A DNA stretch of 64,000 nucleotides from Helianthus annuus. Lineage: Eukaryota; Streptophyta; Magnoliopsida; Asterales; Asteraceae. The notes below the pieces were generated by a model. That model searched no databases, was not told where the DNA came from, and worked only from the letters and a program-made list of their open reading frames with translations. The position numbers were made by a program, and so were the translations under genes. The DNA is taken from assembly GCF_002127325.2 (NCBI RefSeq), contig NC_035438.2, forward strand, positions 89,838,385 to 89,902,384, written 5' to 3'. Positions 1-64,000 of the stretch are shown one piece after another; position 1 is the stretch's first letter; every line of letters starts with the position of its first letter.

Positions 1-45
1 ATATTGTTAATCTTTAAACTATACATATGTGTATATTGTCAATCT

Positions 46-492
46 TGTTGGTGCATACATCTGTCGACTTCATCTTTTATCGAGTCTTAGACTTAGAATG
101 TTAGATCAGAGCACGTTGTACGAGAAAATACATTGTTTTAGGTTGTGAAAAGTCTGATTTCGCTCCTGAGGTTGATTTCGCTTGTAATAACATTTTGCCA
201 TTTGGAGCGAAATCACAATGTAGTGATTTCACCCGAAATGACACAATGTCATTAGGAGCGAAATCTCATCCCTATATATAGATCATTCTGGAGTGAAATC
301 AGTACGCATGTCCTTGTTTCCGGTACCGAACTGCTGTCAAAGTGTCGTTTGACTGTAATCTTGGTTAATTCATTAATACAAGGCAATATTTAGTGAAGCA
401 AGCTATTTTCCGTGTCCGTTTCTTGTTTTCTGCACCTGAAACGGATTAGAACACCTCTAATTGACTCGTTCGGGTCAGCACGCGATCCTACA
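46..492 (+). repeat. Copia-1 LTR 1
   Basis: 447 bp, TGTTGG to CCTACA. A TATA-like run lies at 273-280. The family word GATTTCGCTCC or its inverse GGAGCGAAATC (with near variants) occurs about six times between 155 and 300, some copies directly flanking the TATA run at 254-264 and 290-300. It differs from LTR2 and LTR3 at only a few positions, which suggests a young element. Confidence 0.92.
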
Positions 493-1664
493 AGTGGTAT
501 CAGAGCTCAGGACGAGGAGTTCTTGCCAAAACAGCATCATTTTCTGACTTCTTACACCTTCTATTCCTAGGTCTTTATGCTCAGTGATATCTGGGGTATT
601 ATCCCGGGACTTCTGCTGTATGGAAATATTGACCTAGTCCCCGGATAATGCTTTCTGCAAATGCTTTGAAATATAAGCTCGCCCTCAGCATGTTGATGAA
701 ACAATAAAATTGATAGTCACTGCTGTTGAAACAAAAGATCCTCTAAAGGGGACACACCAAAAGTCTAAGCCGTCATCTCTCTGCGTATACGGAAGTATCG
801 ACCTGAGCTCTCACGGCCCTCGCACCTAACCCATTACAGATTTCATCTAGGTATACTCACCTGTAAGACTGAATATTGGGATCTGGATACGGGAGTATAT
901 TCAAGTGGTGGGACACGCGAATAAGTTTAAGTATCTAAAATATTAATCTCGTATCTCGAAACAGTTGAACTTTGTGTGAAAATTTAAGTGGACCAATATA
1001 CTGACAATCTAAGTGAATCGTTTAGAACTTAAAATGATTAAAGCTTAACGGTGTTGGTGATTTGTCTCAGACACTGATATGATCCTCTTACACAAACTCA
1101 CAAAAATACTGTATGTAAATATTTCTTTACTGCACTTCATTTCGGTTATTTCACAATATTCCAAAAAGTTTTTCAGTGTGTTTTACAAAAATTTTGAAAA
1201 ATCCAAAAAGATTTTAGGCAACTGATATTGAAGAGCTGATTTTCAAAATTCTGAGTGCTGAACATGATGAACAGGTTTGGGAGAGTTTGATTGAAAAGTG
1301 TTTCAGAGAAAAGAATTTATTGTAAAAATGGTTACAGTTTTACTGATTGTATATTGAAAGTAGGGGAGTCTATGTTGGTGCATACAATTTGATAATCCGT
1401 TAATATCTTATTTTTATGAATCTTTTGTTTTGGGTAGAGGATTTGCAGGAAAACCTGGATTCTGATTGAGAATAGCTAGCCAGGTTGCGATCCTGATGCT
1501 GTAAAAGTCAGACTACGATCCTAGCATGTTTTGAGGGAGAGTCTGTTAAAGAAAGAGTTTGAAGATGCAAAAGATTGATAGAGATCTTGGAAGCCCGAAG
1601 ACTGATCAAGACTGAAGATGCAAAGACTCGACACTTCAGACTCGTCAATATCTGAGGGGGAGTC
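493..1664 (+). mobile_element. Deleted interior copy of Copia-1
   Basis: The first ~70 bases match the start of the long interior (2112 onward). From about 567 the sequence matches 7188-8331, the 3' untranslated part. About 5 kb including all ORFs is therefore missing. The junction falls around 560-567. A purine-rich tract (TGAGGGGGAGTC, 1653-1664) abuts LTR2. It lacks the 44-bp tandem duplication seen at about 8149-8236 in the long copy. Confidence 0.85.
495..508 (+). other. Primer binding site, initiator tRNA-Met type
   Basis: TGGTATCAGAGCTC lies two bases after the LTR1 end and matches the usual 3' end complement of plant initiator tRNA-Met. The same site recurs at 2114-2127 after LTR2. 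Confidence 0.85.
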
Positions 1665-2111
1665 TGTTGGTGCAAACATCTGTCGACTTCATCTTGTATC
1701 GAGTCTTAGACTTAGAATGTTAGATCAGAGCACGTTGTACGAGAAAATACATTATTTTAGGTTGTGAAAAGTCTGATTTCGCTCCTGAGGTTGATTTCGC
1801 TTGTAATGACATTTTGTCATTTGGAGCGAAATCACAATGTAGTGATTTCGCCCGAAATGACACAATGTCAATATGAGCGAAATCTCATCCCTATATATAG
1901 ATCATTCTGGAGTGAAATAAGTACGCATGTTCTTGTTTCCGGTACCGAACTCCTGTCAAAGTGCCGTTTGACTGTAATCTTTGTTAATTCATTAATACAT
2001 GGCAATATTTAGTGAAGCAAGCTGTTTTCCGTGTCCGTTTCTGGTTTTCCGCACCTGAAACGGATTAGAACACCTCTGATTGACTCGTTCGGGTCAGCAC
2101 GCGATCCTACA
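1665..2111 (+). repeat. Copia-1 LTR 2 (shared middle LTR)
   Basis: 447 bp, same termini as LTR1. It serves as 3' LTR of the deleted left copy and 5' LTR of the long right copy. Small private changes occur, for example in the TGTTGGTGCAAAC start and one altered GGAGCGAAATC word. The short open frame across it (1764-2012) has no family resemblance and is not called a gene. Confidence 0.92.
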
Positions 2112-2569
2112 AGTGGTATCAGAGCTCAGGACGAGGAGTTCTTGCCAAAACAACATCATTTTCTGACTTATACACCTTCTTACATCTGTTCAGGAAGATT
2201 TCATGGTTAAAATCGGACCAAATTTTCACAAACTGTTTAAAATTGGACATAGTCAAACCCTTGAAAGTTTCACGTTAAAATTCGAACTACACATGGTTAA
2301 AATGGGCTCGTGAAGTGATTTCGCTCGTAAACGCATTTTCTAATTTCGCTCGAGGTGATCATATGATTTCGCTCCAGATTGCTTGATTTCGCCTGAAATA
2401 TTTGATTTCGCTCCAAAGGTTCTGTCTGTTTACGCTCCAAGCTACAAATTAGTGATTCCGCTCCAGAGACTTTTGTGTGATTTCGCTCCTAAACACAAAC
2501 TTTCAGATTCCGCTCCAAATTGCTATTTCGCTTGAAAGTGTCTGTTATTGAAATACGTGTTACCAAATC
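2112..2569 (+). promoter_or_regulatory. Copia-1 untranslated leader with ten GATTTCGCTCC-like words
   Basis: After the PBS (2114-2127) the leader carries about ten copies of a word close to GATTTCGCTCC between 2315 and 2540, nearly all in the same orientation and spaced about 15-30 bases. Variants include ATTCCGCTCC and TTTACGCTCC. The same word, in both orientations, fills part of the LTR. The array stops just before the gag ATG at 2570. No coding sense is evident. Confidence 0.7.
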
Positions 2570-4262
2570 ATGGCCGAAGAATTCTACAATGCATTCGCGA
2601 CACCGGTTGCACCTGTCACTGCTGCTGAGACTTTATACAGTGAGAATGAGACGGGTACTCATCAGAAACCACCAAAGTTAATGTACATTGAGGATTTTCA
2701 GGGATGGAAAAATCAATTTGAGAACTGGGTTCAAGCTTACAGATTCGATGCATGGTGTTCATTGCTAAAAGATTATGAGAGACCAAAGAATGAACGCGGG
2801 CTAGAAAAGGGTTTTAATGATTTTACAGAAGCTGACAAGTTGAAGGATACTAGTGAAAAGATGATGATAAGCATTTTACAGCAAGCAGTTAAAGAAGACA
2901 TCTTTGTCTTACTTCAACATAACGGAACAACTAGATCAATATGGGAGGCTTTGATTCAGAAATTTAGAGGGAGTGCTGATTTGATCAAAAACAAAAAGGC
3001 CTTATTGAAGAAATCATTTGACATGTTTACTGCATTTGATCATGAAACTACCAAGCAGACCATAGATAGATACTGTCATCTGGTTCTGGAAATGGGAAGA
3101 TTGGATATTCAGAAAGAAGATGATGAATGGTTCGACAAGAGCTGAAGCTTTACCACAGCATAAATGGGGAACTTATCTGATGGTTGTGAAACTCATGAGA
3201 AAGTCCGAAAGTATGAATCTGGCACAATTCATTCAGAAGATTGAAGAGAAGGAACTAGATATTCAAAAGACAGCTATCATGACAAATCCAAATGCGAAAC
3301 AGGATGTCAGTTTGTACTATCGAGGGAACAAGTTTGAGGCTACTCCTAGTTCTAGTCCGAAAATTCAAACTGGTTTTAGTGCTGATGGTTCTGCAAGTCC
3401 AAATGCTAGCACTACAACTCAAAGTGGTGGATACACTTCATCATTCTCAAGCTTTGATCCAAACAGCAACACACCTAGCCCTCAGAAGCAAAATTCTACT
3501 AATCTACAGTGCAATGTTACGTTGACTATTCCAAATGGTCAAAATCTATCTCCTGAAGTTGCTAAGCAACACATAGCATCTCTTGTCGCTTTGTTAGAGT
3601 CGTATGAAAGCTTAATTGCAGGAAGAATTGGTAATCCGATGTTCACGAAAGAAGATTATGACCAAATCGATGCAGAAGAACTTGAATTGATGGATGTGAA
3701 GTGGTGTTTGGCTAGTGCATGCAGGAGAGCTGAAAAATTTCAACAAATTACTGGCGGAGATGAGTTTCGAGGAATGGCTACCTCTCCACTTGGTTTTGAT
3801 AAGTCAAAGGTTACCTGTTTCCGATGTAAAGGAAAAGGTCATTTTAAACGGGAGTGTAAGAACCAAGAATCATCTGGAAGTCAAGATAAAAGCAATTATT
3901 ATCAGAAATCAATCTTTCATCAGATCGATCAACAACCTCAGCAAAAAGATCAGAAAACTGCTCATGGAAAAATGATCGAAGAAGCTAATAGGAAAGCTTA
4001 TTTTGGGATAATAGATCAAAGTGATGAGGTTGTTGCAGAGGGATTTAGTTGGGACAAGTATATACCTGGTGGAACTAGACCCGAGGTGGCTCTTGTTACT
4101 AGAATGGTGGATGAAGATGAAGCTAGTCAGAAAAGAATTCCGATATTTCCAGATCTTGGAAGTGATGTTGATACTGATGATGAGGAAGAGTATCTTAACA
4201 AATGTAGAAAAAGCATTGATCCTGATAGTTTTAATTTTTCTATGCAGATAAAGTTGAGATGA
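2570..4262 (+). pseudogene. gag: Copia-type gag, broken by one frameshift
   Basis: Gag would form the capsid and bind element RNA in the cytoplasm. The first frame (2570-3145, 191 aa) has the helical Copia gag fold (UBN2-like), with a conserved tryptophan near residue 46 and a segment around residues 85-180. It runs into a stop at 3143. A second frame (3120-4262) continues the same protein, so a one-base shift lies near 3125-3145. The second part has a serine/threonine-rich linker and a zinc knuckle, CFRCKGKGHFKREC, at about 3815-3857, a good CX2CX4HX4C match. The start follows the leader word array directly. Whether the shift is decay or programmed frameshifting cannot be told from one copy, and decay is more likely. 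Confidence 0.85.
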
Positions 4263-4804
4263 TGAATCAAAAAAAGATTGCCCGGTTGAAGAGAGAGCTG
4301 GAAGCAGCAAAGTTACTCACTAATGAAAAAGAGAAGACAAAAGCTAGAGAAACAAAAGTTGAAGCTGTTACTGAGAATGCGACAGAAAAGATTGTTGAAG
4401 TGGAGAAAGTGGTAGAGAAAATTGTTGAAGTCGAGAAACTTGTTGAAGTTGAAAAGATTGTCGAAGTTGGAAAAATAGTAGAAAAGGTGGTCGAAGTTAC
4501 TAAGCCTTGTGAGAAATGTTCAGAATCTTGCAAAGTTTGTGAAGAAAAAGACAAAAGGGTTGCCGAGTTGGAAAAGATTAAAGAAGATTTATTATGTGAT
4601 GTGAAGTATGTGAAAGAGTCCTATGATGTTCTAAACAGGACAGTTGATAGTTTGAAAATAACAAATGCAGAAATTGAGAAAGCAAATGACAAGATGAGTG
4701 CAACTTTAATGCCAAAGCAAAGCGTCATCATTGATTATATTGAAGACTGTGCTAATTTGAAGAAGGAGTTGGAACTTGAGAAAATTGAGAGTGAAAAGGA
4801 TTAA
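4259..4804 (+). CDS. Coiled-coil gag extension ORF of Copia-1
   Basis: 181 aa overlapping the gag stop by 4 bases (ATGA). Residues ~35-80 are a strong repeated coiled coil built from degenerate VEKIVEVEK units, followed by a cysteine cluster (CEKCSESCKVCEEKD) and further heptad-like helix. It was probably once continuous with the gag frame upstream and the basic zinc-knuckle frame downstream, as part of one long Gag. I know no enzymatic role; a coiled coil suggests multimerisation. A shadow ORF on the other strand (4267-4554) is just the complement of the repeats. Confidence 0.6.
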   Translation: MMNQKKIARLKRELEAAKLLTNEKEKTKARETKVEAVTENATEKIVEVEKVVEKIVEVEKLVEVEKIVEVGKIVEKVVEVTKPCEKCSESCKVCEEKDKRVAELEKIKEDLLCDVKYVKESYDVLNRTVDSLKITNAEIEKANDKMSATLMPKQSVIIDYIEDCANLKKELELEKIESEKD

Positions 4805-4895
4805 CCGATTACTTTTGAGTTATACTACATGTGATTATTTGATTGATCGTGTTTATCCTACTGTTGCAGGTCCTAAAGCTTTCAAGAAGAAATAA

Positions 4896-6302
4896 AAAGA
4901 AGAGGATACTGGTAAGACACAAAGTGTCAAGTATAACAGATGTCCGCCTCCTATCTTTGAGAGTTATTCCCCCAGGAAACCAAATGAGGAACAAGTAGAC
5001 AAGGATCTAAATATCAAATTAAAGTCTGAAATCACTGATGAATTACCAGACAATATTGATATCACATTCACAGCGTCTGACACTGATCATGAGTCTGAGT
5101 TAGTTAAGAGAGTTATCGATCAAGTGTTGGATATGGATGAAGAGTCAAAGTTGGAGCCTAAGTCAGAAAGTTCGAGTTCGTCTAAGAAGAGTCCTAGTTC
5201 ATCGGTTAAGAGGGCTTACAACAATGATTTTTTATTATCAAAATCTAATTTGAATGATGAATCAATCAATTTTGCTTATATTTTGAATGATTCGGACAAA
5301 TTATATTCTGATAATGAATTCCCAATAAGAAGTGTTAAAACTGAAATGATCAAAAAGGTTTTCAAATTAACAGAAATTAATATTTCTGAAATAAAAGATT
5401 TAAATCTTTCTGAAAAACCTAATCCTTACACTTCAAGGATTCAACAAAGAGTAAACAAGAAAATGGGTTACGGTCGTGGTTATAATTTTCAAAAGAAATC
5501 AAACCATAATGGTAATCTCAAAAAGAAAGGTCTTGGTTTTAATTCGTCAGAAAATTATAAAAACCAGAAAACTTATAAACTAAAAACAAAATTTGTTTCA
5601 GGAGGAAGTTCAGAGGATGAACAGAAGAAACCGTTCTGGAAGCAGTCAAATCAAGAGTTTCTTGCTGAAGTAAAAAAGAATGTGAGAAGGTTTGCTGAGA
5701 GAGTTGACAGAAGAACCTGTTTCAACTGCCAGAAAGTTGGACACATAGCTTGGAATTGCCCCAAGACCAACTACCAAAAACAGGGAGTTTCTTCTATCTC
5801 TGTTTTGAGAAAGACTTGTGTTGATAAGAAAGAACAACCTGTAAAAATTGTTAAAAAGTTTGAAAATTCTACTTCTGAGGAAGGAGAAAGTTCAAAAAGG
5901 TTTTACAAAAGAAGAGGTGATTTGAGTAAACAAAAGTGCGTTAAAACAGATAGTTATTCTGACAATGAATCTGATTCCATAAAATCAGAGGAGTCATTGG
6001 TTGAGAAAAAGATTGTGAGTTCCGTTCCAGAAATGAACAATGAAACTTTTCCATCATTGTCAAAGGAAAATTTGATGTCAAAAGTTGGGAAGGTAGAGAT
6101 CTCAAATCAATTCTTCGCTGATAAGGGAGAATTTGATGTTGAGAAGGCTTTCAATGGGAAAGTTAAACATATTTTCGGTGAGATGGTTGATAGCAAGGTA
6201 AAGGGTGCCAAAGAATTTTACAAATCAAAATGTTGGTGGGATAGATGTGTACCAAAATCACCCAAGGCTGGTCAGGCTTGGGTGGACATTATGTTTGATT
6301 AA
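4896..6302 (+). CDS. Basic, serine-rich gag extension with second zinc knuckle
   Basis: The frame is open from 4896, directly after an in-frame TAA at 4893-4895. The first convenient ATG is 5124, giving 392 aa, but the upstream ~76 codons have the same acidic/serine-rich character and probably belong to the protein. A CX2CX4HX4C knuckle, CFNCQKVGHIAWNC, sits at about residues 200-213 of the ATG form. The surroundings are lysine-rich, consistent with nucleic-acid binding. It ends at 6302 and no protease, integrase or RT motif follows. Together with the two upstream ORFs it looks like a long multi-domain Gag of a pol-less element. Confidence 0.65.
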   Translation, partial: KEEDTGKTQSVKYNRCPPPIFESYSPRKPNEEQVDKDLNIKLKSEITDELPDNIDITFTASDTDHESELVKRVIDQVLDMDEESKLEPKSESSSSSKKSPSSSVKRAYNNDFLLSKSNLNDESINFAYILNDSDKLYSDNEFPIRSVKTEMIKKVFKLTEINISEIKDLNLSEKPNPYTSRIQQRVNKKMGYGRGYNFQKKSNHNGNLKKKGLGFNSSENYKNQKTYKLKTKFVSGGSSEDEQKKPFWKQSNQEFLAEVKKNVRRFAERVDRRTCFNCQKVGHIAWNCPKTNYQKQGVSSISVLRKTCVDKKEQPVKIVKKFENSTSEEGESSKRFYKRRGDLSKQKCVKTDSYSDNESDSIKSEESLVEKKIVSSVPEMNNETFPSLSKENLMSKVGKVEISNQFFADKGEFDVEKAFNGKVKHIFGEMVDSKVKGAKEFYKSKCWWDRCVPKSPKAGQAWVDIMFD

Positions 6303-8331
6303 ACAACTGACTTGCCGGAGATCCCAAGTTTATAATCGTGGATCAGGAATCGGCATCTTTCATGTTTAAAGAGTTTATATGAAAGTTTTTTATAGTGTTG
6401 AAATTTTATAGGTTGAAGGACTACGCCGGAGCTTCCAGGTTGGTAAATGCGAAGCAGGAATCGGCACCCTGATTGGTAAAATGGTTGTGTAGATGTGTTA
6501 TTCCTACAATTGGTAGCATATTTTCTCCAAGTGGTACAGAGGATGCTTAATTGCAAATAGTATATCAGGGACATTAAGTTGTACTTGATTTACTATACAT
6601 GATAAATAGATGAACAAGATGATGAACTATATCCCATAACCTATAAGTGGTTTGAAAATCAACAAAACTAATTTTCCGGAAAAACCATTTGATTAAAACA
6701 AACTTAAGTGTTTTGAAACCACAATGGGAAAATAGTTTGTTGTGAGAGGGAGTTCTGATTGTTTATGCCAAGTGGATGGCGATTTGAAGTGATTTGATTT
6801 CAGTTCTCAATTTGTTTGTAAAATTTGTTTTCAAATTTTTCTTTAAACGTATTTGCATTTTAGGGGGTGTAAAAATTTCACAGAAAATTCAAAAACATTA
6901 GAAAATTTGAAAAAGCCAAAAACATGATAAAATCAAAAATGAGTTTTGTTGTATAAAAGAGGAAATGATAGTACATTAGTGGACGATCACAGCATGCTAA
7001 AGAATTGGAAAGTTAAATAGTGATAAATGGTCTCACTGATGATGTGTCAGTAGGTTTTTGCACATTTAATAGATTGTGATGAGATATAAACCTAAAAATT
7101 CGAACTTGCTTATTTTGTGGGTAATATCTTCTTGGATATATAGGTAACCCCTGAAATCTTGTTTGAAAGGTCCCTTATTCTGAGATACTAGGTCTTTATG
7201 CTCAGTGATATCTGGGGTATTATCCCGGGACTTCTGCTGTATGGATATACTGACCTAGTCCCCGGATAATGCTTTCTGTAAATGCTTTGAAATATAAACT
7301 CGCCCTCAGCATGTTGATGAAATAATAAAATTGATAGTCACTGCTGTTGAAACAAAAGATCCTCTAAAGGGGACACACCAAAAGTCGAAGTCGTCATCTC
7401 TCTGCGTATACGGAAGTATCGACCTGAGCTCTCACGGCCCTCGCACCTAACCCATTACAGATATCATCTAGGTATACTCACCTGTAAGACTGAATAATGG
7501 GATCTGGATACGGGAGTATATTCAAGTGGTGGGACACGCGAATAAGTTTAAGTATCTAAAATATTAATCTCTTATCTCGAAACAGTTGAACTTTGTGTGA
7601 AAATTTAAGTGGACCAATATACTGACAATCTAAGTGAATTGTTTAGAACTTAAAATGATTAAAGCTTAACGGTGTTGGTGATTTGTCTCAGAAACTGATA
7701 TGATCCTCTTACACAAACTCACAAAAATATTGTATGTAAATATTTCTTTACTGCACTTCATTTCGGTTATTTCACAATATTCCAAAAAGTTTTTCAGTGT
7801 GTTTTACAAAAATTTTGAAAAATCCAAAAAGATTTTAGGCAACTGATATTGAAGAGCTGATTTTCAAAATTCCGAGTGCTGAACATGATGAACAGGTTTG
7901 GGAGAGTTTGACTGAAAAGTGTTTCAGAGAAAAGAATTTATTGTAAAAATAGTTACAGTTTTACTGATTGTATATTGAAAGTAGGGGAGTCTATGTTGGT
8001 GCATACAATTTGATAATCTGTTAATATCTTATTTTTATGAATCTTATGTTTTGGGTAGAGGATTTACAGGAAAGCCTGGATTCTGATTGAGAATAGCTAG
8101 CCAGGTTGCGATCATGATGCTGTAAAAGTCAGACTACGATCCTAGCATGTTTTGAGGGAGAGTCTGTTAGAGAAAGAGTTTGAAGATGCAAAATGTTTTG
8201 AGGGAGAGTCTGTTAGAGAAAGAGTTTGAAGATGCAAAAGATTGATAGAGATCTTGGAAGCCCGAAGACTGATCAAGACTGAAGATGCAAAGACTCGACA
8301 CTTAAGACTCGTCAACATCTGAGGGGGAGTC
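6303..8331 (+). other. Copia-1 3' non-coding interior and polypurine tract
   Basis: No supported ORF. Two related segments (about 6312-6355 and 6425-6470) share a GCCGGAG start and a CAGGAATCGGCA end, so there is a local diverged duplication. From about 7188 it matches the deleted copy at 567-1664. A 44-bp tandem duplication is present at about 8149-8236. The polypurine tract GAGGGGGAGTC lies at 8321-8331 against LTR3. Confidence 0.75.
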
Positions 8332-8778
8332 TGTTGGTGCATACATCTGTCGACTTCATCTTGTATCGAGTCTTAGACTTAGAATGTTAGATCAGAGCAC
8401 GTTGTACGAGAAAACATATTGTTTTAGGTTGTGAAAAGTCTGATTTCGCTTCTGAGGTTGATTTTGCTTGTAATGACATTTTGTCATTTGGAGCGAAATC
8501 ACAATGTAGTGATTTCGCCCGAAATGACACAATGTCATTAGGAGCGAAATCTCATCCCTATATATAGATCATTCTGGAGCGAAATCAGTAAGCATGTCCT
8601 TGTTTCCGGTACCGAACTGCTGTCAAAGTGCCGTATGACTGTAATCTTTGTTAATTCATTAATACAAGGCAATATTTAGTGAAGCAAGCTGTTTTCCGTG
8701 TCTGTTTCTTGTTTTCCGGACCTGAAACGGATTAGAACACCTCTGATTGACTCGTTCGGGTCAGCACGCGATCCTACA
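8332..8778 (+). repeat. Copia-1 LTR 3
   Basis: 447 bp, TGTTGG to CCTACA, followed directly by the target duplication AATCT (8779-8783). It has the same word set and TATA-like run as the other two LTRs. Confidence 0.92.
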
Positions 8779-8849
8779 AATCTTATAACTATACATATGT
8801 GTATATTATGTATAGTTGGGACCGGCTCATTGAATAATAACCAAAACTC

Positions 8850-9110
8850 TCTAAACACTAAAACTAAACCTTAAACCCTAAGGATAAACCCTATGCTAAA
8901 ATCTAAAAACTAAACCCTAAACCCTAAAGCTATACCCTAACGCTAAACCCTAAAGCAAAACCATAATGCTAAACCATAAAACTAAACCCTATTACTAAAC
9001 CCTAAAGATAAACCCCAATACTACACCCAAAAGCTAAACCATAATGCTAAACCCTAAAGATAAACCCTAAATACTAATGCTAAATCCTAAAGTTAAAACT
9101 AAATAATTCA
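8850..9110. repeat. Degenerate telomere-like repeat block
   Basis: About 260 bases made of imperfect CTAAACCCTAAA-type words with frequent insertions such as CTAAAGCTAAACC. It lies inside the inverted-arm DNA element, so it is more likely internal element filler than an interstitial telomere. A similar block sits inside another TIR element at 27590-27790. Confidence 0.7.
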
Positions 9111-9235
9111 ACTCAATCAAAGGTTTACAACACTTATTTGCAATTTTAAACATATATATATATACATATATGTATAGTTAAAAAATTGACAATATACACA
9201 TATGTATAGTTAAAAGATTAACAATATACACATGT

Positions 9236-9810
9236 GTATAAATCCCTAAAAAAACCAAATAGAAAAGGCTCTGATTTTCCAAAAAAAATTGCATCTTTTT
9301 ACATTTTTTTTGCATTTTTCTGCTTAGGGAAAACGTGTGGTCCAGAATGAGAAGAAAAAGAACAAAGGGTAATTTTGTAAAACATTAAATAGTTTTTTCA
9401 CTTATCTCATTTATTATCATTTTTGACAAATTAATTAGTCATAAAGACTAGTATCCTCAACACTAACTTTTTTTGCCTACACACATCAAAATTTATCTTA
9501 CATATTTCGAAATTCATCCTACACGTTGAAATTTATCCTACACAACTCGTAATTTATCCTACACTTAAAATTATTTTATTTTATTTTTTTGAAAAAATAT
9601 ATATTTTGAAGATAAGTTACAAAAAATTTCATGTAGTTGGCTATTAAAGGAAAACTACAAATTAATGACCTCTGTAGATTTAACAATGTACCCTTATAGT
9701 AACATTAAATACTTATATTAAATGAAGTAAAATAAAGCATTCTTATTGGTTGAAATTTCTTCTTTTTGCTTCTTACAAAAAATTTCTTCTCATTTGAACT
9801 CTCCACTATA

Positions 9811-9852
<42 letters not shown>
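9236..9852. other. AT-rich gap with a MITE-like right end
   Basis: No gene seen. It contains repeated TTTATCCTACAC-like words (9490-9570). At about 9785-9806 it has a CTTCTCATTTGAACTCTCCAC terminus identical to the right end of the element at 9853-10438. It is followed by a (TA)n run (about 9807-9852). This is probably part of a related MITE whose left end I could not fix. Confidence 0.45.
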
Positions 9853-10438
9853 AAGGGGAGGTTCATTTGAGAAGAATTTTCTAAAAAGAGGAAAAAATTA
9901 ATTAATCTAGACCATATATTTTTTTAATCAATGGTTGTGAATCAAGATATATCATTTTTGTCAACTTTTAATTAATGCTTTACATTTTTATGTAGAATAT
10001 TAATAAATATTTAAAGGAGTTAATCAACTCTTATTAATGCAACCATAAATTTCTCCTTCACCATCATTAATGTATTGGCTCCTACACAAATTTTATTAGA
10101 AGTGACAAAATTATTTAAAAATTTTGTGTCCTACACATATTTTATTATGAGTCGCAAAATTATTTAAAAGTGTTTGAGTCCTACACATTCTGTATCCTAC
10201 ACCAAAATATTGTTTTAATGGTGTAGGAAACGTTGAAAATTAAGATCATGTGCAGGATTGTTTTAATTGTGTAAGGTGGACAACTATTTTATAAGATAGG
10301 CTCATTAAATGATTAGAGTTCATTAATTTGAATAGCAAAAATAAATAATAAACTCATTAAATGATTTGTTCAAATTACCTTTGTATCCTTTATTCTTTTT
10401 ATTCTTAATTTTTAATTCTTCTCATTTGAACTCTCCAC
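9853..10438. mobile_element. MITE-like element with GGTTCATTTGAGAAG termini
   Basis: The left end (GGAGGTTCATTTGAGAAGAA) and right end (TTCTTCTCATTTGAACTCTC) are inverted complements with one or two mismatches. About 586 bp, AT-rich, flanked by TA-rich DNA. The interior holds repeated CCTACAC / GTGTAGGA words in both orientations. No ORF. The short TIR and possible TA target suggest a non-autonomous DNA element. Superfamily not assigned. Confidence 0.6.
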
Positions 10439-11763
10439 TATATATATATATGGCTCGGTTCAAATGAGAACCACCACGAGTTGTGAGAACCGTGAGAACT
10501 CCTCCCCACGCGACTTGGGCCAATTTTTTTTTTTGCACAAACGTAGATGAAAATATTATAAACACATCTATAAAAAAAGTTAAAAAAAATTGTCGAGTCG
10601 GTTGTTTGACTGATGCAAGTTTTTTTACGCGCTGGTGTAAACTTTGTACGCAGATAAATATTTTTTTACATCTTATGTAAATGTATGTGTGACACCTGTG
10701 TCACCGCGACCATCAAACAAATACCAAGCCGATGAAATATTGTATTTCATACTTGGGATCTTGTATAAATATGTGTATCTTTTGCACATATCAATTCTTG
10801 TTCAATTTCAAACTCTACATCGCTTTCTAGAGAATTATACGCAAACTGGTGCGTAAACCTACTCAGTTTAATGCGAAAAATACTCCGGAACATCAACATA
10901 CACTTAACATACCTTAAATAACCTTTACATAACTTAGAAATAAGTTTTGAAGACTTTGGTAAGGCAAAAACAAGTTAATTCGCTTATAGGGACTAAACTT
11001 GACAAACTGCGAAAGTATGCCAATTTGAACTGTAACGAACATTCCGGAACATGTCCATAAGTTAAACATACCATAAATATCCTTTACATAGCTTAGAAAT
11101 AGGCTTTGAGGGGTTTGGTATGCTAAAACAAACTTTTGGATCATTCAGGGGCTAAAAGAGTCAAAAAGTGCACAAGTTTGCACTTTTGCAAATAACTTAC
11201 GTTCTGAATACATCCGGACATCCCAAAATTTATTTAAGCACTAAAATAATTTATTTTAGTGTTTGGCATAAGAAAAATCCACTCGTCGCGTCATTTGGAT
11301 CGTTTTTCGCACTTATGCGCATTCCGTCGTAATTAAGCGAACATCGCGTTCGTACGGCCAAACGAACCAACATCCGGCATATTTTTGAGCATGTTTCATG
11401 TCCACAATGTTTAGGCATCATTTTAGGGCCTTAAAGTTGGATTTACGGGCCTTAGAAGTGTCGGAAATGGCTTAAATATGCAACATGGACCAAAACTGCC
11501 ATTTCTGAAAGTTTGTGCAGATCAGACATGCCCAGGCGGCCCGCCTGAGTTTTGTCCATATGCTGACGTGGGCCGCGTGGCCCCTGCGGATGCCGAAACT
11601 TGCTTTTTGGCTGAAGTTGGCCTTTCAAACACTCCAAAGGGCAATGCCCTTTCACAATCTCAGGAGTTAAGGGTCATTATGAGCCACCACAACATCTTGA
11701 CAAGTGTACGCATAAGATCGTGGCACGATATTCCAGAAACGATCCTAACGGCTTTAATTTTCC

Positions 11764-11771
11764 TATAAATA
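11764..11771 (+). promoter_or_regulatory. TATA box of C LTR 1
   Basis: TATAAATA followed by a C run, placing U3 at 10688 to about 11795 and R/U5 downstream. The same box is found in LTR2 (about 18443-18450) and LTR3 (about 25123-25130). Confidence 0.65.
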
Positions 11772-11920
11772 CCCCCCCCATTTGTGTTAAAACCCACAAA
11801 ACTGATCAAAGAGTTCTAAGTTGATGCCATTGCTTCATACCTGAGCTCCTGGATCAAGTTTAGCTTTCGGGGACCCTTCGTAAGTGTTCTTTCATTCCTT
11901 TAATCGCTTTCTAGTGCTAA

Positions 11921-12631
11921 AGTCAAACTTTGTTTGACTTTCTGCGTTGACCAGCCTATGGTCAACACGAAGTTCATTGGAACTTCATAACGTGAGCGTG
12001 ATCACGATGGTTATAGTCCGTAGTGACTATACCTACTGACTACCACGTTATCTAGGCTCAGTGATGAGTCGTAATTTCGGCCAAAATGCGCATTCTTGCG
12101 TATTTTGTAACCAAACTACTTGTGAGTATCAAAACCGTTTGTTTTGATACCAAACCTGTTTTCTAAACTTAGTTAAGCATGTTCTAACATGCTTAGCTCG
12201 TCACTTTTAGTATAGTGCTTTTATAGGGTCGTAAGGTAAGCGATCTAAACAATCGCTTACACTTTCCAACCCGACCCATTTGGTCGATCATTAGGATCTG
12301 ACCAAACACATTAGGTGACCATAGATGTAATCTTCCAAGGTTATACCTTATGGTCACGATCTTAGGTGTTCCAAACGCGTTCTACGCGAAAGACGCGTTA
12401 AGGTAGCATAAGCTACCTAAACGGGTCGTAATGGGTCGTAAGCACTTAGGTTAAGTTTCACTTTAGTATGTGGGCATTGTTAAACCATATTACACGAGTC
12501 TCCATACTCGTTTGATTTACGAACCCGCATCCTATCCGATCCTCCGATTTAGGTCCGGTATATTAACATAGTCACCTACTAGGTGCCGTTTGATATTCCG
12601 TGACCTCTAGCATTGTGTGATTATTACACAA
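11921..12631 (+). repeat. String of about 14 short hairpins in C LTR (R/U5 side)
   Basis: Back-to-back inverted repeats with short loops. Examples: AGTCAAAC 11921/11932, GTTGACCA 11946/11959, GAAGTTC 11969/11980, TATAGTC 12012/12025, AAAATGCGCA 12083/12097 (one mismatch), GTATCAAAAC 12126/12141, TAAGCATGTT 12174/12186, GTAAGCGAT 12236/12252, GTGACCATA 12315/12349, AACGCGT 12374/12393, AGGTAGC 12401/12412, ACGAGT 12494/12506, CACCT 12573/12581, TTGTGT 12613/12626. The string is also present in LTR2 (about 18600-19310) and, with a short deletion, LTR3 (about 25230-25915). It lies downstream of the TATA box, so it would be in RNA. Confidence 0.8.
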
Positions 12632-13875
12632 GGACTTCAAAGCAATCTCAGGTGAGTACATTGAACCCCTCTTTTACTGTTATCCAAACTGTTTTGGGGT
12701 GAAACACATGTGCCTACTTGTTACCTTCATGTTTTCCTGTTTTCACATCATATACTTGCTATGTTCATTAGTACATTTATAGTACCTGATTTCAAAACAT
12801 TATATGCTATGTATGCCTGTTGTGTGCATACTTAGTACATCACTTTACAATACATCACATGCTACGTACGCCTATTGTGTGCATACTTAGTACATCACTT
12901 TACAATACATTTCATGCTACGTACGCCCATTGTGTGCATACTTAGTACATTGTTTCTCATTGCATTTCTGTTGCATATGCTCATCCAGCATATGAACACA
13001 TTATACTACATTTTGAACCGTTGTAACCGTTTGACTATGTGAACCGTCTTAGCCCTTTGATTATATGAACCGTTCGTAACCTTTGAACCGTGTGAACCAG
13101 TTGTATCTGTTGACATGATTTACATTTGACAATAGACATTTGACTATACATAAACATTTCTACAATTGTTAAACATTACATCTTGATGGTTTGGTTTGAG
13201 TAAGTGATCTAAGCAACGAGGCGTGTGTAATACGATACAAGCATGGTGGATACGCCGCTGGTACTTCCTATATATAAGTGTTTGTATGGTATTACATATC
13301 GTAGCGTTATTTGAATCATTTCAATTTGAGACATATAACATTTCATACAAATAACACACTTTTCAAATGACCTTGATTTACAAACAACTCATCTTATACA
13401 AACTCATTTTTCATGGTTAGTCAGTTAACCATACATTACTCTCTTATTTTTACATATCATTTGATCTTATCGTTTTTCAAATGATTTACAAGACAAAGCA
13501 AATTACAAGGTTCATGACTAAACATTTTCTCAAACATAAGTCATGAATTCTGTTTTTACAAAACCAATGTATCTCACAGGCATTTTTATGCTGACGTACC
13601 TATTTTCAAATGTGTTTTCAGGAGATGATTCATAGGACTTATCAAGACATACTTAGGCGGACCTGTGCCTTAGTAACTTAAAACGAGACAAGAACTAGTT
13701 AAATTATGTTAAGTACTCTTTGGTTCTTGTTTAAAACAATGTAAACTTTCATGTTTGATTAATAAAACGAAACTTCAATTGCCATGGATTTGAAACAATT
13801 GATTCTGTTACAACACTCCCCGATGTTTCTGCCACGATTTGTATGTTCTTCGTGGTCGGGGTGTGACAGAAAAGT

Positions 13876-13888
13876 TGGTATCAGAGCC
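13876..13888 (+). other. C primer binding site (first interior)
   Basis: TGGTATCAGAGCC, seven bases after the LTR1 end, complementary to initiator tRNA-Met. The second interior has the same site at 20555-20567. Confidence 0.85.
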
Positions 13889-14478
13889 AATGGTTATAGG
13901 GAATTAGGTTATTAGTAATGCTTTGACCTTTTCTATAACTTTCCTAGGACCCTAACGCGAGTTTACTTGCGTTTAGTCATAAAACAATACCATCACCTAT
14001 CCTTAGGCGACGACCACAACAAGAACATAAATTTCAAAACCGCTTTGAAAAATAATCATCTGTCCTAGGATGGTTGATTACTAGGTTTTGAACCCTCTGT
14101 TATAAGGTTTTGAACCCCTTTGAATTTTCAAAACTCTCGTCAAAGTTTTGGGTCCTAAATAGTGTGAACACGTGCAAACTGGAAGAGTGAATGCCTGTAC
14201 TCTGGGTTTTCTGTCTAAGGCTAGAGTGTTCGTACAAATCCATATAATCGGACCAGTCACTCTTACCTGGGAACTCTTGGGGTGAGTGTCCACTTATAGG
14301 CGAGCATGTCTTCGCGATACACTATGAGGATCTATTTGCTTTGATTCGGCCTTGGTGTTGTTTGTTTGCTTCGTGGTTCAAACAAATGACCATCAACCAT
14401 GATTATGGTCGGTAATTGTAACATCCTATTCTTACCCAATGCCATTTCATTTGTTTTCTTTCCTGTTTCTCTTTTAGA

Positions 14479-15585
14479 ATGCCTCCTCGACACGAAAACC
14501 AGATAGCAACTGCCGAACTGGCAGAGATCAATGTGCAGCAAATGGCTGCTCAATTCCCAAACCTCTTTGCTCAATGGAACCAAGCCAACAACAACAATAA
14601 TGCCCCCTGCAACTTCAAGACGTTCAACTCGGCTAAGCCATCAAAGTTTTCTGGGTCTCAAGGAGCGACTGCACTTCTGCAATGGTTCGAGAGTTTAGAG
14701 AGCACCTTCAGACATGTTCAATGTCCAAACGAGCGAAAGGTAGAATTCGCATCTAGCGTCTTTGAGAAACGAGCTTTGACATGGTGGAATGGTGTGATGA
14801 GAGATAGGGGTGCCGATGTGGCACTGGCTCAAACATGGCAAGAGCTTCGAGCTCTGATGATGAAGGAATTCTGTCCTCGTCACGAGATCAGGGCCTTGGA
14901 AATGGAGTTCGACGATCTTAAGCAAGTTAGCGGTGAGCATCGAGCCTACACAGACCGTTATGAGGAGTTAAGTTTGTTATGCCCGGATATGGTTACACCT
15001 TTGGATAAGGCAATCGAAAAGTACATTGATGGCCTCCCTGACTCAATACAAGACATTGTGACTGGTAGCAACCCTACTACAATTAGACAGGCCATTGAGC
15101 TATCTACAACCTTGACTGAATCAAAGATCAGGAAAGGTAAACTTTTCCGAAAAGGTGACAAGAAACCGGTCGGGGAATCGAACCCAATCGAGGAATCAAA
15201 GACCATGGATGAACAGAGTGAATCCCCTAAGAAGTCAAAGAAGCGAAAGGCTTCTCAGAACTTCGCCGTGGTCGCTCACAATGGTCAAGCCGTCCCCAAC
15301 CAACCAGCTCAACCCCCTGCTAGAAAACCATACAATGGAACTGCACCCTTGTGCAACCAATGTAGCCTCCATCATCACGCCAATGTATAGTGCCGCAAAT
15401 GCCAAACTTGTGGACTTATAGGCCACACAGCGAGAGTCTGCCCAGCTGCAGCTACGCTAAACCAAGCTGGCAACAATCCTGCTCAAGGTCGTTTTCTACC
15501 AGGCTCTTTTTTCAACTGTGGCGAGATGGGTCATTTCCGAAGAAATTGCCCAAAGCTTGCTAATGCAAATCCAGCACAGGGATGA
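14479..15585 (+). CDS. gag: Ty3/Gypsy-type gag, copy 1, with in-frame TAG before the zinc knuckles
   Basis: Gag forms the particle and binds element RNA. The ATG follows a polypyrimidine stretch and AG (acceptor-like) at 14476-14477. The first 303 codons hold the Retrotrans_gag-type domain, with the conserved ALTWWNGV segment (codons ~95-102) and the EFCPRHEI region. The frame meets TAG at 15388-15390 and then stays open for 64 more codons to TGA at 15583-15585. That tail holds two zinc knuckles: CRKCQTCGLIGHTARVC (CX2CX4HX4C from its second Cys pair) and FFNCGEMGHFRRNC. The second knuckle has lost its first cysteine to phenylalanine. The same TAG is present in copy 2. No pol frame follows. 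Confidence 0.85.
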
Positions 15586-16652
15586 GCATCTGACTGACTA
15601 GAAGACAACATCGTTTAGAAATAATCACGTCTTATGTATTATTTTCTTTTGTTGTCAAGGCCCAAAGAAACAGTTGTTATCGTTGTTTATAAATAAATCT
15701 TTTATTTACATTGCAATGAATTTATGTGGTTGCATGTATAAACGACATATCCCCTACAATACCGACAAGCGAGGAATCGTGTTCCTTGAAAAGCAAACTA
15801 CCCCCCAAAATTTTTCCATCTTATGATCCCTTGTATTTTCCCACGAAATTCCTAAGTACTCGTTTATTCTAAGGAAACGAAGTACAAGGCGCAAGTTACA
15901 ACACGAGACGAATACCCAAAGTACCACTGTAAATCCTTGATAGGGTACCTAGGGGTATTTCCGTAAATCCTAAAATTGATGTGTTCCTTAATTCGAATAT
16001 TACGTTTCTTTGAAAACAAAATCGAATTTTTGAGAGATCTTCCTATCTTTTCAGATAGATCCCAGAGGACATTGCAGCCCATCGACTGGTTTCCATATCC
16101 GTATTCAATCAATAACAAGTTAATAACAAATTATAATCAAGTTAAACAATTATGTGACTTTGTGCTTATGTGTTCCCTTATGTGTTGTTGTGTGATCCAA
16201 ATTATGTTATCCAAATCCTTATAGAATCTTCCATATCATTCGTATAAAGGATTCATAGTAGGATACCCAAAGGTACTACATAAAAATCCTCAATGGACTT
16301 CTTCGATATAGTTAGGTCCCTTGGATTATAAAGTACTACTTCATAATTAGACCCCTTGGGTGGTCTAGTTAAACAGATTGATCCAAAAATCTGGCTAGGA
16401 ATATCATGTGATGATATAGCTGAAAGGACTCCTTGGTGGCCTAACTAAGAAGATCCCATGTCGATCTAATTAAAAGGAACTGATGGAAGTCTAGTCACCA
16501 TCATCACAAGTTTGATATTTTTCCCCAAAACATTACAAAACAAACTGTGCGGACTGTGCAAGGGATTACGTAATTATGGATGCATACATAATTATGGAAT
16601 TTAGTGCACAGAAGTCACAGCAAGTTCTGTCATGTGTCTAGAGTTAACCCTG
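15586..16652 (+). other. C interior, non-coding stretch after gag
   Basis: No ORF with recognisable content. The small frames at 15864-16224 are on both strands of the same AT-rich segment. The copy at 22266-23333 is nearly identical. Confidence 0.6.
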
Positions 16653-16653
16653 T

Positions 16654-17270
16654 TCATTTCCAACTCTGAAGAAGCAACCGTTGAAAATGACTCCGTTAAT
16701 TCATTTTCGTTTCTGAAGATTTATCCGTTGGGGAAATGTATATCCGTTGTGTAATCCTTCATTTCCAACTCTGATGAAGCAACCGTTGAAAATGACTCCG
16801 TTAGTTCATTTTTGTTTCTGAAGAATTATCCTTTGGGGAAATGAATACCCGTTGTGTAAATCCTTCAATTCCAACTCTGATGAAGCAATCGCTGAAAATG
16901 ACTCCGTTAGTTCATTTTCGTTTCTGAAGAATTATCCGTTGGGGAAATGAATATCCGTTGTATAATCTTTCATTTCCAACTCTGATGAAGCAACCGTTGA
17001 AAATGACTCCGTTAGTTCATTTTCGTATCTGAAGATTTATCCGTTGGGGAAATGAATACCCGTTGTGTAATCCCTCATTTCAATTTCTGATGAATCAACC
17101 ATTGAAAATGACTCCGTCTGTTCACTTTTCGCTTCTGAAGATTTGTCCGTTGAGGAAATGAACTTTCGTTTGCTTATTCCGTCATTTCCATTTCTGAAGA
17201 ATACTCGTTGAGGAAAATGACTTCGTCTGTTCATTTTCGTTTCTGAAGAATGACCGTTAAGGAAATAACA
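16654..17270 (+). repeat. ~106-bp tandem repeats upstream of polypurine tract, copy 1
   Basis: Unit starts TCATTTCCAACTCTGATGAA at about 16654, 16759, 16865, 16970, 17075 and 17182, giving five full units and a partial one with period 105-107. Each unit contains inner words GAAAATGACTCCGTTAGTTC and TATCCGTTGGGGAAATGAA. The block ends about 100 bases before the purine-rich tract at 17354-17366. Frames through it are not genes. Confidence 0.85.
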
Positions 17271-17366
17271 GGATATTACTTTGCATATCGCTGATGGTTA
17301 TTGGCAGAGTCACAAATAGATTCTATGAATAAATTTCGGGATGAAATTTCCTAAAGTAGGGAAGAC

Positions 17367-20300
17367 TGTGACACCTGTGTCACCGCGACCATCAAACAAA
17401 TACCAAGCCGATGAAATATTGTATTTCATACTTGGGATCTTGTATAAATATGTGTATCTTTTGCACATATCAATTCTTGTTCAATTTCAAACTCTACATC
17501 GCTTTCTGGAGAATTATACGCAAACTGGTGCGTAAACGTACTCAGTTTAATGCGACAAATACTCCAGAACATCAACATATACTTAACATACCTTAAATAA
17601 CCTTTACATAACTTAGAAATAAGTTTTGAAGACTTTGGTATGGCAAAAAAACAAGTTAATTCGCTTATAGGGACTAAACTTGACAAACTGCGAAAGTATG
17701 CCAATTTGAACTGTAACGAACATTCCGGAACATGTCCATAAGTTAAACATACCATAAATATCCTTTACATAGCTTAGAAATAGGCTTTGACGGGTTTGGT
17801 ATGCTAAAACAAATTTTGGATCATTCAGGGGCTAAAAGTGTCAAAAAGTGCACAAGTTTGCACTTTCGCACATAACTTACGTTCTGAATACATCCGGACA
17901 TCCAAAAATTTATGTAAGCACTAAAATAATTTATTTTAGTGTTTGGCATAAGAAAAATCCATTCGTCGCGTCATTTGGATTGTTTTTCGCACTTATGCGC
18001 ATTCCATCGTAATTAAGCGAACATCGCGTTCGTACGGCCAAAGGAACCAACATCCGTCATATTTTTGAGCATGTTTCATGTCCACAATGTTTAGGCATCA
18101 TTTTAGGGCCTTAAAGTTGGCTTTACGGGCCTTAGAAGTGTCGGAAATGGCTTAAATATGCAACAGGGACCAAAACAGCCATTTCTGAAAGTTTGTGTAG
18201 ATCAGACATGCCCAGGCGGCCCGCCTGAGTTTTGTCCATATGCTGACGCAGGCCGCGTGGCCCCTGCAGATGCAGAAACTTTCTTTTTGGCTGAAGTTGG
18301 CCTTTCAAACACTCCAAAGGGCAATGCCCTTTCACAATCTCAGGAGTTAAGGGTCATTATGAGCCACCACAACATCTTGACAAGTGTACGCATAAGATCG
18401 TGGCACGATATTCAAGAAACAATCCTAACGGCTTTACCTTTCCTATAAATACCCCCCCATTTGTGTTAAAACCCATAAAACTTATCAAAGAGCGCTAAGT
18501 TGATGCCATTGCTTCATACCTGAGCTCCTGGATCAAGTTTAGCTTTCGGGGACCCTTCGTAAGTGTTCTTTCGTTCTTTTAATCGCGTTCTAGTGCTAAA
18601 GTCAAACTTTGTTTGACTTTCTGCGTTGACCAGCCTATGGTCAACATGAAGTTCATTGGAACTTCATAACGTGAGCGTGATCACGATGGTTATAGTCCGT
18701 AGTGACTATACATACTGATTACCACGTTAGCTAGGCTCAGTGACGAGTCGTAGTTTCGGCCAAAATGCGCATTCTTGCGTATTTTGTAACCAAACTACTC
18801 GTGAGTATCAAAACCATTTGTTTTGATACCAAACCTGTTTTCTAAACTTAGTTAAGCATGTTCTAACATGCTTAGCTCGTCACTTTTAGTATAGTGCTTT
18901 TATAGGGTCGTAAGGTAAGCGATCTAAACAATCGCTTACACATTCGAACCCGACCCATTTGGTCGATCATTAGGAGCTGACCAAACACATTAGGTGACCA
19001 TAGCTATAACCTTCCGAGGTTATACCTTATGGTCACGATGTTAGGCGTTCCAAACGCGTTCTTCGCGAACGACGCGTTAAGGTAGCATAAGCTACCTAAA
19101 CGGGTCGTAATGGGTCGTAAGCACTTAGGTTAAGTTTCACTTTTGTATGTGGGCATTGTTAAACCATATTACACGAGTCTCCATACTCGTTTGATTTACG
19201 AACCCGCATCCTATCCGATCCTCCGATTTAGGTCCGGTATATTAACATAGTCACCTACTAGGTGCCGTATGATATTCCGTGACCTCTAGCATTGTGTGAT
19301 TATTACACAAGGACTTCAAAGCAATATCACGTGAGTACATTGAACCCCTCTTTTACTGTTTTCCAAACTGTTTTGTGGTGAAACACATGTGCCTACTTGT
19401 TACCTTCATGCTTTCCTGTTTTCACATCATATACTTGCTATGTTCATTAGTACATTTATAGTACATGATTTCAAAACATTATATGCTATGTATGCCCATT
19501 GTGTGCATACTTAGTACATCACTTTACAATACATCACATGCTATGTACGCCCATTGTGTGCATACTTAGTACATCACTTTACAATACATTTCATGCTACG
19601 TACGCCCATTGTATGCATACTTAGTACATTGTTTCTCATTGCATTTCTGTTGCATATGCTCATCCAGCATATCAACACATTATACTACATTTTGAACCGT
19701 TGTAACCGTTTGACTATGTGAACCGTCTTTACCCTTTGATTATATGAACCGTTCATAACCTTTGAACCGTGTGAACCAGTTGTATCTGTTGACATGATTT
19801 ACATTTGACAATAGACATTTGACTATACATAAACATTTCTACAATTGTTAAACATTACATCTTGATGGTTTGGTTTGTGTAAGTGATCTAAGCAACGAGC
19901 CGTGTGTAATACGATACAAGCATGGTGGATACGCCGCTGGTACTTCCTATATATAAGTGTTCGTATGGTATTACATATCGTAGCGTTATTTGAATCATTT
20001 CAATTTGAGACATATAACATTTCATACAAATAACACACTTTTCACAAGACCTTGATTTACAAACAACTCATCTTATACAAACTCATTTTCCATGGTTAGT
20101 CAGTTAACCATACATTACTCTCTTATTTATACATATCATTTGATCTTATCGTTTTTCAAATGATTTACAAGACAAAGCAAATTACAAGGTTCATGACTAA
20201 ACATTTTCTCAAACATAAGTCATGAATTCTGTTTTTACAAAACCAATGTATCTCACAGGCATTTTTATGCTGACGTACCTATTTTCACATGTGTTTTCAG

Positions 20301-20547
20301 GAGATGATGCATAGGACTTATCAAGACATACTTAGGCGGACCTGTGCCTTAGTAACTTAAAACGAGACAAGAACTAGTTAAATTATGTTATGTACTCTTT
20401 GGTTCTTGTTTAAAACAATGTAAACTTTCATGTTTGATTAATAAAACGAAACTTCAATGGCCATGGATTTGAAACAATTGATTCTGTTACAACACTCCCC
20501 AATGTTTCCACCACGATTTGTATGTTCTTCGTGGTCGGGGTGTGACA
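17367..20547 (+). repeat. C LTR 2 (shared middle LTR)
   Basis: 3181 bp, the same length as LTR1, with TATAAATA, GTAAGTG (18559) and the hairpin string at corresponding positions. It serves as 3' LTR of copy 1 and 5' LTR of copy 2. Confidence 0.9.
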
Positions 20548-21158
20548 GAAAAGTTGGTATCAGAGCCAATGGTTATAGGGAATTAGGTTATTAGTAATGC
20601 TTTGACCTAGTCTATAACTTTCCTAGGACCCTAACGCGAGTTTACTTGCGTTTAGTCATAAAACAATACCGTCACCTATCCTTAGGCGACGACCACAACA
20701 AGAACATAAATTTCAAAACCGCTTTGAAAAACTAATCATCTGTCCTAGGATGGTTGATTACTAGGTTTTGAACCCTCTGTTATAAGGTTTTGAACCCCTT
20801 TGAATTTTCAAAACTCTCGTCAAAGTTTTGGGTCCTAAATAGTGTGAACACGTGCAAACTGGAAGAGTGAATGCCTGTACTTTGGGATTTCTGTCTAAGG
20901 CTAGAGTGTTCGTACAAATCCACATAATCGGACCAGTCACTCTTACCTAGGAACTCTTGGGGTGAGTGTCCACTTATAGGAGAGCATGTCTTCGCGATAC
21001 ACTATGAGGATCTATTTGCTTTGATTCGGCCTTGGTGTTGTTTGTTTGCTTCGTGGTTCAAACAAATGACCATCAACCATGATTATGGTCGGTAATTGTA
21101 ACATCCTATTCTTACCCAATGCCATTTCATTTGTTTTCTTTCCTGTTTCTCTTTTAGA

Positions 21159-22265
21159 ATGCCTCCTCGACACGAAAACTAGATAGCAACTGCCGAACTG
21201 GCAGAGATCATTGCGCAGCAAATGGCTGCTCAATTCCCAAACCTCTTTGCTCAATGGAACCAAGCCAACAACAACAATAATGCCCCCTGCAACTTCAAGA
21301 CGTTCAACTCGGCTAAGCCATCAAAGTTTTATGGGTCTCAAGGAGCGACTGCACTTCTGCAACGGTTCGAGAGTTTAGAGAGCACCTTCAGACATGTTCA
21401 ATGTCCAAACGAGCGAAAGGTAGAATTCGCATCTAGCGTCTTTGAGAAACGAGCTTTGACATGGTGGAATGGTGTGATGAGAGATAGGGGTGCCGATGTG
21501 GCACTGGCTCAAACATGGCAAGAGCTTCGAGCTCTGATGATGAAGGAATTCTGTCCTCGTCACGAGATCAGGGCCTTGGAAACGGAGTTCGACGATCTTA
21601 AGCAAGTTAGCGGTGAGTATCGAGCCTACACAGACCGTTATGAGGAGTTAAGTTTGTTATGCCCGGATATGGTTACACCTTTGGATAAGGCAATCAAAAA
21701 GTACATTGATGGCCTCCCTGACTCAATACAAGACATTGTGACTGGTAGCAACCCTACTACAGTTAGACAGGCCATTGAGCTATCTGCAACCTTGACTGAA
21801 TCAAAGATCAGGAAAGGTAAACTTTTCCGAAAAGGTGACAAGAAACCGGTCGGGGAATCGAACCCAATCGAGGAATCAAAGACCATGGATGAACAGACTG
21901 AATCCCCTAAGAAGTCAAAGAAGCGAAAGGCTTCTCAGAACTTCGCCGTGGTCGCTCACAATGGTCAAGCCGTCCCCAACCAACCAGCTCAACCCCCTGC
22001 TAGAAAACCATACAATGGAACTGCACCCTTGTGCAACCAATGTAGCCTCCATCATCACGCCAATGTATAGTGCCGCAAATGCCAAACTTGTGGACTTATA
22101 GGCCACACAGCGAGAGTCTGCCCAGCTGCAGCTACGCTAAACCAAGCTGGCAACAATCCTGCTCAAGGTCGTTTTCTACCAGGCTCTTGTTTCAACTGTG
22201 GCGAGATGGGTCATTTCCGAAGAAATTGCCCAAAGCTTGCTAATGCAAATCCAGCACAGGGATGA
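21159..22265 (+). pseudogene. gag: Ty3/Gypsy-type gag, copy 2, two in-frame stops
   Basis: The homologous ATG is at 21159, but codon 8 is TAG (21180-21182). The remaining gag domain is open from an internal Met at 21222 to the shared TAG at 22068-22070, then to TGA at 22263-22265. The gag core (ALTWWNGV, EFCPRHEI) is nearly identical to copy 1. Unlike copy 1, the second zinc knuckle CFNCGEMGHFRRNC is intact here. Copies 1 and 2 therefore carry different private lesions plus one shared TAG just before the knuckles. Confidence 0.85.
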
Positions 22266-23333
22266 GCATCTGACTGACTAGAAGACAACATCGTTTAGAA
22301 ATAATCACGTCTTATGTATTATTTTCTTTTGTTGTCAAGGCCCAAAGAAACAGTTGTTATCGTTGTTTATAAATAAATCTTTTATTTACATTGCAATGTA
22401 TTTCTGTGGTTGCATGTATAAACGACATATCCCCTACAATACCGACAAGCGAGGAATCGTGTTCCTTGAAAAGCAAACTACCCCCCAAAATTTTTCCATC
22501 TTATGATCCCTTGTATTTTCCCACGAAATTCCTAAGTACCCGTTTATTCTAAGGAAACGAAGTACAAGGCGCAAGTTACAAAACGAGACGAATACCCAAA
22601 GTACCACTATAAATCCTTGATATGGTAACTAGGGGTATTTCCGTAAATCCTAAAATTGATGTGTTCCTTAATTCGAATATTACGTTTCTTTGAAAACAAA
22701 ATCGAATTTTTGAGAGATCTTCCTATCTTTTCAGATAGATCCCAGAGGACATTGCAGCCCATCGACTGGTTTCCATATCCGTATTCAATCAATAACAAGT
22801 TAATAACAAATTATAATCAAGTTAAACAATTATGTGACTTTGTGCTTATGTGTTCCCTTATGTCTTGTTGTGTGATCCAAATTATGTTATCCAAATCCTT
22901 ATAGAATCCTCCATATCATTCGTATAAAGGATTCATAGTAGGATACCCAAAGGTACTACATAAAAATCCTCAATGGACTTCTACGATATAGTTAGGTCCC
23001 TTGGATTATAAAGTACTACTTCATAATTAGACCCCTTGGGTGGTCTAGTTAAACAGATTGATCCAAAAATCTGGCTAGGGATATCATGTGATGATATAGC
23101 TGAAAGGACTCCTTGGTGGCCTAACTAAGAAGATCCCCTGTCGATCTAATTAAAAGGAACTGATGGAAGTCTAGTCACCCTCATCACAAGTTTGATATTT
23201 TTCCCCAAAACATTACAAAACAAACTGTGTGGACTGTGCAAGGGATTACGTAATTATGGATGCATACATAATTATGGAATTTAGTGCACAGAAATCACAG
23301 CAAGTTCTGTCATGTGTCTAGAGTTAACCCTGT
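22266..23333 (+). other. C interior copy 2, non-coding stretch after gag
   Basis: Near-identical to 15586-16652; nothing further recognised. Confidence 0.6.
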
Positions 23334-23945
23334 TCATTTCCAACTCTGAAGAAGCAACTGTTGAAAATGACTCCGTTAATTCATTTTCGTTTCTAAAGAT
23401 TTATCCGTTGGGGAAATGTATATCCGTTGTGTAATCCTTCATTTCCAACTCTGATGAAGCAACCGTTGAAAATGACTCCGTTAGTTCATTTTCGTTTCTG
23501 AAGAATTATCCGTTGGGGAAATGAATACCCGTTGTGTAAATCCTTCATTTCCAACTCTGATGAAGCAACCGCTGAAAATGACTCCGTTAGTTCATTTTCG
23601 TTTCTGAAGAATTATCTGTTGGGGAAATGAATATCCGTTGTGTAATCTTTCATTTCCAACTCTGATGAAGCAACCGTTGAAAATGACTCTGTTAGTTCAT
23701 TTTCGTATCTGAAGATTTATCCGTTGGGGAAATGAATACGCGTTGTGTAATCCCTCATTTCCATTTCTGATGAAGCAACCATTGAAAATGACTCCGTCTG
23801 TTCACTTTTCGCTTCTGAAGATTCGTCCGTTGAGGAAATGAACATTCGTTTGCTTATTCCGTCATTTCCATTTCTGAAGAATACTCGTTGAGGAAAATGA
23901 CTTCGTCTGTTCATTTTCATTTCTGAAGAATGACCGTTAAGGAAA
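23334..23945 (+). repeat. ~106-bp tandem repeats upstream of polypurine tract, copy 2
   Basis: Same array as at 16654-17270, with the same number of units and a few base changes. It is followed by the purine tract AAAGTAGGGGAGAT ending at 24047 against LTR3. Confidence 0.85.
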
Positions 23946-24047
23946 TGACAGGATATTACTTTGCATATCGCTGATGGTTATCGGCAGAGTCATAAATAGA
24001 TTCCTACGAATAAATTTCGAGACGAAATTTCCTAAAGTAGGGGAGAT

Positions 24048-27000
24048 TGTGACACCTGTGTCACCGCGACCATCAAACAAATACCAAGCCGATGAAATAT
24101 TGTATTTCATACTTGGGATCTTGTATAAATATGCGTATCTTTTGCACATATCAATTCTTGTTCAATTTCAAACTCTACATCGCTTTCTGGAGAATTATAC
24201 GCAAACTGGTGCGTAAACGTACTTAGTTTAATGCGACAAATACTCCGGAACATCAACATATACTTAACATACCTTAAATAATCTTTACGTAACTTAGAAA
24301 TAAGTTTTGAAGACTTTGGTATGGCAAAAACAAGTTAATTCGCTTACAGGGACTAAACTTGACAAACTGCGAAAGTATGCCAATTTGAACTGTAACGAAC
24401 ATTCTGGAACATGTCCATAAGTTAAACATTCCATAAATATCCTTTACATTGCTTAGAAAGAGGCTTTGAGGGGTTTGGTATGCTAAAACAAACTTTTGGA
24501 TCATTCAGGGGCTAAAAGTGTCAAAAAGTGCAAAATTTTGCACTTTCGCACATAACTTACGTTCTGAATACATCCGGACATCCAAAAATTTATGTAAGCA
24601 CTAAAATAATTTATTTTAGTGTTTGGCATAAGAAAAATCCATTCGTCGCGTCATTTGGATCGTTTTTTGCACTTATGCGCATTCCGTCGTAGTTAAGCGA
24701 ACATCGCGTTTGTACGGCCAAACGAACCAACATCCAGCATATTTTTGAGCATGTTTCATGTCCACGATGTTTAGGCATCATTTTAGGGCCTTAAAGTTGG
24801 CTTTACGGGCCTTAGAAGTGTCGGAAATGGCTTAAATATGCAACAGGGACCAAAACTGCCATTTTTGAAAGTTTGTGCAGATCAGACATGCCTAGGCGGC
24901 CGGCCTGAGTTTTGTCCATATGCTGACGCGGGCCGCGTGGCCCCTACAGATGCAGAAACTTGCTTTTTGGCTGAAGTTGGCCTTTCAAACACTCCAAAGG
25001 GCAATGCCCTTTCACAATCTCAGGAGTTAAGGGTCATTATGAGCCACCACAACATCTTGACAAGTGTACGCATAAGATCGTGGCACGATATTCAAGAAAC
25101 GATCCTAACGGCTTTACTTTTTCTATAAATACCCCCCCATTTGTGTTAAACCCACAAAACTGATCAAGTTTAGCTTTCGGGGGACCCTTCGTAAGTGTTC
25201 TTTCGTTCTTTTAATCGCTTTCTAGTGCTAAAGTTAAACTTTGTTTGACTTTCTGCGTTGACCAGCCTTTGGTCAACACGAAGTTCATTGGAACTTCATA
25301 ACGTGACTATACCTACTGATTACCACGTTATCTAGGCTCAGTGACGAGTCGTAGTTTCGGCCAAAATGCGCATTCTTGCGTATTTTGTAACCAAACTACT
25401 CGTGAGTATCAAAACCGTTTGTTTTGATACCAAACCTGTTTTCTAAACTTAGTTAAGCATGTTCTAACATGCTTAGCTCGTCAATTTTAGTATAGTGCTT
25501 TTATAGGGTCGTAAGGTAAGCGATCTAAACAATCGCTTACACTTTCGAACGCGACCCATTTGGTCGATCATTAGGATCTGACCAAACACATTAGGTGACC
25601 ATAGCTGTAACCTTCCGAGGTTATACCTTATGGTCACGATGTTAGGCGTTCCAAACGCATTCTACGCGAATGACGCGTTAAGGTAGCATAAGCTACCTAA
25701 ACGGGTCGTAATGGGTCGTAAGCACTTAGGTTAAGTTTCACTTTAGTATGTGGGCATTGTTAAACCATATTACACGAGTCTCCATACTCGTTTGATTTAC
25801 GTACCCGCATCCTATCCGATCCTCCGATTTAGGTCCGGTATATTAACATAGTCACCTACTAGGTGTCGTTTGATATTCCGTGACCTCTAGCATTGTGTGA
25901 TTATTACACAAGGACTTCAAAACAATCTCATGTGAGTACATTGAACCCCTCTTTTACTGTTTTCCAAACTGTTTTGGGGTGAAACACATGTGCCTACTTG
26001 TTACCTTCATGCTTTCCTGTTTTCACATCATATACTTGCTATGTTCATTAGTACATTTATAGTACATGATTTCAAAACATTATATGCTATGTATGCCCAT
26101 TGTGTGCATACTTAGTACATCACTTTACAATACATCACATGCTACGTACGCCCATTATGTGCATACTTAGTACATCACTTTGCAATACATTTCATGTTAC
26201 GTACGCCCATTGTGTGCATACTTAGTACATTGTTTCTCATTGCATTTCTGTTGCATATGCTCATCCAGCATATGAACACATTATACTACATTTTGAACCG
26301 TTGTAACCGTTTGACTATGTGAACCGTCTTAAACCTTTGATTATATGAACCATTCGTAACCTTTGAACCGTGTGAACCAGTTGTATCTGTTGACATGATT
26401 TACATTTGACAATAAACATTTGACTATACATAAACATTTCTACAATTGTTAAACATTACATCTAGATGGTTTGGTTTGAGTAAGTGATCTAAGCAACGAG
26501 GCGTGTGTAATACGATACAAGCATGGTGGATACGCCGCTGGTACTTCCTATATATAAGTGTTTGTATGGTATTACATATCGTAGCGTTAATTTGAATCAT
26601 TTCAATTTGAGACATAGAACATTTCATACAAATAACACACTTTTCACAAGACCTTGATTTACAAACAACTCATCTTATACAAACTCATTTTTCATGGTTA
26701 GTCAGTTAACCATACATTACTCTCTTATTTATACATATCATTTGATCTTATGGTTTTTCAAATGATTTACAAGACAAAGCAAATTACAAGGTTCATGACT
26801 AAACATTTTCTCAAACATAAGTCATGAATTCTGTTTTTACAAAACCAATGTATCTCACATGCATTTTTATGCTGACGTACCTATTTTCACATGTGTTTTC
26901 AGGAGATGATGCATAGGACTTATCAAGACCTACTTAGGCGGACCTGTGTCTTAGTAACTTAAAACGAGACAGGAACTAGTTAAATTATGTTATGTACTCT

Positions 27001-27149
27001 TTGGTTCTTGTTTAAAACAATGTAAACTTTCATGTTTGATTAATAAAACGAAACTTCAATTGCCATGGATTTGAAACAATTGATTCTGTTACAACACTCC
27101 CCGATGTTTCCGCCACGATTTGTATGTTCTTCGTGGTCGGGGTGTGACA
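24048..27149 (+). repeat. C LTR 3
   Basis: 3102 bp. It is shorter than the other two mainly through deletions of about 50 bases near 25160 (between TATA and donor) and about 30 bases near 25306 (inside the hairpin string). It ends GGTGTGACA at 27149, followed by GTATC. Confidence 0.9.
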
Positions 27150-27418
27150 GTATCTATGCTGCATTTTTTATAATTATTTTTTTTTTTGCTGAAACAAGTG
27201 ATTTTTTGTAACTTTTGAGAAAACAAATTTCGGAAAAAAACCTTTTGGATGGCCTAGTTCTCACGATTCTCACAACTCAAGGTGTTTCTCATTTTAACCC
27301 ATCCCTATATAAATATATACACATATATTGAACGAAAATATGTATAATATATCAATGCTCGGTTAAAATGTATAACATATCGGACAAAGACAAAAAATAT
27401 ATATTTAACAAGTGTAAG

Positions 27419-27420
<2 letters not shown>

Positions 27421-27490
<70 letters not shown>
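27421..27490. repeat. (TA)n microsatellite
   Basis: About 70 bases of uninterrupted AT dinucleotide. The Tyr-Ile repeat frame across it is an artefact. Confidence 0.95.
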
Positions 27491-27494
<4 letters not shown>

Positions 27495-28011
27495 AAGGGT
27501 TCATGCGAGAAATACCTTTATTGCTAGAAGCGTGAGAACCAATGTAAACACAATAAAATAAACCCACTACACCACCCAAAACCTAAAAACACCTAACCCC
27601 CCTACGCCCCCCCCCCCGCCCCCCCCCCGCCAAAAAAAAAACCTAACACCCCCCCAAGCTAAATGCTAAAAACTAAACCATAAAGCTAAACCCCACAAAA
27701 ACCTAAAAATAACCTACCCCCCCCCCCCAACAAAGCTAAATGCTAAAACTAAATCAAAAAGCTAAACCCCCAATAAACCTAAAAAATAAGCAAATTTTTT
27801 TATTAATATTTTTAAATAAAAATGGCTAGTTTTAGTCTCCAAAAAAAATTTCTTTTTTTTTATTTTTTTTATTGACGAAATGTAGCGATTTTTATTAAAA
27901 AATAGTTAAAAAATTGTGTGTTTTTTAGATTCTTTTAGGTATTTTTGGTTGTGTACACATTGGTTCTCGCGGTTCTCGTAATAAAGGGTGGCTTCTAACG
28001 GATCGTTCTCG
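27491..28011. mobile_element. MITE-like TIR element with C-rich, telomere-like interior
   Basis: The first ~65 bases (containing GTGAGAACCAATGTAAACACA) are imperfectly inverted at the right end, where TGTGTACACATTGGTTCTCGC occurs around 27951-27971. It is flanked on both sides by TA runs. The interior has long C runs (27599-27630, 27717-27728) and CTAAATGCTAAAAACTAAACC words like those at 8850-9110. No ORF. Confidence 0.6.
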
Positions 28012-28304
28012 TATATATATATATAGAATTACAAACCGATCTTAAAAATATATTATTTTTAAGAACCAACAAAGATACATTTCACAAGACATATAATTCC
28101 AGAAAACCGACAAAAAACTAGGTGTGGGAATATCCCAATAAGTACAAATATATACGTATGCCTATACGTATAAATACATGTCTACGCAAAGTATGACACA
28201 CTTAGTAAAATACATGGTTACAAGTATTATACATGTACATAAGCATACGTACGAATACAACACAAGTACCTAATTGAGAAGTATATAAATAAGTATATAT
28301 ATAC
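28012..28304. other. AT-rich spacer
   Basis: Nothing recognisable. It has several TACGTATG / CATACGTA-like words. It ends TATAC (28300-28304), the left target duplication of solo LTR F. Confidence 0.5.
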
Positions 28305-28358
28305 TGTTATGGTTGACTTTCATTCTTTATGGATCAGTGATCCTTTTGTGTATCTAGG

Positions 28359-29894
28359 TGATGGAGAGAGTGAAACCCGAGCTTTAGAGTGTCTAAATAT
28401 GATGTTTTGTGTGCATTTGATGTGTTTATTTGATTGAAATGAGATAACTATGAGAATTTGGTGATTTGCAGGTTAAGCACGTAATTCGGTGTGTTTATAA
28501 TGGATTAAGATGAAGTTGCAAGCATAGGATGGGATATTGCAGCTTGAGGATGAATATTGAAGTTTGTTCGGGTGATATGAAGGCCCAGGAGTGAAAGGAG
28601 TATGAAAGAACAAAGTTCAGGGACCATTCGATACTTAATTGGAAGTTTCTTTGTGCCTAAATGTGCAAGAAAGAAGATTCTACAAAGTATAGGGGCCGTT
28701 CGGTAATTAATTGAAAGTTAATTATAGTTGAAATATTGAAGAAATAAGAGCTATTGAAGTTTGAGGGGTCTCCGGGTCATTAAATGAAAGATATATGATG
28801 GTTATATGTGAGGGAAGCGAAAACTTGAAGTCTAGGGACCAAAAGTGACATATGCTGAAAGTTCTATGTAGGTATTCATGGGGAGCTGATGTTTTGCGCT
28901 TTCACCCACGGTACACAAACCGTGGGTCACCATATGGGGCTGCAAGGATAAAAAAAACAACAGGGAGTTTATACTGTGACCCACGGGTCAGACCTTCACC
29001 CACAGTGGAGGTAATTGTGCCAGCTCTGATGTAAACTGTGGCCCACGGTTCTAAACCGTGGGTGACACTGGGGCAATAGGGGGCTCGAATTTTACGATTT
29101 TGGTGGGTTTTTATAAGATAAAAACCCTAGTTTCTCATTATTCTTTAATCAAGGATCAACTAGGGAAGCAAGGAGGCAACTTTTTGGCATTCAAGTTCAA
29201 TCAATCATCCTCATATCTTCACATCTTACCGAATCAATCATGCAACGATCCGTTTTCCAAGCCTTTGAAGATCAAGATTGTGAGATGAGCGGCTAAACTC
29301 TTTTGGTTTCCTCCAGATGGAGGGTTTTTGTAAGTTAGATGATACTATGTGTTTGTTACAATCGTTTTAACTTGGTGATCTAAGCATTCGATGCTTTTCA
29401 CCATTGATTTGATTTATTGGTTGTAAACAGTTACATTTATTTAAACCTTAATTTCTAAGCATTCAGTTCCCGAGAGTTCTAGTAATTGGGATATATTTGA
29501 CATGGGGTTAGGGTTTGTAATTGTAATTGATAATCATTCGATAACCTCCCGTTATGTATTGACCGGAGTACTTAGTTGTTGGTTATCACAATTAGTTAAT
29601 CAAAATCAACACCTATGTCTATGTAGGTCATGATTAAACACATAGTTGAAGCTAACTCTAAAACCTGAAATCTGGCGGAACCATCTTCCCTCCTATTGAT
29701 TTAAACATTAGTTTTTATTCGTTAACTTAGATAATTCTCTTAAACAATCAAACCCACAATTGATTTTTACTTTTTTGCATTAGTTAATTAATACTTCGCA
29801 TAATAACACTTTCCACAATCCTCCTCTGGTTCGATATTCGACTTATCCTATCTACATAGTTTAGTTGGTTTTTGCATGTCCATAACGACAGACA
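28359..29894 (+). repeat. A LTR, 5'
   Basis: 1536 bp, TGATGG to CAGACA. It has CCCACGGT...ACCGTGGG hairpins at 28905-28926 and 29042-29062, and a related CCCACGGGT word at 28980. A TTATAAGATAAAA TATA-like site follows at about 29110. A donor-like GTAAGTTAG begins at 29330. Confidence 0.88.
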
Positions 29895-29900
29895 TAAAAA

Positions 29901-29918
29901 TGGCGCCGTTGCCGGGGA
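29901..29918 (+). other. A primer binding site, tRNA-Asp type
   Basis: TGGCGCCGTTGCCGGGGA, the PBS typical of plant Athila-type Gypsy elements. A poly-T tract and TAG (acceptor-like, ending 30050) lie between it and the gag ATG at 30067. Confidence 0.85.
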
Positions 29919-30066
29919 GGCGTGCGCAAAGTGCTTAGTGTTAAGTTCTCGTTTTAGTTAAATATAAAAAAAATCAAAAAATAGTTTCCTTTTTATTTTG
30001 TTCTGTTTTGTTCGGATTTACGTGAGGTTTTCTTGTTTTTGTTTGTGTAGGTGATCTAGGAAGTGT

Positions 30067-32118
30067 ATGCATCATACTCGGAATTCCGGGAAGTCATCAC
30101 CATTAGTGTTCGACCCAGAGATCGAGAGAACAGTAAAGCATACAAGGAGAGTAATACATCTTGAGAACAAGATTTTACAATCACCAACACCAACACTTAA
30201 GACAATGGAGAACTCAGCAACTCCGGAGAAACAACCGCAAAACCCACTTCCACAGCAACAATTCTCACCAACACCTACTCACCCTTCACCAAACACTACC
30301 ATACCAGTTCCACCACCACCACCACAGTCTACACAGCCTACCTCTACATCTCCAGTACCATCATTCTCAACCTTTTTCCCAAACTTTGATAACAGTCAAC
30401 CAACTTCCACCCGAGCAACATCTCTTCAATACCCAGTTACAACCCAGACTGCCAATATACAGCAGTCGTCTCCTTACGTTAGAATCATTCCTAATGACAC
30501 TCCATCACCGATCAGACTCAAGCACCTAATGCAACATCAATTCCACCGGCCGCCCGACCGGTTATTTCACAGCAAAGTCAGCCAATGCCACATCTTTACA
30601 GATCGACCATTTATGATCAAGGAAATAATTTAGGGGATTTCGAAGATGGCTTTGAGGAATATGATAACTACGTGGGTCAAAACGAGAGACAAGTGGTTAA
30701 TACGGGTACCTACGAGAGGCAAACAGTTGGGGTGGGTGGATTCGAAAGAGTTAATCAAGGGAACTTGGGTTATCAAACATTTGTGCAGCAACAACAAGTA
30801 CCAATTCAACAAGTTCCAAATCAACAACCGCAGGTGCAACCGATACAGAAGCAGCAGCAATATCATCAACCTGATCCAATCAATCAGCAGCCTGTTCCAA
30901 GAAGGCTAGTGGTGGATATTCCATTACCACCACCGGTACCTCAGATGCCGGGTCAGGTAAGACCGCTGCCGCAAAACTTATACCAACCGGTGAATTTACC
31001 GGAAGGTATTCTACGGCGAAATGATCAGGGTCCAGTTCGAGGTATCGAGAGCCACTTCAGGCCTGCTATAGCTAATAACCCATCATCGGTTGTGATCCCG
31101 TAGTTACAAGGAGGGCGGTCATTCGAAGTACGGACACAATCAATATCCAGTCTGCCTAAGTTTCATGGTGACGCATATGAAGAACCATATCTACACATTG
31201 CTGCATATGATGCATGTTGTAACACAATCAGCAGTCAAGGTTTCTCAGCTGATGATGTGAAATTGGTACTCTTCCAATTCACACTCGAAGACAAGCGCAA
31301 CAATGGTTCCATCGCTACCGTCAGCTTCGATCTTCACATGGGGCGACATGCAGCAACAATTTTTACTTGAATTCTACACTCATTTGCGTACTAATAACGC
31401 CAGGAAGGATATTCTGGGGTTTCGACAATAGCCCGGTGAGTTATTCCACGAAGCGTTCAATCGTTTTAAAATGATGCTCAAGAACTGTCTACATCATGGC
31501 ATATTATTGTGGGAGCTTATGAATGCATTCCACGAAGGCCTAACAGATGAAGATGCAAAGGATGTGAATTCAATATCCAATGGTACTTTTGGAACAAATT
31601 ACGAAGAGGATGATTGGGAATATCTAGAAAGAACCGCAAGGGCGTCAAAACGCAAAGCTCAATGTTCTAGAAGTGCACGACATTCGACAGTGAGAGCAGT
31701 AGAGAATCCACCAGAGGTAAGTGGACAGTTTCCAATGTGTGGACATTGTGGAGATTTAGGGCATATAGCGGATCAATGCCCGGCCATTCATGGTGAAAGT
31801 GAGGACGTGAATTTTGTGGAAGGCGGGGGTGGTGGAAGAAATTTCAACATGCAGTCCAATACATATCACCCAGGTCTTAGAAATTATCCGAATTTTAGCT
31901 ATGGGAACACAAATAATCAGCTAAATCTGGGGTTTCAAGGCAACAATCAATCTGGTGGTCAACGGAACTTTAATCAGAATCGATTCCAAGGTAATTTTCA
32001 AAGTGGCTACCAAAGCAACCAAGGAGGACCAACTGGCTCTTCTAACACTTCGGGGAACAATGATATGATGGAGATGTTGAAGGCAATTGAACTTGATTTA
32101 CAAAAACCAAAGGCTTGA
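30067..32118 (+). pseudogene. gag: Athila-like gag, several frameshifts
   Basis: The protein is spread over frames 30067-30633, 30585-31103, a damaged stretch 31104-31470 and 31471-32118. The N-terminal part is proline/glutamine-rich. The capsid-like core around 31140-31470 is recognisable as the Athila gag domain but has stops (around 31368 and after). The last part has a zinc knuckle, CGHCGDLGHIADQC, at about 31738-31779. A small tandem duplication of CTTGATTTACAAAA (about 32092 and 32114) shifts the frame at the end. It is clearly decayed, as expected for the older outer layer of the nest. Confidence 0.8.
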
Positions 32119-32145
32119 TTTACAAAACCGTGCTCAAAGGATGAG

Positions 32146-32900
32146 GTGCGAGACAAGGCCATTCAATCATTAACTACACAGATGGGCCAGCTTGCAACCG
32201 AGATGAAGGAGCTGAAGCAGAGTAGTGGGAAGCTGCCGAGTGATACCCAGATAAACCCCAAGAATGCACGGAGCACACTGATCAGTGGGGTAAATCCGGT
32301 TTCTAGAAATATTTGCTATGATAACGAATTGTCTACTTCTCATGTGATTGCAGGTCTAAATGAAGCGGTTGTGGAAGAAAGCGGAATAGATTTGGGGGAA
32401 CCGGTTGTTTCCATCAGAGTTGGAAAGTTAAAAATCAACAAGGCATTGCTGGATTATGGAGGAGGAGTGAGCGTATTACCCGATAGCTTGTATGACCAGT
32501 ATGATTTCGGTCCGCTACAAGCGTGTGATAGCATGGCCATGTTCGCAGATGCGAGTTTGAAACAACCACGGGGGGTTGTGAAGGATGTGGTCATCCAATT
32601 CGGCGAGTTTTACTACCCGGTCGATTTTATGGTGGTCGATTATGCACCATCGACCACATACGAGCAGCCGCAGGTAGTTTTGGGCCGACCATTCCTATAT
32701 ACCGCGAACGCCCAGATTGATTGTCGAAGCGGAATGGTCACCATGAGCTATAAGAATCGTAAGTTGTACTTTAATGTGTTTTTAAAAACTATTTCTTACG
32801 ATCCTGTTAATGATGCTTGTCACACAATTGCTACTAATGAACATGATTCAAGTGTGACAAAGGACAGGTTAGAGGCGAGTGGATATCGGATGAAGAAGTC
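32146..32900 (+). pseudogene. A aspartic protease domain, split by solo LTR E
   Basis: Retropepsin-like domain of the Gag-Pol polyprotein. The active-site region reads LLDYGGGVSVLP where D-[ST]-G-A is expected, so the catalytic triad is altered. The flap-side LVVDY and the VVLGRPFLYT motif follow at about 32625-32700. The frame begins at a GTG (32146), with no ATG; it belonged to the gag-protease polyprotein upstream. E interrupts it after 32900. Past the second target duplication, the same frame runs 51651-51765 to a natural-looking stop, so the host protein ended there without RT. Confidence 0.75.
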
Positions 32901-33940
32901 TGTGACAACCCGAACTTTCAAGGTTTGTGACGCTAATTCTGTGCTCCTAACTTCTCGTTATTCATCCCTCTTCTTTGTGCATAACGCGCTGTGCTAGTAT
33001 AGTTTTGTTAAGTATTGTAACGGATTGGTATTTCACGTATTTGGGCCGCCTATATTACAAGTATGCTTAACGTACTCGTGTTACGTTGGGCCGGGTAATA
33101 GAGTGTGCATATGGTTGGGCACCCACACTTTATATTAGGCTGATTATTGTGAGTTCTTGTGCACTCACACACATTCGAAGACCATCTTGGACACATGTGT
33201 ACACCGAAAACAAGTTGGGCCTGGTAGAGCCCAAGTGGTGTTTGGTTTTGGGGCCGGCCATTAAATTTAATATATAGGCACATGTAGTTACATAGCATGA
33301 GAATACCCACTTAAACAAAACCCTAGTGCACCCCTTGCAACTCGGTGGCCGGCAACAGTTTCCTTTAGCGATTCATATCAATAGAAAGGGTTTTGTTTCA
33401 TTAAGTTGTTATCATACCCCCAAGTTGTTAGGGACCCTAGTCCTTCTACCGCATACGGACGGCAGCTTCTGTTGGATCGAAACTCTCCTTCTTGGCTCTC
33501 TTTCTCGTGCGATCTTTGGGTTAGTATATTATCATCGAGTTGATTTCCATGTTATACATATGTATATATTATGGTTTTGTGATTCAAATATGTGTGGTAT
33601 TTATATACATGTAAACGTAAGGAGTAACTGTTACCATGATCTCGAAGGGATCATGGTGGTGGAATCCATAAATTAGAATTGCAAGTACACTATTATATAT
33701 TTATGAATCGGATGTGACTGTTACAATCTTATGTGAGGGATTGTTTGCATATGTGTGGTTAATAGATGATCTTGACCTGCATGTATTCTATGTCTTGGTA
33801 ACTTTGCATGATAATCCAATACAGATATAGGTTGTCAGTTTGCATGTGACTAAAGTGAAGGTCCAATTAGATTGGTTTATTATGAAGTGTCAAGATCCAC
33901 TAATTCTTAATTGCATGAGAAGAGTAATGAATGTGTCAGC

Positions 33941-35632
33941 TGATGTGTGTAAAATGCAACAAATAAATTATATCAAATAAGGCATAAAACTAACCCTTTT
34001 TAAGTATTAATGTTGGAAAAAGAGTGCTTTTGTCTTCCTTTTGTATTTTCAGGAATAATGAGCTCGAATTCACAAAAGAAGCAAAAAGACAGCTAAATCT
34101 AACATAAATACAAGAAAAGGAACATAAGTGGATTGCCCGACCCCTCAACAGCATCCTCCCAAGCAAAATAGAGAAGACAGAAGACTGAATACGCCCCGTG
34201 CTCAGCCAGCACGGGGCCATGCCCAAGAAGCAGCAGAAAAGACAAACCTATAGAAGCTTCTATTGCCCACCACGGGGCCGTGTCCAGTGAACACGGGGGC
34301 GTGGCGAAAGTACAGCAGGCGCATTAATTGTAATTGCGAATTACAATTAATGAGGAGAGAGAGTGTCAGACAGGCACGGGGCATGTCCAGCGGACACGGG
34401 GCCGTGCCCAGCCTTCTGTTCAGCCTATAAATAGGAGTGCTTGGTTTCATTGCAACTCATCCCTTGGCACACCACCTCTCTCACACTTCATCCACCACCC
34501 ACCACTACCATAACACCATCATCCACCACCATCATCCATTGTCCATCATAGAGTGTATGAGTCATCTCGGGATCCAAGATTGATCGTAAGAGTTCTTGAC
34601 AATCAAGGCCATGTTTGCCTAAGTCTCTTACATCACTTGGTGAAGACAAGTGTTTAGTATAATACTTTTTATTTTTAATCTTTTGCACTTTTTATTTGGT
34701 TTTGTATTAATGACTTTAATAACTAGTTGCTTATGTTGAAGGTGATCTTTCCTTATCGTTTGTCCGTGGTGTCTTGGCATTATTTTACTGTCTATATAAA
34801 ATAAAAGATTTTCAGTATTCATATCTCCACGGTCTATATGGAGGTATGTTGGCTACCTGGTCGGGGGTTAAGGGAACGGTTTGGTAAGGGTATTGCCCTT
34901 GTTCAGCGTTTAGAGGTCCTACAAGGGACCTGGGTCAAATTTAGTAGGATCTCCTTCAATGCCCATAGGTATTGGATGGCGGGGATCCAAACTCTTTGAC
35001 CCCCTCATAAGTTAACTACTATTAATACTATAACCCGGCTATTTAGGACTCTATCCCTGCTGACTCGGACTACTTAGTCGAGGGTAACGTCACCGCCAAA
35101 AGCGGGGCCTACCATAATTTGCATTAATAACTTAATTCATTATCTTCCAATAATTCAACCCTTTAGGATTGTATCATTGCTGACTCAAACTACTGGGTTG
35201 AGGGTAACGTCGCCTTCAAAAGAGGGGCCTACTACAATAACTAAGATAATCTCTTAAACAAGTGCAAAAGTGCGAAAATAATCAAAGGTTATACTAATAC
35301 ACGAGTCGGATCCAAGTGATTCATCTTGTCTATCTGTTTTTATTTTTATTTTATTTTTCAGCATTTAGTTAGTTTTTATTTTCTTAGTTTAAAAATCTTT
35401 TCTAACTTTATGATTTGATTAGACGTTGAGGATAAACCGGTACTAAAAGCTCTTGTGTCCTTGGACGACCTCGGTATCTTACCAACACTATACTACGTCC
35501 ACGATGGGTGCACTTGCCCATATGTGTGTTTAGTGTTAGTAAATATCGTGTTTTATAAATTTAAAACTTGGCTAAAAGTGTAAAAAGGGCTTAAAATATA
35601 CATTAAAAATATATTACACTACACGCACATCA
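33941..35632 (+). repeat. B LTR, 5'
   Basis: TATA box TATAAATA at 34426-34433. Three palindrome pairs sit just upstream of it (34190-34221, 34271-34303, 34375-34406). Further on, a ~67-bp module with a bulged stem (GACTCGGACTACTTAGTCGA near 35063) is present twice, at about 35047-35113 and 35167-35233. Confidence 0.9.
34190..34406. promoter_or_regulatory. Three CACG-N4-CGTG palindrome pairs upstream of B TATA box
   Basis: Pairs begin at 34190/34210, 34271/34292 and 34375/34395. The first and third have a one-base deletion in one member, giving 20 instead of 21. In the 3' LTR the third pair (48879/48900) is intact with 21-bp spacing. The placement directly upstream of TATAAATA suggests binding sites, by inference. 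Confidence 0.75.
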
Positions 35633-35638
35633 AGTTTT

Positions 35639-35657
35639 TGGCGCCGTTGTCGGGGAC
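35639..35657 (+). other. B primer binding site, tRNA-Asp type
   Basis: TGGCGCCGTTGTCGGGGAC, six bases after the LTR end; one base differs from the A site. Confidence 0.85.
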
Positions 35658-35772
35658 ACAAGGATTTTAAGAAATCTTAAAATTGACGGCCTAATCAGTT
35701 TTTGAAAAACTTTTTAAAACGCGCGCATATTTTTCTGCATTTTAGTTTAGTTTGCATTTACAGTAGCCTGAA

Positions 35773-35962
35773 CACGGGGCCGTGCTTACTGAACACGCCC
35801 CCGTGCTGCATATTTTTTAGTTAGATGCCCAGATACAGAGTCTGAACACGGGGCCGTGCTCACTGAACACGCCCCCGTGCTCAACGAGGCCAGTAACTTT
35901 AATTAAAACGCCCAGATACAGATTTTGTACACGGGGCCGTGTCCACTGAACACGGGGCCGTG
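35773..35962. repeat. Three CACG-N4-CGTG palindrome pairs in B leader
   Basis: Starts at 35773/35794, 35847/35868 and 35930/35951, each exactly 21 bp apart with a 9-base spacer ending CTGAA. Each 12-base member is an inverted repeat CACG....CGTG. The pairs are separated by about 75-83 bases. The rest of the leader (35658-36026) has no ORF, and an acceptor-like CAG ends at 36012. Confidence 0.8.
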
Positions 35963-36026
35963 TCCAGCTTCTGTTTCCGTCTTTGTTTCTGTTTTCTGGT
36001 CCCGAGACTCAGTTGTGGTCTGCTGA

Positions 36027-37781
36027 GTGATTCTTATTGATCAATACTCAGGAAGTTACAACTACACCGATGAGGAGGATGATTATATGAGAGACTATTG
36101 CACTAATTGTGGAAACCCGCACTCGGTACAATATTGTAACTTGTTTCAACCATCCAATTCATACAACCATTATGAGGAGCCCAGGTACGAGCCATCAACT
36201 TCATACACATCCTATGAAGACCAAAGGTATGAACCTCCTCCCTCATACTCGTACTTTGATGAACCAAGGTATGAGCCTTCATACTCATACTTTGATGACT
36301 CAAGATATGAGCCACCACCTTCATATACTTATTATGAGGAACCATGGCGTGAACAACCCACCTCATATGAGTACTACGAAGAACAAAGTTTCGACCCTTA
36401 TCCATCATATACTTACAATGAAGAACAATGGTGTGAACCATCTACTTCATATGGGTACTATGAGGAGCCAAGGATCGAACAACCGGATTCAAGCTTTGAG
36501 GATCCCAATTCTTTTTCTCTCACCGAAGTGACCAATAGGATATTAGAACACATTAAAACTATCGAACGTTGCATAAAAGAATCTCGCGCAAGGGAAGAGG
36601 AGTCCCGTGCAAGAGAAGAGTTAAATTTTAATAATAACGTAGAGATAGTTGAAAATGTAAAAATGGAAGAACAAGAAAGTGAAAAACTGACACATGAGTT
36701 AAACAACGAAAAAGGTGAGGCCGATAATGTTAAAATTCAAGAAGAGTCTAATTTTAAAGAAATTAATCTCTTGTCACCTTCTTTCGAAAATCATTGTTTA
36801 GTAACCCCTCATGCCACGTTTTTAAAAGAGTTAAGCACTAACACTAAAATTGAAGAAATGGTAAGCGTTAAGTTAACAAATGATCAAACCTCGCTAATAA
36901 ACGAAGACCCTTTTGAAATTAACATTACACCGGTTCCATGTTTCTTTCAAAATTCATTTATTAGTAATATCACCATTGATAAAGATCTTTGTGTTAACAT
37001 AATGCCTAACTACATTTTTGAAAAATTAAGTATTAGTGATTTTGCTCCACTTCAAATACCCATTTTTCTATCCGATCGGAAAGTAATAAAATCAGTCGGT
37101 GTAGTTAAGGATGCCTTGGTTCAAGCAAATCAAATGGTTATTCCAACCGACTTCGTCATCCTCGATGACGCTCCTCTAGTCTTGGGAAAACCTTTTGTAA
37201 AAACTTTGAAGAACCGGAAATTTAACAATCTACCTCTTCAATTAGGGGCATTCAAAAGGAGCATAGATCTTGAGCGTTCAATGAAATATCCTTTTGGCAA
37301 TAATGACCCCCTAATTGAAGATGAGGATGAGCCACCTGATACAACTGAAGAAGATGACCACTTTGTTGAAGAAGAGATCGCCATAGAACAAACCTTTAAG
37401 GTTCTTGATCTAAATGAGCCACAAAATAAGATGACTCCTAAAGACCCACCCATTGAGCTCAAAGAACTTCCTAAAGGTTTGGAATATGCTTTTCTAGACA
37501 AAGATGGTAATTTGCCTGTAATTATTTCATCTAAATTAAATAGCGTAGAAATAGAGAAATTAGTTAATCTTCTTAAAAAACACAAAAATGCGATTGCTTG
37601 GAAGCTTATAGATATTAAAGGAATAAGTCCTTCCATATGCACGCACAAAATTTTAATGAATGATGATTACAAAACAGTAATTCAACCACAACGAAGAGTA
37701 AATCCCAATGTACAAGAAGTGGTTAAAAATGAAGTCATCAAGCTACTTGACGCCGGACCTAATCTATCCTATCTCCGATAG
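36027..37781 (+). CDS. B gag remnant plus degenerate protease, tyrosine-rich repeats
   Basis: The frame opens with GTG at 36027; the first ATG is 36087. Residues 25-37 form a knuckle with one residue too few between Cys and His (CX2CX3HX4C). Residues ~45-145 are nine or so repeats of about 14-16 aa rich in Tyr, Glu and Pro (EEPRYEPPPSYSYFD-like). A charged coiled-coil-like stretch follows. Then comes a retropepsin-like fold ending LVLGKPF (about residues 300-395), where the catalytic D-[ST]-G is replaced by DKDLCVNIMP. The C-terminus enters the RT N-terminal region before a frameshift near 37758. The capsid core of Athila gag is absent. A gag-independent or non-autonomous form is likely. Confidence 0.7.
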   Translation: MILIDQYSGSYNYTDEEDDYMRDYCTNCGNPHSVQYCNLFQPSNSYNHYEEPRYEPSTSYTSYEDQRYEPPPSYSYFDEPRYEPSYSYFDDSRYEPPPSYTYYEEPWREQPTSYEYYEEQSFDPYPSYTYNEEQWCEPSTSYGYYEEPRIEQPDSSFEDPNSFSLTEVTNRILEHIKTIERCIKESRAREEESRAREELNFNNNVEIVENVKMEEQESEKLTHELNNEKGEADNVKIQEESNFKEINLLSPSFENHCLVTPHATFLKELSTNTKIEEMVSVKLTNDQTSLINEDPFEINITPVPCFFQNSFISNITIDKDLCVNIMPNYIFEKLSISDFAPLQIPIFLSDRKVIKSVGVVKDALVQANQMVIPTDFVILDDAPLVLGKPFVKTLKNRKFNNLPLQLGAFKRSIDLERSMKYPFGNNDPLIEDEDEPPDTTEEDDHFVEEEIAIEQTFKVLDLNEPQNKMTPKDPPIELKELPKGLEYAFLDKDGNLPVIISSKLNSVEIEKLVNLLKKHKNAIAWKLIDIKGISPSICTHKILMNDDYKTVIQPQRRVNPNVQEVVKNEVIKLLDAGPNLSYLR

Positions 37782-39516
37782 TCCATGGGTAAGTCCTGTC
37801 CAAGTAGTCCCAAAGAAAGGAGGTATGACGGTAATAACTAATGAAAAAAATGAATTAATACCGACAAGAACCGTCACATGATGGAGAGTTTGTATAGACT
37901 ATAGACCATTAAATGAAGCAACAAGGAAAGACCACTTTCCTTCGCCTTTCATTGATCAAATGTTAGAACGACTATCCGGTCATAAATTTTATTGTTTCTT
38001 GGATGGTTTTTCAGGTTACTTTCAAATCCCGATAGCACCTGAAGACCAAGAGAAGACAACTTTCACATGCCCCTACGGAACTTTTGCCTATCGACGCATG
38101 CCATTCGGTCTATGTAATGCACCTACAACATTCCAACGTTGTATGGTAGCCATTTTCCATGATATGATAGAAAAGACAATGGAAGTCTTCATGGACGACT
38201 TTTCTATCTTTGGAGACTCATATGACCAATGCCTCGATAACCTTGAACGAATGCTATCCCGATGTGAGGAAACTAACCTCGCCCTTAACTGGGAAAAATG
38301 CCATTTCATGGTAACAGAGGGAATAGTACTCGGTCACAAAATCTCAAGCGAAGGTATGGAAGTTGATCGAGCAGAAATAGAAACTATTTCTCGACTACCT
38401 CCACCATCCTCCGTTAGAGCAATCAGAAGTTTCTTAGGGCATGCCAGATTTTATAGAAGGTTTATCAAGGACTTTTCAAAAATTTAAACACCTCTAACAA
38501 AATTACTTGAAAAAGATGCACCTTTCATCTTTGACAAGGAATGCAATCAAGCATTTCTAACCCTCAAGGAAATGCTAGTCAATGCACCTATCATGATAGC
38601 GCCTGATTGGAAATTTCCTTTCGAAATCATGTGTGATGCAAGTGACTTTGCTGTTGGAGCAGTCTTGGGACAAAGAAAAGAAAAGCATTTCCACCCAATT
38701 TATTATGCTAGTAAAACGCTTAACGATGCACAAGAAAATTACACAACGACAGAAAAAGAATTACTAGCTGTGGTGTTTGCTTTTGATAAATTCCGTTCTT
38801 ACCTTGTTCTTTCTAAAACTGTAGTCTATACAGATCATGCAGCTATCAGATACCTCTTCAAGAAACAAGACGCAAAACCCCGTTTGATCAGATGGATTCT
38901 ACTCCTCCAAGAGTTCGACATTGAAATCAAAGACAAAAGAGGAGCAGAAAACACTGCTGCAGATCATCTTTCATGCCTAGAAGAACCAGCTTTGGAGGCA
39001 ACCAGGGACGAGCAGATAAACGAAAAATTTCCCACAGAGTCCTTGGAAATGATGGAGAGTAGACAAGAACCATGGTATGCCGACTATGCTAATTATTTAG
39101 CTAGCGGTATAGTCACCAGAGGATGGCCGCATCACCAAAGAAAGAAATTCTTTGCTGATGTAAAGCATTACTTTTGGGAAGACCCTTATCTTTTCAAAAT
39201 GTGTGCCGACCAACTCATCCGAAGGTGCGTCCATGGTAATGAAGCACGAAGAATTCTTCGTCATTGTCATGAAGGTCCATACGGAGGACATCATGGTGCC
39301 GCTAGTTCCGCACGAAAGGTATTTGATTCAGGATTTTATTGGCCAACCATTTACAAGGATGCACAAAATCTTGTAAAGACATGTGACGCTTGCCAAAGAT
39401 CAGGTAATATTTCTTCCAAAAACGAAATGCCTAAAAATGGCATTCTCGTTTGTGAAATTTTTGATGTGTGGGGACTCGATTTTATGGGACCCTTCCCACC
39501 GTCAAAAGGAAACACA
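37782..39516 (+). pseudogene. pol: B reverse transcriptase, RNase H and N-terminal integrase
   Basis: RT would copy element RNA. Past a one-base insertion (near 37758) the frame has a TGA at 37879-37881 and a TAA at 38485-38487, otherwise open. Visible RT motifs are FLDGFSGYFQIPIAPEDQ, MPFGLCNAPTTFQRCM and the catalytic FMDD (about 38190-38201). RNase H has [14 protein letters not shown] (~38634), [15 protein letters not shown] and [10 protein letters not shown]. The integrase HHCC zinc region includes [11 protein letters not shown] and CDACQ (about 39262-39396). The first integrase catalytic Asp is in WGLDFMGP (~39472). The Helitron interrupts at 39516/39517 between an A and a T. Three lesions plus the Helitron make it inactive. 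Confidence 0.88.
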
Positions 39517-41485
39517 TCTATACTATATATAATATACATATCCAAAGGACTTCTTAATGTCAATAAAATTTCCTTAAAACACCTCTAAAACATGATGTAC
39601 AAGTCTTTTAAGCACCAGAAAACTTCACTTTCCACTTATACCCTTTCCTCTAAACTAAACACGCGGACACACAAACAAACTAGGGTTTCTCTCATCCCTC
39701 ATTTGGTCCGCCGCTATCATCCTCTGCTCTCTCTCTCTATGGCGATTGCTATATCGCGCTCTCGGATCTCGCCAGATCTATGAAGGTAACCTCCTTTTCT
39801 CGATCTCTCTCTCTCTCTCTAATTCATCAACAACGCTGAACCACGGGGTACTGTACAATCGATTTTAGGGTTTGCCATTTCATCCATCTCCCTGCTTCTC
39901 TCTCAAAGAAGATCTAGGGTTTCTCTAGGCGGAGCCGAGCCACTGGCTCACTGCGAACTCGCCGGCGTTTGATACTTCCATGGAACCAAATAGTCCGAGC
40001 CGTGTAGGCTGGTATTGTGTTCTTACCCTTTTCTCTCTTTTCGTTTTTGTTGAACTGATTTCGTTTTTGTACAGCTCATATCACCAAATCCGGTTTCAGT
40101 GACACTCTTTTCGTTTTTGGGAGTGAAGAACAAGCAGATCCGGTATCCTGTATGTTCGTAGACCTCATATCACCCCTGTAAGTATTTGGTATTTTTGTAG
40201 ATCTAGGGTTTTTTTTTGTATTTTTCAGATCCGTAAAATGATGATGTCGATAAAACAGGGTTTAGATGCCATCAGACATATTTGACCTTTATTTTGTCAA
40301 CCCCTCTCTTTCCCTCTCTTCTTCATAAATTTCTTCATTCTACATTCTTCATATGTTTGTTTCTCACCATGACTTTAATGGGATTAATTTTTTAGGATTT
40401 TGGTGCAGGTGGAATAATTTTTATTATTGATTAAAGATACTTTAGCAGACCATCAAAGGTTCCCTTTTCTGGTTAGTTACAAAATCGGCTATAAAGGAAT
40501 TGTTTTTCATCATGAATCTTGTCGGATTAGAGTTTTTAATGGGTTTTGTTTGTGATTGTTTTTTTTTTTCATTTGTATATATTAATGCAAAACACCTGTT
40601 TTACACCAAAATTATTTGTTTATTGGATTAATGTTTTGAACAATTGCAACTGGTGTTTACAAGAGTATACATTTTAAAAACTTACTATGCACACTTAGTT
40701 TAGTATAAAGACAGTCCTTGGAGTTGGCTTTCATTTATTGACTTTTAATGTACCCTATATATTATGTTTCGTATCAAATTGATTCATTTTTTAATTTTCT
40801 GTTCCGTAAATAGCAATATGTGATTATTTATTATATGAATTCCAGCCAATATGGTTAATTTTATACGTTCTTTCAGAGTTTTTTTTTATTACGAATGCCA
40901 CCAGAAGCACTCAATCTTGTCTTCATGTAGTGCTTGTAAGTGAATCTTGTTACGTGTTTCTCATTTCTCTAAATAACAAAGATTTATTGAGCGGGCGAGT
41001 TAAGCATGCTAATACCAGACATTATACTTTTGCCACAGAGCAAGCACTCCTTGCAAGTTGCAACTTCTTCATTACCAGAGGTTTACAAATGTCAAAAGCG
41101 GTCTTCTTCATTACTGGAGGTTTACAAAGGTCAAAAGAGGTCAAATTACAGGTGTATAGGTATGTTCTTTTTATGATGTAGCTACGTTTTCCATTTGTAA
41201 GCATCCATCTAAATCTACTTGACAGATTGGATGTAGAATTCGATAGATTTCGGCTAATTTTAATGCATGCTCTTGTGCTTGGGTTTTTTTTGGCTATGGA
41301 ATGAGTTTTGTGTTTCATTTTCTGCAAAAAAAAAAAATACTTTTGGTTACATATATTGTTCGACTATTGGAAGCCGAAATTTTTGAACCAGGGGCTCTAA
41401 ATGGACCATTGATTTATGAAACTTCTCAAGCTTGTTAATGTTTTAAAGGTTTTAACTTTTTTTTGATGAAATTAACAATATGCAG
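39517..41485 (+). other. Helitron left part: captured UTR/intron-like DNA, source unknown
   Basis: It contains a CT-rich leader-like stretch (39680-39830), AGGGTTTC words typical of plant 5' UTRs and AT-rich intron-like DNA. A 37-bp tandem duplication (CTTCTTCATTAC...) lies at about 41065-41140. Frames at 39592-39783 and 40930-41181 have no recognised homology. It may come from one or more host genes. Confidence 0.45.
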
Positions 41486-41850
41486 ACGACCAGGTGGCGA
41501 CAAGGTGTATGCTGTATTTGATAATCAACTCCCTGCTGCTTTAAAAAGGTTACAGTTTTACAAGCAACTTTCAGTGGAGAATGTGAGAAAATTAATTACT
41601 GTATCTGATGGATATCAACCTCATTTAATAGCACCTGAACAAGGTTGTCGTCGTCTTATCGAATCTACGTTGATTACCATCAAATCTCCTGCCGAAGCGG
41701 TTGTTGATGCGGTATGTTCGCAAATATATATTATTATTTGGATAAAACAACTTGAAATCTTTGTTGTTTTACTTCTTTATTGGTTTCAGGTTGGTTCACG
41801 GTATACTGAAGGATTTGGTCCACAAGTCGATTAAGGAGACCGCAGTGAGT
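41486..41850 (+). pseudogene. Captured fragment of dynamin-related protein 1 (DRP1) gene
   Basis: Plant DRP1 GTPases act in membrane scission and cell-plate formation. After an acceptor (TGCAG, 41481-41485) an exon 41486-41711 encodes residues like [20 protein letters not shown] and [13 protein letters not shown], a stretch from the DRP1 stalk/middle region. A GT...AG intron (41712 to about 41788, ending TTTCAG) is kept. A second exon reads [17 protein letters not shown] in one frame, but a four-base GTTG duplication at the splice site puts it out of frame with the first. Intron retention shows capture at DNA level. It is a fragment with no GTPase domain. A ~70-bp duplication follows at 41850-41990. 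Confidence 0.88.
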
Positions 41851-42087
41851 CTGAAGGCCCTTAATATGGTTGGGATCCGAAACCGAAGTGAGTCTGAAGG
41901 CCCTTTGTTGTTTTACTTCTTTATTGTATCTGGATTTAAATTGTATTCGGTTTAGGGATCTCAATATGGTTGGGATCCGAAACCGAATTTCATCATTTGT
42001 TTTTGGTTTGATTTTCGAATTAAAGGTTTCCAAACAAAACCAAACTTAAAACTGGATTGTATATCTATTATATGGTGTTCGGCAGAT

Positions 42088-42462
42088 TCACAATTTGACA
42101 TAAAATAACATTTTCTTTTTAAATTGATTGTCTAGGGCACTATATGGGCAGTTCATCTTATGATTATCTCTCGAGGGTCGGTCCAGAAACCCATTAAGAG
42201 GTTGGTTATAAGGACAATTCAAGAACTCGCAAGTGTAGATCTTGTGCTCAACTACTTGGTTTGCCGGAGGGGCTTTCCTCTTTCTATCAGTCAACAACCC
42301 GAGATTTGGTTTGACATCTCCGACGTCAAAGTTGGGTTCCGGTTCATGTTGAACTACTTCAACATCATACTCACCAGCATCATCATTAACCGCAAACGAA
42401 CCACTCCATCCTAACGACATAACCGGCGGACATAGTTCAGGGTAAAGTTCTCTGGCCAACAC
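42088..42462 (-). pseudogene. Captured fragment of EIN3/EIL transcription factor gene
   Basis: EIN3-like proteins are plant nuclear DNA-binding factors (ethylene or sulfur response). The minus-strand frame (124 aa) is open without a stop and has signature segments ARELYPELCPP, EYDVEVV and CEFLNCPYNQPLNGFLDR followed by SRDNHKMNCPY, the C-x-C/H-rich part of the EIN3 domain. It lacks the N-terminal acidic region and the C-terminus. It lies antisense to the Helitron strand and to the DRP1 fragment. An unbroken frame suggests recent capture. No promoter is seen for it. Confidence 0.88.
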
Positions 42463-43794
42463 CTAGCTTGTCACATTTTGTTGGTTAGTTGCAAAATATA
42501 GATATATATAAAAGCTTTTTATCATGAAAACTTGGTACAGAAATTGGTTAATGGGGAGAGAATTGTCAGTTGGATATGCGTATATTTCGCTAGCAATGTG
42601 TAAGATAACACTGCTTTTGTACGTTTTTGCCAAGAGCTTGCCCAATGCAAATTACTGCTTTTGTACGTTTTTGCCAAGAGCTTGCCCAAATAGAAAGAAG
42701 GCTTTATGGCCATGGAAGGGTGTTAACGACCTTAAAAAAGGCCCTTTTTTGTCATCTCGTGTTGAGTTCATAAGATGCAATTGATTAGGTTTTGTAATCT
42801 TATTTGATGTTCACTAGCTTTGTAGAAATTCATGCCTATGTGTGTGGTTCGAACAAAATATTTTCATCATAAGGTTTGGTATTTGTTTTCAGTTACTATA
42901 ACGATTGGTGATATCCTATTGGTATCTTACCATTTCAATAACAAACCAAGACCTTTACCTACCAATGCATCTAAATATAGTTCAAGTTCACTGCAATAAT
43001 AAAGTATGAACTTATTTTCTATTAATAATCTTACGAGATTAAGAGAATAATATAACTTGTATGAGTGTTTGAATTAATATGAGTTAGTCAAAGATCTTGT
43101 AGGCATAACTCCAGTTGTGTATTTTAATAATATTGTATTAATTTATTTTTTATATATATCAATATAAGATAATAATTATTTGAATGAATTTGTGTTTTAA
43201 CTAATAAATTTAGTCATCGATCTTGTTCATAACCCGATGAATCAAAATTGAAATAATTCAAACAAAGTTGGTTTTGAAATATCTTAATGGATTTTTTTAG
43301 TTTTGGTTAGTTTTAAATATGGCTTAAAATTGAATCGAACCGCTCTATGCACAACCTTAAAATCAACAACCAAAGTGTTGTGTTCATTACCGCATCGTAT
43401 AGACACCCAACAGAAAAAACCTTATGAAACGCCTACGGCGGATGCATCGATGTCATTTCATTTATCTATGTTTTGTGATATACTTTGGTTTGAATCCACA
43501 TATTCTAAGTGTTTGGCTATTTTTGTTACAAGAGCCGATACTTTGTCTTCGTCATATAATATAGTAGTTCTAAGTGCCTTTTTAGTTCTAGGTGTCGTTG
43601 CATTTACATTTCTATTTAAATTTTTGTTAGAAATCGGGTGTCTGGCGCAAAGCACGGTGAACCCCCTAGAGTATTGATAAACTAACAGAAAACGAGTTCT
43701 AACTTGTAAATTATCGGCGCCGCTACGTACATAGCCCTAAACTCACCAACCTAAGTGATATGTTTCCCGCCGCATCGCGCGGGTAAACGACTAG
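42463..43794 (+). other. Helitron right part, unrecognised
   Basis: A ~42-bp tandem duplication with CTGCTTTTGTACGTTTTTGC occurs at 42609 and 42655. The remainder is AT-rich, with a 124-aa frame at 43303-43677 that has a hydrophobic stretch but no recognised family. It ends with the Helitron 3' hairpin and CTAG. Confidence 0.5.
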
Positions 43795-44630
43795 TATATA
43801 CTTGTGGCAGTCGATTACTTGTCTAAATGGGCGGAGGCCGAAGCTCTTCCAACAAACGATGGAAGAGTAGTGGTAAAATTTCTGAAAAAGTTATTCTCTC
43901 GTTTTGGAACACCAAAAGCTTTGATAAGTGATAGAGGTACCCATTTTTGCAATCATCAACTCAAAAAAATATTAACAAGGTATGGGGTCTATCACCGGGT
44001 CTCAACAGCATATCACCCTCAAACAAATGGGCAAGCCGAAGTGACTAACCGAGGTTTAAAACGAATACTTGAAAAAACCGTAGGTTTAAATAAAAAGGAA
44101 TGGGCCGATAAATTAGATGATGCTTTATGGGCTTTTCGCACTGCTTATAAAACTACTATAGGCACAACCCCATATAAGCTCGTCTATGGAAAAAGTTGTC
44201 ACTTGCCAGTAGAAAGAGCTCACAGAGCCTACTGGGCAATAAAAAACGTAAACTTAGACTTAGAAACTGCAGGTAAAATCGATTCTGTCAAATGAATGAG
44301 TTAGACAAATTAAGGAATTATGCATACTCTAACTCCGAAATTTATAAGGAAAGAATGAAAAATTTACACGATAAATATATTAAGTCTAATGAATTTCGGG
44401 TAGGAGACCAAGTTCTGTTGTTTAATTCGCGACTTCGATTATTTCCTGGTAAACTAAAATCTAGGTGGTCAGGACCTTTTTCCGTCACCCATGTTTTTCC
44501 TCACGGTGCAGTAGAAATTAAAGCTCGAAATGGTATGCCATTTAAAGTCAATGGCCAACGGCTAAAACTCTACCGAGGATCCATTGAGGATGAAGAAGAG
44601 GAGACCTCACTTCAAACAGTTAACGAATGA
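43795..44630 (+). pseudogene. pol: B integrase core (C part) and GPY/F-type C-terminal domain
   Basis: Directly after the Helitron the frame resumes the integrase core. The second catalytic Asp is in ISDRGTHFC (~43930) and the catalytic Glu in [10 protein letters not shown] (~44028). A frame change occurs around 44290, where 43804-44295 ends and 44292-44630 begins with a 4-base overlap. The second frame has a GPY/F-like module ([20 protein letters not shown]) and ends at 44630. With 37782-39516 it makes one broken pol. Confidence 0.88.
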
Positions 44631-44942
44631 AAAGCATCCACATCATACCCGAAATGTTGCAAACAAACGAGTATACATCAAAACCGGTAAGTCTCCTAAC
44701 CATGTTTTCGGAAAAAGGGGTATGCACACAAGCACAAAAAAAAAGTATATATTTTCAAAACTTTTGCTCGGCACGAGGCCGTGTCCACTGGACACGGGGC
44801 CGTGTTGAGACAACTCTCGGGATAAAACCCTCTTTTCATAACAGTTACCTCATTCCACACGCCCCGTTTTGCCGAAAACGCTCTGGTTCAAGGCGATTTT
44901 CCGCAGATTTCCGACGTTACTTCCACGGTTAACAACATCAAG

Positions 44943-45428
44943 GTATGATTCTATCATCATTAGTAGTTAGATTAGTTACTTGCATGTAGTTAAACATCAA
45001 AGATTTGGGGAAAAATCTAGGGTTCTTCAAGTTCATCCGGATCGAACTTCAAATTTTTGATGAAATCTGTTAGTATTAGTTTAGATTAGTATAATGGGAA
45101 GTAAATACACTTGTATTGTTGATAGATTTGTCCGATTTCTCATTAAAACCTCAAACCCTTGTTTTTGAACCGAAAAAGATGAAATTGGAAGGGTAAATGG
45201 GTTGTTTTGGGAAAAACGACACTTAGGGTTTCATTTTCGGGGGAAACCGCACCTACTTAGCCAAAAATTTTTAGATTTTCAGGACCGGGACGAAAAATGA
45301 AGTTTTTGGGTTACAGACGTCTGGACACGGTGTCGTGCCCGCTGAACACGGGGCCGTGCCCAGCCCACTGTTTGCAGTTTCTTTAAAAATCTCATTGTTT
45401 CGTGCTAATTTTTGGTGTATTCTTTCAG
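44943..45428 (+). other. Predicted 5'-UTR intron before the extra ORF of B
   Basis: Donor AAG|GTATGA at 44942/44943 and acceptor TTCTTTCAG|ATGG at 45428/45429 give a 486-base intron that ends exactly at the ORF start codon. One palindrome pair (45326/45347) lies inside it and another (44772/44793) in the upstream UTR. Splice signals are read by eye only. Confidence 0.55.
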
Positions 45429-46571
45429 ATGGCAAAGTTCACAAGGTTCAATGCAAGTGAGCTCGATGCTAGGGCAAGATACGAAATACTTCAAACAAGA
45501 CCCGAGGAGTACCCCACGCGAGCATGCACGGACCTGTTAACCTTGGTAAACCAGCTGGACCAATTCAACAACATCGTTACGGGACCACTAAGGGTTGCAT
45601 TAACCACTCGTCTTCGGTCGGTGCATCAGTGCACCATGGAGTTCTACAGTACTTTTACTTTCACCTCAAGGTGTGACCCGTTCGACAATGAAGGGGTTGC
45701 ATTTCGGTGTGGAGGGACAAGGTACTCGATCTCTATGGCACAGTTTGGAGCAATTGTGGGACTGTACGGGGAAGAGGAATCGGGAAATGAGGAAAATACC
45801 GGGGGATTACGAGATTTGGATGAAAATGAATGTCAAGCCGCATGGGCTCAAATCGGTGAAGGAATCTACAACCCTAGCAGCACCAAGAATACTAAGCTGA
45901 GGGATCCGCTCTATCGCTACATTCACAGGCTCCTCACCTACTCTCTTAGCCAACGTCATGACAGTAGTGGCGTTGTAGGGTTGAAAGATTTGGTTGTCCT
46001 TCACTGTATCCACAACCGGAAGCCTCTCGATGTGCCATATCTCCTGTTACGAAACATGCATCTCAACCGCCTTGCTCGCGCTCCAACGCCTATCTTCTTT
46101 GGAGGGTGGGTGTACCGTCTCTTCAAGCATTTCACGCGAATTCCAAGATCCTTTGAAAGAAGCCCATGGTCGGGACGAGTTGACTACCACATTTGCCGAG
46201 CCATGAACTTACTTTATGAGGCGGAAGACGGGACAGTGAGCTTCCAAAGGACGCAAGGCTATGCATGGAATCCGCAGGAGGCCCTAGTTCTTCATGCACC
46301 ACCTCCTCACTAACAATATCAACCCCATGGTGATCCGGGTCAATCCTCCTCACAAGGAGGCGGTTTTCCTAACTTTCAAAGCTTAACTGATCTTTTGCAG
46401 GAAAACCTCATGTGTACCAGGAACGCCTACAACCTCGCCAACAATACATACCACCGGGTCGGAGCCATTGAACGCAACATCAACGATATACAAGACGATA
46501 TCGGCAGTATCCGGGAGTATATGGCGGGGCATGGGGATGGAGGTGATGACAGCGATGAGGACATGGACTAG
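45429..46571 (+). CDS. B extra ORF in env-like position (Athila-type ORF)
   Basis: From the ATG at 45429 the frame is open to TAA at 46311-46313 (294 aa) and then in frame again to TAG at 46569-46571. Composition and the run AFRCGGTRYSISMAQFGAIV resemble the plant-retroelement ORF known as ATHILA ORF-1 family, here downstream of pol. Role unknown; it is not a recognisable envelope, and I see no signal peptide or transmembrane helix. Segments include RDPLYRYIHRLLTYSLS and YHICRAMNLLYEAEDG. After the TAA the tail is acidic (DDSDEDMD). The stop may be a point mutation. An acceptor-like site directly before the ATG suggests expression from a spliced RNA. Confidence 0.6.
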
Positions 46572-48443
46572 GGGATTGGAGGAGCAGGAGCGGGTTGATG
46601 GAAAGCCCACAGGTTTAAGTCCCTTTATCTATCGAACAGTTTGTGGCCTGCGTGCCAAGTGTTGATCACTTTCCTTGACTACTTTTACTTTCCGCTTTAT
46701 TTTTCTTTTACTTTATGTTTGGAACAATTAACTATGGTAATGTAGGATGTTTGTGTTGCTTAGTGTGGTATTAACTGATGAAACAGGTACAAACCGAGGC
46801 TTAGAGTGCTAGCCTTAGCACTAATAAGGCCAGGATGGAAAAACCGGAGGAAGGAACCTGTTTTCAAGCTTACAGACTGTCCACACGGGGACGTGTCCAG
46901 CCGACACGCCCCTGTGCTCACCTCCCAAAACTGCTGTTTAGTTACTTTCCTGCAAGTTTTTGTTAGACACGGGGCCGTGCCTAACCAACACGCCCCCGTG
47001 TTCGCCTTCTCTAAGTTTTCGTTACTGGCAGTTCACCACGGGGTCGTGTCCAGCGGACACGAGGCCGTGTCCAGACTACCAGTAACACAAATCTTTGCTT
47101 TTAACACCATATTACACATCTAACCAACCTAAAAATTTATTTTTGGGACACATTGAGCACAATGTGTAATTTAAGTGTGGGGGGGGGGATGCTAAAAACT
47201 TGAAATTTTGCAAGTCCTAATAACAAGCCTTACACAAAACTCTATTGGAACCGCTAAACACCCCAAATTTTTTCAAAAATTTTCATTTTTTTTACTTGTC
47301 TAAAGTTTAAGTTAGGAATCCTAAGATTAATAAGGTTATATTTTTACAAATTTACAACCAATAGCGTCGTGATAAAAAGAACCAACATAAGAAAATTATG
47401 AAACGGGCATAACAAGCTTAGTTAAAATTTGATTATATATACTTGATCACATAAACCATTCCCACAAAAAGTGAGTTTTGAGCCTTTTATTGAGCATACA
47501 AATTTACATCTTTAGACTAAATGCTCATTTTTCGTTTCTTGTGTGAATAGCCGCTTGGTTCTTACGACTCTAGAACTTGCCACGACGATTCATTCCTGGT
47601 CCTTACCAACTTAAACCCAAGTAAGTAAATGATGGAGCCATTAGGACTAACCCTTTTTCTTTCCACACCATTATTTTTCATATTTTTTTTGCCATCTACC
47701 CAAAATCCCCCTAGTTAACCCCTTTGAGCCTAAACCTTTCATTTCTTTACCCTAAGACCTTTTTACCCACAAAAAAAAAAAAAAAAAAACTTTTTTTATT
47801 TTTACCCTTTGTTTTAGTAGCAAGCTTGGTTTTCGTGTGACTAAAAAAAATGAAGTTAGAAATAAACAAACAAAGCTCTTGAAACAAGAGCTTGTTTGAA
47901 GAAATACTTCGAAATAAAAAGTCACTAAAAGCAAAATGTTTTACGAAAACCGACGCTTTTTACGCTTTTCACCCTTTTCTACTAACCACTAACCCATTCA
48001 CCCACCTTTAGCCCAAGCCTTTACCCAAAAAAAAAAAGTCCTCTTGATATTTACAAAGGTAACAAGTTAAAAAGGAGGAGGATTGATTGCTTGGCAAGCC
48101 TATGGTAGGGATAAGTTCCACGCCGCTCTCGAGTGATTCACTAAAAATACACCTTCGGCCGAGTGTGAGTGATTTCTCCCGTGAGGTATGTGAACTTGTA
48201 TATAAATGGAATTTTAAAAAGGCATGTTATGCCAAAATAAGTAATTTTTCCTATGAAACGTTCTAAACAAATCATAACGAATAGGATTGTAAATAAATAA
48301 AGATAAAACCCAAAAGGATCTTGGATTCCTGACACTCTATGACAAGCCAAAACCTTCTCTTCTACGCATTCCATTTGGGAGTGTAAGCCACATATTAAAG
48401 AGTTTTGCTTGAGGACAAGCAAAAGTTCAAGTGTGGGGGTATT
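46572..48443 (+). other. B 3' non-coding region with palindrome pairs, PPT hairpin
   Basis: Three palindrome pairs at 46884/46905, 46968/46989 and 47037/47058, all 21 bp apart. There is a polyA run at 47768-47789. Near the end is a perfect hairpin TTTGCTTG-AGGA-CAAGCAAA (48404-48423), followed by the purine-rich AGTGTGGGGGTATTT against the 3' LTR. The small frames here are not genes. Confidence 0.65.
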
Positions 48444-50137
48444 TGATGTGTGTAAAATGCAACATATAAATTACATCAAATAAGGCATAAAACTAACCCT
48501 TTTTAAGTACTAATGTTGGAAAAAGAGTGCTTTTGTCTTCCTTTTGTATTTTCAGGATTAAATGAGCTCAAATTCACAAAAGAAGCAAAAAGACAGCTAA
48601 ATCTAACATAAAAACAAGAAAAGGAACATAAGTGGATTGCCCGACCCCTCAACAGCATCCTCCCAAGCAAAATAGAGAAGGCAGAAGACTGAACACGCCC
48701 CGTGCTCAGCCAGCACGGGGTCGTGCCCAAGAAGCAGCAGAAAAGACAAACCTATAGAAGCTTCTATTGCCCACCACGGGGCCGTGTCCAGTGAACACGG
48801 GGGCGTGGCGAAAGTATAGCAGGCGCATTAATTGTAACTGCGAATTACAATTAATGAGGAGAGAGTGTGTCAGACAGGCACGGGGGCGTGTCCAGCGGAC
48901 ACGGGGTCGTGCCCAGCCTTCTGTTCAGCCTATAAATAGGAGTGCTTGGTTTCATTGCAACTCATCCCTTGGCACACCACCTCTCTTACACTTCATCCAC
49001 CACCCACCACCACCATAACACCATCATCCACCACCATCATCCATTGTCCATCATAGAGTGTGTGAGTCGTCTCGGGATCCAAGATTGATCGTAAGAGTTC
49101 TTGACAATCAAGGCCATGTTTGCCTAAGTCTCTTACATCACTTGGTGAAGACAAGTGTTTAGTATAATACTTTTTATTTTTAATCTTTTGCACTTTTTAT
49201 TTGGTTTTGTATTAATGACTTTAATAACTAGTTGCTTATGTTGAAGGTGATCTTTCCTTATCATTTGTCCGTGGTGCCTTGGCATTATTTTACTGTCTAT
49301 ATAAAATAAAAGATTTTCACCATTCATATCTCCACGGTCTATATGGAGGTATGTTGGCTACCTGGTCGGGGGTTAAGGGAACGGTTTGGTAAGGGTCTTG
49401 CCCTTGTTCAGCGTTTAGAGGTCCTGCAAGGGACCTGGGTCAAATTTAGTAGGATCTCCTTCAATGCCCATAGGTATTGGATGGCGGGGATCCAAATTCT
49501 TTGACCCCCTCATAAGTTAACTACTATTAACACTATAACCCGGCTATTTAGGACTGTATCCCTGCTGACTCAGACTACTTAGCCGAGGGTAACGTCACCG
49601 CCAAAATAGGGGCCTACCATAATTTTCATTAATAACTTAATTCATTATCTTCCAATAATGCAACCCTTTAGGATTGTATCCTTGCTGACTCAAACTACTG
49701 GGTTGAGGGTAACGTCGCCTTCAAAAGAGAGGCCTACTACAGTAACTAAGATAATCTCTTAAACAAGTGCAAAAGTGCGAAAATAATCAAAGGTTATACT
49801 AATACACGAGTCGGATCCAAGTGATTCATCTTGTCTATCTGTTTTTATTTTTATTTTATTTTTCAGCATTTAGTTAGTTTTTATTTTCTTAGTTTAAAAA
49901 TCTTTTCTAACTTTTTGATTTGATTAAACGTTGAGGATAAACCGGTACTAAAAGCTCTTGTGTCCTTGGACGACCTCGGTATCTTACCAACACTATACTA
50001 CGTCCACGATGGGTGCACTTGCCCATATGTGTGTTTAGTGTTAGTAAATATCATGTTTTATAAATTTAAAACTTGGCTAAAAGTGTAAAAAGGGCTTAAA
50101 ATATACATTAAAAATATATTACACTACACGCACATCA
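48444..50137 (+). repeat. B LTR, 3'
   Basis: 1694 bp, nearly identical to the 5' LTR. Palindrome pairs at 48688-48720, 48776-48808 and 48879-48911. Followed by target duplication TCAGC. Confidence 0.9.
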
Positions 50138-51765
50138 TCAGCCATTTGTTTTGATCATGATTGTGTTTCATGATTGACTTTATGACATGTGCATCTGATG
50201 ATATTTATTTAATGATCATGATTAATGATTGACTTTATGATATGTGGCATGTTTGATTCGATTGGTTATGGATTTGGGTAAACAAGAATGGGCCGCACAT
50301 GGGTGAGAGCCTGTATTCGGCTGGGTTGGGTACTAAGGATGGGCCACGAGCTAAGTTGGTTATGTGTTAGAAATCTATGATGAAAAATTATTGGAAGTAT
50401 TATTATGTTGTTCGGTTTGCTATGGACGAGAATCACATGACTCCTATATGATCAAATTGGTTAGTGGCTATTCTAGGGTTGCATGTGCCAACTATGAACA
50501 GTAGGTTAATGTATCTATATAATGACTGCATGAGTAGAGGATTGTGTGAATAAGTTGTAGCATCAACTGTTAATAATGTTGCTTATAATCCAATGAAGTA
50601 AATTGGTTCTCACACCCAGTACACTGAACTATTAGACATTGTTGCATAACATGAATATGAACTATATGCTTGATTGAGTAATATAGCTGTTATGTGTGAA
50701 TCAGTGCTCATTATTTTGCGTGTATCCTATGATTATAACATACGTGAAAACACTACAAACATAAACTGATTATGTGCGTATGAACACTTAGGCTTTGATT
50801 GAATAAATTGATCGAGTGGTTAAGCATACCGAGCAAACCGAGGTGAGTTCACACTCTTTCCAAGGCATGGGATTCCCAAGGGTTGGGAATGGGTAAATGA
50901 ACTAAACGGTAATTACGACCATCCTCCATGGGTAGGATGCCAAGAATACACACTGGACCAAACCTCTATCATGAAGTCCCTCATTTATATCGACTTAATC
51001 GCCGAGGCCTATGGCGAGCGGGTCATTAGTTAATAGCGATATTAGGTTTAACAAATCTCACACCGTGTCGTTCGAACGGGCGTGTACTAATGGACTATGG
51101 GCAAAGGTTCAATGCTGATAGACATTGACTTAGGGCACCTCTTACATTTTCGTAGCAGTCGATACACACGGTCTAGTAACACATGGGAAGCCCCCACTAA
51201 TCTTCGCACACATGTCTGGGAGACCGCGATACGAATTAATACGATACATGGTTTACAAAACGAACATATGATTCACGAAACGAATACTATAACTAAACAA
51301 CCAACTGTGAACTCGCTTAACTTTGTTGTTGACTCGTTGTTACATGCCTTGCAGGCCTTTAGGTACATATCAAAGGAACTTGCTGTCTGAGAAGCTGGAG
51401 TGGTCATGGGTCGAGTAACATGGAAACGCAACACAAGACTAAGAGCTTATACATGTGGTTTTCATTAACACGTATCGAGTTAAATATGCTTCCGCTGTAA
51501 ACTGTGAAATATTGTAACACTATTGTTAATAAATGAGAGTTTATTTAAATATACTCATGATGTTCAATGTGATTGGTGGCTAAGATCCTGGTCAGTCACG
51601 CCTCCAAGCGGTGGTACTCCGCATGTGGATTTTGGGGGTGTGACAAAGTCAAGTGTGAGAAGGCCATTTGGCGAAGGAAAACCACCTGATGGTGGGTTTG
51701 GATGGGGTAATGAAACTATAGTTAACCCCAACCGAAGTGAAATGATGACCCTCCCTAAAAATTAG

Positions 51766-53510
51766 ATGGATATGTACCGAGCGACATGGGAGGGAAAACG
51801 TGCAGCTGAACCACCCTGAATGTCAGGTACGGTCTGGCTGAACACCTAAAACTTAGCGCTCTCGGGAGGCAGCCCAAGGATGTAGAGTATTGTACTTTGG
51901 TTTGGTTCGTTTTGGTGTGGTTGTGTTTTGACAGGTTCTTGATTCAATCATCACGGATGCAACAATTCAAGTGTGGGGATGTTTTGCAACATCCCCGGTG
52001 AGATTTCAAAGAATCTATGGAATGCGTCTATTCTGGTTAAAGCACAACAGCTGCATCACTATAGACACATGATCAGGTGCATGTGTTTATCTATCTTACT
52101 TTGTTTTTGGTGTGTTTTCGTGTATTTGGTGGTGTGAAACTTTGTTTAGTTTAGGGAATGTGTTTTTTATGTAAATTGTGTTAAGAGTTAGCCGCTTATT
52201 AGTTTGTTTGGTTGGTATTCTCAGGTTTTTATTTAAAAGCACCATACATTGGGGACAATGTATCCCAAGTGTGGGGATGTGGGAGCCCGGGAAGGGATTT
52301 GTGGATAAAGCTTGAAGAGATTGAAATGTGATTGAAATCGATGAAATTTGGTAAAAATTGAAAATTTTAAGATTTTTCATCGCCTTAAACAAGCTAATTG
52401 GATACGAAAACCTAAAGTTTCAATCACTAATAGGCTCTTACCGGTAGTAGACTAGATTAGTCCCTTGTCATGGTTGTCCCTTTAAGTTTCATGAGAGTAG
52501 GTTTGACAAGTGTTTTTATAGGAAATGAGTTGAAAAGAGATATCTATCTAGGGGTAACATGTTTTAATTGCATATTCTACATGTCATCAACCTTTTTACC
52601 TTTTCTTGGTGAGATTTTGAGCCTGTAGACGGATAGGATACATTATATGATGAATTCATTTGTTGAGTGCAGGCTAAGTGTTATTTTGTGTTAGAACTTG
52701 TATGATTCGATGCATGCTGAGACTGTGGGTTTGACATGTGCACATATATGATAAAGGCATTAGGATTCCCTGTTACAGCCTTTTGTGTTTGTGTTTCTTT
52801 TATGTTATTCACCAAATTTCCCTTAGTAGCCCTGTTGTGCCTAACTATTTTACGTTTGTTCACCCACTGTTTATTGTGAATAGAAAAATGGAGAAAAAAA
52901 AAGAAAAATAGAAAAATATATGAAAAAATGAAAAAGAAAAGAACAAAAGTAGAAGTATTGTGAATATCGTCTATATTCTTAGGTAGAAACCAACCCAAAA
53001 GTATAAGTTGTGTTTGAATAAAGTGATCACGGTTTGGTTATTGTTTGTGAGCCAATTAGAAAAGAAAAAAAACCTAAAAATATATTCCCACCCTTACCCT
53101 AAGCCCAAAACCCAAAAGTCCTTTTGATATGTGCCAGGTTAGATGATACAGTGGAGGTGTGATTGTCATACAAGCCTATGATTGCAGGATTTCATGTTTG
53201 CTTATTGAGTGTTATTATACTAGCACATTACACGCTAGTCCAGATATTAACCCGAGAGGAGAGTACATTGTGAGGGGTGTGTAGCATGTGATTAATTGTA
53301 AACATGTTAGTTTTAGATAGACAAGTCTTAAGTTTTTAAAATTGCAGCATTTACTTGTCAGACTGTCAATCTCGATTGTGTCAGTCTATGGGATGGGTAT
53401 GATTTGGGACTGAACAGGTTGAATCGGTTAAGAGGTTTAGAGGTTTTGTTGCTATGGTGATTAGTTCTAATTGGTTTGCTTGAGGACAATCAAAGGTAAG
53501 TGTGGGAATG
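51766..53510 (+). other. A 3' non-coding interior after protease
   Basis: No RT or integrase frame was found. Starts after the protease stop at 51765. It contains CTCTCGGGAGGCAGCCCAAG (~51861) as seen downstream of coding in Athila-like elements, TGTGGGGATG words, and TTTGCTTG-AGGA-CAATCAAA (53475-53494), a one-mismatch version of the B hairpin. It ends AAGTGTGGGAATG before the 3' LTR. Confidence 0.65.
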
Positions 53511-55044
53511 TGATGGAGAGGGTGAAACCCGAGCTTTAGAGTGTCTAAATATGATGTTTTGTGTGCATTTGATGTGTTTAATTGATTGGAATGAGATAAC
53601 TATGAGAATTTGGTGATTTGCAGGTTTAGCACGTAATTCGGTGTGTTTATAATGGATAAAGATGGAGTTACAAGCAGAGGATGGGATATTGCAGCTCGAG
53701 GATGAATATTGAAGTTTGTTCGGGTGATATGAAGGCCCACGAGTGAAAGGAGTATGAAAGAACAAAGTTCAGGGACCATTCGGTACTTAATTGGAAGTTG
53801 CTTTGTGCCTAAATGTGCAAGAAAGAAGATTCTACAAAGTATAGGGGCCGTTTGGTAATTAATTGAAAGTTAATTATAGTTGAAATATTGAAGAAATAAG
53901 AGATATTGAAGTTTGAGGGGTCTCCGGGTCATTAAATGAAAGATATATGATGGTTATATGTGATAAAAGCGAAAACTTGAAGTCTAGGGACCAAAAGTTA
54001 CATATGCTGAAACTTCTATGTAGGTATTCATGGGGAGCTGATGTTTTGCGCTTTCACCCACGGTACATAAACCGTGGGTCACGATATGGGGCTGAAAGGA
54101 TAAAAAAAACAACAGGGAGTTTATAGTGTGACCCACGGGTCAGACCTTCACCCACAGTGGAGGTAATGTGCCAGCTCTGATGTAAACTGTGGCCCACGGT
54201 TCTAAACCGTGGGTGACGCTAGGGCAATAGGGGGCGTGAATTTGACGATTTTGGTGGGTTTTTATAAGATAAAAACCCTAGTTTCTCATTATTCTTTAAA
54301 CAAGGATCAACTAGGGAAGCAAGGAGGCAACTTTTTGGCATTCAAGTTCAATCAATCATCCTCATATCTTCACATCTTACCAAATCAATCATGCAACGAT
54401 CCGTTTTCCAAGCCTTTGAATATCAAGATTGTGAGATGAGCGGCTAAACTCTTTTGGTTTCCTCCAGATGGAGGGTTTTTGTAAGTTAGATGATACTATG
54501 TGTTTGTTACAAGTGTTTTAATTTGGTGATCTAAACATTCGATGCTTTTCACCATTGATTTGATTTATTGGTTGTAAACAGTTACATTTATTTAAACCTT
54601 AATTTCTAAGCATTCAGTTCCCGAGAGTTCTAGTAATTGGGATATATTTGACATGGGGTTAGGGTTTGTAATTGTAATTGATAATCATTCGATAACCTCC
54701 CGTTATGTATTGACCGGAGTACTTAGTTGTTGGCTATCACAATTAGTTAATCAAAATCAACACCTATGTCTATGTAGGTCATGATTAAACACATAGTTGA
54801 AGCTAACTCTAAAACCTGAAATTTGGAGGAACCATCTTCCCTCCTATTGATTTAAACCTTAGTTTTTATTCGTTAACTTAGACATAGGAGGATTGTGGAA
54901 AGTGTTATTATGCGAAGTATTAATTAACTAATGCAAAAAAGTAAAAATCAATTGAGGGTTTGATTGTTTAAGAGAATTGTTCGATATCCGACTTATCCTA
55001 TCTACATAGTTTAGTTGGTTTTTGCATGTCCATAACGACAGACA
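53511..55044 (+). repeat. A LTR, 3', with internal inversion
   Basis: 1534 bp and colinear with the 5' LTR, except that about 54882-54979 is the reverse complement of 29731-29828. The CCCACGGT hairpins are present (about 54057-54078 and 54193-54214). Confidence 0.88.
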
Positions 55045-55496
55045 TAACCAGGATATGTGATCCTTAAAATATGCAGTGTGTACTGGAAGGATCAAGGATC
55101 CTTAGTTCAAATAACAGTTTCTAATAATTGTCTTCGATATGTTGTTGTAATTTTATGCAGGTAACTAGGTGGACTTGGTCATGCTGGAATATCGTGGAAT
55201 ATGCTTGGAATTAAGCACGTGCAAATGAGGAATTAACTGTTGTGGGCAATCGTGGGAGCTCCCCGAATTCTCGATTAGTTAGTTGTTAGATATTTCCAAT
55301 TATAATTAGGGGATATTGAGCTCATTTGGATAGAACACACAACACTCGCACACTCTCGCAACATTCAAACTTCTCTCAATACTCACATTAGAATTCCATT
55401 ATATCGAGCTCACGATCATCCAAAGTTGTATCAAATTGTTGGTTGTTTGTTCAATGTAGTTGGTGATCGGTAGTTTCCATCACCCGAGGTTTTTTA

Positions 55497-55989
55497 TGAG
55501 ATTCCAAGATCCGGCAGGTTTGATGGAGTTTTGGCCCAGAGATAACCGATTCAGTAGAATATTATTCAGAAGAAATGAGTAGAAACACCGAACATATTAA
55601 TTTAAACTAGTTTCTATTCAATGTTTGAAGTTACAGAACCACGAAACCAATTGGACAGAGTTTCCCCTCTGGGAACCAAAACATGTCCAAATGAAGAGAC
55701 CTCATCCCTATTTATAGGCACAGCCCATCTGCACATACATGTAAGGACGGATGGACTTTATCATAGATGCGGACATGGGACGGATCAGGGTCCATTCGTA
55801 CGAATGCGCACATTCGTGCGAATGTGACTCGGGCTAATGTGATGTCTAGTTTGTGCGAATGGGCCATTCGTACGAATTGGCTTTCACTTTACAAACCCGG
55901 TCCATTTTCACACTAATCTATACAATATTCAACACATGCTCTATCTAGCCTATTCGCACAGTGGCAGACATAAAAAATATGCACCAACA
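55497..55989 (-). repeat. G LTR, 3' (left on map)
   Basis: 493 bp. A minus-strand TATAAATA lies at 55709-55716. The words ATTCGTRCGAAT or close variants, at 55794, 55812, 55849 and 55866, lie upstream of it on the minus strand. Confidence 0.88.
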
Positions 55990-57799
55990 GATTCCCCCTT
56001 GGCCGTCACTGTCGAATCTTGAACTTTGAAAATAAGAGTCGTGTTTTGAATATTCTGCAACTTCAATCAGGCATCTTGAAATCGTCAATAGATTCCCCCT
56101 TGATTGATGATCTGGGCTGCATTATCTATATTATGCACAAATTCTCCCTGAAATAAATCTTTAGGTCTTTGTTTGCACGGTTCACGACCCCTCCTCTGAT
56201 TTGCTGAACTACAACCTTCACGTATAATCACCATCTTGAAATTAATCAATGTAACATCTATGTTTCGACTTTAACCACATTCGCGTTCGGTTTTTGATTT
56301 AACATTTCAGCTTCATCGATCATTCCGCTTGCTCGATCATCTTATCTTCAGAAACCCAACCGACAATTGATAGAAAGTTCGAACTACACCGATAAACCTC
56401 AAGTTTATGAATACTCACGAAAATCTGAAAAAACCCATTTCTATGATCAAATTTAAGCACCTTTCTGAATGATTGGACAGTATAAACGGTAATATCCACT
56501 ATCAGCACATCTTCATCGGATAATAAATCATCTGGTAATGCCTTCAGATCTCAAAAACATTCATCCATGATCAGATTCATATTCTTCCTCTTTAGTCACG
56601 AAAACAGATATATAGTCTTCTCCGCTAGTTCCGACAGCAACTTAATCACCAAACATTATCATTCCCCGGCAGTTAGTCCGAAAAACAGTTCATCTGCTCG
56701 AAGATTAACCATTCTGACACTTTAGACTATCACAAGGTTGTGATATCTTATAAGTATCCACAATATAGTTGCAACTCCTGACGCTAATCCTGCTGACCGG
56801 CTTGACAAAGACCCGGGACTCAAACCCTAAGACGTCAATCTGACCCTGATTCGTAGAGTCTGAACTTCCTATGATCACGAAATCACGAATCCAGATCCTA
56901 TGCATCTCCAGACACTCGGAAGTCTGAACCACCCGAATGTTGTCGCATTGTCATGAATTTCAAAAATGCTGGAATTTCAATACAAAATTTTTATTCCCCC
57001 TCATTTTTGCAAATTCTGACGTCTTATCACTGAATCCCCCCTCAAATTGAGCAATTCAGTCTTCTCTTATCTCTGAAAAACTCAACTATATCGAAAGTAT
57101 GACATTTTGACTTCCAGAAGCCAGTTTTTCATCAATGCGGATTTTACGTTAAGGCCCATTAATAGTCAGATAACCCAGATGATAAACATTCTTCACCAGT
57201 ATCATGACTATCCCACTAATTTCCATAATCTGTGATCGCATCATCATATCTGTTCTCTGAAGCGCCAGACGGTGTCCCGAACAACCCATCTTGGTTGTTA
57301 AAAACTCGAAAAAAATTTCAATCACCAAATTTTTTCTAGATCTCATCTCGTTATTGCGATTAAAAAATGCCCTTTTTAGGCATTTGCTCATTCGTGCGAA
57401 TGGGGTAGGTCCATTGATGCGAATGGGCTGACTTTGGAACAAATGACATTATGAACGAACGGGAGCCCAATTCGTGCGAATCAGGACTGCCGGTTCGTGC
57501 GAACCTGCACATCCGTCCCAGAGAAGCTGACCTATTCTCAAGAACATTCCCAATCACATTTTTCGATCCAAAATCTTTATTTCTATGAATTTCACGATGA
57601 AACTTCATAGGATTGTGCGAAAATCAATCAGGAACCTAATGATATCTTCAATTTAAAATTCCATCTGTGAATTGACCTTCAATTTGATGTTTATTTGATG
57701 TTTAACGTCAAAACCTCCTAAAAATCCAAAATTCATGAGCATAGGTGATTCAATAAACTGTTAGATCGATTGAATCGGTACCGTAGCCCTGATACCAAT
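55990..57799 (-). other. G interior, non-coding, with further ATTCGTGCGAAT words
   Basis: Palindromic words at 57390-57401, 57470-57481 and GGTTCGTGCGAACC at 57492-57505 lie in the leader just after the PBS (minus-strand sense). GATTCCCCCTT-type tracts recur on the left side. The minus-strand frames at 56705-56932 and 57149-57608 have no recognised homology. Confidence 0.7.
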
Positions 57800-58292
57800 T
57801 GAGATTCCAAGATCCGGCAGGTTTGACTTAGTTTTGGCCCTGAGATAACCGATTCGGTAGAATATTATTGAGAAGAAAGGAGTAGAAGCACCGAACAAGT
57901 TAATTTAAATTGGTTTCTATTCAATGTTTGAAGTTACAGAACCACGAAACCAATTGGGCACAGTTTCCCCTCTGGGAACCAAAACTTGTCCAAATGAAGA
58001 GACCTCATCCCTATTTATAGGCACAACCCATCCGCACATACATGTAAGGACGGATGGACTTTATCACGGATGTGCACATGGGACAGATCAGGGTCCATTC
58101 GTACGAATGCGCACATTCGTGTGAATGTGACTCGAACTAATGTGATGTCTAGTTCGTGCGAATGTGCCATTCGTATGAACTTGCTTTCACTTTACAAACC
58201 TGGTCCGTTTTCACACTAATCTATACAATATTCAACACGCGCTCTATCTAGCCTAGTCGCACAGTGGCAGACATAGAAAATATGCACCAACA
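57800..58292 (-). repeat. G LTR, 5' (right on map)
   Basis: 493 bp, the same length as the left LTR, with a few substitutions. Words at 58097, 58115, 58152 and 58169. Confidence 0.88.
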
Positions 58293-58469
58293 ATTTGTGC
58301 CGGAGATCTTCAAAAGATCAAGGGCTTTTTCCTCATATAAATCTCGGTGTTCATTGTCATTTACACTTTACAATCATTTACATTGTTGTTCAAACAGATA
58401 AGCACTCTAACTCATAAACAAAATTTGGTTAAATTATCCTTAAACTGATTTTTTGACCAAAACATATAC

Positions 58470-60044
<1,575 letters not shown>

Positions 60045-60053
60045 TATGTAAAA

Positions 60054-60592
60054 GGGAAATTGGTTTGTAATAATCCCAAGTAGATGTTATTGGTCATTGG
60101 CAGTTCCACCTTTGATTATTTCCCCTGCCAGTCCAACCTTTCACATACTTTTCCTCCACTGGTCCCCCGTTAGAAAAACTTAACGGAGTTAAGTTTTTTC
60201 CTAATTGCAAACAGATGTTTGTTTTAGGACTTTTGATCAGAACAATGATGCGAGTCGATTGATATAAAAAACATACCTCGAAACGGTGCTCCAAACGACG
60301 ATAACGGTGCTTCAATTCGAGTGTTTAAACTTCCAATTAACAAGAATCAAGTCATTTGGAGCACCGTTTCGAGGGAAGATTTATGTCAATCAACTCGTAT
60401 CGTCGTTCTGATCAAAAGCCCTAAAGCATTTGTTTGTAATTCGGAAAAAAACTTAGCTCCGTTAAGTTTTTTTTAACGGGGGACCGGTGGAGGAAAAATA
60501 GGTGAAAGGTTGGAGTGGCAGGGGGATTATTCAAAGGTGGGACTGCCAATAGCCAAAGACGTCTAGTATGGATTATTACAGACCAATTTCCC
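60054..60592. mobile_element. 539-bp foldback MITE, Mutator-like by TSD
   Basis: Arms pair nearly end to end. The first 23 bases start GGGAAATTGGTTTGTAATAA and the last 23 are their reverse complement with one mismatch. Long sub-segments pair throughout, such as ACGGTGCTCCAAA against the CATTTGGAGCACCGTTTCG side, and the loop is near 60320. A 9-base flank pair, TATGTAAAA (60045-60053) and TATATAAAA (60593-60601), differs at one base. A 9-bp TSD suggests Mutator-like. No ORF. Confidence 0.8.
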
Positions 60593-60601
60593 TATATAAA
60601 A

Positions 60602-60947
60602 TAATATGACTTATAGAATTTTGAAGTTCATTTATAAATTTCGCTAATAAGACTTATAGAATTTTGAAGTTCATTTATAAATTTCGCATTAGTTGAACAG
60701 GGAGATAGTATATATCGAACTTCTGATTATCTTAACCGAAATTATTTTTATGAAACATCTGAAAACTAAAACATTGTAACCCGTTAAAATTTTATTCCTT
60801 CACCGATCCTCGGTACTAAAAAACATATTCTATAATATAACAATTTGCGTAGGGTCTTAAGAACAGTTCCTGTTTCCCCGTTTTTCTGACCTACATCTGC
60901 CAGTCATTCTATTTATGTTCTTGACAGTGCGGCGAAGAGAAGTGAGA
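60602..60947. repeat. AT-rich gap with a direct duplication
   Basis: A ~40-base unit beginning GACTTATAGAATTTTGAAGT is present twice in tandem (60609 and 60650). The rest up to 60947 has nothing recognisable. Confidence 0.7.
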
Positions 60948-61637
60948 TGTGACAACTCGAAATTCCAAGATTCTATTTCGCATTTATTGCACGTTCTTGT
61001 ATTATATAGTTAATTGATTTCACAATTAGTTGCTATGAAATTATATAAGTTTTGATTGTTTGATTGTGCATAGTTGTTTGTTATTTGTGGAATTGGTAAA
61101 TATATGAACTTGGTGGTGAAATTAGGAAATGGTTATGAGATGGTGTGCATGTGTAAAATATAATACTTAGGGATGTAAATGGTAATTAGTGAAATCCTAG
61201 ATACTTAACCCTAATCTCAACTTCACTAATCACTCTTTCACAAAAACCAAAGCACGTACATTCATTTTCTCTAGCAATCATCATCACCAAATCATTGGCA
61301 AGACATCACAAGATTTATTTCTCTTCTTCTCTAGAATCAACACAAGGTAATTGTTAATGATTGTTTGTTGGTTATTGGATTGATATCAATTCTTGATTCT
61401 TGATTATGTATGCATGAAAAACCCTAGCTTCACATGTGATGTTTCTGTGTTTAAGGATCTCCGATTGTTGAGAAACGAATATGAATAGTTGTATGCTCGA
61501 TTATATTGTTCTTGTAATGATTTATTGATGATCATAGGTGGATTATCATGATGATGCCGTCAATATGAATAGAACTAGGGTTTGTTCGTATGCGTAACTG
61601 TTGAATGTTCACGTGTAACTGTTTCAATCGCCATTTG

Positions 61638-62470
61638 ATTGTCTGAGTTTTTGATAATATATGTTAGTCATGAGATAGTCTGAGTTTAACGATTAACATA
61701 TGTCTGAGTTTAATGATCTACATATGTCCGAGTTTATTTTATAAGACACCTAGCCCGACTTTATATACATATAAGATGGTCCGAGTTTGAATGCTTATTA
61801 CATGTCCGAGTTTAATGGATCACTTTGGACCGAGTTTAATGGAGCACTTGAGGACCGAGTTTAATGATGTTGTGTTGTCCGACTTTCTAAGTCTCCATGG
61901 TCCGAATTTATTGAAATAAATATGGACCGAGTTTTTGGTTCTGAATACTACCCGAGTTTAACCCCACACATGCATGGACCGAGTTTAAGAAAACTCACAT
62001 GGTCCGACTTTAAATGCTTGTCCGAGTTTAATCTTTAAATGCTTGTCCGAGTTTATTGTTAATTGTAAGTACGAGTTTGTGTATGTGTTTGGACCGAGTT
62101 TGTTTAGTATAGATGGACCGAGTTTATTCAATGAAGAAGGACCGAGTATATTAAATAAAAATCAAGTCCGAAGTTTATTAAAAACATGCGTGGTCCGAGT
62201 TTAAGAACTCATATGGTCCGAGTTTGGCAAGCCTTCCCTTAGTCCGACTTTGTTGTATCAAAACACCATGACCGAGTTTAATATGAGAATTCTTGCCCGA
62301 CTTTAAACCCCACCCCCATGGTCCGAAGTTGTTATAGAATGCCATATCTTGTCCGACTTTAAACACTTCATGTGGTCCGAGCTTCTATTAAGTATAGTCC
62401 GACTTTGAAATAAGATGTGATCCGAGTTTAACCCATGAGTAGTCCGACTTTCTTTGTTGAGCCTTGCCTG
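61638..62470. repeat. 33-unit array with GTCCGAGTTT core in D LTR
   Basis: I count about 33 copies of a core close to GTCCGAGTTT (GGACCGAGTTT, GTCCGACTTT and similar variants), spaced mostly 20-28 bases, with dissimilar AT-rich spacers. Two classes, CCGAGTTT and CCGACTTT, are mixed. Because the spacers are not repeats of one another it is not a simple satellite. Not seen at this density elsewhere in the window. Confidence 0.85.
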
Positions 62471-62814
62471 AATGTGTTAACATTTGAGTTTTACCATCTG
62501 TGTACTGTGTGATACAATAACAGCATGTACTATGTTCTGTTCTGCATGATATGATACCTGTGTTGCTGTAATTGTGGTATATTACTGTGTTTATGTGCAA
62601 ACCTTGTTAGATGAGTATGTAATCGATTATCACACACTGTTGATTGAACGCCAAGACTTGTAAACCCTAATTGATAATTGATTTCAAACACTTACATTAT
62701 ATCATGTGCAATATATCCTAGGTCGTGTGTAACGGACTTAGGCAATTGTTAAACCCTAGAGCATAGCATACCGAGCAAACCCAAGGTGAGTTCACACTCC
62801 TACTAAGGCATGGG

Positions 62815-63091
62815 ATTCCCGGGTCGTGGGAATGGGATAAAGGTTACCATTGACTAAGAACGTATATATGCTTTTCCTAGACTATCACCTACCATGGTCC
62901 TCGGATGTCAGGACGGTTCCGTAGGTTAGGATAACACCTACGTGGTCATATGCCAATTACTGCCTCGGATGTCAGGCACGCACGTAAAACCTACGTGTAC
63001 GCATTACTTACTTCTATCCTCGGTTGTGAAGGATACGTGCGTAAAACCTACGCACACCCCATACGCGCTACTGTTCTCGGATGAAGAACAG
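62815..63091 (+). repeat. Alternating hairpins with conserved loops in D LTR
   Basis: Stems and loops: ATTCCC (62815/62828); GTCCT loop CGGATGTC (62897-62914); CGTAGGT (62920/62936); TGCCT loop CGGATGTC (62961-62978); CACGTA loop AAACC (62981-62997); TATCCT loop CGGTTGTGA (63015-63035); GTGCGTA loop AAACC (63037-63055); CTGTTCT loop CGGATGA (63071-63091). Loops of the two types are conserved while stems differ on both sides. Confidence 0.85.
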
Positions 63092-63561
63092 GGATGATAC
63101 GAGTAGTTGATACGAATAGTCTAGTGGTCACATAACATGGGAAGCCCCCACCTGTATAACTTACTATTGGCCCAGTAGAGCCACCCGTTACTTACTGTTA
63201 CGCACTTACTTACTGTGAACTCGCTCAACTAGTTTGTTGATCATTCTGTTACATGCCTTGCAGATCGTTAGGTACTTGGAGCTTGCACTGGAGAAACGGG
63301 TCGTTGTGGACAAGGATCGTGGTTTCTACGTTGAACTATTATGACATTTAAAACTATTAACTATTGTTGGATTATTTACTATGCTTCCGCTACACTTTGA
63401 AACTATGGTTATGTTTTGAACACCTATCGTATTGGATGGATGGTTTACATTTATTTTACTTAATATTAATTACATGTTCAATATGATTGGTGGCTTGATC
63501 CTGGTCAGTCACGCTCCCAAGCGGTGATACTCCGCAGGTGGATTTTGGGGGTGTGACAGAT

Positions 63562-63574
63562 TGGTATCAGAGCC
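63562..63574 (+). other. D primer binding site
   Basis: TGGTATCAGAGCC, four bases after the LTR end (initiator tRNA-Met type). Confidence 0.85.
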
Positions 63575-63878
63575 AGGTTATAGAGAACTTGGTTTTAATA
63601 TGGAAAAACGTTTTTATTAAAACCAGACTATAACCAGAACAGTGCTCTCAACGATCCACAACGACGCTTCGCTCCACGTGCAAGACTCGACATCCTAGGT
63701 AATAAGGTTTATGTTTGTTACCTGCTTGCTAGAACTGCATAGAACTTTGCTCGTAGTATGCTTACATTACTTTGCTCACTACTTGTTATTGCTTGAGAAC
63801 ACTTACGTGCTTACACTCTTCTGTCATCGCACTATTCGCGAACTTTTCTCACTTATGTTGCCTTTGATGTGAAGATCA

Positions 63879-63986
63879 ATGGCCGCACGAATTAACATGA
63901 CTCAAGCCCAGCTAGAGGCTCTCATTGCTGCGGCAGTTGCAGCCGCTCAAGCAGGTAGTATATCCTGCAGTATAGACTCATACTAG
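63879..63986 (+). CDS. gag: D gag, N-terminal start (35 codons before a stop)
   Basis: ATG at 63879 opens a frame starting MAARINMTQAQLEALIAAAV, alanine/glutamine-rich, a typical plant Gypsy gag N-terminus. A TAG at 63984-63986 ends it. The sequence GCAGGTAGTATATCCTGCAG around 63950-63970 looks like a short hairpin or a splice-like site. It may be a lesion or an intron boundary; the window ends too early to tell. Confidence 0.5.
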   Translation: MAARINMTQAQLEALIAAAVAAAQAGSISCSIDSY

Positions 63987-64000
63987 GGTCTTTAGATCCT

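Follow-up and report, generated by a model that had tools for sequence, protein, structure and literature searches.

The window, a 64,000-nucleotide stretch of DNA (G000:C6:89838385–89902384), belongs to a plant-like genome of 3.01 Gb, assembled into contigs of chromosome size. Near its end lies a long terminal repeat, the D LTR (TGTGACA...TGTGACA), at about 60948–63558 on the forward strand, with ends inferred from the sequence. A primer-binding-site-like TGGTATCAGAGCC follows 3' of the LTR at 63562–63574 and presumably resembles the tRNA-Met type. Immediately downstream of the window is an open frame of 1526 codons (L009, 8–4588), a single long gag-pol frame. Three pieces of this frame gave Pfam matches to a Ty3 capsid, a CCHC knuckle, a retroviral protease, reverse transcriptase (RT), RNase H and an integrase zinc domain. 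A match to an SH3 domain of the Tf2-1 type was also obtained, and the integrase core scored just under the cut-off. Judging from the order gag, protease, RT, RNase H and integrase, and from the primer-binding-site-like stretch after the LTR, the host element is a Ty3-type LTR retrotransposon. A genome search with 62800–63200 gave 1942 first-look candidates, and the best 40, which were scored, are each 100% identical. So many identical matches suggest recent activity of the element.

D LTRs at G000:C6:89901184, 89908901 and 89916618 form a regular tandem with a spacing of 7717 bases; a comparable regular triple is found on C8 and pairs on further contigs. The LTRs are mosaics. From 62764 to about 63500, the copies L001–L008 match the window at 97–100% identity in each 100 bases; just upstream of 62764, seven of these eight do not align with it, and L006 aligns back to about 62660. 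The 5' part of the L001 LTR is about 79% alike to the window D LTR. Within the D LTR, 61728–62460 holds 27 spaced short repeats with a CCGAGTTTAAT-like core, a period of about 25 nt and differing spacers. The core is kept in L001, L004 and L007 with mostly different spacers, although a few units are common to L004 and L007. A foldback element of 541 nt (60053–60593) adjoins the LTR and matches its own reverse complement at 80%. Another family occupies 10688–27150 as LTR–internal–LTR–internal–LTR, the two internal regions each measuring about 3.5 kb; each of its LTRs has 12–16 perfect hairpins with stems of 7–10 bp. A further LTR pair (33941–35632 and 48444–50137, 97.5% identical) is enriched in perfect hairpins and has GC-rich 10-bp and AT-rich 14-bp perfect stems at 34150–34400.

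The 195 nucleotides at 62897–63091 of the D LTR contain seven non-overlapping perfect hairpins on the forward strand (stem of at least 5, loop of 3–9), in the strict order A1 B1 A2 B2 A3 B3 A4. The A hairpins mostly have a CGG-TTG-like loop, and the B type carries the loop AAACC. A1 (62897–62914) has the stem GTCCT/AGGAC and A2 (62961–62978) the stem TGCCT/AGGCA, both with the loop CGGATGTC. A3 (63015–63035) pairs TATCCT with AGGATA around CGGTTGTGA, and A4 (63071–63091) pairs CTGTTCT with AGAACAG around CGGATGA. B2 (CACGTA/TACGTG, 62981–62997) and B3 (GTGCGTA/TACGCAC, 63037–63055) share the loop AAACC. B1 (CGTAGGT/ACCTACG, 62920–62942) has a loop, TAGGATAAC, unlike that of B2 and B3, and in the minimum free energy (MFE) fold of 231 nt its 5' arm pairs with an upstream ACCTAC, not with its own 3' arm. 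The initial annotation had named the other six hairpins, and all are present at the positions and with the stems that it gave; B1 was overlooked, so the true total is seven. The alternation of two loop types that it described also holds, and once B1 is added it runs A-B-A-B-A-B-A without exception. Upstream, a further hairpin, H0 (ATTCCC/GGGAAT, 62815–62833, forward strand), was found by reading the sequence; its loop-side extensions vary by subfamily (e.g. ATTCCCAA/TTGGGAAT).

Dinucleotide shuffles of the 195 nt (n=2000) gave a mean of 1.07 hairpins and at most 5; none reached seven. Outside 62897–63091, the hairpin count of the D LTR is at background, with 14 before the block against a shuffle mean of 12.5 (75/200 shuffles have at least 14) and, downstream of it, a single hairpin where shuffles average 2.2.

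The array recurs at the same place in related LTRs, with two kinds of stem-loop in variable number. The ends of a block were set by CATACCGAGCAAACC and GTTACATGCCTTGCAG. Together with the window, twenty 10-kb stretches, placed mostly at D copies, yielded 27 blocks, 11 of them unique. By pattern search, the H0 motif occurs at about 6,500 places in the genome: H0-anchored patterns matched 881+898 and 2407+2304 sites genome-wide and none in backwards controls. Forty H0 places were fetched, 20 per pattern, picked by motif variant among the matches listed (the first 100 each, on C1 and C2). Reading of their hairpin lists showed A-type or B-type hairpins, in varying number, in 38 of the 40. These comprise 20/20 from the first list, where L049–L055 have one B each plus others, and 18/20 from the second, the exceptions being L081 and L084. 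A-type stems with other loops are seen in L070–L074, L079 and L085, the loop CCTTGGGT and close variants of it occurring in L070–L074. A-B units of about 56 nt make up the arrays of L057, L060 and L064, and A-only arrays at 35 nt are found in L014, L075–L078 and L083. L080 has eight A hairpins, with two alternating stem kinds and similar loops, and in the close relative L090, B1 is tandemly duplicated as a unit. The homologous block of a divergent relative LTR lies within the window at 50825–51354 (forward strand) and carries other hairpins. L010, L011 and L012 have, in place of the A/B array, a different hairpin module that is repeated and whose inner stems vary (TTCGCACAC..TGCC..GGC.GCGA). 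Searches of viral_contigs and genome_contigs gave no plant copies, and Rfam 15 gave no match above the gathering score in 60950–64000.

The initial annotation regarded the joint change of both sides of a stem as the mark of a maintained RNA or cruciform, and proposed comparing a family alignment with a shuffled control. We aligned 16 A/B-type arrays, chosen by eye from 84 unique blocks; A-only arrays and the L049–L055, L070–L085, L089 and L010–L012 types lie outside this alignment. In it, 96.3% of cells are paired. Base pairs changed on both sides number 17, versus 7.3 (sd 1.8) in shuffles that, like the B- and A-module controls below, ignore relatedness (0/500), and cells changed on both sides number 41 versus 11.5 (0/500). 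The number of standard pair types did not rise significantly (44/500). In a control that keeps relatedness, in which pairing partners were slid by 1–3 columns, two-sided pairs fell from 17 to 0–2, although the structure was that of row L057, which favours L057-based pairing in this comparison. There are thus more paired substitutions than in the shuffled control, and the reading survives.

Taken separately, the 32 distinct B modules (seven pairs) have a covariation score of 0.185, versus 0.075 (sd 0.015) in shuffles (0/500), and 15 cells changed on both sides versus 4.9 (0/500). Pairs changed on both sides were only mildly raised (3 versus 1.9, 52/500), and pair types were not raised (271/500). 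Positions 3–7 of the A modules, found by a search that fixed the two inner stem bases, form 196/300 Watson–Crick pairs, versus 135.9 (sd 6.1, maximum 160) in 5000 permutations. There are 14 distinct perfect A stems. Entire modules are also sometimes exchanged between positions (as with the second A module, in L060 and L064). Because of such exchange, independent events are fewer than cells, and the counts overstate independence. Mean pairwise column identity in the 16-array alignment is 0.86 for stems, 0.82 for loops and 0.74 for linkers.

The clearest individual comparison is that of D with L090. Only four stem substitutions are found in the seven hairpins, and they amount to two complete compensations in B3 (63039 with 63053, and 63043 with 63049). 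All other differences within 62764–63240 are indels or fall in loops, linkers and flanks. We also fetched 20 L015-type copies and counted 19, the mis-oriented L040 being left out. They carry 16 one-sided stem changes (four to G-U) and no two-sided ones, as expected of dead copies; as a test of covariation within the subfamily the comparison was set aside, the copies being too young. Across the aligned arrays, the two arms of a stem change together at homologous positions and the loops remain alike, a pattern suggesting that a folded shape is being preserved.

The stability of the block is ordinary on the forward strand (z −1.37 for 231 nt and −0.06 for 507 nt), and whole-block folding energy was dropped as evidence for this reason. 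Minus-strand folding is somewhat stronger than chance would give (z −2.23). The signal of the array is its repeated perfect stems and their covariation, not its stability. A possible long-range closing stem surrounds the block, with a 5' arm GTGAGTTCACA at 62786–62796 and a 3' arm TGTGAACTCGC at 63214–63224 (both forward strand). It is paired in the MFE folds of D and of the divergent relative. Both arms are found in 67/77 unique blocks (allowing up to 3 and up to 2 substitutions). Since they are nearly invariant and do not covary, they are uninformative, and we rejected the closing stem as a proven structure.

Compensation alone does not imply RNA. With helix 8 and one constant U-G pair omitted, the 16-array alignment has 19 G-U mismatches, 11 A-C mismatches and 25 of other kinds; among the unique modules of the 84 blocks, counted only if mostly paired, G-U and A-C mismatches number 11 each. 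G-U wobbles therefore show no clear strand bias. Of the earlier claim, the paired change holds up, while a preference for RNA over DNA does not follow from it. Some features of the LTR suggest that transcription may start upstream of the block. The motif CAAG|GTAATTG at 61347 is invariant in 9 sequences; upstream of it, a TATA-like AAATATAATAC is seen in 2/9 and AATAAATATTAC in 4/9, the other 3 not being covered.

Our leading reading, held tentatively and at somewhat less than even confidence, is that the array consists of stem-loop protein-binding sites in the leader RNA of the LTR, with Gag the likeliest reader. The array, modular and variable in number, occupies the 3' part of LTRs in a large Ty3-type group and would be transcribed within the leader (R/U5) of the element RNA. 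The repeated loops would serve as protein-binding sites, most likely for the element's own Gag with its CCHC zinc knuckle, and the binding would serve packaging or dimerisation of the genomic RNA. The stems would be replaceable scaffolds for the loops, and the long-range stem may unite the array as one domain. A bolder version, which we regard as doubtful, is an evolvable string of beads in which two kinds of RNA stem-loop alternate inside the LTR. Its modules would turn over fast in number, order and stems while loops and pairing are kept, and the string would act as a serial Gag-binding packaging code that separates co-resident subfamilies.

A mutational origin is unlikely, though the likeliest of the alternatives. 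Template switching by RT in a hairpin, or hairpin-templated repair, would copy one arm onto the other time and again, creating and restoring perfect stems without selection on the fold. Stems of up to 10 bp in L070 and L080, the duplication of B1 as a unit in L090 and the lack of a clear G-U bias are consistent with such copying. Perfect hairpins also abound in the LTRs of other families in the window and are much scarcer in their internal regions: the LTRs of families A and C have 13.4–15.2 stem base pairs per 200 nt versus 5.8–7.5 shuffled, and their internal regions 7.9–8.9 versus 6.7–7.1. By the same measure, the D LTR has 9.4 versus 6.2 and the rest of the window 9.6 versus 7.4. However, copying of arms leaves the conservation of loops unexplained, and in D the hairpins are restricted to a single block within the LTR. 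The young L015-type copies, with their one-sided changes only, argue against restoration on that time scale.

The palindromes may instead act as DNA, as repeated inverted transcription-factor sites in cis. ACGT, a bZIP core, occurs in many B arms. In Sirevirus LTRs, for which such sites have been proposed, the repeated motifs are palindromes located upstream of the TATA box (PMC2829016). The B3 hairpin of D has ACGT on neither arm and is still paired, whereas that of L090 has it on both, which argues against simple sites for an ACGT factor. The outer stem bases also vary and yet pair, unlike those of a fixed site, and we consider this explanation quite unlikely.

Improbable to a greater degree is control of splicing in the leader. 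The hairpins would then lie in an intron from AAG|GTGAGT (62786) to TTGCAG| (63263) and regulate the balance of unspliced and spliced RNA, the closing stem pairing the 5' splice site. GTGAGT and CTTGCAG around the block are common to D and the divergent relative, and the invariant motif at 61347 with the TATA-like stretch upstream would fit such a leader. Dicot introns are usually AT-rich, so the GC content of 62786–63263 (0.47, versus 0.38 for the LTR) counts against an intron. The retrocopied junction pattern CAAG-CATACC has 11 matches genome-wide; the seven that were fetched are all ordinary unspliced variants, and the candidate was rejected. Scarcely credible is the notion that the hairpins are neutral relics of tandem duplication and recent common ancestry, whose covariation would be an artefact produced by relatedness and by the swapping of modules: modules do seem exchanged as cassettes (e.g. 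L060 versus L064) and the shuffles ignore phylogeny, but the near-complete pairing, the collapse of paired changes in the slid control (its structure taken from one aligned row) and the B3 compensations between D and L090 speak against it.

The Gag-binding reading has a counterpart in retroviruses. Their packaging signals consist of several short leader hairpins in which the loops are conserved and the stems tolerate change, and a zinc-knuckle Gag recognises them. The D array, set beside these signals from sequence alone, resembles them in its short hairpins, conserved loops and tolerant stems; it differs in lying inside the LTR, in its variable number and in its alternation. Packaging signals have, to our knowledge, hardly been described for plant Ty3 elements. 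The many arrays with covarying stems within a single genome would form a natural library in which structure, loop specificity and subfamily identity can be separated by sequence and tested in vitro. The array is also a clean case for distinguishing selection on a fold from hairpin repair by template switching, a question for palindrome-rich LTRs.

The nearest described system is that of the Sirevirus palindromes. Three papers (PMC2829016, PMC10760457, PMC5311732) describe how short palindromes or hairpins cluster within one region of Sirevirus (Copia) LTRs, to which small RNAs map in maize (Bousios 2016 Genome Res, as cited in these). The likeness lies in such clustering at one place in a plant LTR. 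Sireviruses belong to the Copia superfamily, whereas the D element is of the Ty3 type (capsid, protease, RT, RNase H, then integrase), and maize Ty3 elements are reported generally to have no obvious structure peak (PMC10760457). The Sirevirus motif is one palindrome with a CGG-CCG dyad core (PMC2829016); in D, two types of hairpin alternate, each with a loop and with stems that vary. That core occurs in 0/7 D stems; the wider module searches fixed inner stem bases and are uninformative on this point. Sirevirus motifs are placed upstream of the TATA box (PMC2829016); D has a TATA-like stretch some 1.7 kb upstream of its hairpins. Plant LTR retrotransposons are also reported to contain quadruplex-forming motifs (PMC3902901), likewise structure-forming DNA at discrete places in the LTRs, with a fold that differs from hairpins. 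The titles and abstract openings listed in our literature searches describe no such array, which is not proof of absence from print. Hairpin arrays are thus already known from Copia/Sirevirus LTRs, and the alternating two-hairpin array of a Ty3-type element is a new variant.
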